NCBI GenBank assembly: GCA_031761875.1
Contig: CP134492.1
Location: forward strand, 1,364,001 to 1,428,000
Length of the DNA stretch: 64,000 bases
Direction of reading: 5' to 3'
DNA from: Bacillaceae bacterium IKA-2
GTDB lineage: Bacteria; Bacillota; Bacilli; Bacillales; Anaerobacillaceae
Shown: positions 1-64,000 of the stretch, one piece after another
Layout: each line of letters opens with the position of its first letter
Numbering within the stretch: position 1 is the stretch's first letter
Made by a program: the position numbers and the translations under genes
The notes under the pieces: generated by a model
Databases searched by the model: none
What the model was told of the DNA's origin: nothing
Seen by the model: only the letters and a program-made list of their open reading frames with translations

Positions 1-2
1 TA

Positions 3-674
3 CATAGTGAGGTAAGGTTGGTACTGGTTGAAGAAGCACCAGACGAATTATTAATTGGTACTGTTGGACCTTATGGAAGAATTACTGGAGCGCTTGCTTA
101 TGTTGCTGTAGTTTGTGACCATAGTAGTGACTACTCTTATGAACGAGGTGGCTATATTGGTCAAGCCATTGTGCTAGAAGCAAGCAGCAATGGCCTTTCA
201 AGTTGCTGGATTGGTGGTTACTTTAACAGTGAATTAGCAACAAAAAAATTATCAGTACAGGAAAAAGAAGCTGTTATGGCAATAATTCCAATAGGTTACG
301 CCAGAAAAAATTACAGTCTAACAGAAAAGATGATGAATCAAGCTAGCGAATACCATAAACGTAAACCAATACGTAAAATTGTTTCCGGGTTGCCAATGGA
401 AGAGTGGCCAAATTGGATCGAAGCTTCTATTCAAGCTGCTAGCCTTGCACCGTCAGCTTATAATCGTCAACCTTTTGAGTATATCATCGGCACAGATCAC
501 TCAATTACAATTGTCATCGAAAAACCTGATCAAGAAACAAAGATCCGTAAAGAAATTGATTTAGGAATTGTGATGCTTCATATTGAACTGACCGCAAAAC
601 ACTATCACATTAAGGGCGAGTGGGAATTTAAAGAAAGCGAGAAGCAGATCATTTTTAGAGAGATGACTTCTTAG
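3..674 (+). CDS. nitroreductase family protein (TM1586-like), 5' end outside window
   Basis: The frame is open to the first base of the window, so the true start lies upstream; the visible part is about 223 residues. The protein resembles the putative TM nitroreductase family (flavin-binding, TM1586-like). It shows the VEEAP segment, GYIGQAIVLEASSNGLSSCW near the middle, and a second half with the LAPSAYNRQPF flavin-contact-like motif. Function as an FMN-dependent oxidoreductase is inferred from family; no substrate is evident. A strong terminator follows, so it is not co-transcribed with the cas genes downstream. Confidence 0.7.
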   Translation, partial: HSEVRLVLVEEAPDELLIGTVGPYGRITGALAYVAVVCDHSSDYSYERGGYIGQAIVLEASSNGLSSCWIGGYFNSELATKKLSVQEKEAVMAIIPIGYARKNYSLTEKMMNQASEYHKRKPIRKIVSGLPMEEWPNWIEASIQAASLAPSAYNRQPFEYIIGTDHSITIVIEKPDQETKIRKEIDLGIVMLHIELTAKHYHIKGEWEFKESEKQIIFREMTS

Positions 675-717
675 CGTTAAACGAATGGTTAGAGATTACA
701 AGTAAAGTTTCTTTTAG

Positions 718-768
718 AGGTTGTTCAAAAGGGTAGGTACTCTCCTTTTGAACAACCTTTTTTATTTT
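718..768 (+). terminator. intrinsic terminator after the nitroreductase-like gene
   Basis: A 15-bp perfect stem (AGGTTGTTCAAAAGG at 718-732 pairs with 744-758) has an 11-nt loop and is followed by a T-rich tail. It isolates the first gene from the CRISPR-Cas operon. Confidence 0.9.
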
Positions 769-1352
769 AAAAAAATTATAAAACATTTGTTCGCTGACAG
801 TATGTTGTCAATTTGGGATGATATGTTAAATAGTAAGTTATACGAAAGAGCAGAACGGGTTGGCTGCAAGTAACTCCTGATCGACAAAGACAATCCACTT
901 ATTTCTTTGAACGTCACTCAGATGCTCTGGTATGGTTTGTGAAATTTCTTAATAATTACTATTGGATATTTGTCTTTTAAAAAGAGAGTTTTTACTAGGA
1001 TTTCACTAATAAGCAATCTAGAAAACTTTTAAAAGACTAAATGGTAATTATGTAAAAAAAAGAGGATTTTGTAGAAATTGGTAGAATGTAGTATAAATAA
1101 GTATACTTTTTTGGGATTAAAAGAAGATTTTAATTAAGAGAAAAGAAGAAAGAACTTCAGTATGTACTCTTTTGGTCACATCTTCATTTCATCATAGTAG
1201 ATGGATGATCTGATGTAATGAAGGTATGCAAGGTAATGGTAAAAAAAATCAGTGTTAAATAATTAAAATTATTTAAAATGCCGATTTATAAATTGAGTTT
1301 CAAAAGATGTAGCATGAAATTAATTATCGAAATTGTTAGGGGAGGTGAATAT
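769..1352 (+). other. 584-bp AT-rich gene-free stretch upstream of cas6
   Basis: No convincing ORF with a ribosome binding site is visible on either strand. The region is AT-rich and holds the candidate cas promoter at 1069-1097, which would leave a 5' UTR of about 250 nt before cas6. I see no second CRISPR array or repeat here. Confidence 0.5.
1069..1097 (+). promoter_or_regulatory. candidate sigma-A promoter of the cas operon
   Basis: TTGTAG at 1069-1074 and TATAAA at 1092-1097 are separated by exactly 17 nt. This is the best sigma-A-like pair I found between the upstream terminator and cas6. It is a sequence match only; no start site is known. Confidence 0.4.
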
Positions 1353-2093
1353 ATGAAACTAGAAGTGATACTAGATACGAAAGAACTTCCATTACATTAC
1401 CACTTTCTGTTTGCAAGCCTAATTAAAAAAGCCGTAGGTTCTGTGTCAAATGAGAAAGTGGAGAGCCTTTATGAGTTTGAGGGGCAACACAATAAAAAGA
1501 GCAAGCCGTTCACGTTCGCTGTATATATGGAGCGATTTAGAAAGACCGGAGAGACCTTTGCGATTGATGGTCATGTAAAGTGGATATTAAGTTCTAGTGA
1601 CGATACGTTTTTACTTTATGTATACAACGGACTTTTGAATGATCGAACCTTTGTATATAAGGATTACACTGTTCACGTGCGGTCTGTTTCTGTCAAAGAG
1701 ACAAAGAAGATCCGCAGTGGAAAAGCATTATTTCAAACGCTGTCACCTATTGCGATTAAATCAAAAGAAGGAGTATTCCTATCAATTGAAGATTGGAGTT
1801 ATCCTGAGGAGTTTCAGTATATATGCAACTTAACTATTGAAAACGCCATAGGAAGATCACTTCATCAACCACTTAAATTTTCCCCTGTAAATATGAAACA
1901 GATCATGGTTCAGTTGAAACATGAGGAATTTAGACGTTTGAATGAAAAGTCAATTCTATATGTGAAAAGCTTTAAGGGATTATTTGAATTAGAGGGGCAT
2001 CCAGAAGACTTAACGCTACTTAGCCAGCTTGGTACATCATTTAGACGCTCACAAGGATTTGGTTGTATTGATCTTATCAAAGAAACGATATAA
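1353..2093 (+). CDS. cas6: CRISPR pre-crRNA endoribonuclease Cas6 (type I-B)
   Basis: Cas6 cleaves the repeat in pre-crRNA, leaving an 8-nt repeat tag on each crRNA. The 246-residue protein has the family's C-terminal glycine-rich loop (GTSFRRSQGFGCIDL, near residues 226-240) and the usual length. The start is ATG 1353, preceded by GGGGAGGTGAATAT; an in-frame ATG at 1278 has no ribosome binding site and would add unrelated residues. A histidine-containing N-terminal segment (LPLHYHFLFASL, near residues 12-23) could supply the catalytic His. First gene of the cas operon; the AAGGAGGTGATA site for cas8b overlaps its end. Confidence 0.9.
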   Translation: MKLEVILDTKELPLHYHFLFASLIKKAVGSVSNEKVESLYEFEGQHNKKSKPFTFAVYMERFRKTGETFAIDGHVKWILSSSDDTFLLYVYNGLLNDRTFVYKDYTVHVRSVSVKETKKIRSGKALFQTLSPIAIKSKEGVFLSIEDWSYPEEFQYICNLTIENAIGRSLHQPLKFSPVNMKQIMVQLKHEEFRRLNEKSILYVKSFKGLFELEGHPEDLTLLSQLGTSFRRSQGFGCIDLIKETI

Positions 2094-2110
2094 GGAGGTG
2101 ATATGACTAG

Positions 2111-3761
2111 ATGACCATTCGAATTGAAAGCTCAGATTGGTTGAAAAATGCAGCTATCGTAGGTTTCATGAGAATATTGGATAAATCAGCTACTCACCCA
2201 CATTATGTGGAAATTGATGAAGAAGATTTAGTTGATTTCGAACAAAAATATTTTCAATATTTTCGTAATACTTACACCAATTTTACTTCCTGGAGCAAGA
2301 TTGTAGAACAGTATTCTTGGATCGATTTACTAGCAGTTGAACAGATGACTGAGAAGGATCTAGCTAATCTAAACAAGATGATTGAGTTAACAAAAAAATG
2401 CCTGACATCTAACAGCTATGTCAATACGTATCCACTTATACCAGATCTAACAATAGATATAAAAGATTTAGGAGCCAAGTTGAAAAAAGTTACAAAGCGT
2501 AAGGCGGAGACCGTACTTGATATTCAGGTAGACATTCAGCTAGTGCGACAACAGCTCCTTACGATAATTGACATACTTAAACAGCCTCAAGTAAAGAAAT
2601 ATATTACATCGAGAAATGTGATTTACGATGTGATTACCCATTATTGGGGTAGTGTTAGCTTTCTCCATGTTAAGGCGAATGTAAAAGATATGTTTGAGAC
2701 GTATCATGACTACTTTCTTGCCCCCTTGCATCGATATTTAGAAGAACAAAAAGATCAAAAAAAATATGCGAAATACAAGTACCAGTGTTCTACCTGTAAT
2801 AACAAGATTGTCTCTGCAACAAGTGCATTTGATCTAACCTGGATTATAAAAACAGGAGTTGATTCTGCTCGAAAGTCTTCTCATTATTGGAATTACCAGT
2901 CTGACATGTTTGTTTGCCCTGTATGTAATTTTCTTTATTCCTGTGTCCCTGCTGGATTTACTTATTTTAAAGGGAAAGGCCTTTTTGTGAATGAAAATTC
3001 TTCTATTAAAACAATGCAAAGTGTAAATCAAGTGTCACTTCAAAAAGTCACGAATTTTGCAGAATTAGAGGAGAAAAGTTACTATCAAATTCTTGATACA
3101 CTTGAGCAAGCTCAAGTTGACAAAATGTCCAAAGAAATCCAAAACATTCAGATTGTTAAGCTTGATAAAGAAAATACCGTCAGACCTTATACCTTCAATA
3201 ACCTGTCTAAAGAGCGTTTAGATATCATGGTGAAAAATAAAAAGCGGATCGAAAAGCTTGTTGGGAAATTTGTAAAGACAGATGAAGGCTTTCTTAATCT
3301 GTATGAAGAGGTTACCTCAAGGATTTATCAGAACCGAAATCAATTTGATTTGTTGTATAAGTTACTCGTCATAGGACGCAAGTCAGACTTTTCAAATACA
3401 CATTATATGTATTTAATATTACTAATTTCAAACAGCAGTCAAAAGGAGGGAAAGAGAATGGATTATCGAAAGATTAACGAGTTTCAGAAACTGGGTATTC
3501 AATTACAGGAAGCCTATAAGGACAGTCCGAATAAACTTCCTGGCATAACTCACCGACTGCTCAATGCAACAAAGGTCAAAAATGAACACCGTTTTACAGA
3601 AACACTTCTCAATGCATATATGTCAAAAGGGAAAAAGGTGCCCCTTGAATTTATTGAATCCTTACATGATCAGTCGCGCTTTCAGACGATTGCGTACGCT
3701 TTTTTACTCGGATTACAAGGCGGAAACGAAAAAAATAAAGGTGACAAGGGGGAAAATGAGA

Positions 3762-3769
<8 letters not shown>
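2111..3769 (+). CDS. cas8b1: type I-B Cascade large subunit Cas8b1 (Cst1 family)
   Basis: This is the large subunit of the type I-B interference complex, which recognises the PAM. The protein is 552 residues with a zinc-ribbon pair: CSTC near residue 225 and CPVC near 267, typical of Cst1/Cas8b1. The start at 2111 follows a strong AAGGAGGTGATA site; an ATG at 2103 opens a frame that stops at once. Its 3' end overlaps the cas7 start by a few bases, implying translational coupling. Cas8 proteins diverge strongly, so the assignment rests on the Cys pairs, size and position between cas6 and cas7. Confidence 0.85.
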
Positions 3770-5389
<1,620 letters not shown>

Positions 5390-5391
5390 GT

Positions 5392-5418
5392 GGGTAGTGA
5401 ATCACTACCCTTTTTTTT
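5392..5418 (+). terminator. perfect intrinsic terminator between cas5 and cas3
   Basis: GGGTAGTGA (5392-5400), one A, TCACTACCC (5402-5410), then eight T. The 9-bp GC-containing stem starts only three nt after the cas5 stop, and cas3 begins 20 nt after the T run. It should separate Cascade gene expression from cas3-cas4-cas1-cas2. Confidence 0.88.
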
Positions 5419-5437
5419 CTATAAAAGGAGTGATCGT

Positions 5438-7690
5438 GTGAGTAATTTATTTTTAGCGAAATCGACTCCACCAGAAACGATTGTCGAACATACGAATCAA
5501 GTTCTGTTCCAATATCAGAGATTAAAATCTTGTTATCCGAAGATCCCCTATGTTAATTGGGATATTTTATACTTGGCTTGTTTATATCATGATCTCGGAA
5601 AAATGAATACGAAGTTTCAGAATAAGGTAAATAAGGAAATTATATTACTAGATCCTCTCACAGATGATAAAGAAGTGCCACACGGTTATTTAAGTCCAGC
5701 TTTTTTACCAATTGACGAATTGATTATTAAATATGACAAGAATTCGCTACGAATCCTCTATCAAACTATTTATTATCACCACCATAGACCAGATATGAAT
5801 TTTGAAAACATCAAAAATACATTAAAGTACGATTTAGATCAATACATGAATGATTTTATTTTTAATAAAATCGAAGTTCCCTTGAAGATAAATAAAAAAT
5901 ATGCAAAATATACGATCAATTGTAGAATTCCTTCCGAATTTGACGATCAAGAGACAATTAACATGTACATAATGACTAAAGGGCTACTTAATCGCTTGGA
6001 TTACGCAGCGAGTGCGGATAGTTCAAATAAGGGAAAGGGAAGTAAGTTGTTAGTTGAAGAGCCCAACTATGATTTACTAGAAAAAACAATAACATATGTT
6101 AACACAATGGGAGTATTAAACGAGCTGCAGGAATATTTGCTAACGCACAGCCATGATAATAATATTGTCGTCGCTTCAACAGGTATCGGAAAAACAGAGG
6201 CTGCTCTTTGCTGGATTGGAAATAACAAAGGGTTCTTTACGTTGCCACTTAAAGTTAGTATTAATGCCATCTACGATCGAGTCAAAAATAAGATAGGTTT
6301 TGAAAAGACCGGGCTTCTTCATTCTGATATGCCTTCAGAATATTTAAAACGATTTGATCAAGGTGCTGGTCAGCCTTTTGATATTACAATGATTGAACGA
6401 ACAAAGCAGCTTTGTATGCCCCTAACCATCTGTACATTGGATCAACTCATTGATTTTGTTTTTAAATATGCAGGATATGAATTAAAACTGGCCACATTAG
6501 CTTATTCGAAACTAGTCATTGATGAAATTCAAATGTATGATCCATCACTTGTGGGATTACTTCTCGTTGGACTTAAGCAAGTCACTGAGTTAGGTGGGAA
6601 ATTCACGATTATGACGGCTACATTTCCACCAATTTTTGAACATTTAATGAAACACAGCCTTCAAATTCCATTTGTAAAGCCAGATAAGCCATTTCTGAAG
6701 TTAAATGAATACGGAGAGCCAATCATACGCCACCGAGTCACAGTGAAAAGTGAAAATTTGAGTAGTGCAGCTGTTTTACCTGAAGTAGATGGAAAAAAGG
6801 TATTAATCATTTTGAATACGGTGAAAGAAGCGCAAAGGATTTATCAGGAGCTGATTAATAAAGATGTCAAGAATGTAAATATGCTTCATAGCCGCTACAT
6901 ACTGAAGGATAGACGTAAAAAAGAGGACGACATTTTAGCAATGGGTAAAAGGGAATGTACTGAAACTGGTGTCTGGGTGACAACGCAAGTCGTTGAAGCG
7001 AGCGTAGATATTGACTTTGACATATTGTTCACAGAACTATCTGACATGAGTGGACTGTTACAGCGGATGGGGCGAGTCTATAGGGGACGAGAGCTTATAG
7101 ACGAGCGCACAAATGTTGTTGTATTCACAGGTGATCCGTTTCCATCGGGGATATCATACGGCAAACGAACAATCATAGATGCAGATGTGTTTCAAGAATC
7201 GAAAAAACAGCTACAATTATTAACTGATCCTCTTATCACAGAGGAAATGAAAATGGAGCTAGTCGACAAAGTTTATAGTCTAGAAGCATTAGAGGAATCA
7301 AATTACTATCGAAAAATAAAAGAAGCAATTAGTACATTTCGGGATATAAAGCCTTACGAGTTTGATAAATCTGATGCTAAATTACGAAATATTCAAACTG
7401 AAACCGTTATACCAAGCAGTGTGTACCGAGAGAACGAAGATCAAATTCAATTTTGTCTGAACTCAATCCAAAGATCGGTTAGCTGGATAGAGAAAATTAA
7501 AGCGTTAAATGAGTTGAAAGAGTATATGGTGTCTATCCCTTTGTATGCTTTCCGTGAAGCTGCAAAAAAAAGCTTTGTTGATCACGAACTGATGATAAGC
7601 AAGTGGGAAAAAATCTGTGTAGTTAACTATTTATATACCTCAGAGACAGGATTAGTATTTAAAGAAGATCAGGAAGTATCATTCTACTAA
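5438..7690 (+). CDS. cas3: CRISPR nuclease-helicase Cas3 (HD + SF2 helicase)
   Basis: Cas3 is recruited by Cascade to nick, unwind and degrade target DNA. The 750-residue protein has an N-terminal HD nuclease domain (HTNQ, then YHDLGK near residue 50, and HHH near 120). An SF2 helicase follows, with Walker A STGIGKTEA (~246), motif II DEIQ (~361), TATFPP (motif III) and QRMGRVYRG (motif VI, ~541). The start is GTG 5438, seven nt after AAAGGAG; GTG 5390 would start inside the terminator hairpin. It ends 6 nt before the cas4 start. Confidence 0.95.
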   Translation: MSNLFLAKSTPPETIVEHTNQVLFQYQRLKSCYPKIPYVNWDILYLACLYHDLGKMNTKFQNKVNKEIILLDPLTDDKEVPHGYLSPAFLPIDELIIKYDKNSLRILYQTIYYHHHRPDMNFENIKNTLKYDLDQYMNDFIFNKIEVPLKINKKYAKYTINCRIPSEFDDQETINMYIMTKGLLNRLDYAASADSSNKGKGSKLLVEEPNYDLLEKTITYVNTMGVLNELQEYLLTHSHDNNIVVASTGIGKTEAALCWIGNNKGFFTLPLKVSINAIYDRVKNKIGFEKTGLLHSDMPSEYLKRFDQGAGQPFDITMIERTKQLCMPLTICTLDQLIDFVFKYAGYELKLATLAYSKLVIDEIQMYDPSLVGLLLVGLKQVTELGGKFTIMTATFPPIFEHLMKHSLQIPFVKPDKPFLKLNEYGEPIIRHRVTVKSENLSSAAVLPEVDGKKVLIILNTVKEAQRIYQELINKDVKNVNMLHSRYILKDRRKKEDDILAMGKRECTETGVWVTTQVVEASVDIDFDILFTELSDMSGLLQRMGRVYRGRELIDERTNVVVFTGDPFPSGISYGKRTIIDADVFQESKKQLQLLTDPLITEEMKMELVDKVYSLEALEESNYYRKIKEAISTFRDIKPYEFDKSDAKLRNIQTETVIPSSVYRENEDQIQFCLNSIQRSVSWIEKIKALNELKEYMVSIPLYAFREAAKKSFVDHELMISKWEKICVVNYLYTSETGLVFKEDQEVSFY

Positions 7691-7696
7691 AAGGGC

Positions 7697-8218
7697 GTGG
7701 GTGATTTGCTTAACGTTGATGAATTAAAAGCTACTGGTTTAAGTGTTCAATATTATCTTGTCTGCCACAGAAAATTATGGTTATCCACTCATCAAATTCA
7801 ATTTGAACAGGATTCTGATAGAGTGTTAGAAGGGAAAGTCTTACATGAACAAACGTACAACAAGCACGGAAACAAAGAAGTATTAATTGATAATCTAATC
7901 AAAATTGATCTTTTTGGTGATTATGTTGGGGAAGTAAAATCAAGTAGTAGAATGCAACAATCCGATAGGATGCAATTACTTTATTATTTGTACGTGTTAA
8001 AGCAGGCTGGAATTAATAAAGTGGGTAAGCTCCATTATCCAAAAGAAAAGAAAGTAGAAGAAGTTCATTTAACGGATGCTGCTGTAAAAGAAGTAGAAAA
8101 AGTGCTAATTGGTATACAAGTAGTTAAAGATAAATCAACACCACCACCATTAATTAAACTGCCATATTGTTCTAAGTGTGCTTATTACTCTTTTTGTTGG
8201 GTAGGTGAGGTAGATTGA
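7697..8218 (+). CDS. cas4: CRISPR adaptation nuclease Cas4 (Fe-S)
   Basis: Cas4 trims prespacers and selects the PAM end during spacer acquisition. The 173-residue protein has the four Fe-S cysteines (C near residue 23 in LVCHRKLW, and the C-terminal YCSKCAYYSFCW cluster), plus the RecB-like core GDYVGEVKSSS with the catalytic ExK. The start is uncertain: GTG 7697 is close to AAAAGGG, and TTG 7706 is a better-spaced alternative that removes three residues. Its TGA overlaps the TTG start of cas1. Confidence 0.93.
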   Translation: MGDLLNVDELKATGLSVQYYLVCHRKLWLSTHQIQFEQDSDRVLEGKVLHEQTYNKHGNKEVLIDNLIKIDLFGDYVGEVKSSSRMQQSDRMQLLYYLYVLKQAGINKVGKLHYPKEKKVEEVHLTDAAVKEVEKVLIGIQVVKDKSTPPPLIKLPYCSKCAYYSFCWVGEVD

Positions 8219-9201
8219 AGGATATTTTTATTTTTAATAATGGGCGATTAAAGAGAACTGATTCTACTATTCAATTTATCGATGCGGATGGTAAGAAGAA
8301 AACGATACCAATTGTACAAGTGGAAAACATACACTTATTTGGAGAAATCGATATGAATACGTCTTTTCTTAATTTACTTACGCAACAGGGAGTTGTGCTA
8401 CATACGTACAATTACTATGGATATTATAGCGGTAGTTTTATTCCAAGAAGCAAGCAAGTTTCTGGTTATATAGATGTAAGGCAAGCTTCTCACATTCTTG
8501 ATCCACAAAAGCGCATATTCATAGCGAGGCAATTTATTTACGGAGCGGTTCACCATATGCTAAAAAACATTCGGCAGCACAAAGATGGATCAGAAGTTTA
8601 TATAAATACGATTGAATCTGTGAGAGTAAATATAGAAAATGCAAAAACTATTCCAGAATTAATGGGTATGGAAGGAAATATTAGGAAGATTTATTTTCAA
8701 TCTTTTAACCATATGATTAAAAACGAATTTTTTCATTTTGTAAAAAGAGAAAAAAGGCCACCGAAAGATCCGATTAATGCGCTGATTTCATTTGGGAATA
8801 GCATAATGTATACAACAGTCCTGTCAGAGCTTTATAAGACCCAGTTAAATCCAACTATGAGTTTTTTACATGAACCTTCCGTAAAAAGATATTCGCTTTC
8901 GCTTGACTTAGCCGAAATATTCAAGCCTCTAATTATTGATGGTTTAATAGTATCACTAATAAATAATCGAGTCATGAAAAGTAACCATTTTGAATATATA
9001 GAGTCTGAAATTTGCTTATTAAATGATGAGGGCAGGAAAATTTTCCTGAAGGCATATGAAGAAAAGCTTTCCAAAACAATAAAGCATCGTACACTAAAAA
9101 GGCAAACGTCCTACAGATTTCTGATTCGTTTAGAGTGCTATAAGTTGATTAAACATATTATTGGAGATACAACATATAAGCCTTTGAAAGCGTGGTGGTA
9201 A
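8215..9201 (+). CDS. cas1: CRISPR integrase Cas1 (type I-B)
   Basis: Cas1 is the catalytic subunit of the Cas1-Cas2 spacer integrase. The protein is 328 residues, beta-stranded N-terminal domain first. The metal-binding triad is plausibly E in MEGNIRKIYFQ, H in FLHEPSVKRYS and D/E in LSLDLAEIFKPLIID. It starts at TTG 8215 inside the cas4 stop, preceded by TAGGTGAGG, so translation is coupled. A single odd integration event attributable to it is visible in the distal array (see 19658-19672). Confidence 0.95.
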   Translation: MKDIFIFNNGRLKRTDSTIQFIDADGKKKTIPIVQVENIHLFGEIDMNTSFLNLLTQQGVVLHTYNYYGYYSGSFIPRSKQVSGYIDVRQASHILDPQKRIFIARQFIYGAVHHMLKNIRQHKDGSEVYINTIESVRVNIENAKTIPELMGMEGNIRKIYFQSFNHMIKNEFFHFVKREKRPPKDPINALISFGNSIMYTTVLSELYKTQLNPTMSFLHEPSVKRYSLSLDLAEIFKPLIIDGLIVSLINNRVMKSNHFEYIESEICLLNDEGRKIFLKAYEEKLSKTIKHRTLKRQTSYRFLIRLECYKLIKHIIGDTTYKPLKAWW

Positions 9202-9205
9202 AATA

Positions 9206-9469
9206 ATGTTCGTCATCATTACCTATGATGTTGGAGAAAAGAGGGTTGGGAAGGTACATAAAATTCTTAAGAAATACTTGCAGTGGACCCAAAATTCCGT
9301 ATTCGAAGGTGAAATAAAAGAGGGTAAATTGAAAGAATGTCTGGGTGAATTAATGCCAATAGTTAATAAAGTGTACGATTCATTGTATGTATACAAAGTT
9401 TCGAATCCAAAAAACATTAAAAAAATCATTTATGGTGTAGAAAAAGATTTTGAAGAGATGTTTCTGTAA
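9206..9469 (+). CDS. cas2: CRISPR integrase subunit Cas2
   Basis: Cas2 is the structural dimer in the Cas1-Cas2 complex. The 87-residue protein begins MFVIITYDVGEKR, with the conserved Asp at the end of the first strand, and has the ferredoxin-like fold length. ATG 9206 is four nt after the cas1 stop, so it is probably translated by coupling; no strong ribosome binding site is visible. It is the last cas gene, and the leader starts directly after it. Confidence 0.95.
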   Translation: MFVIITYDVGEKRVGKVHKILKKYLQWTQNSVFEGEIKEGKLKECLGELMPIVNKVYDSLYVYKVSNPKNIKKIIYGVEKDFEEMFL

Positions 9470-9652
9470 ATGCCGTAAAGGTCATTTTATCTAAAAGTAT
9501 CTTAAACCCTTCGTATGACTGTGTTAATGACTATTAATAACGAACTTTATAAACACACACTGGAGGTTTGCTGCAAAATAGTGTAAAATATGGATTATAA
9601 AAATCAATCAATCCCTTGATACATAAGGGTTTTTAGAGTCTTGATTTGAGGG
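9470..9652 (+). promoter_or_regulatory. CRISPR leader
   Basis: This AT-rich stretch of about 183 bp lies between cas2 and the first repeat, so new spacers enter here. It contains a short hairpin CCCTT-GATACAT-AAGGG (9613-9629) followed by five T, and ends with GTCTTGATTTGAGGG (9638-9652) directly before repeat 1. That last 15-mer occurs once more, inside the distal array. I see no clean -35/-10 pair with standard spacing, so the pre-crRNA promoter position is unresolved. Confidence 0.75.
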
Positions 9653-12600
9653 GTTTTATAGCAACTATGTGGAATGTAAATGTAATAACTTCACTCATAT
9701 TAAAACGTGGTATACGGTTTTATAGCAACTATGTGGAATGTAAATAGAAAAGCCCCAGACATACCGGAATAGGTTTTCCAGTTTTATAGCAACTATGTGG
9801 AATGTAAATTAGTGTAAGCCCGGCGGTTCCGTTTAAGGTGTCCGGTTTTATAGCAACTATGTGGAATGTAAATAAATACGATCGACTGATACAACAGGGG
9901 GGCAGGCCAGTTTTATAGCAACTATGTGGAATGTAAATCACGGTACTATGGGAAACGGCAAGCCGTGGAAGGGCTAGTTTTATAGCAACTATGTGGAATG
10001 TAAATGAAGATAGGCTTTAGCTTTCGTCCCAGGGCTACGGGTTTTATAGCAACTATGTGGAATGTAAATTTAGATATATACCCCCGTTCCGCAATAGAAT
10101 TCGGTGTTTTATAGCAACTATGTGGAATGTAAATACGAAATACTGGTCGTTGTAAATAAGATCGCCTTTCCGTTTTATAGCAACTATGTGGAATGTAAAT
10201 GATACATGGACGCACGATCATACTCCATATGGAATTGTTTTATAGCAACTATGTGGAATGTAAATAACAATGGCCCGGTTGGATCATATATAAAGGATTT
10301 CTGTTTTATAGCAACTATGTGGAATGTAAATGTTAATATCGTTGATGAAGCCATGGCCGCGACAACGTTTTATAGCAACTATGTGGAATGTAAATTCGGT
10401 TGGTAAAACAGCGTTTGCAATTGAAGTTTGCGTTTTATAGCAACTATGTGGAATGTAAATATGGGAGCCGTTAGGACGACACGAGCGCAAAAGTACGTTT
10501 TATAGCAACTATGTGGAATGTAAATTAACTCACGCGGCGGCGCCTCATCGTTCGGCCCTACCGTTTTATAGCAACTATGTGGAATGTAAATGGAAAGTAT
10601 CGGACTTATACGGGAACCAGCGACGCCGTTTTATAGCAACTATGTGGAATGTAAATGTAGTAAGCGGCGGCGAATTCAACAAGTTATACAACGTTTTATA
10701 GCAACTATGTGGAATGTAAATCACGATACTATGGGAAACGGCAAGCCGTGGAAGGGCTAGTTTTATAGCAACTATGTGGAATGTAAATCTGAAATGGCGA
10801 TCTTCATAGCAGCCCGCGCCGCTAGTGTTTTATAGCAACTATGTGGAATGTAAATACTATACAGTTCCCCCGCACCAGTCCTCACCTGTACGTTTTATAG
10901 CAACTATGTGGAATGTAAATTTTAAAAGTTTATAGTCTAATACTACAAATAATTTAGTTTTATAGCAACTATGTGGAATGTAAATGTATTTATGGCAGCC
11001 GTCATTGCAAGCAGGAGTTCCGAGTTTTATAGCAACTATGTGGAATGTAAATTTTGAAATGGTTGGCGCTTTTTTTGAAATGTTACGAGGTTTTATAGCA
11101 ACTATGTGGAATGTAAATAAAATGGTATAGAGTAATGCTGACAAACTTCTCGATGTTTTATAGCAACTATGTGGAATGTAAATATAATTCTTTAACCTCT
11201 GCCATTTTTACGGCCTCCCTGTTTTATAGCAACTATGTGGAATGTAAATGATGCAAATACCCTTTTGGCCTTAATCTTTTGTAACGTTTTATAGCAACTA
11301 TGTGGAATGTAAATCTTGTAATAGCAACGCTGGTTGATCTGTCCTTACACCGTTTTATAGCAACTATGTGGAATGTAAATTAATCATATCTTGTCCAATT
11401 ATACATGATTAATTAGGTTTTATAGCAACTATGTGGAATGTAAATGGTATTCCGTCATCTACAGCGTAAAATTCTTTCAATGTTTTATAGCAACTATGTG
11501 GAATGTAAATCATCATCGAGCGACGCTGTAATGTGCAACGTTATCGTTTTATAGCAACTATGTGGAATGTAAATGCAGGAATTACTGCAGAAGCCACAAC
11601 ATGGGTTGGAGTTTTATAGCAACTATGTGGAATGTAAATTCTGCTGATTGATGAGCATCCCTTGTGCTATCGTGTTTTATAGCAACTATGTGGAATGTAA
11701 ATTGTCATGGCAAGCGTCATTCAGAGACTAATTATTTTTGTTTTATAGCAACTATGTGGAATGTAAATCCTTTTGACTCGGGAAACATCCACGGCGTTTT
11801 CCTTGTTTTATAGCAACTATGTGGAATGTAAATTGAGTAGTAGCGTAATCCCCTGCATCGACTGCTTCTGTTTTATAGCAACTATGTGGAATGTAAATTC
11901 TGTTTGCTCGTATAGCTTGCCTATTTTAGACTTTGTTTTATAGCAACTATGTGGAATGTAAATAAATAGTTTGAACCTGGCAACCTTTGCAACGTCGCGT
12001 TTTATAGCAACTATGTGGAATGTAAATTTGTATGTTATGCCCTCGATAGCCATTAGTAAGCAACGTTTTATAGCAACTATGTGGAATGTAAATTAAAGTG
12101 TCTGACCTGCTAAAATAGTGTCCGTCCCTGTTTTATAGCAACTATGTGGAATGTAAATGATGATGCCCTTCTGCTAACGCTTCAAGCGACTGTTTGTTTT
12201 ATAGCAACTATGTGGAATGTAAATTGAATGGATCACTCTCGCTCATTGACGGCTTACTCAGTTTTATAGCAACTATGTGGAATGTAAATTTCATCTATAA
12301 GGCGTTCCAAGTAGTTCATACGTGGTTTTATAGCAACTATGTGGAATGTAAATTAAATATCGCCATTCCGAGTATGTATTCTCTTGTTGTTTTATAGCAA
12401 CTATGTGGAATGTAAATTAGAAATACCTACAAGTGGACAGTTTATGTTTGGGTTAGTTTTATAGCAACTATGTGGAATGTAAATTGTTTAAGTCATCCTC
12501 TGATACGATATTTGCGCTATCGTTTTATAGCAACTATGTGGAATGTAAATAATAATGTATCCGGTCTAATGAACTTGCTCATTTGTGTTTTATAGCAACT

Positions 12601-13494
12601 ATGTGGAATGTAAATTCTTTTATTAAATCATTGGTACAAAAACTTTATAATCGTTTTATAGCAACTATGTGGAATGTAAATAAAAACTTTTTAAACCAAG
12701 GTGTCCATGTACTGACAGTTTTATAGCAACTATGTGGAATGTAAATCTTGGATCTCCTGGGTACATAAGGCCGTTACTGTATGGGTTTTATAGCAACTAT
12801 GTGGAATGTAAATATTAATGATGATGAATTAAATAAGACTCTCACGATTATGTTTTATAGCAACTATGTGGAATGTAAATCGTGATAATTGTGATAGTGC
12901 TACAACGGTAATTTTTGTTTTATAGCAACTATGTGGAATGTAAATTCGTATCTGTCGCGACTTCGTATATAGGGATATCGTGTTTTATAGCAACTATGTG
13001 GAATGTAAATAACAGAGCTGCAGGAACTACTAAAGTTTGGTATTAGTTTTATAGCAACTATGTGGAATGTAAATGTACATGATGAGATAATCTGTCAGGT
13101 ACCTAGAAAGTTTTATAGCAACTATGTGGAATGTAAATTGTAATTGATTACCGTCACCAATTACTTTTAAATCGGTTTTATAGCAACTATGTGGAATGTA
13201 AATCTTACAACTTACAGTGTGAGTATGACCGCTAACTGTGTTTTATAGCAACTATGTGGAATGTAAATATACTTACTACTGGTGTAATACATATAAGAAT
13301 GGTTGTTTTATAGCAACTATGTGGAATGTAAATCCCGAAATGATGTTTGATTTTGATTTTCTAGCTATGTTTTATAGCAACTATGTGGAATGTAAATAGA
13401 CATTTAAACTCGTCACCTTGATAAACGGCATAATGTTTTATAGCAACTATGTGGAATGTAAATAAAAGCACCCGTTAAGGATGCTTATACTACT
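9653..13494 (+). CRISPR. type I-B CRISPR array, leader-proximal block (59 repeats)
   Basis: I count 59 copies of a 29-nt repeat starting GTTTTATAGCAAC, with ATGTGG in the middle and ending AATGTAAAT, first at 9653 and last at 13435-13463. I saw no substitutions in them. Spacers are 34-38 nt. The final spacer (13464-13494) is cut by the IS21 insertion and continues with GCTT at 19391-19394. The repeat is of the type seen with I-B systems of Firmicutes. Spacers 5 and 17 differ at one base, and spacer 13 has a homologue in the distal block. Short ORFs across the array are repeat artefacts. Confidence 0.98.
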
Positions 13495-13545
13495 TGTATT
13501 TGTCAACTCAAAAGCGGTCCACGAATCAGTTGAAAAAAGGTCCAC

Positions 13546-14292
13546 TTATTTAGTTGGTTTTAGCCATGACATTGTCTCTTCAAATCGGTGACTTACTTCT
13601 CGTGAAATATCTAAGATATGTGATTTGTGAGCAAGTCTATCTACAATTGCACCAGTAAGCATCGGGTCTTTAAAAATCTCTTCCCAGCGATCAAAAGCCA
13701 AGTTTGTTGTTATGATTATTGATCCTTTATCGTTTCTATTTGATAATAAATTAAATAGTATTTCACAACCAATTTTGTCAAATGATACGTATCCCAGTTC
13801 ATCTAAAACGACAAGACTGTACTTTTCAAATTTGGTTTTATATTGCGATAGTTTGCTTTCACTCATTGCTTCTTTTAACTCTATTATTAAGTTAGGTACA
13901 GAGATAAACAATACACTTTTGCCTTCCAAACACGCCTTAATACCAAGCCCAATACTATAATGTGATTTCCCGCAGCCAGGAGATCCTATTAAGATTATAT
14001 TTTCTTTATTTTCAATGAACTGCAACGTTTCTAGTTCTTCGAATTTCGGTATAAATTTCTTATGGTACTTACTCTTGTCGAAGTCTTCTAAGTACTTGTT
14101 AAGAGGGAATTTAGCCCTTCTGAGTCTATGTTTTAAACCATTCTCAAGCCTTAGTTCTAATTCTCTTTCGAGTAGACGACTTATCAGCTCTCGGTGGGTC
14201 ATGTTTGTATGGTTTGCTTCATCAAGAAGCATTTGATAATTGGTTTTTATATAGGGTAATTTTAGTATATGGGCCATTTCTTGTATTTGCAT
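13546..14292 (-). CDS. istB: IS21-family helper ATPase IstB
   Basis: IstB is the AAA+ ATPase that activates the IstA transposase and selects targets. The 248-residue protein shows Walker A GSPGCGKSHYSIGLG (~residues 103-117), Walker B LVVLDELGYV and sensor IIITTNLAF. ATG 14292 lies directly after the istA TAA (TAA-ATG) with GGAGGTGG upstream, the usual coupled istA-istB arrangement. The gene is intact, but its partner istA is interrupted, so the IS copy is probably immobile unless IstA is supplied in trans. Confidence 0.92.
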   Translation of the reverse strand: MQIQEMAHILKLPYIKTNYQMLLDEANHTNMTHRELISRLLERELELRLENGLKHRLRRAKFPLNKYLEDFDKSKYHKKFIPKFEELETLQFIENKENIILIGSPGCGKSHYSIGLGIKACLEGKSVLFISVPNLIIELKEAMSESKLSQYKTKFEKYSLVVLDELGYVSFDKIGCEILFNLLSNRNDKGSIIITTNLAFDRWEEIFKDPMLTGAIVDRLAHKSHILDISREVSHRFEETMSWLKPTK

Positions 14293-14973
14293 TTATTCCA
14301 CCTCCGAGAAACATAATTCGTTATATCTAGATACTTGCCTTGTAGCGATGTTGCTAAGTGCAGTTTTATCTATGTGCATAGATGGAATAATATCGATATG
14401 AGATTTATTGTATGTTTCTAGAATCAATAGTATTTCTTCGATTGGTTTATCATCATTTTCTTGAATGATCTCTATGAATTTTTTCTTGTTTCTGCTAAAA
14501 TTAGTATCATAGATGGCTTTTAACCTTGGTATGCTTTTTAGAGCGTGGGAGTTCTTGATTGCACCTGGTTTTTTGTTTAATGAGTTTAAGTAATGTTTAA
14601 TTTTAATACTTATCTCGTTAGTACCATCTATTTTTTTGTGTTCACAAACGAGTATGTTGTTTGAATAAAAGCCTATTGTGTCGTAATATTTCTTGATTGT
14701 TATTAAGCGTCCTACAAGATACTCCGGTACTGAATAGTGGTTGTTATCAACTCGTACAAAACTATATTTATTTGGTTTTTGCACTGTAACTGTTGCAAGA
14801 TCAAGCTTTGGTTTTGTAGGTTGAAGATGTTTTATTTCTTCAGAAATAGTGCTGTCTTTATTGAGTTCTATCAATATAGTATTCAAGTATTCACGTGCAT
14901 CATCGAATGTCTTAAACTTATAAGTTAACGCAAATGCTTTGTTCCTAATTATCTTCACGCTGCCCTCCACATG
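14293..14973 (-). pseudogene. istA: istA transposase, 3' half (split by RIT insertion)
   Basis: This is the C-terminal 226 codons of the IS21 DDE transposase, from the His codon at 14973-14971 through the stop before istB. The apparent start at 14970 is just the GTG valine codon of the KGHVEGSVKI junction. Joining position 18474 to 14973 (minus strand) restores one frame of 501 codons from the first possible ATG, or about 488 from the likelier start at 19259. As it stands the fragment has no start or ribosome binding site of its own. Confidence 0.9.
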
Positions 14974-14999
14974 ACCCTTCTAATGTAAAGCTTTGCATT

Positions 15000-15050
15000 A
15001 GAAGGGTAATGAAAAGTATATGATAATGTAAAGTAAGGCTGTTAGATAAC
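15000..15050 (+). repeat. RIT left terminal inverted repeat (51 bp)
   Basis: The sequence from AGAAGGGTAATG to GTTAGATAAC is the reverse complement of 18431-18481 with a single mismatch (C/T in GTTATYTAAC). It contains AATGTAAAGTAA, a motif repeated inverted about 50 bp further in on each side, which are candidate recombinase-binding sites. Confidence 0.92.
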
Positions 15051-15095
15051 TATAAACAAAGTGATTCTAGTTGTTTTACTTTACATTTTCAATGG

Positions 15096-15135
15096 CTATA
15101 TTTAATATAGGCGAGGTCGCCTACGTTAAATATAG
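15096..15135 (+). repeat. 40-bp palindrome abutting the first RIT recombinase ribosome binding site
   Basis: Two 19-nt arms (15096-15114 and 15117-15135, 17 of 19 pairing) are separated by two G. The 3' arm runs into the GGAGG of the first recombinase gene. In RNA it would form a long hairpin just 5' of the ribosome binding site; in DNA it could be an operator or binding site for the recombinases. Confidence 0.75.
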
Positions 15136-15147
15136 GAGGTTATGATT

Positions 15148-16395
15148 ATGGAACAAAAATATCAAACATTTGAACAACTGTCCTCAGAAGTAGTTAAATC
15201 CCTTCGGGATATGTCCTATTCCGAATCAAGGATAAGCCAATATCGTTCCGCGTGGCAAAAACTGGCTACTTTTATGGAAAACAATCAGATTGAGTATTAT
15301 TCAGCGTCAGTAGGTGGAGCATTTATAGCTGACTTTATTGGTACTGGGAAATACGAGGAATTTAGCCATTGGGAAAAGAGCATAATCCGGTGTGTGGATG
15401 TTCTAACTGAATTTCAGTCTACAGGAACGTTCCAATACAGAAGGGCAAAGAAATCCTACCAATTTTATGGTTGCATCGGTAATCCTATGGTGGATTTCCT
15501 TAATCACCGAAAATCTTTGGGTATTACAGAAAATACGCTTGGTCATTACCGATTAAATCTTCATCGCTTTCTTAGTTTTTTTAATGAAGAAGGAGTCATG
15601 GAAACCGAAGCAATTAAAAAACAACACATTTTAGGATTTGTGAATCAGCTTGGTTTTTATACACCTGCAACGCGCCACAGCATGCTTACCACTTTACGTG
15701 GGTTTATGAGATATCTACATGACAATGGGTATACAGGGATTGACTTTTCATACCTAATTCCAAAAGACAATTACAAGAAGCAATGTAAACTACCCACGAC
15801 ATATACGAAAAATGAAGTTGAATCATTAATCAATACTGTTGACAGAAGTAGCCCAAAAGGGAAGCGTGATGCTGCTATGATACTATTGGCTGCACGATTG
15901 GGATTGAGGGCTTCTGACATCTGTCTGTTGAAGTTTGAAAACATACACTGGGAAAAGAATACAATTACACTTGTTCAACAAAAGACTAAAAATAAGATTG
16001 AGCATCCACTTTTAATAGAAATAGGAGAGGCTATTATCGATTATCTGAAGTATGGACGGCCTAAATCTGATCTTCCTTATGTCTTCCTACATGCAATCCC
16101 GCCATATAACTGCCTAAATAGATCGACTTTGCATAGCATTGTTACTTTTTATCTCCGTCGTGCTGGCATTAAAAACATAACAGAAAAGAAACATGGTCCT
16201 CATGCTTTGAGGCACAGTCTTGCTGGGCAACTACTGGAACAAAAAATACCCATCCATGTTATATCAGAAGTGCTAGGTCACAAGAATACCGAAAGCACAA
16301 AAACTTATTTACGAATAGACTTAACATCTTTGAGCCAATGCGCATTAGATGTTCCACTCTTAAAAACGCCATTTTATGCCAAGGAGGTGGAATGA
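15148..16395 (+). CDS. RIT tyrosine recombinase 1
   Basis: This is the first of three tandem tyrosine recombinases. The protein of about 415 residues has an N-terminal core-binding (SAM-like) domain and a C-terminal catalytic domain with R in ARLGLRASD, HALRH (HxxR box), H in VLGHKNTEST and the nucleophile Y in TYLRI. I chose ATG 15148, eight nt after GGAGG; ATG 15142 is in frame but too close. Its TGA overlaps the start of recombinase 2 (ATGATG). Members of RIT trios differ in size and probably act together. Confidence 0.9.
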   Translation: MEQKYQTFEQLSSEVVKSLRDMSYSESRISQYRSAWQKLATFMENNQIEYYSASVGGAFIADFIGTGKYEEFSHWEKSIIRCVDVLTEFQSTGTFQYRRAKKSYQFYGCIGNPMVDFLNHRKSLGITENTLGHYRLNLHRFLSFFNEEGVMETEAIKKQHILGFVNQLGFYTPATRHSMLTTLRGFMRYLHDNGYTGIDFSYLIPKDNYKKQCKLPTTYTKNEVESLINTVDRSSPKGKRDAAMILLAARLGLRASDICLLKFENIHWEKNTITLVQQKTKNKIEHPLLIEIGEAIIDYLKYGRPKSDLPYVFLHAIPPYNCLNRSTLHSIVTFYLRRAGIKNITEKKHGPHALRHSLAGQLLEQKIPIHVISEVLGHKNTESTKTYLRIDLTSLSQCALDVPLLKTPFYAKEVE

Positions 16396-17366
16396 TGCCG
16401 AACTATTGTGGTATTTATGCTGGTTTAATCGAACAGTACATTGATTTCAAAAGAAACCTCGGTTACAAGTTTGTTGATGCCACTTACACACTTTCGTTAT
16501 TTGACAGATTTACAATAGATAATGCCGTATTAAAACTCGGTCTATCAAAGGAGATTGTTGATAAATGGAGTGAGAAGCGTCCAAATGAATCAGACAAGAC
16601 ACGTTATGCGAGGATTCATTATATTGCAAAATTTTCCGCCTATTTAAATGATATGGGATATCCATCACATATACCGAGATTGCCTAAAAAGTACAGCAGT
16701 ACGTTTGTACCACATATTTTCTCGAAAAAGGAAGTGAATGCATTCTTCGATGCATGTGATACGCTTAAAGTTAATAGACGATTTGAAACAACTGTGTATG
16801 TACTCCCCGCTTTATTTAGAATGCTATATGGCTGTGGCATCCGTATCAGCGAAGCGTTATCCCTAACATGTAAGGATGTTGATCTTGATGCAAAAAATAT
16901 TATTGTCAGGGAAACGAAAAACGGCAAAGACCGAATACTCCCATTATCTGAAACACTAACTGAGGTGTGTATTCAATATAGGAATGTTCGTCCCGGCAAA
17001 TATGAACCGAAAGGTTATTTTTTTATCAAGAACAATGGGCAAAAATGTAATGCCAAGGCAATATATGAATGGTTCAGAAAAATACTCTGGAATGCAGGAA
17101 TTCCACATGGTGGGAAGGGTTTTGGCCCAAGAATGCATGACTTTCGTCACACTTTCAGTGTACACTCTCTTGTGAAAATGTCAGAAGCTGGGCTAGATTT
17201 ATACTACTCACTCCCAATATTATCAAAATATCTTGGGCATCAGTCATTAGAGGCTACAGATAAGTATGTAAGGCTAACATCTGACATGTACCCTGATTTA
17301 ATTAGAGAAGTAGATAACGTTTGTGCCTATGTATTTCCGGAGGTTGACCATTATGAAGCCGACTGA
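16392..17366 (+). CDS. RIT tyrosine recombinase 2
   Basis: This second recombinase of the trio is about 324 residues. Catalytic residues visible: R in YGCGIRISEAL, HDFRH, H in LGHQSLEATDK and Y in DKYVRL. It starts at ATG 16392 (or 16395) just after AAGGAGGTGG, overlapping the stop of recombinase 1. In-frame sequence further upstream to 16338 belongs to the first gene. It overlaps recombinase 3 by 14 bp, as expected for a translationally coupled RIT operon. Confidence 0.9.
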   Translation: MMPNYCGIYAGLIEQYIDFKRNLGYKFVDATYTLSLFDRFTIDNAVLKLGLSKEIVDKWSEKRPNESDKTRYARIHYIAKFSAYLNDMGYPSHIPRLPKKYSSTFVPHIFSKKEVNAFFDACDTLKVNRRFETTVYVLPALFRMLYGCGIRISEALSLTCKDVDLDAKNIIVRETKNGKDRILPLSETLTEVCIQYRNVRPGKYEPKGYFFIKNNGQKCNAKAIYEWFRKILWNAGIPHGGKGFGPRMHDFRHTFSVHSLVKMSEAGLDLYYSLPILSKYLGHQSLEATDKYVRLTSDMYPDLIREVDNVCAYVFPEVDHYEAD

Positions 17367-18372
17367 TTTCTCTCGCTATCTGACAGGATTTCTTACAAAA
17401 TACCTGCCAGGAGAAATGGGGTTCAGTATAAATACGATTGCCTCTTATAGAGACACATTTGTACTTTTCCTTACATTTATCAAGGATAAAAAAGGAATAA
17501 AAACAAATTCTCTGACGCTGGGCATGATTAATAAGGAAATGGTTATTCACTTTCTTGACTGGATAGAAACAGAGCGTGGCTGTAGTACAGCCACAAGGAA
17601 CGTCCGCCTTGCGGCATTACACTCTTTCTTCCAATATCTCCAGTATCAGAGCCCCGATAATCTTTTGGAATGGCAGAGAATCCTTGGAATCCGGGTTAAG
17701 AAAACAGAAACAAAATCAATCAGTTACCTAACGCTTAATGGGATCAGACTACTTTTGGAAATGCCTGATCAGTCAACTAAAATAGGACGAAGAGATCTTG
17801 CTCTTTTGTCAATTATGTATGAAAGCGGTGGAAGAGTACAGGAAATCATTGACCTCACTCCGTCACAAGTACGTTTTGACAGACCATGTACTGTAAAGTT
17901 AATTGGTAAGGGGAATAAAGCCCGGATAGTCCCTCTGATGGATGCTCCGTTAGATTTATTAAATCGATATATGGATGAGCAGGGGCTGTTAAGTTTGTCA
18001 GCAAACATGTACCCATTGTTCTGTAACAAAAGAGGAGAAAAACTGACCCGGGCAGGGGTGAATTACATACTAGATAAATATGCACGCAAGGCTCGTATTA
18101 AAGATCAAATATTAATCCCAGAACGATTTAGCTGTCATTGTCTGAGACATTCAAAAGCTATGCACTTACTCCAAGCAGGAGTTAATCTCATATACATCCG
18201 TGATATACTAGGTCACCGTTCTGTCCAAACAACTGAAATTTACGCTAAGGTAGATTCAAAACAAAAAAGAGAAGCAATTGAAAAAGCATATACAGATGTT
18301 GTACCAAAAGGTGCACCTTCTTGGCAAAAAAGTGGAGATTTATTGGAATGGCTAAAAAGATTTGATAAATAA
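17353..18372 (+). CDS. RIT tyrosine recombinase 3
   Basis: This third recombinase is about 339 residues. Catalytic residues: R in YESGGRVQEI, HCLRH, H in LGHRSVQTTE and Y in EIYAKV. ATG 17353 follows GGAGGTTGACC and lies inside the end of gene 2. All three proteins keep a full R-H-R-H-Y set, so the element may still be active. The stop is 58 bp before the right inverted repeat. Confidence 0.9.
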   Translation: MKPTDFSRYLTGFLTKYLPGEMGFSINTIASYRDTFVLFLTFIKDKKGIKTNSLTLGMINKEMVIHFLDWIETERGCSTATRNVRLAALHSFFQYLQYQSPDNLLEWQRILGIRVKKTETKSISYLTLNGIRLLLEMPDQSTKIGRRDLALLSIMYESGGRVQEIIDLTPSQVRFDRPCTVKLIGKGNKARIVPLMDAPLDLLNRYMDEQGLLSLSANMYPLFCNKRGEKLTRAGVNYILDKYARKARIKDQILIPERFSCHCLRHSKAMHLLQAGVNLIYIRDILGHRSVQTTEIYAKVDSKQKREAIEKAYTDVVPKGAPSWQKSGDLLEWLKRFDK

Positions 18373-18430
18373 AATAGTGTTTGCGTTGCAGATAATGTAA
18401 AGTAAAACAGCGAGGGATCCTTTACTTACG

Positions 18431-18481
18431 GTTATTTAACAGCCTTACTTTACATTATCATATACTTTTCATTACCCTTCT
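18431..18481 (-). repeat. RIT right terminal inverted repeat (51 bp)
   Basis: This is the inverted partner of 15000-15050. Its outer end ACCCTTCT is also the start of the interrupted istA sequence, so the element boundary cannot be set more precisely than this octamer. Confidence 0.92.
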
Positions 18482-19259
18482 CGTTTCCACTGAAACAATT
18501 AGTGACGTTGATATCGAATCCGTAGTAGAGTGACAATTTTAGCAAATTCTCATTGAGGACTTTTTCAGTTTTACCTATGAATTTTGATACTACATTTCTC
18601 ATATTGTCGTACACAATCTCTGAATAAACGCCACCTAACATATCGAAGAAACGCACATGAGAATCCATAAAGACGTCTTGCTTTTGATTCTTATATAAAT
18701 ACGCCCATCTGAAATCAGCAGCTGGTGAAGATAGTACAGCTAGATGATAGGTATTGATCTCCCCGTTTATTTCTAACTTCACTTCGCCAAAATCATATTC
18801 AAGTCTTTGCCCTAAATCATATGATTGTTTAATAAAGCATTCCTTAGGTTTGTTTCTTTTTTCTCTGATTTTATTTGTAATAGTTGTATATCCAATATCA
18901 AACTTTTCATTGACTAGCATTTGGTGAATTTGCAAATTAGTCAGCTGTTGTTTATGTCGACCTAACTCTTTACACTTTTCAGATTCACTCTCTAGGATTT
19001 CGTCTAATCTGGTATCGATTTCTGCTGTGTACTTTCTTGGCTTTCTATTTTGAGCATTATACTTTGGTGCCTCGCATATTTTTTCTTGTACTTCTTGTAC
19101 TTCTTTTTTATTAACGTCTAAGGCATTCAACAGAGTATTGTTCTTCTGGTACTCATTCCAATAGATTGCGACTGTTTTCCGATTGATGTTTAAAAGCTTG
19201 GCAGCTTTTCTATTGGATACACCTTGCTGCTTTAGTTTTATTATTGCATGTTTGTCCAT
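18474..19259 (-). pseudogene. istA: istA transposase, 5' half (split by RIT insertion)
   Basis: This N-terminal part of the IS21 transposase has a helix-turn-helix (GVSNRKAAKLLNINRKTVA) followed by the beginning of the DDE core (EYDFGEVKLE; later IVYDNM, second Asp). The likely start is ATG 19259 with GGAG upstream; an in-frame ATG at 19298 is possible. After FSGNEKG the frame enters the RIT end and stops at 18450 after seven foreign residues, so the catalytic domain is truncated. Confidence 0.9.
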
Positions 19260-19390
19260 TATCTCAATCACTCCATCCCACCCCTTTACTGCCATCATAA
19301 CAGTAAGAGATTAGTGTTAAAGTACTGGACCGTTTTTCAATTGATATTATTCTATTAATGGGCCACTTTTAGAGTATCATAAACACTACT

Positions 19391-21069
19391 GCTTGTTTTA
19401 TAGCAACTATGTGGAATGTAAATCCCTAAACAATGACCAGCAACGTATTTTAACTCTCTGTTTTATAGCAACTATGTGGAATGTAAATTAATAATCAAAA
19501 GTGACAACTGCTTTCTTTTTCATGGTTTTATAGCAACTATGTGGAATGTAAATGATGGTAAAACGAGGAGAAATGATGTAAAGAGTATCGCGTTTTATAG
19601 CAACTATGTGGAATGTAAATACAGGAAAAGCGATTTTCTTTGTACAAGGTCAATATCGTCTTGATTTGAGGGGTTTTATAGCAACTATGTGGAATGTAAA
19701 TTCTGTAATGGTTAGTAAATCATTAACCTCATTCCTAGTTTTATAGCAACTATGTGGAATGTAAATTTATTTCGGTGGTGCGAATAGACGACTTGACGCA
19801 GGTTTTATAGCAACTATGTGGAATGTAAATGCGATACCATCCACAGATAAGAGAGCAGAATGCTGAGTTTTATAGCAACTATGTGGAATGTAAATCAGCA
19901 CACGGTGGGCAATGATTAAGACGGTACAAGGTGTTTTATAGCAACTATGTGGAATGTAAATTATACATAAAAACGTGCAGCTCTATTTTAAATCGGCGTT
20001 TTATAGCAACTATGTGGAATGTAAATCTAAAACTTGCCTCCGGGTTCTTCATTTTCATACCGTTTTATAGCAACTATGTGGAATGTAAATAATTATTAAC
20101 CGTTTGCCGATCGACTCCCCATCTTGTGTTTTATAGCAACTATGTGGAATGTAAATAACAAACAGCTAACCTACAATAGAATATTCAATTTTGTTTTATA
20201 GCAACTATGTGGAATGTAAATAGCGGAGTCGTGCAGCTATGCTACAACCCTAATTTGTTTTATAGCAACTATGTGGAATGTAAATAAAGAGACAACCAGA
20301 GAATACATACTTGGTATGGCGAGTTTTATAGCAACTATGTGGAATGTAAATCAAGGGTCGTTTCTTATGATTATACAGCGATTTACAAAGTTTTATAGCA
20401 ACTATGTGGAATGTAAATATGGGAGCAGTTAGGACGACTCAAAAACAGAAGTATGTTTTATAGCAACTATGTGGAATGTAAATAACTATTACAGACAACA
20501 ACCCGAAATTACCGGATTATGTTTTATAGCAACTATGTGGAATGTAAATACAGATTTTGCAGCAGTAGCCGTTGGACAGGAAGAGTTTTATAGCAACTAT
20601 GTGGAATGTAAATACGTTTTCGACGCTATCGCCTAACTCCTCAACTATCGTTTTATAGCAACTATGTGGAATGTAAATTATTATGCTGATAACATCCGAG
20701 CGCTCTTGTTCATTGTTTTATAGCAACTATGTGGAATGTAAATAAAAGATCGGAGACTCTCAGTAGAGGTATAAAATCTGTTTTATAGCAGCTATGTGGA
20801 ATGTAAATAAAAGTCATTCTTTCAGACTAGCACCGGATCAATTAAGTTTAATAACAACTATGTGGAATGTAAATCCAGATATGGAAATGTCAGCCGCTTT
20901 CCCTAGAATAGTTTTATAGCAATTATGTGGAATGTAAATAAATTATCCGTATTCGTATTAACGCCTTGCCCAAATGTTTTATATCAACTATGCTGAATGT
21001 AAATAATTACAAAAGTATATGTTTGGTATTGTAGTAGAAAGTTTTATAGCAACTATGTGGAATGTAAAT
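19391..21069 (+). CRISPR. type I-B CRISPR array, leader-distal block (26 repeats)
   Basis: This is the continuation of the array after the insertion: GCTT completes the split spacer, then repeats run from 19395 to 21041-21069. I count 26 repeats. Repeats at 20780 (1 change), 20846 (2), 20911 (1) and 20976 (3) are degenerate, but the last one at 21041 is perfect. One inter-repeat interval (19621-19672) is 52 nt instead of about 36. Expression from the leader would have to cross 5.9 kb of inserted DNA. Confidence 0.97.
19658..19672 (+). repeat. internal copy of the leader end in front of a repeat
   Basis: GTCTTGATTTGAGGG is identical to the last 15 nt of the leader (9638-9652) and, as there, abuts a repeat. 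The remaining 37 nt of the interval (19621-19657) is a normal spacer length. This fits a past integration in which the leader-side attack fell 15 nt upstream of the repeat, so a 44-bp unit was duplicated. Confidence 0.85.
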
Positions 21070-21126
21070 CATGGGGAGTCCCTTCACTCTGACTCCCCAA
21101 AAAATTACTGTAATCATGGAGGTAAT

Positions 21127-22098
21127 ATGAAAGAGTTTGTGAAACCTAGAGTGGTCGTTAGTAAGTGTTTGGAATTTGAAGAATGTCGCTATGATGGGGA
21201 AATTATTCGAGACCAAACCGTCAAAAATTTAATGTCGTTTGTTGAATTCATCCCAGTCTGTCCAGAAGTAGAAATTGGATTAGGTGTTCCTCGAGATGCG
21301 ATCCGTGTAATAGATGATAATGGAATAAAAAGGCTTTACCAACCAACGACAAATTTAGATTTAACTTCAAAAATAAATCAGTTTTCTGAGCGCTTTTTAA
21401 GTGAGGTTGGTGAGGTTGATGGCTTTATCCTCAAAAGTCGCTCTCCAAGCTGCGGTGTATTTGATACGAAAATTTATAGTGGTGTCGAAGCGGCTCCTGT
21501 TATTCGAACTAGCAGCGGCTTATTTGGTGGGAAAGTTGAAGAGCGTTTCGCTCATTTAGCAATTGAAGATGAGGGGAGACTGAAGAATTTTTTAATTCGT
21601 GAGCATTTCTTTACGAAACTGTTTACAATCGCCGCTTTTAGGAAGCTTAAAAAAGAATGTTTATTAGGCGATTTAGTTGAATTTCAAGCTCGAAATAAGT
21701 ACCTGTTTATGGGTTACCGCCCTGCTATATTAAAAAAATTAGGAAATATTGTTGCGAACCATCAAAAGAATTCTTTGCAACAGATATTAGCAGATTACGA
21801 AAGAGAATTAAATTGTCTGTTTGAAAATCGCCCAAACTATACCTCAAATATTAATGTTAGCCAACATATATTTGGCTACTTTTCTAAACAGTTATCCTCT
21901 AAAGAAAAAGATTATTTTGGGACAATGATGGAAAAATATCTAAACAAGAAAATCCCCCTCAGCAGTGTCATTAGCTTGTTAAAAGCATGGGCGATTCGCT
22001 TTGAATGTGACTATCTACTTAAGCAGACATACTTTGAACCATATCCTGAAGAATTAATTGAAATTACTGATTCTGGTAAAGGCAGAGATTGCCGCTGA
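21127..22098 (+). CDS. YbgA-like protein (DUF523 + DUF1722)
   Basis: This 323-residue protein joins an N-terminal DUF523 domain (VSKCLEFEECRYDG, then FVEFIPVCPEVEIGLGVPRDAIR and LKSRSPSCGVF with conserved Cys residues) to a C-terminal DUF1722 helical domain from about residue 150 (LREHFFTKLF-like start, YLFMGYRP). The family is of uncertain function; sulfur or Fe-S handling has been suggested for DUF523. ATG 21127 follows GGAGGTAAT. It begins only 57 bp after the last CRISPR repeat with no clear terminator between, so array transcripts could run into it. Confidence 0.85.
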   Translation: MKEFVKPRVVVSKCLEFEECRYDGEIIRDQTVKNLMSFVEFIPVCPEVEIGLGVPRDAIRVIDDNGIKRLYQPTTNLDLTSKINQFSERFLSEVGEVDGFILKSRSPSCGVFDTKIYSGVEAAPVIRTSSGLFGGKVEERFAHLAIEDEGRLKNFLIREHFFTKLFTIAAFRKLKKECLLGDLVEFQARNKYLFMGYRPAILKKLGNIVANHQKNSLQQILADYERELNCLFENRPNYTSNINVSQHIFGYFSKQLSSKEKDYFGTMMEKYLNKKIPLSSVISLLKAWAIRFECDYLLKQTYFEPYPEELIEITDSGKGRDCR

Positions 22099-22099
22099 A

Positions 22100-22136
22100 A
22101 CTTTAACCCCATCAAACTTAATGATGGGGTTAAAGT
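22100..22136 (+). terminator. hairpin after the YbgA-like gene
   Basis: ACTTTAACCCCATCA (22100-22114) pairs perfectly with TGATGGGGTTAAAGT (22122-22136). The tail has few T, so it is a stable 3' hairpin and a possible but imperfect terminator. Confidence 0.6.
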
Positions 22137-22249
22137 ATGTTAGAGCAAGACGGCTATCGTTGTACATGTTAGAATTATTGAAACGGAAAAATTTAAATAT
22201 AAAAAGATTATTACTCAAAAATGTTGATGATTAAATTGGAGGTTTAATA

Positions 22250-22675
22250 ATGCATACAATTTCTGAACGAGTTTTAGCTGCTCTAAATTTAACAGTTGAT
22301 TTTTATAACCATATTTATAAGAGTAGTTTAAGTTTAAGCATATCAAATGTTCCATCCAATACAATTGGAGAACAAGCTTATTGTATACTTGGAGCTAGGG
22401 AAAGCTATTTAAAGGCTCTTAAGAACGGTGCATGGGATGGGTTTTCATGTAGTTTAAACGAACCCTACGATAAAAGCTTAGTAGTCAACAAGTTAGAAGA
22501 AACTACTAATAATATACAAAGTTTTCTACTAGAAACTAGTATTGAAGATATTAATTTAAATCTTCTCATTGACTTATTAGAGCATGAGGTTCAGCATCAT
22601 GGACAATTAATACGCTATTCATACGCAAATAAGCTAGGCTTTCCTAAAAGTTGGAATGTACGTTATACAGTATAG
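22250..22675 (+). CDS. DinB-like four-helix metal-binding protein
   Basis: This 141-residue helical protein has a C-terminal LLEHEVQHHGQLIRY segment typical of DinB/YfiT-like metalloproteins, where His residues bind a divalent metal. An N-terminal helix contains further candidate ligands (FYNHIYK). The family includes thiol-dependent (for example bacillithiol-using) transferases; a role here is inferred at most. ATG 22250 follows GGAGGTTTAATA. It stands alone and is followed by a weak terminator. Confidence 0.75.
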   Translation: MHTISERVLAALNLTVDFYNHIYKSSLSLSISNVPSNTIGEQAYCILGARESYLKALKNGAWDGFSCSLNEPYDKSLVVNKLEETTNNIQSFLLETSIEDINLNLLIDLLEHEVQHHGQLIRYSYANKLGFPKSWNVRYTV

Positions 22676-22745
22676 CTTTATAAAAGTAACGGAAAGGGTA
22701 ACCATATAGTTTACCGTCACTGTTCCCGCAGACGGAGAATACATC

Positions 22746-22770
22746 AGGTGCCTTTTTTGGTACCTTTTTT
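22746..22770 (+). terminator. short terminator after the DinB-like gene
   Basis: AGGTGCC and GGTACCT (one G-U pair) are separated by six T and followed by six T. The stem is small, so efficiency is uncertain. Confidence 0.5.
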
Positions 22771-22930
22771 AGTAAAGCCATCTAGGTTACACTTTTCATT
22801 CAACATTGGAGAGTGTATAGCATCTCAAATAAGACGCTTTCCGTCGTTCATGTTAAAATAAAAGAGGTTTGAAAAAAAGTAAATTATCAGCTATTCACAT
22901 ATAATATTTTTTAATAAGGGGGCAAATGCT

Positions 22931-24079
22931 TTGAAGTTTATCCATACAGCTGACTGGCATCTAGGAAAGCTTGTACACGGAATACATATGACAGAAGATC
23001 AAAGCCACATGCTACAACAGTTTATTAAAGTTGTTGAAGAAGAGCAACCTGATGCAGTAGTCATTGCCGGCGACTTATATGATCGCTCAGTTCCACCCAC
23101 TGCAGCTGTTGAGCTTCTTCATGACGTTTTATATACCATTACAACAGAACTGAAGATACCAGTACTTGCGATTTCTGGTAATCATGATAGTGCCGAACGA
23201 ATTCACTTTGGAAATCAACTGTTTCGAAAAAGTGATTTGTATATTGAGGGAAAAGCAACAAAAAATCCAAAACCAATTCAAATAAAAGGAGTTAACTTTT
23301 ACTTAGTACCCTTTGCCGAACCAGGAACAATTCGATATTTACTAGAAGACAATTCAATTTCTAGTCATGAAGATGCGATGAAACGGATCGTCGATATTAT
23401 TGAGAAGAAATTAAATCCAAACGAACCAAATGTATTAGTTGGACATGCTTTTGTCTTAGGTGGTAGACAGTCGGATTCAGAACGATCCCTATCGGTAGGA
23501 GGCTCCGAAGTTATAAGTGCTGATGTTTTTGCACCTTTTGAGTATACTGCTTTAGGTCATCTGCATAGTCCAAACGCAATAACTCATCCAACTGTCTTTT
23601 ACTCAGGATCATTAATGAAATATTCTTTTTCAGAAGCGACACAAAACAAATCGATTTCAATCGTGACGATTGATGACAAAAAAGCGGTTTCTGTTAAATA
23701 TAAAAATCTTACAGCAAAAAAAGATATGCGGATCATTGAAGGTCATTTAGAAAAATTATTGGATATTAGTTTTTATCAAAGTCATAAAGTCGATGACTAC
23801 CTGAAAATCTCGTTATTAGATGAAGGCGCTTTAATAGATCCCATTGGCAAGCTGCGGGCAATTTATCCAAATGTCCTCCATTTAGAACGAAAAATTGAAC
23901 AGCGAGATGCTAAAAAAAATCGCGCGTTTCATATCGATACAACTAATCAAAAAAGCACCCTAGATTTGTTTACTGATTTTTATCAAGAAATGACGACAAG
24001 CTCATTTACAGTTGAGAAAAAACAGCTAATGACTAAGGTAATTGAGGATCTTGAAAAAAATAAGAAAGGTGGCTTCTAA
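22931..24079 (+). CDS. sbcD: DNA double-strand-end nuclease subunit SbcD (Mre11 family)
   Basis: SbcD is the Mn-dependent nuclease of the SbcCD complex, which opens hairpins and processes blocked DNA ends. The 382-residue protein has the metallophosphoesterase motifs HTADWHLGK, GDLYDRS, GNHDS, GHAF and GHLHSP in order. The start is TTG 22931 after AAGGGGGCAAATGCT; an ATG at 22926 is out of frame. The stop overlaps the start of sbcC (TAATG), so translation is coupled. Palindrome cleavage by this complex is relevant to the long inverted repeats nearby, but no special link is shown. Confidence 0.95.
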   Translation: MKFIHTADWHLGKLVHGIHMTEDQSHMLQQFIKVVEEEQPDAVVIAGDLYDRSVPPTAAVELLHDVLYTITTELKIPVLAISGNHDSAERIHFGNQLFRKSDLYIEGKATKNPKPIQIKGVNFYLVPFAEPGTIRYLLEDNSISSHEDAMKRIVDIIEKKLNPNEPNVLVGHAFVLGGRQSDSERSLSVGGSEVISADVFAPFEYTALGHLHSPNAITHPTVFYSGSLMKYSFSEATQNKSISIVTIDDKKAVSVKYKNLTAKKDMRIIEGHLEKLLDISFYQSHKVDDYLKISLLDEGALIDPIGKLRAIYPNVLHLERKIEQRDAKKNRAFHIDTTNQKSTLDLFTDFYQEMTTSSFTVEKKQLMTKVIEDLEKNKKGGF

Positions 24080-27000
24080 TGAAACCCATAAAATTAATTA
24101 TGCAAGCTTTCGGGCCTTATGCAAATAAGCAAGAAATAGACTTTACACTTCTAGGTGAAAAAACAATGTTCGTTGTTTCAGGCGCAACTGGTGCTGGAAA
24201 AACAACCATTTTTGATGCGATTTCTTTTGCTGTCTATGGAAAAGCAAGCGGTGATGATCGCAGTGGCATAGAGTTACGCAGTCAGTTCGCAGCAGACGAA
24301 ACACTAACAGAGGTTACGCTTTCTTTTGAGCTTAGAGGAGAGCGATATTTGGTAAAAAGAAGTCCCCAGCAGGAAAAGAAAAAAACTCGCGGTGAAGGAA
24401 CGACAACGCTAGGTACGAAAGCGGAGCTTTATCGGCTAGGTGAGGAAGAAGTCCTTCTTGCTGCCAATGCTCGCGATGTCGATGAGAAAATCGCTGAAAT
24501 CATCAAAATTGATTGCAATCAATTTCGACAAATCGTGATGATCCCTCAAGGTGAGTTTCGGAAGCTATTAGTTTCCGAGAGCAAAGATAAAGAAAAGATT
24601 TTACAAAAACTATTTCACACTGAACACTTTAAGGGAATTGAAGAAATACTTAAAGAAAAATCAAATCAATTAAGAAAGCAAGTCGAACAAAGTGTCAATG
24701 AGCGCAATACCTTTATTAGCAGAATTCAAAGTGAAGGCAACGAAAAGTTAGCTTTCATGCAACAAGAGGACCATAAAAATGTTCCGGAACTAATCGAAGA
24801 ATTGACGAATCAAGTGAGAGAAGATGAGGACGATCTTCAGCTATTTGCTAAAGATATAGCTGTAAAAGAAGAGCAGCGAGATGCCATACAAAAAGAAATT
24901 CATTACGGTAACGATATTATCGAACAACTAGAAACGAAGCAAAAGCTAGCTTTACAAAAGCAGCAGCTAGCAGATAGCGCTCCCGCTATTGAAAAAACAG
25001 GAGTGGTCATTTCATTAGCAAAAAAGGCAGCGATTTTACAGCAATATGAGGACCAATGTCTAGAAACCGATAAACAAGTAGTTGTAAAAAGTAATGATCT
25101 GAAAAATGAAGAGAAATTCCTGTTAGATTTGCAAAAAGCACTCGAGCAGCAACGACAAGAACTCCAAGGCGAAGAAAATAAGGCAAGTGAGCGCGAAGCT
25201 TCTCAAAAAGAAATTAATCGTCTTCAGGGGTTAGAAAAAGATGTTTTATCATTTTCAACTTTTGAAAAAGAAATGAAAGAGTTAAGTTCTCATACCGAAA
25301 AACTGAAGAATAACAAAAAGACCTTAGAAACTAACTTTTCGACTTTAGAAGAAAAATTAATAGCTTTACAAAATGAAAAAGAAGCAATCAATGAAGCGAG
25401 AGTTAAACAAGCAGAAGTTACGGTAACGCTTGCAACAGAAAAAAGCTATCTTGAAATGGTTACGGCACTAATCGAAAACAAAAAGAAATTAATCAGTTAT
25501 GAAAACGAATATTCTGATTCTGAAGATAACTTAGCAGATATCAAAAAAATAGTGATACAAAAAAATGAAGAGTTAGAAACGCTATTTGAAGCCTGGCATA
25601 AAGGACAAGCAGGTTTATTTGCAAACAAACTTTGCAGTGAAAGTTCGTGCCCAGTTTGTGGTTCTCTTGACCATCCCAATAAAGCTGTTTTACATGATGA
25701 TATGCCAACTGAAGAACAAATAAAGGCTATGCAAAAAGAAGTAAAAGAGTTAGAGCAAGAAAAGCAGAAAAAAGATTCAACCTACTACGAGGAAAAATCT
25801 AAATTTGAAACGCAAATGGATAAGGTAATCGGACTTGCTGATCAAATAGGAGATCATCTTCCACGTAAATTTCTTTCATCTGCTTTAGAAGATCTAAAAG
25901 AGTATTTCCAAGCTCAATGTCAAAAAATTTCAGAAGAGTTAAAGCAAATTGAAACAAAAGCGAAGTCATTAGCTACAGTTGACAAAGAAACGAGCATCGT
26001 GGCTAGTGAAAAAGCAACTGTAAAAGAGCTATTAACGAAAGCGAACGAAGTATACGAACAAAACTACACAACATTTGTTGAAAAGCGTCGCGATCTTGAA
26101 AGACTTTCAGAAACTCTTCCAGAAGGGTTACGAGACGAAATAGCTTTTAGAAAAATGTTGTTAGCGGAAGAAAATCGTCTGCAATTGTTAGAAAAAGCAT
26201 TAAAAAAAGTACAAAGTTCCGTGAATGAATCAGAACAGAAGATCGCTTCTGCGCGTGGCACAATTACTTCATTACAAAAAGCTGTTAATGAAGTAGTCGC
26301 AAGTCAGAAAGAAGCGCTTCGAATTTTTGATGAGCAGTTGCTGCAGTTAGGATTCACATCAGTTGAGCATTACAAACAAGTTAAGCTTCCACAAGGAGAA
26401 ATAGAGAAGTTAGAAACAGAAGTTCAAGCGTTTCAGTTAGAATTTCGCTCGGTGTCAGATCGCTATCAAGAATTAGTTTCAAGGCTTGAAAAAGTTAAAA
26501 AACCAGATATCAACCTTCTTAATGAAAGGCTAGCTACTGTTACTAACGGAGTTACGCTCCTTCAAGAGAAACGAAATATTTTGTACCATAAAACAAAAAC
26601 AAACGCTGGGATTATTGAGGAAATTGAAAGAATTAACCTCCAAATGGCATCTGGTGAAGTAGAGTTTCTGACAGTAGGTGATCTTGCTGAAATCGCTTGT
26701 GGCAAGAATACGTATCGGATAACTTTTGAACGCTTCGTATTAGCTTCATTTTTGGATGAAATTTTATTAGCTGCAAATGGGCGTCTAAACAAGATGACAA
26801 ATGGTCGTTATCAATTGGAACGAAAAACAGATCGTTCTAAAGGCTCTGCTCAAAGCGGACTAGAACTTTTGGTGTTTGACCAATATACAGGTGGTTCACG
26901 ACACGTGAAGACATTGTCAGGTGGCGAAAGCTTCAAAGCCTCGTTATCGCTAGCGCTAGGGCTAGCAGACATTGTTCAAGGCTATGCTGGTGGTGTATCA

Positions 27001-27219
27001 ATGGAAACAATGTTTATTGATGAGGGATTTGGAACACTTGACCCAGAATCTTTAGAAAGTGCGATCGAAACGTTAATTGACATTCAAAGTTCAGGTCGAT
27101 TAGTAGGGATTATCTCACATGTTCCAGAATTGAAAGAACGAATTGATGCTCGCTTTGAAGTAACAAGTACACATGCAGGCAGCGTCGTTAGCTATTATGG
27201 AGATACTGTTTCACAGTAG
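24079..27219 (+). CDS. sbcC: SbcC ATPase (Rad50 family)
   Basis: This 1046-residue SMC-like partner of SbcD has the N-terminal Walker A GATGAGKTTIFDAI (~residues 35-48), two long coiled coils either side of a zinc hook (SSCPVCGSLDHP, ~residue 525), a C-terminal signature LSGGESFKASLSLALGLAD and Walker B MFIDEGFGTLD. The size and order of parts are standard. The last gene of the two-gene operon; GTTAG repeats follow its stop. Confidence 0.96.
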   Translation: MKPIKLIMQAFGPYANKQEIDFTLLGEKTMFVVSGATGAGKTTIFDAISFAVYGKASGDDRSGIELRSQFAADETLTEVTLSFELRGERYLVKRSPQQEKKKTRGEGTTTLGTKAELYRLGEEEVLLAANARDVDEKIAEIIKIDCNQFRQIVMIPQGEFRKLLVSESKDKEKILQKLFHTEHFKGIEEILKEKSNQLRKQVEQSVNERNTFISRIQSEGNEKLAFMQQEDHKNVPELIEELTNQVREDEDDLQLFAKDIAVKEEQRDAIQKEIHYGNDIIEQLETKQKLALQKQQLADSAPAIEKTGVVISLAKKAAILQQYEDQCLETDKQVVVKSNDLKNEEKFLLDLQKALEQQRQELQGEENKASEREASQKEINRLQGLEKDVLSFSTFEKEMKELSSHTEKLKNNKKTLETNFSTLEEKLIALQNEKEAINEARVKQAEVTVTLATEKSYLEMVTALIENKKKLISYENEYSDSEDNLADIKKIVIQKNEELETLFEAWHKGQAGLFANKLCSESSCPVCGSLDHPNKAVLHDDMPTEEQIKAMQKEVKELEQEKQKKDSTYYEEKSKFETQMDKVIGLADQIGDHLPRKFLSSALEDLKEYFQAQCQKISEELKQIETKAKSLATVDKETSIVASEKATVKELLTKANEVYEQNYTTFVEKRRDLERLSETLPEGLRDEIAFRKMLLAEENRLQLLEKALKKVQSSVNESEQKIASARGTITSLQKAVNEVVASQKEALRIFDEQLLQLGFTSVEHYKQVKLPQGEIEKLETEVQAFQLEFRSVSDRYQELVSRLEKVKKPDINLLNERLATVTNGVTLLQEKRNILYHKTKTNAGIIEEIERINLQMASGEVEFLTVGDLAEIACGKNTYRITFERFVLASFLDEILLAANGRLNKMTNGRYQLERKTDRSKGSAQSGLELLVFDQYTGGSRHVKTLSGGESFKASLSLALGLADIVQGYAGGVSMETMFIDEGFGTLDPESLESAIETLIDIQSSGRLVGIISHVPELKERIDARFEVTSTHAGSVVSYYGDTVSQ

Positions 27220-27356
27220 CAGTTAGTTAGTTAGTTGGAAAGGAAAGGCTAAATCAAAAGCTAAACGAAGAATTCTTAAAGTCCTTGATCTTCCCAACCA
27301 ACTATCTTTCTTCATAACAGGAAAAGACGGTAAGGTCGGATTTCCTTATAGGCATA

Positions 27357-27389
27357 TTTTGTGGTTATTAATGGAACAATTGCTATAAT
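27357..27389 (+). promoter_or_regulatory. extended -10 promoter of msrA-msrB
   Basis: TGCTATAAT at 27381-27389 is a perfect extended -10 box. The -35 is poor (TTGTGG, 19 nt upstream). It lies 36 bp before the msrA start. Confidence 0.5.
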
Positions 27390-27424
27390 CGAATTATCTT
27401 AAATATGAAGGGGTGTTTGTTAGT

Positions 27425-27958
27425 ATGACAATAGAAAAAGCAACATTTGCTGGAGGTTGCTTCTGGTGTATGGTAAAACCGTTTCATGAACAAGAAGGCA
27501 TTGTTAATGTCGTTGTTGGTTATACAGGTGGACATACAGAAAACCCGACATACAAAGAAGTGTGCCAGGAAGATACAGGACATTATGAAGCTGTGGAAAT
27601 CACTTTCGATACTGCGCTTTTCCCATACAAAAATCTTTTAGATATTTTTTGGAAACAAATTGATCCAACTGACGCTAGTGGGCAATTTAATGACAGAGGA
27701 CAATCGTATCAAACGGCTATCTTTTATCATAATGACAAGCAACGTCAAGAAGCCGAATTAACAAAACAACAACTTCAAGAAAAAAATCTTTTTGCAAAAC
27801 CAATTGTCACTCCAATTCTAAAGGCAAGCACTTTTTATATTGGCGAAGAATATCATCAAGACTATTACCAGAAAAATCCTCAACATTATTCTATGTACAG
27901 CGTAGGTTCTGGTCGTGCTGGCTTTCTAAAAAATCAATGGGCAGGTGAAAAAAAATGA
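27425..27958 (+). CDS. msrA: peptide methionine sulfoxide reductase MsrA
   Basis: MsrA reduces the S form of methionine sulfoxide. The catalytic GCFWC motif is near residue 11, followed by [13 protein letters not shown] and the QYQRDIDRGQSYQ-like [13 protein letters not shown] segment; 177 residues is normal. ATG 27425 is nine nt after AAGGGGTG; a GTG at 27413 would overlap that site. The stop overlaps the msrB ATG by four bases (ATGA). Confidence 0.95.
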
Positions 27959-28374
27959 GTGAAGATTTAAAAAAACGCCTAACTTTAATTCAATATGAAG
28001 TTACCCAAAAAAACGGAACGGAACCACCTTTTAAAAATGAGTACTGGGAAAATAAACGAGAAGGTATTTATGTTGATATCGTTTCAGGAGAGCCTTTATT
28101 TTCTTCAAAAGATAAATTTGATTCAGGCTGTGGTTGGCCAAGTTTCACAAAGCCAATTAATGATGAAGTGGTAGTTGAGAAAAAAGATGTCAGTCACTTT
28201 ATGATGAGAACAGAGGTGCGAACAAAAAACTCTGATATTCATTTAGGCCACGTTTTTAATGATGGGCCGTTACCAACTAAGCTTCGTTACTGCATTAACT
28301 CGGCCTCTTTAAAGTTTGTCGAAAAAGAAAATCTTCAAGAAGAGGGATATGAAGAAATTTCGAGAACTTTTTGA
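27955..28374 (+). CDS. msrB: peptide methionine sulfoxide reductase MsrB
   Basis: MsrB reduces the R form of methionine sulfoxide. The 139-residue protein has SGCGWPSF and the catalytic Cys in RYCINSASL; there are no CxxC pairs, so it is the zinc-free form. It is coupled to msrA. Together with the bacillithiol genes nearby it suggests an oxidative-stress repair group, though the loci are separated by unrelated genes. Confidence 0.95.
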
Positions 28375-28696
28375 GATTTTTCTGCTCGTTGAGACTTTCT
28401 AGATACTGAATCCTAGTCATAAACAGACCTTTTAACACATAAGCTTTTTTTATACTATTAGGCATCTCCAAGAAAATAAAGGATCAGTTTGATAAATTTC
28501 ATATTTAAATTTTATGGCGCCATTAATAAGCAGCACCTTGCTGAGCTAAAGCATTCTCAGCTAAATTCTGCTCTTATATGGCTAATTAATATTATGAAAT
28601 TACTCGATGGTCTATTTTTCCTCTTTGTTTGTGTAGTAGTATGTTTTAGTAAAAACACATGAGAACAAATCACAAAAAAATGGAGTGTTGTTATTC
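28375..28696 (+). other. 322-bp gene-free stretch after msrB
   Basis: I see only a short hairpin (GCTGAG and CTCAGC, about 28541-28562) and AT-rich sequence. There is no good ORF with a ribosome binding site and no clear terminator after msrB. Confidence 0.4.
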
Positions 28697-28825
28697 ATGG
28701 AAAAAAAGAAACGAATTAGAAAAACGATTCGGATGGTATTAAAGGATGCAGGTAGAGAGCCTCTACAGAAGCGAGAACAAAATGTTGCAAAGTCGACAGT
28801 TAAACAAAAAGATCTAAAAGTATAA
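28697..28825 (+). CDS. small basic protein, 42 residues
   Basis: ATG 28697 is preceded by TGGAGTG. The peptide MEKKKRIRKTIRMVLKDAGR continues to a Lys-rich C-terminus, with many Lys/Arg and no Cys. I do not recognise it; its charge suggests RNA or membrane contact, which is a guess. It stands alone and converges with the minus-strand ncRNA. Confidence 0.45.
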   Translation: MEKKKRIRKTIRMVLKDAGREPLQKREQNVAKSTVKQKDLKV

Positions 28826-28922
28826 CCATTTTACCGGATCGACCTTCATTTACTGGGCGTTAGTAGGGCTTAGTTTATCGTTATGTCCTTTAAAAAAGTT
28901 ATCGCGCCTCTATCAAAGGTAT

Positions 28923-29173
28923 AAAAAAAGCCTGCAATCCATAGTTGGATTGCAGGCTCTCATAATTATGTAGTCTCCCGCTCTGACGCAGCCTCTAGTG
29001 TCTCAAAACCCGCCTTTTAGCAGGTGGGTATTCGCAATTACTGTCTCAACTTCCAATTAGCTTACTTGGCTTGCTGTTCAAATAACAATTTTGAATTCCC
29101 GTAATTAATACATCGGTTTGAGACGACTTATGCACACGTTCATCGCAGGATCACGTTAAAAAATAACTTCTAT
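28923..29173 (-). ncRNA. standalone structured ncRNA, probably 6S-like
   Basis: On the minus strand a TTGATT-17-TATTAT promoter leads into a gene-free region that ends in a strong terminator (13-bp stem, 28929-28958, then seven T). Between them lie a closing stem (GTCGTCTC with GAGACTAC), an inner stem (GCA-A-GCC with GGCTGC), a large open bubble and an apical hairpin (ACCCACC with GGCGGGT). That rod-with-bubble layout, and a TTTGAACAGCAAGCC segment, resemble Firmicute 6S RNA (an RNA polymerase regulator). The family call is from memory of the fold, not an alignment; the predicted ~250 nt is longer than usual. Confidence 0.5.
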
Positions 29174-29179
29174 ATGTAT

Positions 29180-29208
29180 ATAATAATACTTTTTTGATTT
29201 CGAATCAA
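29180..29208 (-). promoter_or_regulatory. promoter of the minus-strand ncRNA
   Basis: Read on the minus strand, TTGATT (29208-29203) and TATTAT (29185-29180) are separated by exactly 17 nt. It points at the structured region and away from the downstream acetyltransferase gene. Confidence 0.6.
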
Positions 29209-29342
29209 TAGTGTTTTTTTTCCAAATCTTCAACTAGACAACTTTAAAAAAATAAAAAAATGTAGAAATAGCAGGAAATACCACTAGTGATGTTAAATTA
29301 TCTAGTATTAAAAAGAAATATTTTTGTGTGAAGGATTAAAAA

Positions 29343-29353
29343 GGGGGGGGGGG
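29343..29353 (+). repeat. 11-G homopolymer overlapping a ribosome binding site
   Basis: Eleven consecutive G lie six nt before the ATG of the acetyltransferase gene and form its Shine-Dalgarno region. Such a tract is prone to slippage, which would change spacing to the start codon. Confidence 0.9.
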
Positions 29354-29358
29354 ACGCA

Positions 29359-29901
29359 ATGTGTTTCTTTGAAACAGATCGATTATTTTTACGACCGTTA
29401 GAAAAAGAAGATGCGCAAGCTATCCATAATTTAGTGGCTGACAAAGAATTAGCTCGAACAACATTAAACATACCATATCCTTATCCGGATGGTTTGGCAG
29501 AGCAGTTGGTTAGTCGCGCCAATGAAAAAATGAAAAGGGGTAGCCATTATTCATTTGCAATTATCCTCAAAGGCACGATGCAGTTCATTGGCTCAATCTC
29601 TTTAGATATTGCCTTAAATCACAAAAGAGCAGAAATGTCCTATTGGATTGGAAAGCCTTTTTGGGATAAGGGTTATGTAACGGAAGCAGGAACAAGAATT
29701 ATTAAATATTCTTTCGAAGAATGTCATGTGAATCGGGTTTGGGCAGCGGTTATGAAAAAAAATAAACCCTCGATTGAAGTGATGAAAAAACTTAATCTAT
29801 TTTACGAAGGTACATTTTCTCAGCATGTTTTAAAATGGGGAGTTTATGAAGATGTATCTTATTACGGGATTGTTAAGGATCAATATCAAAAAATTGACTA
29901 G
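29359..29901 (+). CDS. GNAT acetyltransferase, RimJ/RimL type
   Basis: This 180-residue protein begins FETDRLFLRPLEKEDA and carries IGSISLDIALNHKRAEMSYWIGKPFWDKGYVTEA, the acetyl-CoA-binding region of RimJ/RimL-like N-acetyltransferases (YdaF/YoaA type). The closing segment VNRVWAAVMKKNKPSIEVMKKLN is the usual GNAT C-terminus. The target is unknown. Its ribosome binding site is the unusual 11-G tract. No neighbour suggests a specific substrate. Confidence 0.88.
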   Translation: MCFFETDRLFLRPLEKEDAQAIHNLVADKELARTTLNIPYPYPDGLAEQLVSRANEKMKRGSHYSFAIILKGTMQFIGSISLDIALNHKRAEMSYWIGKPFWDKGYVTEAGTRIIKYSFEECHVNRVWAAVMKKNKPSIEVMKKLNLFYEGTFSQHVLKWGVYEDVSYYGIVKDQYQKID

Positions 29902-29957
29902 AACATTCTTGTCGAGTAAAATTACCTATACAGGTATTTAACGAAGGGGTGATTACT

Positions 29958-30122
29958 ATGACTGAAAAAGAAAAGAACTGCTCAAGTGGTACATGACAAA
30001 CGAGTAATCGTTCATCAATAGGGACTAAAGGAAAAGGATCTGCAAAACTTCCGATATGACCTGGGATGTATGTATGGCTTCTGGTAGGAGCTATTTATAT
30101 CGTTATTCAGTTATTTAATTAA
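29958..30122 (+). pseudogene. small membrane-protein ORF interrupted by two in-frame UGA codons
   Basis: ATG 29958 follows a good AAGGGGTG site. The 54-codon frame reads MTEKEKNCSSGT-UGA-QTSNRSSIGTKGKGSAKLPI-UGA-PGMYVWLLVGAIYIVIQLFN and ends in TAA at 30120-30122, just before a strong terminator. The C-terminal 18 residues form a hydrophobic helix. Ribosome binding site, continuous coding character and terminator suggest a once or still functional gene. Each UGA could be a mutated TGG (Trp), or could be recoded; TGA is a normal stop elsewhere in the window. I do not recognise the family. Confidence 0.5.
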
Positions 30123-30126
30123 AAAA

Positions 30127-30163
30127 ACCAGTCAACACAAACAATTGTGTTGACTGGTTTTTT
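30127..30163 (+). terminator. strong intrinsic terminator after the UGA-containing ORF
   Basis: A 14-bp perfect stem (ACCAGTCAACACAA with TTGTGTTGACTGGT), ACAA loop and T5 tail. The A-run before it allows function on both strands. Confidence 0.92.
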
Positions 30164-30305
30164 GGGCGAGGTTTCTTCGAAGTATTAGGAGTAATGTTAG
30201 TAATAATCAGTCCTGAATCCTGGATCTCAAGCCAGGAAACGATTTTTTATAAAATTTTATGTTAAAATACACTTGAGAAAAAATGAATGGAGGTTTTTAT
30301 TAACG

Positions 30306-30653
30306 ATGAAGCCGATACAATTAGAAAGCGTTCAGCAAAATCTTAAAAAATATACAAATAAACCGATATATATTCATTTAGAAACGACGAACGGAGCATA
30401 TGCTGCTCATTACAATGAAGGAGCTATGGCTGTTAGTGCGTTCATCCGAAATGGAAAAGTGGAATTTTCACAAGGAAAGATAACTGGTGATGGTCCATAC
30501 CGAGTCGGTCTTAAGATTGAAGACGGATGGATCTATGCCCAAGGATTAACGGATTGGGAAGTTGACAATGAAGGAAGATTACTTTTGGCCGGGCATGATA
30601 GTGAAGGGAAAATCGCTATTTCATTACAAATAAGTGAGCGACCATTTTCTTAA
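30306..30653 (+). CDS. yojF: YojF family protein (DUF1806)
   Basis: This 115-residue protein (IQLESVQQNLKKYTNKPIYIHLETTNGAYA, later GPYRVGLKIEDGWIYAQGLTDWE) matches YojF, which is encoded next to bshB2 (yojG) in bacilli. Its biochemical role is unknown; the conserved pairing suggests a link to bacillithiol metabolism. ATG 30306 follows GGAGG; an in-frame ATG at 30273 lies upstream of that site. bshB2 starts 62 bp downstream. Confidence 0.88.
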   Translation: MKPIQLESVQQNLKKYTNKPIYIHLETTNGAYAAHYNEGAMAVSAFIRNGKVEFSQGKITGDGPYRVGLKIEDGWIYAQGLTDWEVDNEGRLLLAGHDSEGKIAISLQISERPFS

Positions 30654-30714
30654 AAGGAAAAGCATGCTGTCACAAATACAGTGTTATAAATTTTAATTTA
30701 AAGGAGAATCATTT

Positions 30715-31371
30715 ATGAAGCAGAAACATGTTTTAGTTGTTTTCCCTCATCCAGACGATGAATCCTTTGGACCGGCTGGAACAATTGCAAACTTTACAAA
30801 ATCAGGTATTCCTGTAACATATGCTTGTCTAACGCTAGGAGAGATGGGAAGAAATATGGGAAATCCACCATTTGCAAATCGTGAATCTTTGCCACAATTA
30901 CGCAAACAAGAACTTATCGATGCTTGTGAGATTTTGGGAATAAAAGACCTAAGAATGCTTGGCTTTCGTGATAAGACGATCGAATTTGAAGATGAGATAG
31001 AAGTTATCGCTGCAATAAAAAAGATTATTGTCGAGGTGCAGCCTTCTTTAATTATTACACATTATCCTGGTCACGGAGTTCATCCTGATCATGATGCAAC
31101 AGCCAGAGCCACAGTAGCAGCAGTTAAGGAATTATCTGCTGAGAAGCGACCAGAGCTTCATTGTATGGCGATCACTAAAAATCGTGAACAAATGCTTGGA
31201 AAACCACAAATTGTTAATCAAGTTACGGAAATGATGGATATTAAAGTCGCTGCAATTAAAGCGCACCGATCCCAAACAGAAGCAATCTTTAAAGAGGGCA
31301 CGGACAAAAAAGCCAAGTTAAAAAAATGGTTACAAGAAGAACAGTTTTGGCTTTATCGTGTTGAAAATTAA
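30715..31371 (+). CDS. bshB2: bacillithiol biosynthesis deacetylase BshB2
   Basis: This zinc hydrolase (LmbE/PIG-L fold) removes the acetyl group from GlcNAc-malate in bacillithiol synthesis. The PHPDDE metal motif is near residue 12, with TLGEMGR and the catalytic HPDHDAT segment; 218 residues is normal. ATG 30715 follows AAAGGAGAATC. The stop lies within a tandem AAAATTA repeat (31365-31400). Confidence 0.93.
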   Translation: MKQKHVLVVFPHPDDESFGPAGTIANFTKSGIPVTYACLTLGEMGRNMGNPPFANRESLPQLRKQELIDACEILGIKDLRMLGFRDKTIEFEDEIEVIAAIKKIIVEVQPSLIITHYPGHGVHPDHDATARATVAAVKELSAEKRPELHCMAITKNREQMLGKPQIVNQVTEMMDIKVAAIKAHRSQTEAIFKEGTDKKAKLKKWLQEEQFWLYRVEN

Positions 31372-31400
31372 AAATTAAAAATTAAAAATTAAAAATTAAA
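31365..31400 (+). repeat. tandem 7-bp repeat AAAATTA x5 spanning the bshB2 stop
   Basis: Five units of AAAATTA begin in the last codons of bshB2 and run into the intergenic region. Each unit contains TAA, so length changes would not extend the protein in most frames. Confidence 0.85.
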
Positions 31401-31477
31401 TAGTTGGAAAGGTGGAAAGTTGGAAAGGAAAAGTCAAAAGCAAACCAACTAACGCCTAACCAGCTATCCAACCGTTC

Positions 31478-32137
31478 TTACATCACTTCCCACTTTCGTA
31501 TGGTTGCTATTTCCAAGAGGCGTGGTTCTGGTTTTACAGCAATAGGATTCCCGACTAATTCAAGAACACCCAAATCTGAAAAACTATCACCATAAGCAAA
31601 GCTATTTTCCCAATCAATATAATCGTTTGCAAGTGAAGCGTATATTTGATCTTTTTTGAGTTCGCCATGAACGTGCATCACAGGTGTTTTGTTATCAAAT
31701 TGTTTATTTTTGTAAGGAATGCTTGTTCCAATCAAGCAATCGATGGGAAGATTTTTAGCGACAACCTCTAATAAAGGTAAAAAAGCTCCTGATACTAGCA
31801 TAATATAATAACCATCTTTATGATGCTGTTCTAATTTTTGTAAAACTGACTTACTTAAGTCACTACTCATTTTGGTGCCGAGGTCCACGAAAAAATGATC
31901 AATTTCAGATTTGGAATTTTTCTGAAACGACGATATGTAGGATCGCATTGAATACTCTTTCATCTTTTGTTCAGAATAAAATTTACATTTATAACCAGCA
32001 TACATGAGGGAAATTTTCGTAATAAAAAAGCGATATTTTTTGCTATAAATAGGGTGTTTTTTTAAATGTTCCATCATTAAGGGAAATGTTTCATCTGGAT
32101 AAAGCGTTCCATCAAAATCGAAAATAGCTACCTTCAT
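31478..32137 (-). CDS. HAD-IB family phosphatase
   Basis: This 219-residue protein has the HAD motifs DFDGTLYPDET at the N-terminus, LVSGAF (motif II), a Lys-containing ELKKDQIY segment and GDSFSDLGVLELVG (motif IV). The PSP-like HAD-IB layout with a helical cap (residues ~20-80) indicates a small-molecule phosphatase, substrate unknown. It starts at ATG 32137, with AAAAGGAGCGAT upstream on the minus strand. It converges with bshB2. Confidence 0.88.
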   Translation of the reverse strand: MKVAIFDFDGTLYPDETFPLMMEHLKKHPIYSKKYRFFITKISLMYAGYKCKFYSEQKMKEYSMRSYISSFQKNSKSEIDHFFVDLGTKMSSDLSKSVLQKLEQHHKDGYYIMLVSGAFLPLLEVVAKNLPIDCLIGTSIPYKNKQFDNKTPVMHVHGELKKDQIYASLANDYIDWENSFAYGDSFSDLGVLELVGNPIAVKPEPRLLEIATIRKWEVM

Positions 32138-32303
32138 CGTATCGCTCCTTTTAATTTTTTTTGATCATCACTAATTGTATATTTTTGTTAATTGTTTTTG
32201 CAAGTAAAGTGTTTAAGAGTTTAAAAAGCGAGTGTTGCCATTGAATTACTTAAAAATAGGATGATAGCAAAAAGGGCATACTATTTTTAAGGAGGTGTGC
32301 AGC

Positions 32304-32492
32304 ATGGCAAAGAAAAAATCAACAGAAAATAGTGGTGCAGAAGTAGCGGGAAATTTAGATAATCAAACTGATCATCATAGTTACAATGAAGTAAACAAAG
32401 GAACAGAGATGACTTATGAACAACTAAGTGACGCATTTTTTAAAGGCACCATTGATGATGAGATTGACTACGATAAATCAAAAGAAAATTGA
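32304..32492 (+). CDS. small YozQ-like protein (DUF4025)
   Basis: This 62-residue hydrophilic protein starts MAKKKSTENSGAEVAG and has a C-terminal YEQLSDAFFKGTIDD segment that resembles the YozQ/DUF4025 family of spore formers. ATG 32304 follows AAGGAGGTGTGCAGC, a near-ideal ribosome binding site. Function unknown; the family suggests a sporulation-phase protein. Confidence 0.65.
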   Translation: MAKKKSTENSGAEVAGNLDNQTDHHSYNEVNKGTEMTYEQLSDAFFKGTIDDEIDYDKSKEN

Positions 32493-32587
32493 TCTTAGGG
32501 ATTTTGAGAAGATAATCGAATTATTTGTTATTTTCTAAAATAATAAGTAGGTGCTAAAGATAGACAAGGAGTTTGGATTTTTATTAT

Positions 32588-32642
32588 AAAAAGGATGATA
32601 GCTATGACTTTATTAGAAAGAGTCGATGCTATCATCCTTTTT
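32588..32642 (+). terminator. bidirectional terminator
   Basis: AAAAAGGATGATAGC (32588-32602) pairs with GCTATCATCCTTTTT (32628-32642), with an inner GACT/AGTC stem. A and T runs at both ends let it serve the YozQ-like gene (+) and the aminopeptidase gene (-). Confidence 0.92.
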
Positions 32643-32647
32643 CAATT

Positions 32648-33880
32648 TCACAAAGCCCAATTTCCATTTCTAAATATAGGTTCACGGTTTCCATCTTTCG
32701 TTTCACCGTCAATAGTCAATTCACTTGAACCAATCATGAAATCAACATGAGTAATACTTGTGTTTGCACCGTGTTGTTGTAGTTCTGCTTTGGACATTGT
32801 CTTTCCACCTTCAAGGTTAAAGGAATAGGCACTACCAATAGCTAAATGGCTTGATGCATTTTCATCAAACAAGGTATTATAAAAAATGATATTTGAATTA
32901 GAAATCGGTGAATCGTCAGGAACTAGCGCTACTTCTCCTAAGAAGTGTGATCCTTCATCCATATCGATTAAGCCTTCTAAAGTTTCATAGCCTTCTTCAG
33001 CAGAAAAATCAACAATTTTTCCGTTTTTGAATGTTAAGCTAAATTTATCAATAACATTGCCGCTGTAATTTAATGGTTTTGAACTAGAGACAACACCGTT
33101 GACGCCATCTTTTTTCGGAAGTGTAAACACTTCTTCCGTTGGCATATTCGCAACAAATGTTACTCCAGCCTCGTTCGAACCACCACCACCAACCCAAAGG
33201 TGTTTTTCAGGAAGTTCAATTGTTAAGTCAGTCCCTGGACCCTTATAATGAAGCTTCGTATATTTTTTGTTGTTTAAATAATCAACTTTATTAAGAAGTG
33301 TCTGATTATGCTCTTGCCATGCTGCAACAGGATCTGCGACGTCAGCACGAGTTGCTTGAAAAATCGCTGTCCACAGCTTTTCAATACTCTCATCACCCTT
33401 TGTATCAGGGAAAACTTTTTCGGCCCATTCTTTTGAAGGAGCGGCAAGTACACACCAGCTAACTTTATCAGCTTGAATGTAATTACGGTATTTTTCTAAC
33501 GCTTTGCCAGCTGTTTTATTGGCATTAGCAATTCGATTTCGATCAATACCTTTTAGTAAATCAGGATTAGAGGCAACAATGCTCATAAACGCTGCTCCAT
33601 TTTCGGCCATTTCTTCAAAGCCTTTAGCTTTCCAAATAGGGTACTCTGTGAAGGCTTCATCAGGTGCAAGCGTGTATTTTAATAAAGATAATTGTTCATC
33701 GTTCCATTCAACATGAACGTTCTTTGCTCCAGCCTGATATGCTTTTTTAGCTATAAGTTGGACAAACTCGATATTATTAGTAGGTGCATTTATCACTAAT
33801 GTTTGATTCTTTTGGATATTAATGCCGACCTTTACTGCTAGCTCTGCATATTTTTCTAAGTTTTCCTCAAATTTACTCAA
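32648..33880 (-). CDS. aminopeptidase, M29 family (AmpS/PepS type)
   Basis: This 410-residue metallo-aminopeptidase has the M29 signature region near the C-terminus: the metal ligands Glu in DMDEGSHFLGEVALV, the FYNTLFDENASSHLAIG segment with His, and HVDFMIGS. It is a cytosolic peptidase of broad specificity by family. It starts at TTG 33880 (minus strand) after GTGAGGGATA. It is transcribed alone. Confidence 0.92.
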   Translation of the reverse strand: MSKFEENLEKYAELAVKVGINIQKNQTLVINAPTNNIEFVQLIAKKAYQAGAKNVHVEWNDEQLSLLKYTLAPDEAFTEYPIWKAKGFEEMAENGAAFMSIVASNPDLLKGIDRNRIANANKTAGKALEKYRNYIQADKVSWCVLAAPSKEWAEKVFPDTKGDESIEKLWTAIFQATRADVADPVAAWQEHNQTLLNKVDYLNNKKYTKLHYKGPGTDLTIELPEKHLWVGGGGSNEAGVTFVANMPTEEVFTLPKKDGVNGVVSSSKPLNYSGNVIDKFSLTFKNGKIVDFSAEEGYETLEGLIDMDEGSHFLGEVALVPDDSPISNSNIIFYNTLFDENASSHLAIGSAYSFNLEGGKTMSKAELQQHGANTSITHVDFMIGSSELTIDGETKDGNREPIFRNGNWAL

Positions 33881-34098
33881 ATTGGGTATCCCTCACTTTT
33901 GTTTTTTTACTTCATTAATATATTTTACCAAAAATAATTTGAAAATGAAAATTTTGGGACGATTAGTGCCAATTATAACCAATAAAAGTGCCGTAATTAA
34001 ATAGAAAATCACTGAAAAAACAGAAAATTGTTTCCCTATAGATAAGCGAACTGATAAGATATTGTAAGTAATGATCTATTTGAAAGGAGATGCCTTTC

Positions 34099-35259
34099 GT
34101 GAAAGTTAAATCTAAAGCAATAATAAAAAAAATAGTAGCATATACGCTAGCTTTTTTGCTGCTATTTAGCGGTTATGTGATTTTATCTGTTTATTATTGG
34201 TCAATAACAGACGAAGGACGTCTGCCACCAAAAACTGCTGTGATTCTTCATGCAGTCAATAATAATATCATAACATCTGATATGAAAACACCAAAATTCC
34301 TAGTCAAATCAAGCCCCTCGAAAATTGCAAGAGAAGAAATTACTATGCCCTTATCAGAAGATATTTCGATTTTTGGACGAGTGTATTATCCCAAAAGTGA
34401 AGGTCCACATCCAATCATCTTATATTATCACGGTGGTGCATTTTTAGAAGGTTATGGAAGCATTGAAACGCATGACAATATTATTCGTGCTTTGTCTGCA
34501 AGGACAGGGAGTGTCGTGATTGCTGTTGGATACCGTGTGGCTCCGGAATATATTTTTCCAACTGCTGTAGAAGATAGTTATGCCACTTTAATATGGGCCT
34601 ATGAACAGGCTGAACGGTGGAATGGTGATAAGGATCGGATTGCCGTAGTAGGAGATAGTGCAGGCGGAAATTTAGCTACTGCAGTTGCAATAATGGCCAG
34701 GGATGAACGAGGACCTAGTATTGTTGCCCAAGCCCTACTTTATCCATTAACAACCTTTCAAGACTTACCTTTACGGTCACGGATTATGTATGATAGTGGT
34801 TATTATTTATTGTCAAGAAATGTCATGTCCCGGTCCCGTGAATTGTATACACCATTAGAAGAAATGTGGTTAAGTCCTTACCTTTCCCCTTTGAATGCCG
34901 AAAATCTTGCAGACTTACCAGCTGCGCTGATTATTACAGCTGAATTTGATCCTCTACGTGATGAAGGGGAACAATATGGCCAAAGACTTGCTGAAAGTGG
35001 TGTTCCTGTCAGACATTTACATTATAAAGGGGTCATGCATGGATTTATCTCGTTTTATGAAGTGATGGAATTAGGCGAGCATGGATTAGCAGAAACTGCT
35101 TTATTTTTAAGGCAGGCATTTCAAGAACCAGAGGTTAATCCTGAACAATATGAACAAAAGATTATTGGAACTAATCAAGGTGCAAAGAAAATCCGCGAAT
35201 ATATAGAGGCCTATGCTATGGCTGCTTTTATCATTGTAAAGGATATAAGCGCTAGATAA
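34099..35259 (+). CDS. membrane-anchored alpha/beta hydrolase (HSL-type esterase)
   Basis: This 386-residue protein has an N-terminal transmembrane anchor (residues ~8-30) and a hormone-sensitive-lipase-type esterase domain with the oxyanion motif YYHGGAF, nucleophile elbow GDSAGG, an acidic residue in EFDPLRDEG and catalytic His in MHGF. GTG 34099 is nine nt after AAAGGAG; an ATG at 34090 directly abuts that site and is unlikely. It likely acts outside the membrane on short-chain esters (inference). An extra C-terminal stretch of about 60 residues follows the hydrolase core. Confidence 0.88.
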   Translation: MKVKSKAIIKKIVAYTLAFLLLFSGYVILSVYYWSITDEGRLPPKTAVILHAVNNNIITSDMKTPKFLVKSSPSKIAREEITMPLSEDISIFGRVYYPKSEGPHPIILYYHGGAFLEGYGSIETHDNIIRALSARTGSVVIAVGYRVAPEYIFPTAVEDSYATLIWAYEQAERWNGDKDRIAVVGDSAGGNLATAVAIMARDERGPSIVAQALLYPLTTFQDLPLRSRIMYDSGYYLLSRNVMSRSRELYTPLEEMWLSPYLSPLNAENLADLPAALIITAEFDPLRDEGEQYGQRLAESGVPVRHLHYKGVMHGFISFYEVMELGEHGLAETALFLRQAFQEPEVNPEQYEQKIIGTNQGAKKIREYIEAYAMAAFIIVKDISAR

Positions 35260-35322
35260 CAGCCAAATAACTAGTCTTCTGCTCTTAATTTGTAAACGTG
35301 AGGATAAAAATGAGGTGATTAA

Positions 35323-36195
35323 ATGAAGCTAGGTTATGCTTGTTTAAATGTAACTTTAGGAACGAAAATGCGAACCTGTCGGATCAAAACAGTAGAATTA
35401 TTAGGAAACGAAAAAATAAAGGAACTAACAATCGCTAACTTAAAGGAAGTCAGAAAAATACTACAATGGAATATCGACAATGAGATTGATCTTTTTCGGA
35501 TTAGTAGTGATATCGTTCCATTTGGGAGTCATCAAATTTTGACTTGGGATTGGTGGCTTGATGAAGAGGTTTTAGCAATAACTGAACAGATAAAAGCACT
35601 GAAACAAGAAAATAGTAGTAGGCTAACTGTACATCCTGGTCAGTATACAATTATTAATTCTCAGTCTCAAAAAGTTGTCAAAAATGCTTTTTCTGATTTA
35701 GAGTACCACAATAAGTTATTAAATCTAGTTGGTGGAACGGATATGGTTATTCATGTTGGCGGTGTTTATGGTGATAAAGAAGCAGCAAAAAAACGCTGGA
35801 TTACTAATTACAAAAGATTAAGTGACGACATTAAAAGCAAGTTAATATTAGAAAATGATGACAAATCTTTTCATCTAAAGGACATAATCGATATTCATAG
35901 TGAAACAGGAGTGCCGATTTGTTTTGATATTCATCATCATAACTTGAACAAAAGTGAAGACTTCGATTTAGGAAGGGGTCTAGATCAAGTCATCCAATCA
36001 TGGAAGGGAATTAGAAAACCGAAAATGCATATTAGTTCTGGAAAAAATTCTATACTTGATCGATCTCATCATGATTATATTTTGGAAGAGGACTTTACGG
36101 CATTTATGACTATTTTAAAAGACAATGACGTCGACATTATGTTTGAAGCAAAAAAGAAAGAGTTAGCAGTTTTGAAAATTATAAATAAAGTGTGA
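35323..36195 (+). CDS. uvsE: UV DNA damage endonuclease UvsE
   Basis: UvsE (UVDE) nicks DNA 5' of UV photoproducts in an alternative excision repair route. The 290-residue TIM-barrel protein shows LGYACLNVTLGT, FRISSDIVPFGSH, LTVHPGQYTIINS, HVGGVYGDK, LENDD and CFDIHHHN, the metal-binding motifs in the expected order. ATG 35323 follows GAGGTGATTAA. It lies 28 bp before patA and may be co-transcribed with it. Confidence 0.93.
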   Translation: MKLGYACLNVTLGTKMRTCRIKTVELLGNEKIKELTIANLKEVRKILQWNIDNEIDLFRISSDIVPFGSHQILTWDWWLDEEVLAITEQIKALKQENSSRLTVHPGQYTIINSQSQKVVKNAFSDLEYHNKLLNLVGGTDMVIHVGGVYGDKEAAKKRWITNYKRLSDDIKSKLILENDDKSFHLKDIIDIHSETGVPICFDIHHHNLNKSEDFDLGRGLDQVIQSWKGIRKPKMHISSGKNSILDRSHHDYILEEDFTAFMTILKDNDVDIMFEAKKKELAVLKIINKV

Positions 36196-36223
36196 GTACT
36201 GATGTCTTGAAAGGAAGTTATAA

Positions 36224-37378
36224 ATGGAACATTTAATTAACAATCAAGTAAAAAACATTCAAATTTCTGGTATCCGCCAATTTTTCAACATGGTAGCTAA
36301 GGTCCCAGATGCGATTCAACTTACAATTGGTCAACCAGATTTTCCAACTCCTGACCATATTAAAGAAGCAGGTAAAAAAGCAATTGACGAGAATAGGACA
36401 GGCTACACGAAAAATAGAGGGCTAGATGAGCTTTGCCTTGCAGCAACGGAATTTCAAAAAAGTAAATATGGACTTTCTTATGATCCAAAAACAGAAGTAA
36501 TCACAACAGTGGGAGCTAGTCAGGCGATTGATATTAGCTTGCGGACGATTTTAGAAAAAGGTGTCGAAGTAATTCTTCCAGGACCTGTATATCCAGCCTA
36601 TGAACCAATTATTAAAATGTGTGGCGCTATTCCAGTTTACATTGATACAAGAGAAACAAATTTCAAATTAACTGCAGCACAAATTGAAGGAGCGATAACT
36701 GATAAAACAAGATGTGTTATCCTCCCATACCCTGCTAACCCGACAGGCTGTATTTTAACAGAAGTTGAATTAGCGGCAATTGCTGATGTATTGAAAGACA
36801 AAGATATTTTTATTGTTTCTGATGAAATATATAGTGAGTTAGTTTACGGTCAATCGCACCGTTCAATTGCTTCGTTTCCAGAAATGAAAGCAAAAACACT
36901 CATCATCAATGGACTCTCAAAATCACATGCAATGACCGGATGGCGGATTGGCTTTGTTTTTGCTCCTGAAAATATTAGTAAGCATATCTTAAAAGTACAC
37001 CAATACAATGTAAGTTGTGCAAGCTCGATTTCCCAATATGCGGCATCTATTGCTTTAACAGCAGGTGTTAATGATGCAGATACAATGAGAATTGAATATC
37101 AGCGGCGGCGTGATTATGTTTACGACCGCTTAGTATCGATGGGGATCGATGTCGTAAAACCAGAAGGGGCTTTTTATTTATTTCCTTCGATAGAAAAGTT
37201 TGGAATGAGTGCCGATGAATTTGCAACAAGACTACTTCAAGAGGGAAAAGTTGCTTGTGTTCCAGGTACAGCTTTTTCAAGTTACGGAGAAGGCTATCTA
37301 CGCATCTCTTACGCTTATAGTATGGAAATTCTTGAAGAAGGCTGTAATCGAATTGAGAAATTTATCCTAACTATGTAA
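36224..37378 (+). CDS. patA: PLP aminotransferase class I (PatA-like)
   Basis: This 384-residue fold-type I aminotransferase closely resembles B. subtilis PatA (N-acetyl-LL-diaminopimelate aminotransferase in lysine/peptidoglycan precursor synthesis). It shows TIGQPDFPTPDHIK, YPANPTGC, SDEIYSELVY, the PLP lysine in NGLSKSHAMTGWRIG and the closing LRISYAYSMEILEEG. Aspartate aminotransferase is the main alternative. ATG 36224 follows AAAGGAAG. A terminator follows at 37475. Confidence 0.88.
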   Translation: MEHLINNQVKNIQISGIRQFFNMVAKVPDAIQLTIGQPDFPTPDHIKEAGKKAIDENRTGYTKNRGLDELCLAATEFQKSKYGLSYDPKTEVITTVGASQAIDISLRTILEKGVEVILPGPVYPAYEPIIKMCGAIPVYIDTRETNFKLTAAQIEGAITDKTRCVILPYPANPTGCILTEVELAAIADVLKDKDIFIVSDEIYSELVYGQSHRSIASFPEMKAKTLIINGLSKSHAMTGWRIGFVFAPENISKHILKVHQYNVSCASSISQYAASIALTAGVNDADTMRIEYQRRRDYVYDRLVSMGIDVVKPEGAFYLFPSIEKFGMSADEFATRLLQEGKVACVPGTAFSSYGEGYLRISYAYSMEILEEGCNRIEKFILTM

Positions 37379-37474
37379 GAGCGACCAACTTATATAGAAA
37401 ATCGGTATTGAGATAAGTTAGAAAATTTATCATGAAAAAGGTTTTTAGTCACGTACAATTTAATTAAAAATATA

Positions 37475-37523
37475 GAAAAAGGATTTGGCGATCATACAAG
37501 ATTAGCCTATCCTTTTTCTTTTT
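37475..37523 (+). terminator. terminator after patA
   Basis: GAAAAAGGAT (37475-37484) pairs with ATCCTTTTTC (37509-37518), with inner GGC/GCC, followed by a T tail. The 310-bp gap before the next small gene otherwise holds a short GCCCA/TGGGC hairpin near 37613-37634 that I cannot assign. Confidence 0.85.
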
Positions 37524-37690
37524 GTATTGACTTTCAAACTGAATAAACATAAGATAATAATTAATCAGATAAGTTTACTCGGCATTTAAATTTAATAGAT
37601 AGATATTTGTCTAGCCCAAGACATATCACGTGGGCAAAAGTTAGCTGAAATTTGGTGAAAGTGCATTTCGTCTAAAAAGGGGGAGTCGAG

Positions 37691-37840
37691 GTGGTAAATA
37701 AGTATAACAAAGAACACGAGCAAGTGTTTTTAAAGGTACAAGAAATGCTCAAAGAAATTAAATATGGCTCGATTACATTAGTTGTTCAAGATGGGAAAGT
37801 CATCCAAATTGAAAGAAATGAAAAACATCGTTTGAATTAG
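37691..37840 (+). CDS. small YezD-like protein (DUF2292)
   Basis: This 49-residue protein contains YGSITLVVQDGKVIQIER, the hallmark of the YezD/DUF2292 family, which is commonly encoded beside sulfate/sulfite or siroheme genes. GTG 37691 follows AAAGGGGGAGTCGAG. It is immediately upstream of a nitrite/sulfite reductase remnant and the siroheme genes, consistent with that association. Function unknown. Confidence 0.8.
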   Translation: MVNKYNKEHEQVFLKVQEMLKEIKYGSITLVVQDGKVIQIERNEKHRLN

Positions 37841-37901
37841 AAAGATTAAATAACAGTTTATTAGTTTAATAAATTTCATAATACTGTTTTGCTTAATTAG
37901 G

Positions 37902-38104
37902 CTAACGATTGAAGAACTACCTGATATGTACAAACGCTTAGACGAAGTTGGACTTTCTTCTGTCGGTGCTTGTGGTGATATTCCGAGAACAATTTTCGGT
38001 AATCCATGAGCAGGAATTGATCGCAATGAACTGACAGATACGAGAGAAATTGTTACAGCTGTCTATAATTTTTTCCAAAGAAATAGCGATTTTTCAAATT
38101 TACC
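37902..38104 (+). pseudogene. nitrite/sulfite reductase remnant
   Basis: About 68 codons without start or stop context encode LTIEELPDMYKRLDEVGLSSVG, ACGDIPRTIFGNP, then an in-frame TGA at 38007, then AGIDRNELTDT and FFQRNSDFSNLPR. This is the junction between the ferredoxin-like half domain and the start of the 4Fe-4S/siroheme domain of assimilatory nitrite or sulfite reductases. Both flanks are unrelated, so it is an internal fragment of a deleted gene. Its position beside siroheme genes marks the former operon. Confidence 0.82.
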
Positions 38105-38172
38105 ACGTTGCTTACGGCTTTCTTACTATCGATCGATTTTGACTAATACCAGTTATGGAGGTGAAATAGACC

Positions 38173-39633
38173 ATGGATGAAAAAGGTATTGTTTATCTTG
38201 TTGGTGCAGGACCTGGAGATATGAAACTTATTACCGTAAAAGGGTTAGAAAAACTACAAAAGGCAGAGGTGATTTTTTATGATCGCTTAGTTAATCCACT
38301 ATTCTTACAAGAAGCGGATGTTAATGCTGAACTTATTTATTGTGGTAAGTTGCCCAATCGCCATATTTTACGGCAAGAAGTAATTAATGAATTACTAGTT
38401 GAAAAAGCAAAGCAAGGGAAAGTGGTTGTTCGCTTAAAAGGTGGCGACCCTGGAGTTTTTGGGAGAGTTGGCGAAGAAGCTACTGCCCTAAACCAAGCAG
38501 GAGTTCGTTATGAAATTGTCCCGGGCATCACATCTGGAATAGCTGCTCCATTGTACGCTGGAATTCCAGTTACTCATCGTGAGTATGGTACTAGTTTTAC
38601 CGTTGTCACGGGTCACGATAAATCGGTTGATGGAAAGCCGACGATTAATTGGCGTGCTCTAGCCGTAGGAATTGACACAATTGCCTTTTATATGGGGATA
38701 AAAAATCTTCCGCATATATGCGAAAACCTTATCAACCACGGTCGAGATCGTTCCACTCAAGTAGCAGTCATACAGTGGGGGACTACAAGCAGACAACGCG
38801 TAGTTGAAGGTACGCTAGAAACGATTGCAGATGAAGTAGCTAAACACGGTATTAGTAACCCAGCAATTACGCTAGTAGGCAATATTGTTGCTCTTCGAAA
38901 ACAAATAAAGTGGTTTGAAGATAAATTGTTACTAGGGAAAAAAGTAATTCTAGCAGACGGCAATGCTAATTTATGTTCCCAATTAGTGCATAATGGCGCT
39001 GAAGTGCTCACTTATCCAAAGCTCAGTATCGAACCTATCACGAAAGAGCTAGCATATATTAAGAAGTTAGCCAATTTAGCTAGCTATGATAAAATTTCGT
39101 TTACCTCAAAAGAAAGTGTGCAGATATTTTTTGATAGTTTAGTTACAAATGAAATTGATATTCGTTCATTGCCAGCGAATTTTTATAGTCATAATCAGGA
39201 AACGAAGCAGGCCCTAAAAAAATGTGGAATCATGTCTGAAATAGTTAACGAACTAGATACTGGTTTAATAGTTGGCTCAAGCGAAGCGATAGCCGAATTA
39301 CGAGTAAAAGGAAATTATTTAGTAACCCATCAAGTCAAAAATTGCTATCCAGCAACAGTAGCTTTGCAACGCTTTGTAGAAGAAGACAGTTTTAATACGA
39401 TCATCTTTACTTCGGCCCGTTCAATTAAGCTTTTTTACAAACAAACAAAAAAAGACAATTTGAACTGTGCTGAGATTATTGGAAATTGTCAAATTATCTG
39501 TATTGGCGAAGAAGCCTTTCTGACTGCCAAAAAAATGAAGCTAACAGTCAATGTTTACACAAAAAATCTTAACTCCGAAAACTTAAGCTATTTTTTTTCC
39601 AAACAAAAAGATAGTGAAAAAGCTTTCGGCTAA
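38173..39633 (+). CDS. uroporphyrinogen-III C-methyltransferase fused to uroporphyrinogen-III synthase
   Basis: The 486-residue fusion has an N-terminal SUMT domain (residues 1-245: YLVGAGPGDMKLITVKG, VRLKGGDPGVFGRVGEE, GITSGIAAPLYAGIPVTHR, TGHDKS) that makes precorrin-2. A HemD-like domain follows (residues ~255-486, LLGKKVILADGNA to SARSIKLFY). The HemD part is more divergent and may be weakly active. ATG 38173 follows GGAGGTGAAATAGACC. sirB follows 20 bp later. Pathway: siroheme synthesis for nitrite/sulfite reduction. Confidence 0.9.
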   Translation: MDEKGIVYLVGAGPGDMKLITVKGLEKLQKAEVIFYDRLVNPLFLQEADVNAELIYCGKLPNRHILRQEVINELLVEKAKQGKVVVRLKGGDPGVFGRVGEEATALNQAGVRYEIVPGITSGIAAPLYAGIPVTHREYGTSFTVVTGHDKSVDGKPTINWRALAVGIDTIAFYMGIKNLPHICENLINHGRDRSTQVAVIQWGTTSRQRVVEGTLETIADEVAKHGISNPAITLVGNIVALRKQIKWFEDKLLLGKKVILADGNANLCSQLVHNGAEVLTYPKLSIEPITKELAYIKKLANLASYDKISFTSKESVQIFFDSLVTNEIDIRSLPANFYSHNQETKQALKKCGIMSEIVNELDTGLIVGSSEAIAELRVKGNYLVTHQVKNCYPATVALQRFVEEDSFNTIIFTSARSIKLFYKQTKKDNLNCAEIIGNCQIICIGEEAFLTAKKMKLTVNVYTKNLNSENLSYFFSKQKDSEKAFG

Positions 39634-39652
39634 TAAAGGGGTAGTCCCAATT

Positions 39653-40378
39653 ATGAAAGCTATTTTACTCGTCGGTCACGGAAGCCGCAAACAAACATCG
39701 AATTCTCAGTTTATCCAATTAGCAGAAGCGGTAGCAGCTAAATGCAACGTCGAACTGTTTCGTTATGCGTTTCTTGAATTGGCATCCCCGTCCATCTTAG
39801 CGGAAATTGAGGTTTGTGTTGAAAAAGGTGCAAAAGAAATTATTATTTATCCATTACTATTATTAACAGCAGGTCATGCAAAAGTTGATATTCCAAACGA
39901 AATTGCAAAAGCGAAGGAGATCTATCCTACAATCGTTTTTCACTTTGAGAAACCTTTAGGAATTCAGAATTCGATTATTTCGATTTTAGAGAGTAGATTG
40001 GCTGAAAAACAGTTTCACGAAAAAGAAAATAGTCTCGTTATGTTTGTCGGTAGAGGAAGTCATGATCAGAAGCAAATTGATGAATTTGAAATAGTTCGTT
40101 ATTTACTAGAGAAGAAGCTGAATACAGTTGCTGTTCAAAGTAGCTATTTAGTCGGTGGTCATACATCGTTTAAATTAGCAGTAGAAAAAGCAAAACTTTC
40201 TAGTTGTCAGCATATTTTTGTCTTACCCTATTTATTGTTTAGGGGAGTTTTGTTAGAGGAAATGGAAGAATTTCTGGAGACTCAGAAAGATGATCGCTTT
40301 ACAATCTGCAAACAAATTGGTGCAGATGAAATGCTGGTCGATCTTGTTAGTAATTTAGTGAATGAGGGATCTAGATAA
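39653..40378 (+). CDS. sirB: sirohydrochlorin chelatase SirB/CbiX family
   Basis: This 241-residue type II chelatase has two CbiX-like repeats: ILLVGHGSRKQTSN with FLELASPS and YPLLLLTAGHAKVDIP in the first, and MFVGRGSHDQ with HIFVLPYLLFRG in the second. It inserts iron into sirohydrochlorin. The metal His of HGSR and H in TAGHAK are present in the first repeat. ATG 39653 follows AAAGGGG. The precorrin-2 dehydrogenase (SirC) gene often found next is absent here. Confidence 0.88.
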   Translation: MKAILLVGHGSRKQTSNSQFIQLAEAVAAKCNVELFRYAFLELASPSILAEIEVCVEKGAKEIIIYPLLLLTAGHAKVDIPNEIAKAKEIYPTIVFHFEKPLGIQNSIISILESRLAEKQFHEKENSLVMFVGRGSHDQKQIDEFEIVRYLLEKKLNTVAVQSSYLVGGHTSFKLAVEKAKLSSCQHIFVLPYLLFRGVLLEEMEEFLETQKDDRFTICKQIGADEMLVDLVSNLVNEGSR

Positions 40379-40390
40379 AAAAAGTGATCA

Positions 40391-40424
40391 AGCTAAGGTG
40401 TCTAATGACATTTTAGCTTTTTTT
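40391..40424 (+). terminator. terminator after sirB
   Basis: AGCTAAGGTGTC pairs with GACATTTTAGCT (TAAT loop), followed by seven T. Confidence 0.85.
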
Positions 40425-40445
40425 GTTCTAAATTCATGGTTCAGA

Positions 40446-40479
40446 CAAAAAAAAGGACAGTGCAAAATCCGCACCGTCC
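40446..40479 (-). terminator. minus-strand terminator of the sbtA group
   Basis: AGGACAGTGC (40453-40462) pairs with GCACCGTCCT (40470-40479), and the A-run at 40446-40453 becomes a T tail on the minus strand. It lies downstream of the carbonic-anhydrase-like gene. Confidence 0.75.
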
Positions 40480-40581
40480 TATAAATTTTTTTATTCCTTA
40501 GAAAGTTTAAGTTTGCTAATAGTAAACTTAAACTTTGGTCGCCACTAAAAGTTGCAAAAAGTAAGTTTTTTTCTGGAATAT

Positions 40582-41043
40582 TTAAATGATCGTAAACTCT
40601 TGTTGTTCATTTAATAGCAGTCCCTTAAAACTAAGCTTTTTAGGGAGGAAAGGATGAGTTTTTAACATAGTTAGGTTTTTATTTAGTGTTATTTCAACAT
40701 TGTTTACAGATAACCAATCGGATAAAGTATGATTACTGAACTTATCCAAGTAGTCAAAAATTTCAAATGTTTCCTTATCAATTCCTTCGTTTTCCAACCA
40801 ATCGCGCATTTTTGTTGCATGAATCTCATTTTTTTCTATTTGTGATACGACAATGTAAACATCTGTAATATTTTCATTATAAGAAGAAACTAAAATAGAT
40901 TTAACAACACTACCAAATGGCTGCAGATCAGAAGCGACATTATTTTGAATCGTAATTACATCTTCTCTAGTAGTGTTTAAATAATTTAATGCCTGATCCT
41001 TTAATTGTACATCACCGCAAATATAAATTAATTTTTTTGACAT
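40582..41043 (-). CDS. degenerate beta-carbonic-anhydrase-like protein encoded with SbtA
   Basis: This 153-residue protein has a layout like bacillar beta-carbonic-anhydrase homologues (PFGSVVKSILVSSYNENITDVYIVVSQIEKNEI, then MRDWLENEGI). The canonical zinc ligand pattern (Cys-Asp-Arg, later His-x2-Cys) is not visible; only one Cys occurs, near the N-terminus. It may be a regulatory or inactive relative. ATG 41043 on the minus strand follows AAGGAGCTGTTATC, 21 bp after sbtA, so the two are co-transcribed. The family call is tentative. Confidence 0.5.
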   Translation of the reverse strand: MSKKLIYICGDVQLKDQALNYLNTTREDVITIQNNVASDLQPFGSVVKSILVSSYNENITDVYIVVSQIEKNEIHATKMRDWLENEGIDKETFEIFDYLDKFSNHTLSDWLSVNNVEITLNKNLTMLKTHPFLPKKLSFKGLLLNEQQEFTII

Positions 41044-41064
41044 TGATAACAGCTCCTTTTCATT

Positions 41065-42081
41065 TTAAAAAAACCAACTAGCTATTGTATAATATAGGGG
41101 AATACCAATTGTTAAGTTTAGTGGAAACGTTACTCCTAATGCTAAACCTAAATAAATAGATGGGTCAGCTTCTGGCACAGAGGTTCTTAATGCAGCAGGT
41201 GCAGCAATATAAGAAGCACTTCCTGCCAAAACGCCCATTAACATTGCACCACCTAATGATAAACCCACGAAATAACCAACTAAAATACCTAGAACACCAA
41301 AGAGTAGCGGCATAATAGTTGCAAATAATAAAAGTTTTAAGCCGTGACGGCGTACAACACCTAATCGTTTCCCAGCCATTAAGCCCATGTTTAGTAAAAA
41401 TAGAAGGAGTATACTTTGGTATAAGTCAATAAATAGCGGCTTTATAAATGGTAAGCCATTAACTCCGACAATAAGGCCAATAAGCAAACTGCCCGCTAGC
41501 AAAAGAATACTTTTCCCAAAAAAACTTTCTTTTAAAACTGCTCCGTTAATAAATGAGAGTGGATTTTGAGCAATGATCCCAACATTTCGAGCAGGCATTG
41601 GCTGTATATTATCAGGTAAATTTCGGATCATACCTAAAAGCAATAGGGCGACTAAAATCCCTGGAATTTCCATTAATACGACCATTGCGTTCATAAAGCG
41701 TTCATATGGGATCGCTAGGTTTTCCAAAAAAGAAATAGCAGCGCCATATGTGATGATACTTACTGAACCATACGTAGCAGCTAAGCCTATCGCATTGTTT
41801 ATATCCAGCTTCGTGAATTTTCGGATTATAAAGAACGTTATGATCGGTATTAATGACCCTAAAAACAAAGTGCCTAATATCGGTTTAGTAACTGCTGCTA
41901 AGGTATAGTTAGATAACTCGATTCCGCCTTTTAAACCGATTGCAATAAGTAGATAAATGCTTAACGCTTCTCCGAAACCTTTAGGAAAGCTAAAGTCTGA
42001 ACTTACGATGGCGGCGATAACTCCTAGAATAAAGAAAAGTACGGCAGGTGAAAGTAAATTTTGCATGACCATTTCTAACAA
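41065..42081 (-). CDS. sbtA: sodium-dependent bicarbonate transporter SbtA family
   Basis: This 338-residue permease (DUF897) has about ten hydrophobic segments. Typical stretches are LLSPAVLFFILGVIAA, IGLAATYGSVSIITYGAAISFLE, and the second-repeat GVLAGSASYIAAPAALRTSVPEADPSIYLGLALGVTFPLN. SbtA imports bicarbonate with Na+, suiting a Na+-rich alkaline habitat. It starts at TTG 42081 (minus) after GGGGG; ATG at the fourth and sixth codons are alternatives. In cyanobacteria SbtA is paired with the PII-like SbtB; here its partner is a carbonic-anhydrase-like protein. Confidence 0.9.
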   Translation of the reverse strand: MLEMVMQNLLSPAVLFFILGVIAAIVSSDFSFPKGFGEALSIYLLIAIGLKGGIELSNYTLAAVTKPILGTLFLGSLIPIITFFIIRKFTKLDINNAIGLAATYGSVSIITYGAAISFLENLAIPYERFMNAMVVLMEIPGILVALLLLGMIRNLPDNIQPMPARNVGIIAQNPLSFINGAVLKESFFGKSILLLAGSLLIGLIVGVNGLPFIKPLFIDLYQSILLLFLLNMGLMAGKRLGVVRRHGLKLLLFATIMPLLFGVLGILVGYFVGLSLGGAMLMGVLAGSASYIAAPAALRTSVPEADPSIYLGLALGVTFPLNLTIGIPLYYTIASWFF

Positions 42082-42103
42082 TTTTATTCCCCCTTTTTTA
42101 AAA

Positions 42104-42143
42104 TAAAAAAGACCAACGAAGATTTAAGTAATCAACGTTGGCC
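42104..42143 (-). terminator. terminator between the DUF2294 gene and sbtA
   Basis: GACCAACG (42111-42118) pairs with CGTTGGCC (42136-42143) with a T-rich tail on the minus strand. sbtA would then need read-through or its own promoter. Confidence 0.75.
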
Positions 42144-42186
42144 TCTGGTGTACTCACTGTGTTTAAGTGTTTACAATAGCAACCTG

Positions 42187-42564
42187 CTATTCAGTTAGTT
42201 TTATTTCTAAGTTAGTTTTTAAAATGAAGACAATAATACGTTCGGCATTTCTTGTACTAATGTCAGTATGAAAACTATCAACAGTTTCTCCTGTTTGTGA
42301 AAGGATAATTTCTTTTAGCTGAGGATTACCTGCTTCAATTAGTGCTTCACGAATTTTTTTTATAGCTAGCATCCCTGGTTCTGTTTTTGTTAACTCTTTT
42401 TCAGCAGGAGTAAGAATGCCTTTAAGGTGGACAATAATCATATTCCGCAAAATATCTGTTTTAACTTGTAGCGGTCCTCTTCCTAAATAATCCTTTTCCC
42501 ACTTAGTTATTGCTTTACTAATATCTGCTTCTAATTGACCTTTTTTCAGTAATGTCGTATCCAA
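42187..42564 (-). CDS. DUF2294 (YbcI-like) protein
   Basis: This 125-residue protein contains GRGPLQVKTDILRNMIIVHLKGILTPAEKEL, then GNPQLKEIILSQTGETVDSFHTDIS and ERIIVFILK, matching DUF2294/YbcI. In B. subtilis ybcI neighbours inorganic-carbon genes (ybcF, ndhF-ybcC), and here it lies beside sbtA, so a role in inorganic-carbon uptake is a reasonable inference. I chose TTG 42564 (minus), four nt after AAGGAGGGACATC; an in-frame ATG at 42609 overlaps an upstream palindrome and lacks a ribosome binding site. Confidence 0.8.
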   Translation of the reverse strand: MDTTLLKKGQLEADISKAITKWEKDYLGRGPLQVKTDILRNMIIVHLKGILTPAEKELTKTEPGMLAIKKIREALIEAGNPQLKEIILSQTGETVDSFHTDISTRNAERIIVFILKTNLEIKLTE

Positions 42565-42594
42565 GATGTCCCTCCTTATGTCTAAAAAGCGTGT

Positions 42595-42609
42595 GTGAAT
42601 GAAATTCAC
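42595..42609. promoter_or_regulatory. palindromic operator candidate upstream of the DUF2294 gene
   Basis: GTGAAT-GAA-ATTCAC is a perfect 6-3-6 palindrome. Read on the other strand it contains TGAATTTCATTCA, shared with sites at 46818-46834 and 62282-62298; a weaker relative is at 42963-42978. Confidence 0.45.
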
Positions 42610-42995
42610 TCGTCTACAATAAAAAATTTTCGCCCAGGCAGGTGGAGAGTCGGCTAGTTAATATGTGTAGATAAAAACAAAAAGCATATCCCATGTCTTA
42701 AAATCTTTTAAGACGGAATATACCGGTTACTTTAAATCTGAGCAATAGAAAATTTGATAAAGCTTTTCCTTTTACCACTGCCAGAATATGACATTGATCT
42801 AAAGCTAAGCTTATTTTTTCTATGCATGTATTTAATACGCGGTAAAATGTAATTAATTTTTATTATAGGGAAGAAATAAAATCTTGTCAATAATTTTTTT
42901 TAAATTTTAAATGAAATTTCATAATGGAGATTCAACGTCACTAGGCGGCTACTATATTGGTATTATGAAATTCACTCAAGTGAAAAAAAATCACG
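42610..42995. other. gene-free stretch with a 20-bp perfect palindrome
   Basis: No ORF with a ribosome binding site is visible. At 42695-42714 lies GTCTTAAAATCTTTTAAGAC (9-2-9), flanked by a further imperfect GCATATCCC/GGAATATACC pairing. It has no T tail on either strand, so it is not a standard terminator. Confidence 0.5.
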
Positions 42996-43025
42996 AAAAA
43001 AAGCTAGCCATTTGTGGCCTAGCTT
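42996..43025 (-). terminator. terminator of the rRNA methyltransferase gene
   Basis: AAGCTAGCCA (43001-43010) pairs with TGGCCTAGCTT (43015-43025, one bulge), with a T tail on the minus strand. Confidence 0.85.
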
Positions 43026-43038
43026 CATAATTTAATCA

Positions 43039-44223
43039 TTATTTCCGCGATGTTACTTCATATATTGCAAATTTTAAATAATCACCTTCGTCAGCACCAA
43101 CTAGCTTCGGGTGGTCAGAACCGGCGCCACTCCAATATATTTCTCTTAGTACTTTATTTGCATCCAAAGCTGCATCCATGACCATTTCTTCAAACATAGC
43201 AGGATCAACATGATAAGAACAGCTTGAAGTAACAAAATAGCCACCATCTTTTACGAGCTTTAAGCCATGTAAGTTAACATCCTTGTAGCCACGATAAGCT
43301 TTATCAACTGCATGACGTGATTTAGCAAAAGCGGGTGGGTCAATGATCACAACGTCCCACTGTTTTTTTGCAGTGACAGCTTCACGCAAGTAATCAAAGG
43401 CATTAGCAACAACAAAATCAATATTATTATCACAATTATTTAGCTCTGCATTTCGTTTGGCCGATTGAATTGCATGCTCTGAAATATCGACTGCTGTTAG
43501 GTGTTTAGCACCATAAAGGTAAGCATTTAACATAAATGAACCAGTATGTGTAAAACAATCTAAAACAGTTGCTTCAGGAGTAATCAGTGGTTTAATGGCA
43601 GCACGATTTTCTCGTTGGTCAAAGAAAAAGCCAGTTTTTTGGCCGTTCTCAATATCAACAATATACTTAACGCCATTCTCTTCAATTTCAATCTCCGTTG
43701 CCGACTCACCATACCAAAAGCCTTTTCCTTGCTCTAAGCCTTCTAATTCACGAACAAAAATATCGTTTCGCAAATAAATTGCCTTTGGCTTAAATACTTC
43801 AAGTAAGCTTTTTAAAATCCAATCTTTACGGACTTCCATTCCTAATGAGGCGATTTGTACGACAAGCACGTCTTCATATTTATCGACAACAAGTCCAGGT
43901 AAAAAATCTGCTTCACTGTAGACAGCGCGACAAGAGCGAACTCCCGGGATGAATCGCTCCCGATGTTGCCATGCTTTTTTAATTTTATCAGTGAAAAATT
44001 GTTGATTAACTTCTTCATCAAAGTGGGTTAAAATTCGCACAATCATTTGTGATTTTGGATTTATGTAACCCTTGCCTACTAGATGATCTTGATGATTATA
44101 AATTTCAACAATATCACCAGGCTCATAGCTACCCTTAATTTTTAGAACTTCACTCTGGTAGACCCATGGATGACCTTGCTCTAAACGATTTTTTCGTTGT
44201 TTGTTTAAAATAACTTTTGCCAC
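43039..44223 (-). CDS. class I rRNA methyltransferase, RlmI-like
   Basis: This 394-residue protein has an N-terminal PUA domain (VILNKQRKNRLEQGHPWVYQSEV), a central EEHEE-like part and a Rossmann SAM methyltransferase domain (VLDCFTHTGSFMLNAY, VDISEHAI, VVANAFDYL, VVIIDPPAFAKS). The catalytic Cys is likely in TSSCSYHV. It belongs to the RlmI/RlmK family that makes 5-methylcytosine in 23S rRNA; the exact site is inferred. GTG 44223 (minus) follows CGGAG. Confidence 0.9.
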   Translation of the reverse strand: MAKVILNKQRKNRLEQGHPWVYQSEVLKIKGSYEPGDIVEIYNHQDHLVGKGYINPKSQMIVRILTHFDEEVNQQFFTDKIKKAWQHRERFIPGVRSCRAVYSEADFLPGLVVDKYEDVLVVQIASLGMEVRKDWILKSLLEVFKPKAIYLRNDIFVRELEGLEQGKGFWYGESATEIEIEENGVKYIVDIENGQKTGFFFDQRENRAAIKPLITPEATVLDCFTHTGSFMLNAYLYGAKHLTAVDISEHAIQSAKRNAELNNCDNNIDFVVANAFDYLREAVTAKKQWDVVIIDPPAFAKSRHAVDKAYRGYKDVNLHGLKLVKDGGYFVTSSCSYHVDPAMFEEMVMDAALDANKVLREIYWSGAGSDHPKLVGADEGDYLKFAIYEVTSRK

Positions 44224-44450
44224 ATTCTCAACTCCGTTTTTTCTTGTCTAGTTCTTCGGCAAGCTTCTCGAATTTTTCAAAGCTAACAAACCGTTTTGCT
44301 TTTCTTTAGTATAACCAATTAATCATACGTGAAACTGACACTATTCGCAATGGTAGAATGGTTAGAAGTGGTCTAGGAGTTAGGTTCAGATATGCAAATG
44401 GAGCTTCATTTGTGGTATCATAAATAATAATATAAACAGGAGTGATTTAG

Positions 44451-44651
44451 TTGGTACATAATAAATGGCAAACTAGCCCAACGCTTAAAACTGTGAAATG
44501 TGTTCATACAGATGCAAAGAAATATACAGTTAATACAGCTTTAACTCCAGGAAAAGTGTATGAAGTTAAGAATGAGACAGAGGAATTTATTTTTGTGATT
44601 GATAATACTGGAAAAGTAGGCGGTTATTACAAAGCTTATTTTGAACTGTAA
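44451..44651 (+). CDS. small DUF6501 protein
   Basis: This 66-residue protein (HNKWQTSPTLKTVKCVHTDAKKY, then PGKVYEVKNETEEFIFVIDN and GKVGGYYKAYFE) matches the DUF6501 family of bacilli. Function unknown. It starts at TTG 44451 after AGGAGTGA and is followed by its own terminator. Confidence 0.78.
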   Translation: MVHNKWQTSPTLKTVKCVHTDAKKYTVNTALTPGKVYEVKNETEEFIFVIDNTGKVGGYYKAYFEL

Positions 44652-44666
44652 GATCTGAAAATGTAA

Positions 44667-44693
44667 AAAGGTGGTCTAAATACCGCCTTTTTT
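44667..44693 (+). terminator. terminator after the DUF6501 gene
   Basis: AAAGGTGGT pairs with ACCGCCTTT (one mismatch or wobble) followed by TTT. Confidence 0.8.
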
Positions 44694-44723
44694 CGTCGAT
44701 TTTTTTTAGGAGGTTGATTGGAA

Positions 44724-45383
44724 ATGGCAAGGAAAACAGCATTACTGGTTGGTGCGACTGGGTTGGTAGGTGGTCAATTATTAAATGTATTATTAGCTAA
44801 TGATGAATACGAAAAGGTTATTTCTATTAGTCGCCGTGCATTAGAAATGACAGATACTAAACTTCAACAACATATTGTCGATTTTGATCAACTAGATACG
44901 TATGACGATTTTTTTCGTGTCGATACAGTTTTTTGTGCATTAGGAACAACGATGAAACAAGCAAAAACAAAGGAGCAATTTGTAAAAGTCGATTTTGATT
45001 ATCCGTTAGCTGTCGCCAATCTCGCCAAGAAAAATGGCGTTAAGCAATTTTTTCTCGTTACAGCTATGGGAGCCAATCAACATTCACGTATTTTTTATAA
45101 CCAAGTGAAGGGAAATATTGAAGCCGCGATCAAAGAACTTTCTATTCCAACTTTTTACATAATTCGACCGTCGTTGTTATTAGGAAAAAGACATGAGACT
45201 AGATTTGCTGAGGATCTGAGCCAAACAATAACAAATCGACTGCCAAGTTTATTTAAGGGACCACTACAAAAATATAAGCCGAATCAGGCTGAAGCCGTCG
45301 CAAGCGCTATGTATAAGCTTTCCTTATCGGATGAACAAGGGACATTTGTTATTGATTCGAAGTTAATTGAGGCAAATAAATAA
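44724..45383 (+). CDS. NAD(P)-binding oxidoreductase, atypical SDR
   Basis: This 219-residue Rossmann protein begins TALLVGATGLVGGQLLNVLL (NAD(P)-binding glycine motif) and contains DTVFCALGTTMKQAKTKEQF, LVTAMGANQHSRIFYNQVKG and FYIIRPSLLLGKRHETR, like the HTATIP2/YbjT group of atypical short-chain dehydrogenases. Substrate unknown. ATG 44724 is eight nt after AGGAGGTTG; a TTG at 44718 is too close. Confidence 0.85.
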   Translation: MARKTALLVGATGLVGGQLLNVLLANDEYEKVISISRRALEMTDTKLQQHIVDFDQLDTYDDFFRVDTVFCALGTTMKQAKTKEQFVKVDFDYPLAVANLAKKNGVKQFFLVTAMGANQHSRIFYNQVKGNIEAAIKELSIPTFYIIRPSLLLGKRHETRFAEDLSQTITNRLPSLFKGPLQKYKPNQAEAVASAMYKLSLSDEQGTFVIDSKLIEANK

Positions 45384-45492
45384 ACCATTTATTCCGATTT
45401 TCGAGACGTTATCTGGCCTTGGGATCCGAATTTTTGCAATAATTAATGATTAGCTAATCTTGATAATTAAAACTATTTCGAGGAGGAAAATT

Positions 45493-45705
45493 ATGCCATA
45501 CGTAAATATTAAAGTGACCAAAGAAAATGGACAAGGAATTACAGTTGATGAAAAGAAACAACTAATCGAAGGTGCAACAGCCTTGCTTCAAAATGTACTA
45601 GGGAAAAATCCAGCGACGACGATTGTTGTCATTGACGAAATTGAAACTGATAACTGGGGAATTGCCGGGAAAGCGGTGACAGAGATAAGGAAACAAGGGA
45701 AATAA
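45493..45705 (+). CDS. 4-oxalocrotonate tautomerase family protein
   Basis: This 70-residue protein begins MPYVNIKVTKE; after Met removal, Pro1 is the catalytic base of the tautomerase superfamily. The TTIVVIDEIETDNWGIAGKAV segment is typical of bacillar small tautomerases (YwhB-like). ATG 45493 follows AGGAGG. Substrate unknown. Confidence 0.88.
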   Translation: MPYVNIKVTKENGQGITVDEKKQLIEGATALLQNVLGKNPATTIVVIDEIETDNWGIAGKAVTEIRKQGK

Positions 45706-45740
45706 TAAGAAATCAGATAGCTATCCACCTGGCGCCTAAC

Positions 45741-45767
45741 ACATTTTAACTGTTTTTTCATAAGATA
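45741..45767 (+). promoter_or_regulatory. sigma-K-type promoter of cotW-like gene
   Basis: AC at 45741-45742, 16 nt, then CATAAGATA (CATANNNTA consensus) at 45759-45767, about 40 bp before the start codon. The same spacing occurs before cotX. Confidence 0.65.
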
Positions 45768-45808
45768 ATAATGCCTTGTACGTACACAATTAGAAGGGAT
45801 GTTTTTCC

Positions 45809-46129
45809 ATGAAAGAACAGTTAGATAATCAGCAAAAGTTAATGGAACTGGTCGTTGGTCAAGTTCTACGAAAGCATGGGGTTCTTAAGAAAAAAGAGAA
45901 AAAAGCTAGTTTAGACAAAGGTGAAAAACAAAAAATAATTGAAATAGTCACGAATATTAAATCTGATGTAGAAGAATTTTTGAAGAATACCAAAGTAGCG
46001 AAAACAGAAAATGATTATCCTGACAGTAACGGAATGGATGATGCGAGACAAGTAACCGAACGAAAGGGTAAAAAGAATTCAGTGATTAAGGGTATAAATG
46101 ATCTAAACGCGGTAAAAAAATTTCTTTAA
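45809..46129 (+). CDS. CotW-like spore coat protein
   Basis: This 106-residue hydrophilic, Lys-rich protein has VVGQVLRKHGVLKKKEKKA followed by EKQKIIEIVTNIKSDVEEFL, resembling B. subtilis CotW (insoluble coat fraction). The neighbouring cotX and a sigma-K-type promoter support a late mother-cell role. Start ATG 45809 follows AGAAGGGATG. A terminator separates it from cotX, so each has its own promoter. Confidence 0.65.
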   Translation: MKEQLDNQQKLMELVVGQVLRKHGVLKKKEKKASLDKGEKQKIIEIVTNIKSDVEEFLKNTKVAKTENDYPDSNGMDDARQVTERKGKKNSVIKGINDLNAVKKFL

Positions 46130-46141
46130 CAATTTCTAATG

Positions 46142-46174
46142 AAAAAATACCTCTAACTATTAGAGGTATTTTTT
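46142..46174 (+). terminator. terminator after the cotW-like gene
   Basis: AAAAAATACCTCTAA and TTAGAGGTATTTTTT form a perfect stem with a CTA loop. Confidence 0.92.
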
Positions 46175-46292
46175 CATTAGAAATCTATAAATTTATGAAC
46201 AATTTGACAAGGTTTTGATAAGTCTTCCTTTTAAGTATAACTAATATACAGAAATCCAATAAATGTACGAATCGTGTTGTGACTTTGTCCAT

Positions 46293-46319
46293 ACGCTTTA
46301 TTCCTGCTTACATATGATA
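46293..46319 (+). promoter_or_regulatory. sigma-K-type promoter of cotX
   Basis: AC at 46293-46294, 16 nt, then CATATGATA at 46311-46319, fitting CATANNNTA; it lies 31 bp before the start codon. Confidence 0.65.
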
Positions 46320-46349
46320 ACAGTGTAAATATAAAAGGAGGTGTTGAAC

Positions 46350-46808
46350 ATGAACCAAGAAATGTTTCGTTCAAATGACAAGAAATCAAATTGGTCCGCT
46401 TTAGATGGTAAACCACATCCATTTTGTTCGTCAAAAGATGATGATACGCAAAATGCAGAGCAGATAAATAAAACTTTACAATTGTCTGAAGAGTATATTT
46501 TTATTAAAGACTCTTGTGATGTGACTGTCAGTACAACTGATACAAAAGCTGCAATATCGCTACAAGCTTCTTTGCAAGCAATTATAGCGATTATCATTTC
46601 AATTTCTGTTGCGGATAGTTCAAAGGCGGAAAAACTCACTCAAGACTTGTTGCAAACTGCAAAAGTAAAGCAAGTCACTTATCAAAAAACAATTATTGAA
46701 AACTCAAAAAATGTTGATGTAACGACAACTGACACTCAAGTTGCGGTTAATATTCAACTATTACTGCAATTGCTGTTAGCTTTAATTGTTAAATTAGATA
46801 TCCTTTAA
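46350..46808 (+). CDS. cotX: spore coat protein CotX-like
   Basis: This 152-residue protein carries two repeats of the CotX/CotV domain: IKDSCDVTVSTTDTKAAISLQASLQ and NSKNVDVTTTDTQVAVNIQLLLQ, each followed by a hydrophobic helix. The N-terminal WSALDGKPHPFCSS is also seen in the family. CotX is an outer coat (crust-linked) protein. ATG 46350 is eight nt after AAAGGAGGTG; a GTG at 46341 overlaps that site. Confidence 0.88.
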   Translation: MNQEMFRSNDKKSNWSALDGKPHPFCSSKDDDTQNAEQINKTLQLSEEYIFIKDSCDVTVSTTDTKAAISLQASLQAIIAIIISISVADSSKAEKLTQDLLQTAKVKQVTYQKTIIENSKNVDVTTTDTQVAVNIQLLLQLLLALIVKLDIL

Positions 46809-46817
46809 TTTAATAAT

Positions 46818-46834
46818 TTAATGAATTTCATTCA
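46818..46834. promoter_or_regulatory. near-palindromic site TTAATGAATTTCATTCA
   Basis: It differs by one base from the perfect 17-bp palindrome at 62282-62298. It lies 10 bp after the cotX stop and 128 bp before the next small gene. Confidence 0.4.
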
Positions 46835-46961
46835 GTAAGTGCAGAAGTACGTCTTTTACTCCAAGTACTACCACGCATTTTTTTGCGAATTCCTCACATC
46901 CTAAAATTGTAGGCGGATCTTAAATGATTAGCCTGCAAATAAGCTAATGGGGGACTTTAAA

Positions 46962-47201
46962 ATGAATTGGTTATTTTCATCATTTCGATCAGGACGAATA
47001 ATGCAACAGATGTTAGAAATGGGCGGCATGAGAAGAAGGAGAAATAACCGTAGTTTAATGTTATCGATTGTTGGAGTCGGAATTGGTGCTGCTGCTGTCA
47101 GTATGATGCGGAACCGTGGTATGAGTTTGAACATGAATAATATGATGGAACCGATTAAAGAAGCAGTAGGGGATATGGACATTAAAAATCCAATTGGATA
47201 A
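46962..47201 (+). CDS. small membrane protein, DUF3918/YrzQ-like
   Basis: This 79-residue protein has a basic N-terminus (RRRRNNRS), one hydrophobic segment LMLSIVGVGIGAAAVSMM and a Met/Asn-rich tail, resembling DUF3918 (YrzQ). Function unknown. ATG 46962 is eight nt after GGGGG; ATG 46947 lies before that site. A terminator follows. Confidence 0.6.
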   Translation: MNWLFSSFRSGRIMQQMLEMGGMRRRRNNRSLMLSIVGVGIGAAAVSMMRNRGMSLNMNNMMEPIKEAVGDMDIKNPIG

Positions 47202-47211
47202 CAAAGGGTCT

Positions 47212-47243
47212 AGAGGCTGAATTTCCTCAGCCTCTTCTTTCTT
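47212..47243 (+). terminator. terminator after the DUF3918-like gene
   Basis: AGAGGCTGA and TCAGCCTCT flank ATTTCC; the T-rich tail contains a C. Confidence 0.82.
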
Positions 47244-47325
47244 AAATAGAAAACTCAAAACTATCCTCCATGTGAAAATAAGTTATAATAATTGTAGATG
47301 CCTAACTTTGAATTTGGAGGAAAAA

Positions 47326-48099
47326 ATGAAGGAGCATAAAGATAGTTTAGATGATCTAGTCGATCCAGAATGGGAACCTTCACCTGAAGATTTTTTAGAT
47401 GAGGAAGTCGTCGAAGGAGAACCCATAAAAAAACATGGACGTAAAAAATGGGTAAAGGTAATTGCAATAGTAATTGCTGCCATGCTCGCATTTCAGATCG
47501 CTGGAGGGTTATTAACTACATATAGTCTTGATGCAATAAGATTTTTAGAAACATCTTATCGACTTTCGCAACAAGATGATGTCCAAATCTATAAACAAGC
47601 CGTTGTTACAGTTCAAGGAGAGCGCTCAAGAGGTACAGGCTTTGCGATTTCAGCAGATGGACTTATCATCACGAACCATCATGTTATCGAAAATCAAAAT
47701 CAAATCATTGTTGGCTTTTATAAAGGGGAACTTTTTGAAGCTGAGGTAATCAGTAGCTATCCTGAAATTGATATTGCCTTTTTAAAAGTAGAAGGTTCTG
47801 ATTTACCAAATCTTCCCTTGAGTCACCAAGCTGGTTCAGTTGATGAGCCTATTTATGTAATCGGAAATCCATTATCTTGGACGCAAATAGCCAATGAGGG
47901 AGCAATTTTGGATACTAGTCAATTGACGTTGATTTCAGCTCCGATTTATCGTGGCAATAGCGGCAGTCCGGTTATTAATATGGATGGTGAGGTAGTTGCC
48001 GTCGTTTTTGCAAAGCGCAGAACGACACAATATGGCGGCAAAAGTGTAGGGCTGGCAGTGCCAATTGAGCTAGTTCGAGAGTACTTGCCAAAGCAATAG
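47326..48099 (+). CDS. membrane-anchored trypsin-like (HtrA-type) serine protease without PDZ
   Basis: This 257-residue protein has an acidic cytoplasmic N-terminus (~42 residues), one transmembrane helix (VKVIAIVIAAMLAFQIAG) and an extracytoplasmic S1C protease domain with His in ITNHHVI, Asp in EIDIAFL and Ser in YRGNSGSP. There is no PDZ domain, unlike HtrA/DegP proteins of about 400 residues, so substrate recognition must differ. ATG 47326 follows GGAGGAAAAA. Confidence 0.88.
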   Translation: MKEHKDSLDDLVDPEWEPSPEDFLDEEVVEGEPIKKHGRKKWVKVIAIVIAAMLAFQIAGGLLTTYSLDAIRFLETSYRLSQQDDVQIYKQAVVTVQGERSRGTGFAISADGLIITNHHVIENQNQIIVGFYKGELFEAEVISSYPEIDIAFLKVEGSDLPNLPLSHQAGSVDEPIYVIGNPLSWTQIANEGAILDTSQLTLISAPIYRGNSGSPVINMDGEVVAVVFAKRRTTQYGGKSVGLAVPIELVREYLPKQ

Positions 48100-48204
48100 G
48101 AGAAAAATGTGAATCGTCTAAAAAAACTTTTCGTTCTTTGTTTCGATGATAATGCCTGCAAATACTCCATAATGGTGATTAGTCACAAGAAGCTTTAACA
48201 GTGG

Positions 48205-48233
48205 TTGACAATATTTTTCGGTTTGGTTACGAT
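48205..48233 (+). promoter_or_regulatory. sigma-A promoter of glcT
   Basis: Consensus TTGACA (48205-48210), 17 nt, then TACGAT (48228-48233), 43 bp before the start codon. Confidence 0.65.
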
Positions 48234-48276
48234 AAAATCACTAGCGCAGTCAAATCAACGAAAAGGGGGGATTCCC

Positions 48277-49125
48277 ATGGGCCGGAAAATTCTAACAGTA
48301 AACAAAGTGCTTAATAATAATGTTATTATTGCTAAGGATGAGGTTGGAAAAGAAACCGTTGTTATTCACAAAGGGATTGGCTTTGGAAAAAAGCAAGGTG
48401 GTCAAATTACTGTTACTGAAGTAGAAAAAGTCTTTATTTTAAAAGATCAAAAAGAACAAGAACAATATAAAAAATTATTACCATATTTAGATGAAAATTT
48501 TATTGCTCTTATGAATGATATTATCCATTATATTCAGACTTCAGTAACCGAAAAATTAGATGAGCATATTCATATTGCTCTATCAGACCACATCGCATTT
48601 GCAATGTCTCGAATTCAAAAAGGATTAGAGCTGAAAAATCCCTTTTTACAAGAAACAAAAACACTGTACCCAAAAGAATATGAAACGGCAAGTGAAGTAG
48701 TTAAAATGATTAATAATTACAGTAAGGTTATACTTCCAGAAGCTGAAATAGGATTTATTGCCCTTCATATTCATAGTGCCGTGTCTTCGAAAAGTTTGTC
48801 AGAAATAAATAAATATTCTCAACTTATCCAGAAAATAATCACGATAATTGAAGATGTATTAGAAGTTGAGATTGATAAAGAAAGCTTAGATTATATGAGA
48901 CTAGTTCGACATCTACGGTTTACGATTGAACGAGTTAAAACGGGAGAGAAAGTAGACGACCCCATAAAATTAAAAGAAGTATTGCAAAATGAGTATCCTT
49001 TATGCTACAATTTATCTTGGAAGCTGATAAAAGTAATGCAAGAAGCATTAAAAAAACCGGTGTTTGATGCAGAAGCAGTTTACTTGTCGATTCACTTGCA
49101 AAGGCTTTCTAGTAAAAATAAATAA
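48277..49125 (+). CDS. glcT: PTS-regulated transcription antiterminator GlcT
   Basis: This 282-residue BglG-family protein has an N-terminal RNA-binding CAT domain (ILTVNKVLNNNVIIAKDE, GIGFGKKQGG) and two PRD domains, with His residues in DEHIHIALSDH and in IALHIHSA, HLRF and SIHLQR. It binds the RAT RNA and prevents termination when glucose releases it from inhibition by the glucose EII. ATG 48277 follows AAAAGGGGGG. The next gene is ptsG, and two RAT sites lie between, so the assignment as GlcT is firm. Confidence 0.92.
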   Translation: MGRKILTVNKVLNNNVIIAKDEVGKETVVIHKGIGFGKKQGGQITVTEVEKVFILKDQKEQEQYKKLLPYLDENFIALMNDIIHYIQTSVTEKLDEHIHIALSDHIAFAMSRIQKGLELKNPFLQETKTLYPKEYETASEVVKMINNYSKVILPEAEIGFIALHIHSAVSSKSLSEINKYSQLIQKIITIIEDVLEVEIDKESLDYMRLVRHLRFTIERVKTGEKVDDPIKLKEVLQNEYPLCYNLSWKLIKVMQEALKKPVFDAEAVYLSIHLQRLSSKNK

Positions 49126-49148
49126 AATACTTTTAGTTCCAGTTCTTT

Positions 49149-49251
49149 ACGTGTAACTGACTTGATCAGGCATGAGTAAGGAAGAGGCGAATAAGTGGTA
49201 GGACGTTTGTCCAACATTTTTGATGCTCTCTTTTTTTACGATGCTTTTTTT
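49149..49251 (+). promoter_or_regulatory. RAT/terminator module 1 in the glcT-ptsG intergenic region
   Basis: 49149-49177 reads ACGTGTAACTGA, then CTTGATCAGGCATGAGT, matching the ptsG RAT of bacilli. Its 3' half (GCATGAGTAAGGAAGAG) can pair with CTCTC...TTTACGATGC at 49226-49244, followed by T7, so RAT and terminator are mutually exclusive. Confidence 0.8.
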
Positions 49252-49357
49252 GTGCCTGAAAAGAGAACGGTTACTTTTCTTAGTTTGGAAGTCGAATATT
49301 AAGCTTTGGCAATAGACCAAACTAATTCCAAAAAAATAAAATATAAAGTTTATCTTT

Positions 49358-49476
49358 ACGTGTAACTGATTCGATCAGGCATAAGTGAAGAAAGTTCAAA
49401 AAGGTGAAAACTAGTAGTCGTTGTTGATTACGTTTTCAGCTAGTTAATTTGAGCTTTGTTCTACTTATGTCTTTTT
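49358..49476 (+). promoter_or_regulatory. RAT/terminator module 2 directly upstream of ptsG
   Basis: 49358-49386 repeats the RAT (ACGTGTAACTGATTCGATCA, then GGCATAAGT). GGCATAAGT can pair with ACTTATGTC (49463-49471, one G-U), followed by five T. It is the classical GlcT-controlled switch; ptsG starts at 49520. Confidence 0.85.
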
Positions 49477-49519
49477 GTCATTTTAATCAAGAAAAGATAA
49501 TTTGAGAGGGGAAAACATC

Positions 49520-51526
49520 ATGTTAAAAAACTTTTTTGGTGTACTACAAAAAGTAGGTAAAGCATTAATGCTTCCGGTTGCACTACTTCCGGCAGCAGGT
49601 ATTTTATTAGCGTTTGGTAATGCGTTGCAAAACCCGCAATTAACTACGAGGATGCCATTTTTAGAGGCTGATATTATTGTTCTCATTGCACAAGTAATGG
49701 AGCAATCAGGGGGAATTATCTTTGGTAATCTAGCATTACTTTTTGCAGTCGGAGTAGCCGTTGGATTAGCTGGCGGTGATGGAGTTGCGGGATTAGCAGC
49801 GATTATCGGATATCTAATAATGAATGTAACTATGGGGACTTATTTAGGGATTACTCCTGAGATGGTAGGTGCTGACCCTGCTTACGCTAATGTCTTAGGG
49901 ATAGCAACATTACAAACTGGAGTATTTGGTGGTATTATTGTCGGTATTCTTGCTTCGATACTATATAAAAAATATTACAATATTGAATTGCCTTCTTATT
50001 TAGGATTTTTTGCAGGAAAACGTTTTGTTCCAATTATTACAGCAGCAGTTTCTGTTCTATTAGGAATTTTGATGGTCTACCTTTGGACTCCGGTGCAAAG
50101 TGGATTAAACACATTTTCACATAGTATGATTGACTCGAATTTAACGGGTGCAGCATTTGTATTCGGGGTTATTGAAAGAGCACTAATTCCATTTGGTTTG
50201 CATCATATCTTCTATTCTCCATTCTGGTTTGAGTTTGGGCAATATGTTGATAGCGCAGGGAACATTATTCGCGGTGATCAGCAAATTTTCTTTGCGCAAA
50301 TGCGTGATGGTGTTGAATTTACAGCGGGTACATTTATGACTGGTAAATTCCCATTTATGATGTTTGGATTACCGGCGGCGGCACTAGCTATTTATCATTG
50401 TGCAAAGCCTGAAAACAAAAAATATGTTGCAGGTATCATGGGTTCTGCTGCTCTGACATCCTTTTTAACAGGGATTACTGAACCAATTGAATTCGCATTT
50501 CTATTTGTAGCGCCGTTATTATTTGGTATTCATGCAATTTTTGCTGGACTATCATTTATGGTCATGCATATTTTGAATGTAAAAATTGGAATGACCTTTT
50601 CTGGAGGTATTATTGACTTCTTACTATTTGGAGTTTTACCGAATAGAACTGATTGGTGGTTAGTTATTCCAGTTGGACTTATTTTCTCAGTAATTTATTA
50701 TTTTGGTTTCCGTTTTGCAATTCGGAAATTCAATTTAAAGACGCCAGGTCGTGAAGATTCTAATGGTGAAGAAGTTAAACAAGCTGGAAAAATAGAAGAA
50801 TTACCATTGGGGATTTTGGCTGCAATGGGTGGAAAAGAAAATCTAGATCATTTAGATGCGTGTATTACTCGCTTACGTGTATCAGTGAAAGATAGTAAAT
50901 TAGTAGACAAAGCCGAGTTAAAGCGTTTAGGAGCGGCTGGAGTTCTTGAAATCGGTAACAATATTCAAGCGATTTTTGGACCGAGATCTGAAAATATTAA
51001 AGGTCAAATCGAAGATATTATTGCAGGTAAAACACCTGTTAAGACGGTTGAAACCACAGCAGTTGTTTTGAACAATAAGGCAGCAAAAGAAACTTATCAT
51101 TTACCTATGAAAGGTAAATTAGTGCCATTATCAGAAGTGCCAGATCAAATTTTCTCGCAAAAAATGATGGGCGATGGTTTTGCTATTTATCCAACAAATG
51201 GAGAAGTAGTTGCACCGGTTTCTGGAAAAATAGTAAATGTTTTTCCAACCAAACATGCAATCGGTCTAGAAAGTGAAGGCGGTCGAGAAATAATTATTCA
51301 TGTTGGAATTGATACTGTGAAGCTGAAAGGTGAAGGATTTGAAGTGTTCGTTAAAGCTGGTGATAAAGTTGATCAAGGTCAGCTTTTAATGAAGGTAGAC
51401 CTAGATTTCATTGAAAAAAATGCAGTCTCTGTAATTACTCCAGTTGTGTTCACGAACTTAGCTGAAGGCGAAAAAGTTGATGCGGAAGAAGGTCAAGAAA
51501 AGACGACGATTAAAATTATAAATTAA
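49520..51526 (+). CDS. ptsG: glucose-specific PTS transporter EIICBA
   Basis: PtsG imports and phosphorylates glucose. The 668-residue protein has an EIIC membrane domain (residues 1-410, [42 protein letters not shown]), an EIIB domain with the phospho-Cys in [12 protein letters not shown] (~residue 450) and an EIIA domain with the phospho-His in [15 protein letters not shown] (~595). The start is ATG 49520 after GAGAGGGG. Regulation by GlcT through the two upstream RAT modules is strongly indicated; GlcNAc specificity is a less likely alternative. Confidence 0.93.
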
Positions 51527-51603
51527 CAAGCACAGTGGTAACGCGGGTTAGAGAGACAAACACCTTTTTATCAATCCTTATGCAAGACTATATAAGAGTC
51601 ATC

Positions 51604-51644
51604 AAAAAAATCCCTCTAGGATAGCTTCCTAGAGGGATTTTTTT
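51604..51644 (+). terminator. terminator after ptsG
   Basis: A perfect 18-nt inverted repeat including A7/T7 ends around TCCCTCTAGGA; it can act on both strands and also faces the yfmM end. Confidence 0.93.
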
Positions 51645-51741
51645 CGAAAGAAAAGAAAGTATCTAATTTATCGGCGTCTACCTAGCTTATTGAACTTGCA
51701 ACCTATTTGCCGATAGGCGGGCACCTTGCGCTTTTCTTATC

Positions 51742-53298
51742 TTAAACTAATTTTGTCGTCCAGGATTCGCAGTTCCATACATCGGTAACAACGTCTTCGT
51801 AAAATTCAGGTTCATGACAAATCAGTAGCATACTTCCTTTATAGTCTTTTAAGGCTGCTTTTAATTCAGCTTTAGCGTCAACATCTAAGTGGTTGGTAGG
51901 CTCATCGAGGATAAGGATATTTGTTTCTTTATTAATGAGCTTACAAATACGAACTTTTGCTTTTTCGCCACCACTAAGAACATATACTTTACTTTCGATA
52001 TGCTTATGAGTTAAACCACATTTTGCAAGGCTAGAGCGGATCTCACGTTGGTCCATAGCAGGGAATTCACCCCAAACTTCTTCAATACATGTATTATTGT
52101 TTGATTCTTTTACTTCTTGTTCAAAGTAACCGATATGCTGGTAATCACCTTTTTCAACATCACCTGAAAGTGGATTAATTTCGCCAATAATACTGCGAAG
52201 TAAAGTTGTTTTTCCGATTCCGTTGGCACCAACTAAAGCAATTTTCTGACCGCGTTCCATGGACAGGTTCAGTGGTTTTGATAGTGGTTCATCATAACCG
52301 ATGACTAAATTTTTTGCTTCAAAAATTAGTTTGCTAGTTGTTCGGCCTAATTTAAAGCGAAACTCAGGTTTGGGTTTTTCTCTTGTTAGCTCAATAACAT
52401 CCATTTTATCTAACTTTTTTTGACGAGACATCGCCATATTTCTTGTTGAAACGCGAGCTTTATTGCGGGCAACAAAGTCTTTTAGTTCAGAGATCTCTTG
52501 CTTCTGGCGCTTGTAAGCCGATTCTAGTTGCGACTTCTTCATCTCATAAACACTCATAAAATGATCATAATCACCAACATAACGATTTAGCTCTTGATTT
52601 TGGACATGATAAATCAAGTTGATGACACTATTTAAAAATGGAATGTCATGGGAAATTAGGATGAAGGCATTTTCATAGTCAAGTAGGTAGCGTTTTAACC
52701 ATTCAATATGCTGTTCATCTAAAAAGTTTGTTGGCTCATCCAATAGTAAAATATCTGGTTTTTCAAGGAGAAGTTTTGCTAGGAGCACTTTTGTTCTTTG
52801 CCCACCACTTAGATCTTCAACGTCTTTATCAAGTCCAATCCCGTCTAAGCCAAGACCGCGAGCAATTTCTTCTACTTTACCATCAATAACATAAAAGTCA
52901 TTGTTAGAAAGCATATCTTGAATTGAGCCCATGTCTTCAAGTAATTTCTCAAGTTCATCCGGAGTGGCATCAGCCATTTTATCGCATATTTGATTCATTT
53001 CAGTTTCTAGATTATATAAATATTTAAAGGCATCCTTCAATACATCGCGCATCGTCATGCCACGCTCTAAAGCAGTATGCTGATCAAGGTAGCCAACACG
53101 AACATTTTTTGACCATTCGACTTTACCGTCATCAGGTTGCAGCTTTCCGGTAATAATGTCCATGAACGTCGATTTACCTTCACCGTTAGCACCTATAAAG
53201 CCAATATGCTCACCTTTAAGCAGGCGGAATGAAACGTCATTAAATATTGCGCGATCTCCAAAACCGTGACTTAAATCTCTTACCGTTAACACACTCAT
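51742..53298 (-). CDS. yfmM: ABC-F ATPase YfmM-like
   Basis: This 518-residue soluble protein has two ABC domains and no membrane segments: GANGEGKSTF, LSGGQRTKV and [11 protein letters not shown] in the first; GANGIGKTTLL, LSGGEKAKV and [11 protein letters not shown] in the second. A charged linker (YKRQKQEISELKDFVARNKAR) lies between. Length and N-terminus (VLTVRDLSHGFGDRAIFNDVSF) match B. subtilis YfmM. ABC-F proteins act on ribosomes, in translation or antibiotic protection. ATG 53298 (minus). Confidence 0.9.
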   Translation of the reverse strand: MSVLTVRDLSHGFGDRAIFNDVSFRLLKGEHIGFIGANGEGKSTFMDIITGKLQPDDGKVEWSKNVRVGYLDQHTALERGMTMRDVLKDAFKYLYNLETEMNQICDKMADATPDELEKLLEDMGSIQDMLSNNDFYVIDGKVEEIARGLGLDGIGLDKDVEDLSGGQRTKVLLAKLLLEKPDILLLDEPTNFLDEQHIEWLKRYLLDYENAFILISHDIPFLNSVINLIYHVQNQELNRYVGDYDHFMSVYEMKKSQLESAYKRQKQEISELKDFVARNKARVSTRNMAMSRQKKLDKMDVIELTREKPKPEFRFKLGRTTSKLIFEAKNLVIGYDEPLSKPLNLSMERGQKIALVGANGIGKTTLLRSIIGEINPLSGDVEKGDYQHIGYFEQEVKESNNNTCIEEVWGEFPAMDQREIRSSLAKCGLTHKHIESKVYVLSGGEKAKVRICKLINKETNILILDEPTNHLDVDAKAELKAALKDYKGSMLLICHEPEFYEDVVTDVWNCESWTTKLV

Positions 53299-53562
53299 GA
53301 TCTACACCCTTTATAAATGGGGACTATCCCCTAATTTTTACTCATATGCATACTTACTAGATTATAAACGAGATGGAACTTGTTTTCAAAGGGAAATTCC
53401 ACCTTTGAGGTCTGGAATTTCAACTTTATCAGGATTAATTGAACGTAAAATGATTAATTCCATTCGAAATTGGGATAATTGCATCTATCTCCAAAATAAT
53501 TGAATCTTTAAGGATAATTGCATCTATGTTTAGATTAATTCCATTCATCTAGCATCGCACCA
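53299..53562. other. divergent AT-rich gap with short direct repeats
   Basis: GGATAATTGCATCTAT occurs at 53473-53488 and 53512-53527, and GATTAATTCCATTC at about 53451 and 53532. No ORF with a ribosome binding site is evident. The region lies upstream of yfmM and downstream of ykpA, both on the minus strand. Confidence 0.55.
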
Positions 53563-53597
53563 CAAAAAAAGAACTGCCACCAAAAAGAGGGCAGTTC
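53563..53597 (-). terminator. terminator after ykpA
   Basis: GAACTGCC (53571-53578) pairs with GGCAGTTC (53590-53597); A7 upstream gives the T tail on the minus strand. Confidence 0.85.
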
Positions 53598-53657
53598 CTG
53601 ATCATACATTAACGCTAAGTTTTTTATATTTCAACTTCTCGTAACAGATTTCTTGCT

Positions 53658-55250
<1,593 letters not shown>

Positions 55251-55424
55251 TTATTATATTCCTCCATAAGTCAATATCTATAGCATTATAACAGATAAAG
55301 TGATAGAGGACAAAGAATGTTTGTTTTTTGGCGACTTTTCGTTGAATTAGCGATATATTTTAAAAAAAATTCAGGATTATTATTCCAATTTGCGTTTTTC
55401 CGACAATTTCAACGATATACAGAC

Positions 55425-56216
55425 CTAATTTGCCTTCCCTTTGGCGTGAGAGTTAGTGGCTTGAACAGCTTTATTAAGAAGTTCTTTAAACTGTGCATCC
55501 GCTAATACTTTTAGTCCCGCTGCGGTTGATCCGCCAGGAGTAGTTACTTGTTCACGTAAATCATCAGATGAATTACCAGCCTCTAGCATCGCTGCTGATC
55601 CTGCTACCATTTTTGTAACAAGTTTTCGAGCTTGATCTTTGTTAAGTCCATAACTTGTTGCTGCTGTTTCTAATGCTTCGCAAAACAAATAGAGGAAAGC
55701 TGGCGCGCTACCTGTTATAGCAGTTAAATCGTGAACTTGTTGTTCAGAGAATTCTTCATAGTCACCAATAGAAGCTAAAATCATTTCAATTATTTTACGA
55801 TGACTACTGTCGACATGTTGGCCGCAAACAAATGTTGATATCGACTTTTGTTGTTGTGCTGCCGTGTTAGGCATAATCCAGCAAACTGGTGTTTCTTTGG
55901 GAAGGTGCGCTTCCATGAAGCTGACGTCAACACCTGCAGCAACCGTTATTACCAGTTGCCCGTTTAAAAGCGGGGCTAACTGATGAAATATTGTTTCATG
56001 AGTGCTTGGGGGGGCAGCTGAAATAATCACGTCAGTCTGATTTACTTCAAAACGCCAATCAGTGGCAGATTTTATTCCAAACTGCTTTGCAACCTTATTA
56101 AGTCGCTTTTTGTCTTTATTGTTTGTAACTGTTATTTCAATGTCTTCGCTGTTTTCTGTTAATCCAGAAATAATCGCTTCTGCCATTCTTCCTGCACCTA
56201 TCATTAGTAGTTTCAT
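55425..56216 (-). CDS. proC: pyrroline-5-carboxylate reductase
   Basis: ProC makes proline from pyrroline-5-carboxylate with NAD(P)H. The 263-residue protein has the Rossmann start MKLLMIGAGRMAEAIISGL, VISAAPPSTHE, the VTVAAGVD segment, MPNTAAQQ and the C-terminal dimerisation motif TGSAPAFLYLFCEALE with TTPGGSTAAGLKVL. ATG 56216 (minus) follows GAGGAAGTGG; an upstream TTG at 56237 is less likely. It is monocistronic. Confidence 0.93.
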   Translation of the reverse strand: MKLLMIGAGRMAEAIISGLTENSEDIEITVTNNKDKKRLNKVAKQFGIKSATDWRFEVNQTDVIISAAPPSTHETIFHQLAPLLNGQLVITVAAGVDVSFMEAHLPKETPVCWIMPNTAAQQQKSISTFVCGQHVDSSHRKIIEMILASIGDYEEFSEQQVHDLTAITGSAPAFLYLFCEALETAATSYGLNKDQARKLVTKMVAGSAAMLEAGNSSDDLREQVTTPGGSTAAGLKVLADAQFKELLNKAVQATNSHAKGKAN

Positions 56217-56363
56217 TTTTGTCCACTTCCTCTCCAACGTCTACAATAACAAAACAGATAGATGAAGGAAAGGCAAGTGACATGATAAGTCATGTTCTTG
56301 AAAGTGGAAATGTTAAATTCATGAATGATAATATTTGCTGATGAAGTTTGGCAAATTAATTAG

Positions 56364-57305
56364 TTAGCTTGCAGGCCGTTTTTGCTTCTCTGGTTCAAGT
56401 TGCTGCGTTCGATTTAACAACTTCGACTTAGAAAAGGTGTAGATGGCCAGTCCAGCCCAAATAAATGAGAAAGCGAAGAGATGACTCTTGCTGAATGTTT
56501 CACCATACAGGAATACGCCAATAACTAACATAATAGTCGGAGCAAGATACTGTAAAAAACCGATCATTGATAGCGGAATTCGTCTAGCGCCAATCGCGAA
56601 TAACAGTAGTGGTATCGCAGTAGCAGCACCAGCACCGATTAATAATCCAAGTGTAGCTTCGGATTGAAAGTAAAAAGCATCACGAATACTTGTATGAATA
56701 ATAGTTAAGTAGAGTAAAGCAAATGGTGTCACCATTAATGTTTCAACAGCAAGACCTGTTAAAGCACTTACTTTGCTCATCTTTTTAATTGCTCCGTAAA
56801 AAGCAAAACTAAAAGCTAAAATTAATGAAATTAATGGAATCCCGCCTGTATAGATCACTAAAATCAAGACACCAATCGCCGCTAAACTAAAGGAAATTAT
56901 TTGATACCTTGTTAGTTTTTCCTTAAATATAAACAGACCAATAACGACGCTGATAAGCGGATTTATGTAATATCCTAGACTTGTTTCAACTAACATTTCA
57001 TTGGTAACTGCCCAAATAAACGTAAACCAGTTCAAACTAATAAAAAGAGCTGCTAAAAACATTAATAATAGCTGTTTCTTTGTTGAAAAAATCACTTTTA
57101 CTTCTTTAATAAAACTACGAAACTGACCTGATAGTAGTAAGATTACAATCATTAATACAAGCGACCAAATAACCCGGTGAGCAAGAACTTCACCTGCTGA
57201 AACATGATTTAGTAATTTCCAGTAAAGGGGTAAAAATCCCCATATTATATAGGCGCCTAGCGCTGCTAAAATTCCAAGACTTTGGTTGTCTATTTTCTTC
57301 TCCAT
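56364..57305 (-). CDS. rarD: EamA-family transporter RarD
   Basis: This 313-residue membrane protein has ten predicted helices in two EamA repeats. It begins GILAALGAYIIWGFLPLYWKLLNHVSAGEVLAHRVIWS, which is characteristic of RarD (chloramphenicol-sensitive/DMT superfamily). LGYYINPLISVVIGLFIFKE and the closing PLSMIGFLQYLAPTIMLVIGVFLYGE fit. The substrate is unknown. ATG 57305 (minus). Confidence 0.9.
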   Translation of the reverse strand: MEKKIDNQSLGILAALGAYIIWGFLPLYWKLLNHVSAGEVLAHRVIWSLVLMIVILLLSGQFRSFIKEVKVIFSTKKQLLLMFLAALFISLNWFTFIWAVTNEMLVETSLGYYINPLISVVIGLFIFKEKLTRYQIISFSLAAIGVLILVIYTGGIPLISLILAFSFAFYGAIKKMSKVSALTGLAVETLMVTPFALLYLTIIHTSIRDAFYFQSEATLGLLIGAGAATAIPLLLFAIGARRIPLSMIGFLQYLAPTIMLVIGVFLYGETFSKSHLFAFSFIWAGLAIYTFSKSKLLNRTQQLEPEKQKRPAS

Positions 57306-57607
57306 AGTAAGCCCTCACTTCAAGTTTTCCTCCTCCACATTTTAACGAGTTAAAGTCATTTAGTAAATGAGAAATTTCGGAAACCGAAAAATAAATTTTT
57401 ATTACGAGGATTGGTTTTATTTTTGCTTTTGTGATGCTACCGTTGTTCATTTCTGTAATGATCTAGCTGTTTGGCAATCAAAACTGGTGGCCGTAGTAAA
57501 AGTGAAATGAATACCGGTAATGTTTAAGATTATCGTTGAGAGGGAAAAGTTCAATTAGTAACATCTAAATAAAGATATTTCAATTTGGAGTATCGGTTCA
57601 ATAAGAA
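57306..57607. other. gene-free stretch between rarD and the next gene
   Basis: This divergent intergenic region is AT-rich. A small TTTCGG-AAA-CCGAAA hairpin lies near 57371-57386. I see nothing else that can be assigned. Confidence 0.4.
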
Positions 57608-57880
57608 ATGGAGGACGAGCGTATCCCTAAAGAAAACGAACAAATTGACGAAATGATTAATGAAGGATTAGGCGCGGGTAAAATTGAAGACGAAAAAGAT
57701 AAAAAGCTGATAGAAAACCCGTTATCAAAAAAGAGTTCAGATGCAACAAAAGATAAAAGTGAAAACTCGATGACCGAGAATTTAGAAGATTTAAAGAAGC
57801 TGGGAAAAGAAATGGAAAATATGAAAACGAATAAAGAAATTAAAAAAGACGGTTTAACCTCTGACCCGATCCAAGAGTAA
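57608..57880 (+). CDS. small acidic/Lys-rich hypothetical protein
   Basis: This 90-residue, highly charged protein (MEDERIPKENEQIDEMINEG, later SKKSSDATKDKSENS) has no Cys, Trp or hydrophobic segment, so it is probably unstructured. ATG 57608 has only a weak TTTGGAGT site 20 nt upstream. A strong terminator directly downstream supports it being a gene. I do not recognise a family. Confidence 0.55.
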   Translation: MEDERIPKENEQIDEMINEGLGAGKIEDEKDKKLIENPLSKKSSDATKDKSENSMTENLEDLKKLGKEMENMKTNKEIKKDGLTSDPIQE

Positions 57881-57904
57881 CATCCGTTAACACGGAGCCA
57901 CTTA

Positions 57905-57954
57905 AAAAAGACGACTTTATATCCATTAAACGGGTATAAAGTCGTCTTTTTTTG
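57905..57954 (+). terminator. terminator after the hypothetical gene
   Basis: A near-perfect stem (AAAAAAGACGACTTTATA with TATAAAGTCGTCTTTTTT) has a CC/GGG top and is followed by T. Confidence 0.92.
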
Positions 57955-58210
57955 TGGAAAAAATAGAGTTTGACAAGACAAATATTTTTTTGATTAAAAA
58001 TAAATATTTAGGAATTTTTATTCAAAATTACAGTTTCTTAATTCACGGTTAATGGATCATTATTCTTGTGATCTAAGCATAAAACTCATATACATTAAAG
58101 TGGAAACCAGATAAATAAAACGAAATTGTAATAATTCGTAATGTTTTAATAGTCTAATCTATGAATAAATAAAAATAGTAAAAATAACCATTGTAATTTT
58201 TTTAAAAAAA

Positions 58211-58247
58211 TAATGTACTATATTAAAAAAGTAATGTACTATATTAA
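58211..58247 (+). repeat. tandem direct repeat upstream of the peptide transporter operon
   Basis: TAATGTACTATATTAA occurs at 58211-58226 and 58232-58247, a 21-bp period (two helical turns). It lies about 105 bp before the first ATPase gene in an otherwise featureless AT-rich 380-bp gap, so it may be a regulator site. Confidence 0.6.
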
Positions 58248-58351
58248 TTAAGAATTCAAAATATTCGATATTAGCAAATTATTAAAACAATATATTTAAG
58301 CGAAATTAACTATATGAAACTATAATTGTACCGATGGAAAGGAGTTTTACT

Positions 58352-59347
58352 TTGGATGATGTTGTTTTAGAACTTGATCATTTACATACGCACTTTTTTA
58401 CAGACTCTGGAGAAATTCCGGCTGTTGATGGAGTCAGTTTAAAAATACATAAGGGTGAAGTGGTTGGAATTGTAGGGGAATCTGGGTGTGGAAAAAGTGT
58501 AACATCACTTTCAATTATGAGGCTCGTTCCAGAACCACCTGGAAAAATTGTTTCTGGTAATATTTTGTTTAAAGGTGAAGACATTGTTAAAGCAACAAAT
58601 CGTCGAATGAGGAAGATCCGCGGAAATGAAATTGCGATGATTTTTCAAGAACCTATGACGTCTTTAAATCCATTGTTTACGATTGGAGACCAATTAATCG
58701 AAGCAATTAGAAATCATAATAAGCTATCAAAAAAAGCGGCTAGGCTTAAAGCGATCAATATGCTTAACAAAGTCGGTATTCCAAGAGCAGACCAAATCGT
58801 CGATGAATACCCTCATCAACTTTCAGGAGGGATGAGACAGCGTGTTATGATCGCCATGGCTATGTCCTGTGACCCTGAGCTACTAATTGCTGATGAACCG
58901 ACAACAGCCCTTGATGTAACTATTCAAGCACAAATCTTAGACTTGATGAAAAAATTAAATAAGGAACTAGGCTCTGCAATTTTATTGATTACTCACGATC
59001 TTGGTGTCGTTTCAGAAATTTGTCAGCGGGTAATCGTTATGTATTCTGGCAAAGTTGTCGAAGAAAGTGATGTTCGCACAATTTTAAAAGAGCCTAAGCA
59101 TCCTTATACACAAGGATTGATCCGTTCTTTACCAAAAATACATACAAAAGAAGAACGATTGTATTCAATCCCTGGCCAAGTCCCAAAACCAGGTTCAATA
59201 AAGGTAGGTTGTCGCTTTGCTCCAAGATGCGAACAGGTAATGGAGAAGTGTTATGAAGTAACTCCAGAATTAGTTACAGTAAGTGAAGGTCATACTTGTC
59301 GCTGCTTCCTTTATTCAGAAGAAAGTGAGGGATCAAAGGATGAGTAA
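58352..59347 (+). CDS. oligopeptide/dipeptide ABC transporter ATPase (OppD/DppD type)
   Basis: This is the first ATPase of the peptide importer, 331 residues: Walker [13 protein letters not shown]-loop [12 protein letters not shown], signature LSGGMRQRV, Walker [13 protein letters not shown] and H-loop THD. The C-terminal oligopeptide-binding extension has a Cys pattern ([14 protein letters not shown]) that may bind an Fe-S cluster, as in DppD. I chose TTG 58352, seven nt after AAAGGAG; ATG 58334 lies upstream of that site. Its end overlaps the second ATPase gene by 8 bp. Confidence 0.92.
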
Positions 59348-60308
59348 AGTTTTGCTTGAGGTAAATAATTTAAAAAAGTACTTTGATATCAAAGGTGGAG
59401 TTTTTGGGAAGAAGGTAGGCGAGGTAAAGGCAGTTGATGACGTTTCTTTCTTGGTTTATCAAGGTGAGGTGTTGGGGATTGTCGGGGAAAGTGGTTGTGG
59501 GAAATCAACTACTGGAAAAGCGATTTTACGGCTAATTGAACCAACAGATGGATCCATTAAATTTAATGGCACAGATATTACAACGCTATCTGAGGAGGAG
59601 ATGAGAAAACTCCGTCGTGATATGCAAATGATTTTCCAAGATCCATACGCTTCACTTAATCCAAGACACAATGTTGAAAAAATCTTAACCGAGCCGCTAT
59701 TAATTCATGGTATTGGAACAAAAAAAGAGCGGAAGCAAAGGGTAAAAGAATTATTAGAAGTTGTCGGACTGGATTCCTATCATGCCCCACGTTATCCCCA
59801 TCAATTTAGTGGGGGGCAACGACAAAGAATTGGTATAGCAAGAGCTCTTGCCGTTAACCCAAAATTAATTATTTGTGATGAACCTGTTTCTGCTTTAGAT
59901 GTTTCCGTCCAAGCTCAAATTTTAAACTTAATGGAAGATTTAAAGAAAGAGTTTGGGTTAACATATATTTTTATTGCTCATGATTTAAGCGTGGTTAAAC
60001 ATATTAGTGATCGTGTCGGCGTAATGTATTTAGGGAGGATGGTAGAGTTAGCTGACAAGGACGATTTCTATGCTAACCCACATCATCCGTATTCGAAAGC
60101 GTTACTTTCAGCGGTACCGGTTCCTGATCCAGATATAAAAAATGAACGAATGATCATTGAAGGTGATGTACCAAGTCCTTCAAACCCTCCAACAGGCTGT
60201 GCGTTTCATACAAGATGTCCTGAATGCATGGATATTTGTAAAGCGGAGCGACCAGTTTTTAAAGAGATATCTGATAGACACTTTGTGGCTTGTCACCTTT
60301 ATGAATAA
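59340..60308 (+). CDS. oligopeptide/dipeptide ABC transporter ATPase (OppF/DppF type)
   Basis: This second ATPase, 322 residues, has Walker [42 protein letters not shown] and Walker [15 protein letters not shown], plus the C-terminal Cys-rich extension ([14 protein letters not shown]). ATG 59340 lies within the end of the preceding gene, so the two are coupled. The two subunits form the asymmetric motor of Opp/Dpp importers. Confidence 0.93.
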
Positions 60309-60360
60309 ATCAAAAGAGCAAGCCACAGATAAAATAAAAAAATTATAAGGGGGAAATTTA

Positions 60361-62040
60361 ATGTTCAAGAAAAACTATTTTCTGTTGGCACTTTTACTAC
60401 TAGTGACGATTTTTATCATTAGTGCTTGTAGTAGTGACGACGCAAATGCTCCTGTTAATGACTCTAATGCAGAGAATAATGGGAACAATGATGTAGCAGA
60501 GGAACCAGCAGCAGAACCAGCAGAAGAGCAAGTATTAATTTTTGCAAGAGGTGGAGACTCAGTTAGTTTAGACTATGCTAGTGTTACTGATGGTGAATCT
60601 TCACGTGTAACAAAACAAATTTATGAAACTTTAGTTGAATTTGATCAAGACTCATTTGAGTATGGTGAAGGTTTAGCAACAGATTGGAGTTGGGACGATG
60701 ACGGTTTACGTTTCGTATTTCAACTTCGTGAAGGCGTCGAGTTTCATGATGGAACAGACTTTAATGCAGAGGCTGTAAAAGTTAACTTTGAGCGTTGGGC
60801 CGATGCAGAGCACCCTTTTGCGTTTACAGATGATAACTACGTTTATAGTGTATATGGAACACAGTTTGGTGGTTTTAAAGGTGATGACTCTCACGTAATC
60901 GATGAGATTAATATTTTAGGTGATTTTGAAATTGAGTTTATTTTAAATAGACCATTAGGATCATTTATGCAAAATATGGGAATGAGTTATTTTGCGATTA
61001 CGTCTCCTGCTGCTTTTGAGGAGCATGGTAGTAAAATTAATGAAAACCCTGTTGGAACAGGACCTTTTAAATTTGTAAGTTGGGCAAAAGATGATTCGAT
61101 CATTCTTGATAAAAATGAAAATTATTGGCAAGAAGGCTTACCAAAGCTTGATCGCGTTATCTTTCAAGTTATTCCAGACAACTCAGCTCGTTTAACTGCT
61201 TTACGCAGTGGAGAAATTGATATTATGGATGGTTTAAGCCCAGATGATATAGCAACGGTAGAATCAGATGCCGCGTATCAGTTATTTGAGCGATCAACAA
61301 ATAATGTTGGTTACTTAGGGTTCCACACGGAAAAAGAACCATTTGATAATGTTCTTGTTAGAAGAGCAATTAATCATGCGGTTAATAAAGAAGCGTTAAT
61401 TGGTGCGTTGTATGGCGGATTGGCTCAATCAGCTAAAAATGCTGTCCCGCCAGGGTATTTAGGTTACAACGATGATATTGAAGAGTATGAGTTTAATCCT
61501 GAAAAGGCTAAAGAACTATTAACAGAAGCTGGATTTCCTGATGGCTTTGAATTCGAACTTTGGACAATGCCGGTAGCTAGACCATACATGCCAAATCCAG
61601 AGCGTGCTGCTGAAGCTTTACAAGCTGATTTAGCAGATGTCGGTCTTACAGCAAAAATTGTTACAATGGAATGGGCAACTTACCTTGAGAAAACAACTTT
61701 AGGTGAGCAAGATGTGTTTATGCTAGGTTGGTCTGGAGTAAACGGTGATCCTGATTACTTCTTAGCTAACTTATTAAGTGCAGATGCAATTCCAGGTGGT
61801 AACCGTACGTTCTATCGTAATGCAGATGTTACTAGAATCCTAGATGAAGCAAAAACAATCGTCGATCCTGCAATTAGAGATGAGCTTTACAAAGAAGCGC
61901 AAAGGTTAATTCACGAAGATGCGCCAATGGTTCCACTAGTTCACTCTGTACCAATTTTAGCTGGTGGTGCGAATGTTAAAGGTTACGTGGCACACCCATC
62001 TACAAGTGAAGTGTTATCTTTTGTAGAATTAACAAACTAA
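60361..62040 (+). CDS. peptide ABC transporter substrate-binding lipoprotein (family 5)
   Basis: This 559-residue extracellular lipoprotein has a lipobox IISAC at residues ~18-22 followed by an acidic Asn/Ala/Glu-rich linker. An SBP family 5 domain follows, with the diagnostic TDWSWDDDGLRFVFQLREGVEFHDG region. The later NPVGTGPFKFVSW and DNVLVRRAINHAVNKEAL segments fit DppA/OppA. ATG 60361 follows AAGGGGGAAATTTA. A long terminator separates it from the permease genes, which may allow excess binding protein. Confidence 0.93.
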   Translation: MFKKNYFLLALLLLVTIFIISACSSDDANAPVNDSNAENNGNNDVAEEPAAEPAEEQVLIFARGGDSVSLDYASVTDGESSRVTKQIYETLVEFDQDSFEYGEGLATDWSWDDDGLRFVFQLREGVEFHDGTDFNAEAVKVNFERWADAEHPFAFTDDNYVYSVYGTQFGGFKGDDSHVIDEINILGDFEIEFILNRPLGSFMQNMGMSYFAITSPAAFEEHGSKINENPVGTGPFKFVSWAKDDSIILDKNENYWQEGLPKLDRVIFQVIPDNSARLTALRSGEIDIMDGLSPDDIATVESDAAYQLFERSTNNVGYLGFHTEKEPFDNVLVRRAINHAVNKEALIGALYGGLAQSAKNAVPPGYLGYNDDIEEYEFNPEKAKELLTEAGFPDGFEFELWTMPVARPYMPNPERAAEALQADLADVGLTAKIVTMEWATYLEKTTLGEQDVFMLGWSGVNGDPDYFLANLLSADAIPGGNRTFYRNADVTRILDEAKTIVDPAIRDELYKEAQRLIHEDAPMVPLVHSVPILAGGANVKGYVAHPSTSEVLSFVELTN

Positions 62041-62136
62041 GTGTTGCTAATAAAAAAATTATAAGTAACACCTTAAGGAATGTGGGTACAATACCGGAAT
62101 TAATCTAGTGTTGATCCATGCTTTGTAATCAAAGCG

Positions 62137-62212
62137 AGTGACTCAATTGGCTAGCGACTGCTCCTTGTTACAAAAAAGTTGAGTAGTCCTGCTAATCTGA
62201 GTCACTTTTTTT
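62137..62212 (+). terminator. long terminator between binding protein and permease genes
   Basis: AGTGACTCA (62137-62145) pairs with TGAGTCACT (62198-62206), with further inner pairing (GGCTAGC/GCT and GACT/AGTC), followed by seven T. It sits inside the transporter operon. Confidence 0.88.
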
Positions 62213-62281
62213 ATAAAAGGATCGAAAAAATTAAATTTTGTTAATGATGATCGTATTAGTAACACTAATAAAGACCCTACA

Positions 62282-62298
62282 TGAATGAATTTCATTCA
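62282..62298. promoter_or_regulatory. perfect 17-bp palindrome upstream of the permease genes
   Basis: TGAATGAA-T-TTCATTCA (8-1-8) lies 31 bp before the permease start. The layout resembles operators of TetR- or Fur-type repressors; it is close to the B. subtilis FadR box in its half-sites but not in spacing. Related sites occur at 46818 and 42595. Confidence 0.5.
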
Positions 62299-62329
62299 CA
62301 TATAGTTTTTCTAGAATAGAGGTGAATCG

Positions 62330-63331
62330 ATGTTTTCATATATTATTAGAAGACTTTACATGCTTATTCCTGTTTTACTAGGCATGTCTATAGTTACTTT
62401 TTCTATCATTCATTTAATCCCCGGAAACCCAGCACAAACGATTTTAGGAGAACAAGCATCAGCTCAAGCGATCGAAGAATTAGAAGAGCGGTTAGGTTTA
62501 AATAAACCTTATATCGTTCAATACGGAGTTTATATGAAGGACCTTGTGCAAGGCGATTTAGGAACCTCCTTACGTACAAAGCAAGAAATCTCTAAAGAAA
62601 TGTGGCCTTATTTAGCAGCAACTATGGAACTGACTTTTTTTGCGATGCTTTTTGCAATGGTTATTGGAGTAAATGCGGGAATTATTAGTGCTTGGAAGCA
62701 AAATTCAGCTTTTGACTATATTAGTATGCTAATTGCCTTAATAGGAGTATCGATGCCAATTTTTTGGCTAGCTTTAATGCAGCAATGGATATTTGCTCAA
62801 GAGTTAGCTTGGTTACCAGCCTTTGGAAGAAATAACCCTCGGTCACCTATTGAAACAATAACAAACTTTTATATAATAGATACAATTATTAATGGTAGAT
62901 TCGATCAATTATGGGTTGCCATTAAACATTTGATTTTACCAGCAATTGCCTTAGGGACGATTCCAATGGCGATCATTGCTAGGATGACGAGATCAAGTAT
63001 GTTAGAAGTTTTACGAAGTGATTATATCCGAACAGTTAATGCCAAGGGTTCCAAAACTGTCGTCGTTGTGTACAAGCACGCATTAAAAAATGCCTTAATT
63101 CCGGTTCTTACAGTAGTAGGCTTACAAACGGGGACTCTTTTAGGTGGAGCAATTTTGACAGAAACGATTTTCAGTTGGCCTGGAATCGGTAGATACATTT
63201 TTGAGGCGATCGGAAATCGTGATTATCCCGTAATTCAATCGGGAATACTTGTTGTCGCGACAATGTTTGTGATGATTAATTTATTTGTTGACGTTATGTA
63301 TACTTATATTGATCCAAGGATCAAATTTTGA
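62330..63331 (+). CDS. peptide ABC transporter permease (OppB/DppB type)
   Basis: This 333-residue permease begins FSYIIRRLYMLIPVLLGMSIVTFSIIHLIPGNPA, the standard DppB N-terminus. It has about six helices and the ATPase-coupling EAA region (RTVNAKGSKTVVVVYKHALKNALIP). ATG 62330 follows GAGGTGAATCG. It is directly followed by the second permease gene. Confidence 0.93.
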   Translation: MFSYIIRRLYMLIPVLLGMSIVTFSIIHLIPGNPAQTILGEQASAQAIEELEERLGLNKPYIVQYGVYMKDLVQGDLGTSLRTKQEISKEMWPYLAATMELTFFAMLFAMVIGVNAGIISAWKQNSAFDYISMLIALIGVSMPIFWLALMQQWIFAQELAWLPAFGRNNPRSPIETITNFYIIDTIINGRFDQLWVAIKHLILPAIALGTIPMAIIARMTRSSMLEVLRSDYIRTVNAKGSKTVVVVYKHALKNALIPVLTVVGLQTGTLLGGAILTETIFSWPGIGRYIFEAIGNRDYPVIQSGILVVATMFVMINLFVDVMYTYIDPRIKF

Positions 63332-63344
63332 TGGAGGTGAGAGA

Positions 63345-64000
63345 ATGGAAACAATTCGAGCAGAACAAGTAAATGTTCCTAATCAAGACTCTCCAAAACA
63401 AGATCCTCCTAGAGCGGAGTTTGAAGCAGTTTCTCCGTGGCGAGATTCATTTAGGCAATTAAAGAAAAATAAATTAGCTGTAGTGGGACTTTGTATCATT
63501 GCTTTCTTTATTATTGTGGCTGTTTTTGCACCGTTAATATCAGGCTATGCTTACGATGACACAGATTTACCAAATCGTCTGCAATCACCGTCGAGTGTAA
63601 ATTGGTTTGGAACAGATGATTTAGGGAGAGATATATTTAGTCGAATTGCTTACGGAGCAAGAATATCTTTAATGGTAGGATTTTTTGCCGTAACAGGAGC
63701 GTTATTTTTTGGAACAATATTAGGAGTTGTAGCAGGTTATTTTGGAAAATGGATCGATATGCTTATATCGAGAATTTTTGATATTATGCTAGCATTTCCT
63801 AGCATTTTACTTGCCATTGCAATTGTTGCAATTTTAGGGCCATCTTTACAAAATGCTCTGATCGCAATTGCAATCATTAATATCCCGATATTCGGTCGAC
63901 TAGTTCGGTCAAAAGTTATTAGTATCAGGGAAGAAGAGTATATCATGGCGGCAAAAGCACAAGGAATGAAGAATGGCAGAATTATCCTCCATCACGTCTT
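63345..64000 (+). CDS. peptide ABC transporter permease (OppC/DppC type), 3' end outside window
   Basis: ATG 63345 follows GGAGGTGAG. The 218 visible residues show the N-terminal OppC part (SPWRDSFRQLKKNKLAVVGL), the FGTDDLGRDIFSRIAYGARIS motif of OppC/DppC permeases and the EAA-loop region (EEEYIMAAKAQGMKN) near the window edge. The gene is open at the end of the window, with no frame break. It completes the two-permease pair of the importer. Confidence 0.92.
   Translation, partial: METIRAEQVNVPNQDSPKQDPPRAEFEAVSPWRDSFRQLKKNKLAVVGLCIIAFFIIVAVFAPLISGYAYDDTDLPNRLQSPSSVNWFGTDDLGRDIFSRIAYGARISLMVGFFAVTGALFFGTILGVVAGYFGKWIDMLISRIFDIMLAFPSILLAIAIVAILGPSLQNALIAIAIINIPIFGRLVRSKVISIREEEYIMAAKAQGMKNGRIILHHV

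Follow-up and report, generated by a model that had tools for sequence, protein, structure and literature searches.

The sections of the literature drawn on here describe spacer integration as a reaction in which the 3′ ends of a prespacer are joined to opposite strands, one at either end of repeat 1, after which the DNA between them is copied by gap repair (PMC4081107, PMC6895254). In types I-E, I-B and II-A the second cut is reported to be placed by ruler elements within the repeat, and ruler experiments in types I-E and I-B showed that arrays with mutated repeats give an altered repeat duplication (PMC6895254). Off-target integration by Cas1-Cas2 has been observed in vitro for type II-A, where the off-target sites resemble leader-repeat junctions and prefer a G, and where mutants deprived of specificity at the first site are no longer specific at the second (PMC6895254). 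Ectopic integration in vivo is described for CRISPR3 of Streptococcus thermophilus (PMC7999890). A natural irregularity is on record for a group B Streptococcus isolate, in which CRISPR1 carries, at its leader end, an additional 26 nt of partial repeat that the authors took as an incorrect tandem duplication (PMC5641575). As far as the portions of the literature searched extend, integration errors are known mostly from mutated arrays, in vitro assays and phage-challenge experiments. Neo-CRISPR loci in E. coli were reportedly described by Nivala in 2018, and Wang is said to have found, in 2016, altered repeat duplication in repeat-mutant arrays of Haloarcula hispanica.

We analyzed a stretch of 64,000 nt from Bacillaceae bacterium IKA-2 (hereafter the window), which carries a cas operon, a leader and a long CRISPR array (Table 1). 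The original prediction had assigned the system to type I-B, and this was borne out by matches over the cut-off to TIGR03641 and TIGR02585 and by the gene order cas6-cas8b-cas7-cas5-cas3-cas4-cas1-cas2. Among the seven genomes of the genus, which are the whole family sample and of which four are at least 90% complete and little contaminated, type I-B cas1 was found in the source genome itself and in none of the six others, so relatives can neither date the event described below nor serve to test a fusion of arrays. The array repeat, GTTTTATAGCAACTATGTGGAATGTAAAT, is perfect in 81 of the 85 copies; the exceptions are repeats 81-84, close to the leader-distal end. All 85 genome matches to the repeat (up to three mismatches, 4.42 Mb) fall in this one array, and at that threshold a second array with the same repeat is absent from the genome.

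Table 1. Coordinates of the type I-B locus and of the parts of the 52-nt interval, numbered from the first nucleotide of the window.
Feature	Position	Strand	Basis or remark
type I-B cas operon	1278..9469	+	NCBIfam matches; PF09706 for the large subunit
cas6	1278-2093	+	NCBIfam match over cut-off
cas8b-like large subunit	2111-3769	+	PF09706
cas7/cst2	ORF 3564-4643	+	TIGR02585 over cut-off
cas5	4640-5389	+	Cas5b TIGR01895 87.2 bits, below cut-off 96.7; general Cas5 model over cut-off
cas3	5390-7690	+	NCBIfam match over cut-off
cas4	7697-8218	+	NCBIfam match over cut-off
cas1	8215-9201	+	Cas1b TIGR03641 436.8 bits, cut-off 304.1
cas2	9206-9469	+	NCBIfam match over cut-off
leader	9470..9652	+	between cas2 and repeat 1, sequence
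leader end, 15 nt, source of the copy	9638..9652	+	sequence
CRISPR array, 85 repeats of 29 nt	9653..21069	+	repeat search, genome-wide
IS21-family element	13495-19385		interrupts interval/spacer 59 of the array
repeat 63, upstream of the scar	19592..19620	+	repeat search
37-nt spacer, in-frame homology to a phage major capsid protein gene	19621..19657	+	phage homologues
15-nt leader-end copy (scar)	19658..19672	+	identity to 9638-9652
repeat 64; with the preceding 15 nt, the duplicated 44-bp unit	19673..19701	+	sequence

The array is split by the IS21-family element. Read from the ends, a 5-bp duplication (CTACT) lies at the element borders, and spacer 59 measures 35 nt without the insertion; with the element removed, the locus is a single array with 84 spacers. 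The element encodes istB (13546-14292) and two apparent pieces of istA (14293-14970 and 18450-19298), between which three tandem tyrosine recombinases (15142-18372) lie on the opposite strand. The arrangement of the three recombinases is like that of a "recombinase in trio" element. Two pairs of spacers are alike elsewhere in the array: spacers 5 and 17 differ in a single base, and spacers 13 and 75 are 78% alike and both start with ATGGGAGC, which looks as though the start of one phage gene had been taken up on two occasions, each time from a different, diverged phage.

One interval, between repeats 63 and 64, measures 52 nt. The other 82 uninterrupted intervals are 34 nt (1), 35 nt (16), 36 nt (39), 37 nt (17) or 38 nt (9) long, so the interval is oversized as predicted. 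The span first proposed for it, 19621-19701, starts correctly and ends too far downstream, since 19701 takes in the next repeat; the interval itself ends at 19672. As predicted, the interval closes with the same 15 nt that end the leader; the identity is exact (both read GTCTTGATTTGAGGG), and a repeat abuts both copies. At position -16 the two places differ, with C at 19657 in the scar and A at 9637 in the leader, and the copied stretch is therefore at most 15 nt. Exact matches to GTCTTGATTTGAGGG in the window are limited to these two places. A chance match was rejected, as a search with up to two mismatches found three matches where 0.09 were expected, the third having two mismatches. A 35-nt pattern of the leader-repeat junction (up to three mismatches) was found at the leader end and at the scar and nowhere else in the whole 4.42-Mb genome. 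The repeats that flank the scar are perfect on both sides. We also rejected an assembly artefact, as no adapter-like sequence was seen in the interval and its 37 nt are of capsid origin, and a still-visible tandem duplication, as the array holds zero exact duplicate spacers.

The remaining 37 nt were compared with phage genes. The first 36 nt of the interval translate in frame as TGKAIFFVQGQY, for which a phage counterpart reads, for example, LNKAIFFVQGQY. The back-translated pattern matched one viral contig (L133), whose gene encodes a major head protein (PHROG 10, E 4e-44) that reads LNKAIFFVQGQYIAAIAGG at the spacer-matching place; a relative of this part of the capsid protein is encoded in 128 phage records. 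For the nucleotide comparison 28 IMG/VR loci were taken, and the counts given for 20 capsid loci refer to 19 of those plus a GenBank phage (L134). L133 was left out because it is the same contig as L136, L151 because its placement was false, and L156-L163 because they gave 19-21 matches and were mostly placed away from the capsid site. At the 20 loci 24-31 of the 37 nt were identical to the spacer. The trinucleotide directly 5′ of the match was CCN in 19 of them and ACA in one, and position 38 was T in 18, C in one and A in one, so that the G of the scar occurred in 0/20. One locus among those left out (L158, 20/37), which appears well placed, is flanked 5′ by AAA and carries an A at position 38. 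Mean identity over 22 rows, which include the misplaced L151 as well as L133 from the same contig as L136, was 0.73 over nt 1-37 and 0.30 over nt 38-52. A single true spacer of 52 nt was rejected, since the capsid homology stops at about nt 37.

CCN is among the protospacer-adjacent motifs (PAMs) given for type I-B of Clostridioides difficile in the part of the literature consulted (PMC8406132). At the capsid loci this 5′ CCN encodes a conserved proline, and its reading as a PAM rests on diverged homologues, of which L158 has AAA. The original argument that the 37-nt remainder is spacer-sized is now joined by phage homology and by the 5′ CCN, which place the two spacer ends independently. An exact protospacer was not found in phages or plasmids, nor in viral contigs searched with one 24-nt exact pattern, and a 29-nt pattern (up to three mismatches) matched nothing but the array itself in 397 genomes of the order; for this reason the spacer ends were deduced from diverged homologues. 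Judged by these alignments, the 37 nt would best be read as a full-length spacer that was selected in the usual way and is directed at a phage capsid gene, and the 15 nt as lying outside the protospacer. Queries from the array also aligned piecewise, at about 70% identity, to Clostridioides phage phiCDKH02 (PP767789.1, ~35095-37413), as if that phage carried a CRISPR array with a similar repeat.

We consider it highly probable that the interval stems from a single acquisition in which the leader-side cut fell inside the leader at -15 and the distal cut was correct. The leader-side transesterification would have fallen just 5′ of the G in TTTTTAGA/GTCTTGAT, at a distance of 15 nt upstream from repeat 1, and the other spacer end would have joined that repeat at its usual distal border. 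Filling in the resulting 44-bp stagger would duplicate the 15 leader nt together with the repeat, rather than the repeat alone, and yield leader, repeat, 37-nt spacer, 15 nt of leader and repeat in one step. Such a product restores an intact leader-repeat junction, at which later spacers, including the 62 that are now upstream of the scar interval, could be added normally. The CCN side of the spacer adjoins the upstream repeat, and from this orientation and the known polarity of integration it would be the non-PAM 3′ end that attacked the leader. Leader-side attack with a 44-bp duplication was the core of the original prediction, and the anatomy agrees with it in this one instance: a 37-nt capsid-like spacer is followed by the 44-bp unit, which is also found at the end of an intact leader upstream. 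The array contains no exact spacer duplicates, as one-step integration predicts. We infer that Cas1-Cas2 made the cut, and in a single step.

Next, we examined how closely the -15 site resembles a leader-repeat junction. A matrix built from 89 leader-repeat junctions of other arrays was used to score 151 leader positions; the true junction ranked 1st, its 1-bp shift 2nd, the site at -24 3rd and the site at -15 4th. With a matrix of 159 junctions, -15 ranked 4th within 60, 100 and 150 nt and 6th within 250 nt. Its score in this matrix was reached at 759 of 62,036 plus-strand window positions outside array junctions (1.2%), and at 1,868 of 127,960 positions when both strands were counted without that exclusion. 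The -24 site (AAGG/GTTTTTAGAG) is the best cryptic junction of the leader and outscores the true junction in the 159-junction matrix. When sites were ranked simply by their identity to the junction of the window itself, -15 came eighth with 8 of 16 positions, the sites at -23 and -14 having 11 and 10, respectively. The -15 site starts with a G. We concluded that -15 is junction-like by matrix rank, with -24 scoring higher, and that site resemblance alone would have predicted another site than -15. Positions 9613-9634 of the leader, CCCTTGATACATAAGGGTTTTT, form a terminator-like inverted repeat, in which GGGTTTTT doubles as the -24 cryptic junction; motifs of the type CCTTGA...AAGG(G)TTTTT lie at about the same position in the leaders of some relatives.

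The main rival is template switching followed by spacer loss. A template switch or microhomology slippage would have carried replication from GTTTT, with which the repeat behind the capsid spacer starts, to the GTCTT that lies at -15 in the leader; the segment from the 15 leader nt and the repeat through to the spacer would have been tandemly duplicated, and the second spacer copy later lost by repeat-repeat recombination. GT is common to both sides of the breakpoint, the resemblance of GTCTT to GTTTT would place the breakpoint at the spacer border, and deletion of spacers between repeats is described as a known process in the text consulted (PMC8047081). This course requires two events, however, and it would pass over the far longer homology offered by the 29-nt repeats in favor of 2 nt; moreover, no exact spacer duplicate is left and the next spacer is absent from the similar pairs. 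We therefore regard it as unlikely.

A leader remnant could also have come from a second array, which the original prediction had named as the alternative. Repeat 64 and everything after it would then be an array that had lost all but the last 15 nt of its leader by deletion and had been joined to the trailer end of another. Two arrays lie near cas genes at several of the surveyed loci (e.g., L011, L013, and L025), and the two leaders of L100 look identical over the 60 nt compared, so that a match of 15/15 does not speak against a fusion. Such a deletion would, however, have had to stop at the very last 3′ base of a full-length spacer and leave no remnant of a repeat. The repeats flanking the scar are perfect, degenerate ones being found at the far end only, and the genome has one array with this repeat; the fused second array thus found no support, and we hold it to be very improbable. 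A hybrid prespacer of 52 nt, made of phage DNA and leader DNA in an abortive half-site event, excised and then integrated normally, would also account for 37 + 15 nt. Its excision would have had to stop precisely on the final base of the leader, and it would exceed the longest of the other uninterrupted spacers of the array by 14 nt; of the explanations considered, we give this one the least credence. Leader-side attack at -15 remains our preferred explanation.

The original prediction called for other leader scars to be sought. We surveyed 221 cas1-adjacent loci, comprising the best 80 of 277 relatives, 140 further regions (some of which carry other CRISPR types) and the window. Once 10 duplicate arrays and 4 non-CRISPR-like repeats had been removed, 224 arrays remained, which together hold 8,761 intervals. 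Interval ends were matched base by base against the flanking sequence at either end of the array, taken as leader; only exact matches were scored, so scars with mismatches, or with a leader that has since changed, would be missed. At least 20 nt of flank was available in 16,659 of the 17,522 comparisons, some loci ending before the leader, and the window's own scar stands outside the tally, since the IS element splits the array in two there. No other leader scar was found among the 8,761 intervals of the 224 arrays by the exact leader suffix search, and no longer-than-normal interval beyond the window's scar ended in an exact suffix of at least 7 nt of a true leader. Eleven interval ends in the 224 arrays matched a flank exactly over at least 7 nt. 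Five belong to L252, where the repeat edge seems wrongly called, one belongs to L019, which looks like a non-CRISPR GC-rich repeat, those of L054 and L216 reflect a whole 36-nt spacer repeated in the flank, and those of L050, L169, and L203 are 7-8 nt long in intervals of normal length.

Intervals exceeding their array median by 7-30 nt numbered only five, namely the window scar and one each in L088, L124, L126, and L220. The oversized intervals of L126 and L220 are without explanation. In the L124 array at ~11934, interval 43, of 54 nt, has a 38-nt stretch and then 16 nt from the start of the repeat, and a full repeat comes next; it is another kind of repeat-duplication irregularity. Interval 4 of the L088 array at 11737 has 50 nt and contains a stretch that looks like a Nextera transposase adapter; this interval is probably an assembly artefact in a public contig.

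The scar is best classed as a rare form of off-register spacer integration, and one that can be read cleanly. The kind of integrase error is known, and its position inside the leader was not found described in the parts of the literature searched. Likewise, no leader copy in a natural array was found in those parts, the scope of which did not extend to Wang 2016, Wei 2015, Nivala 2018, and Santiago-Frangos 2021. The scar is a natural error product in which spacer, leader copy and repeat can each be assigned by separate evidence, and both cut positions can for that reason be read almost to the base. The order of spacer, leader suffix and repeat also offers a simple signature for counting such errors, the count here being one. 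The scar is relevant to the question of what places the second cut in type I-B systems, in which the need for a correct first cut seen in type II-A appears not to hold. We tentatively suggest, at somewhat less than even confidence, that the two type I-B cuts are set independently, the repeat placing the distal cut and the cryptic junctions of the leader (-15, -24) being usable as starts. If so, the scar might be a natural and inherited demonstration of decoupling, in which the stagger grew from 29 to 44 bp.

Compared with the off-target and ectopic integration reports, the scar likewise points to an attack by Cas1-Cas2 off the leader-repeat junction, often made at a resembling site. The events in the sections of those reports consulted took place at internal repeats, in spacers and at plasmid sites; here, in contrast, the first cut would lie inside the leader and the second at the correct repeat end, and the product has been inherited in a natural type I-B array. 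The group B Streptococcus case is likewise a natural irregularity at the leader-repeat border, but the extra sequence there is partial repeat and not leader, and the part of the report consulted mentions no spacer between the copies. In repeat-mutant arrays, as here, a loss of register between the cuts alters the unit that is duplicated. There, however, the repeats were mutated and the distal cut shifted, whereas here leader and repeat are natural and the leader-side cut would have moved. In the type II-A mutants the second site is lost with the first; here the second cut is right though the first would be wrong, which counts against our explanation. The ruler within the repeat, as far as it is described in the text consulted (PMC6895254), agrees with a distal cut that is correct when the first cut is 15 bp off.
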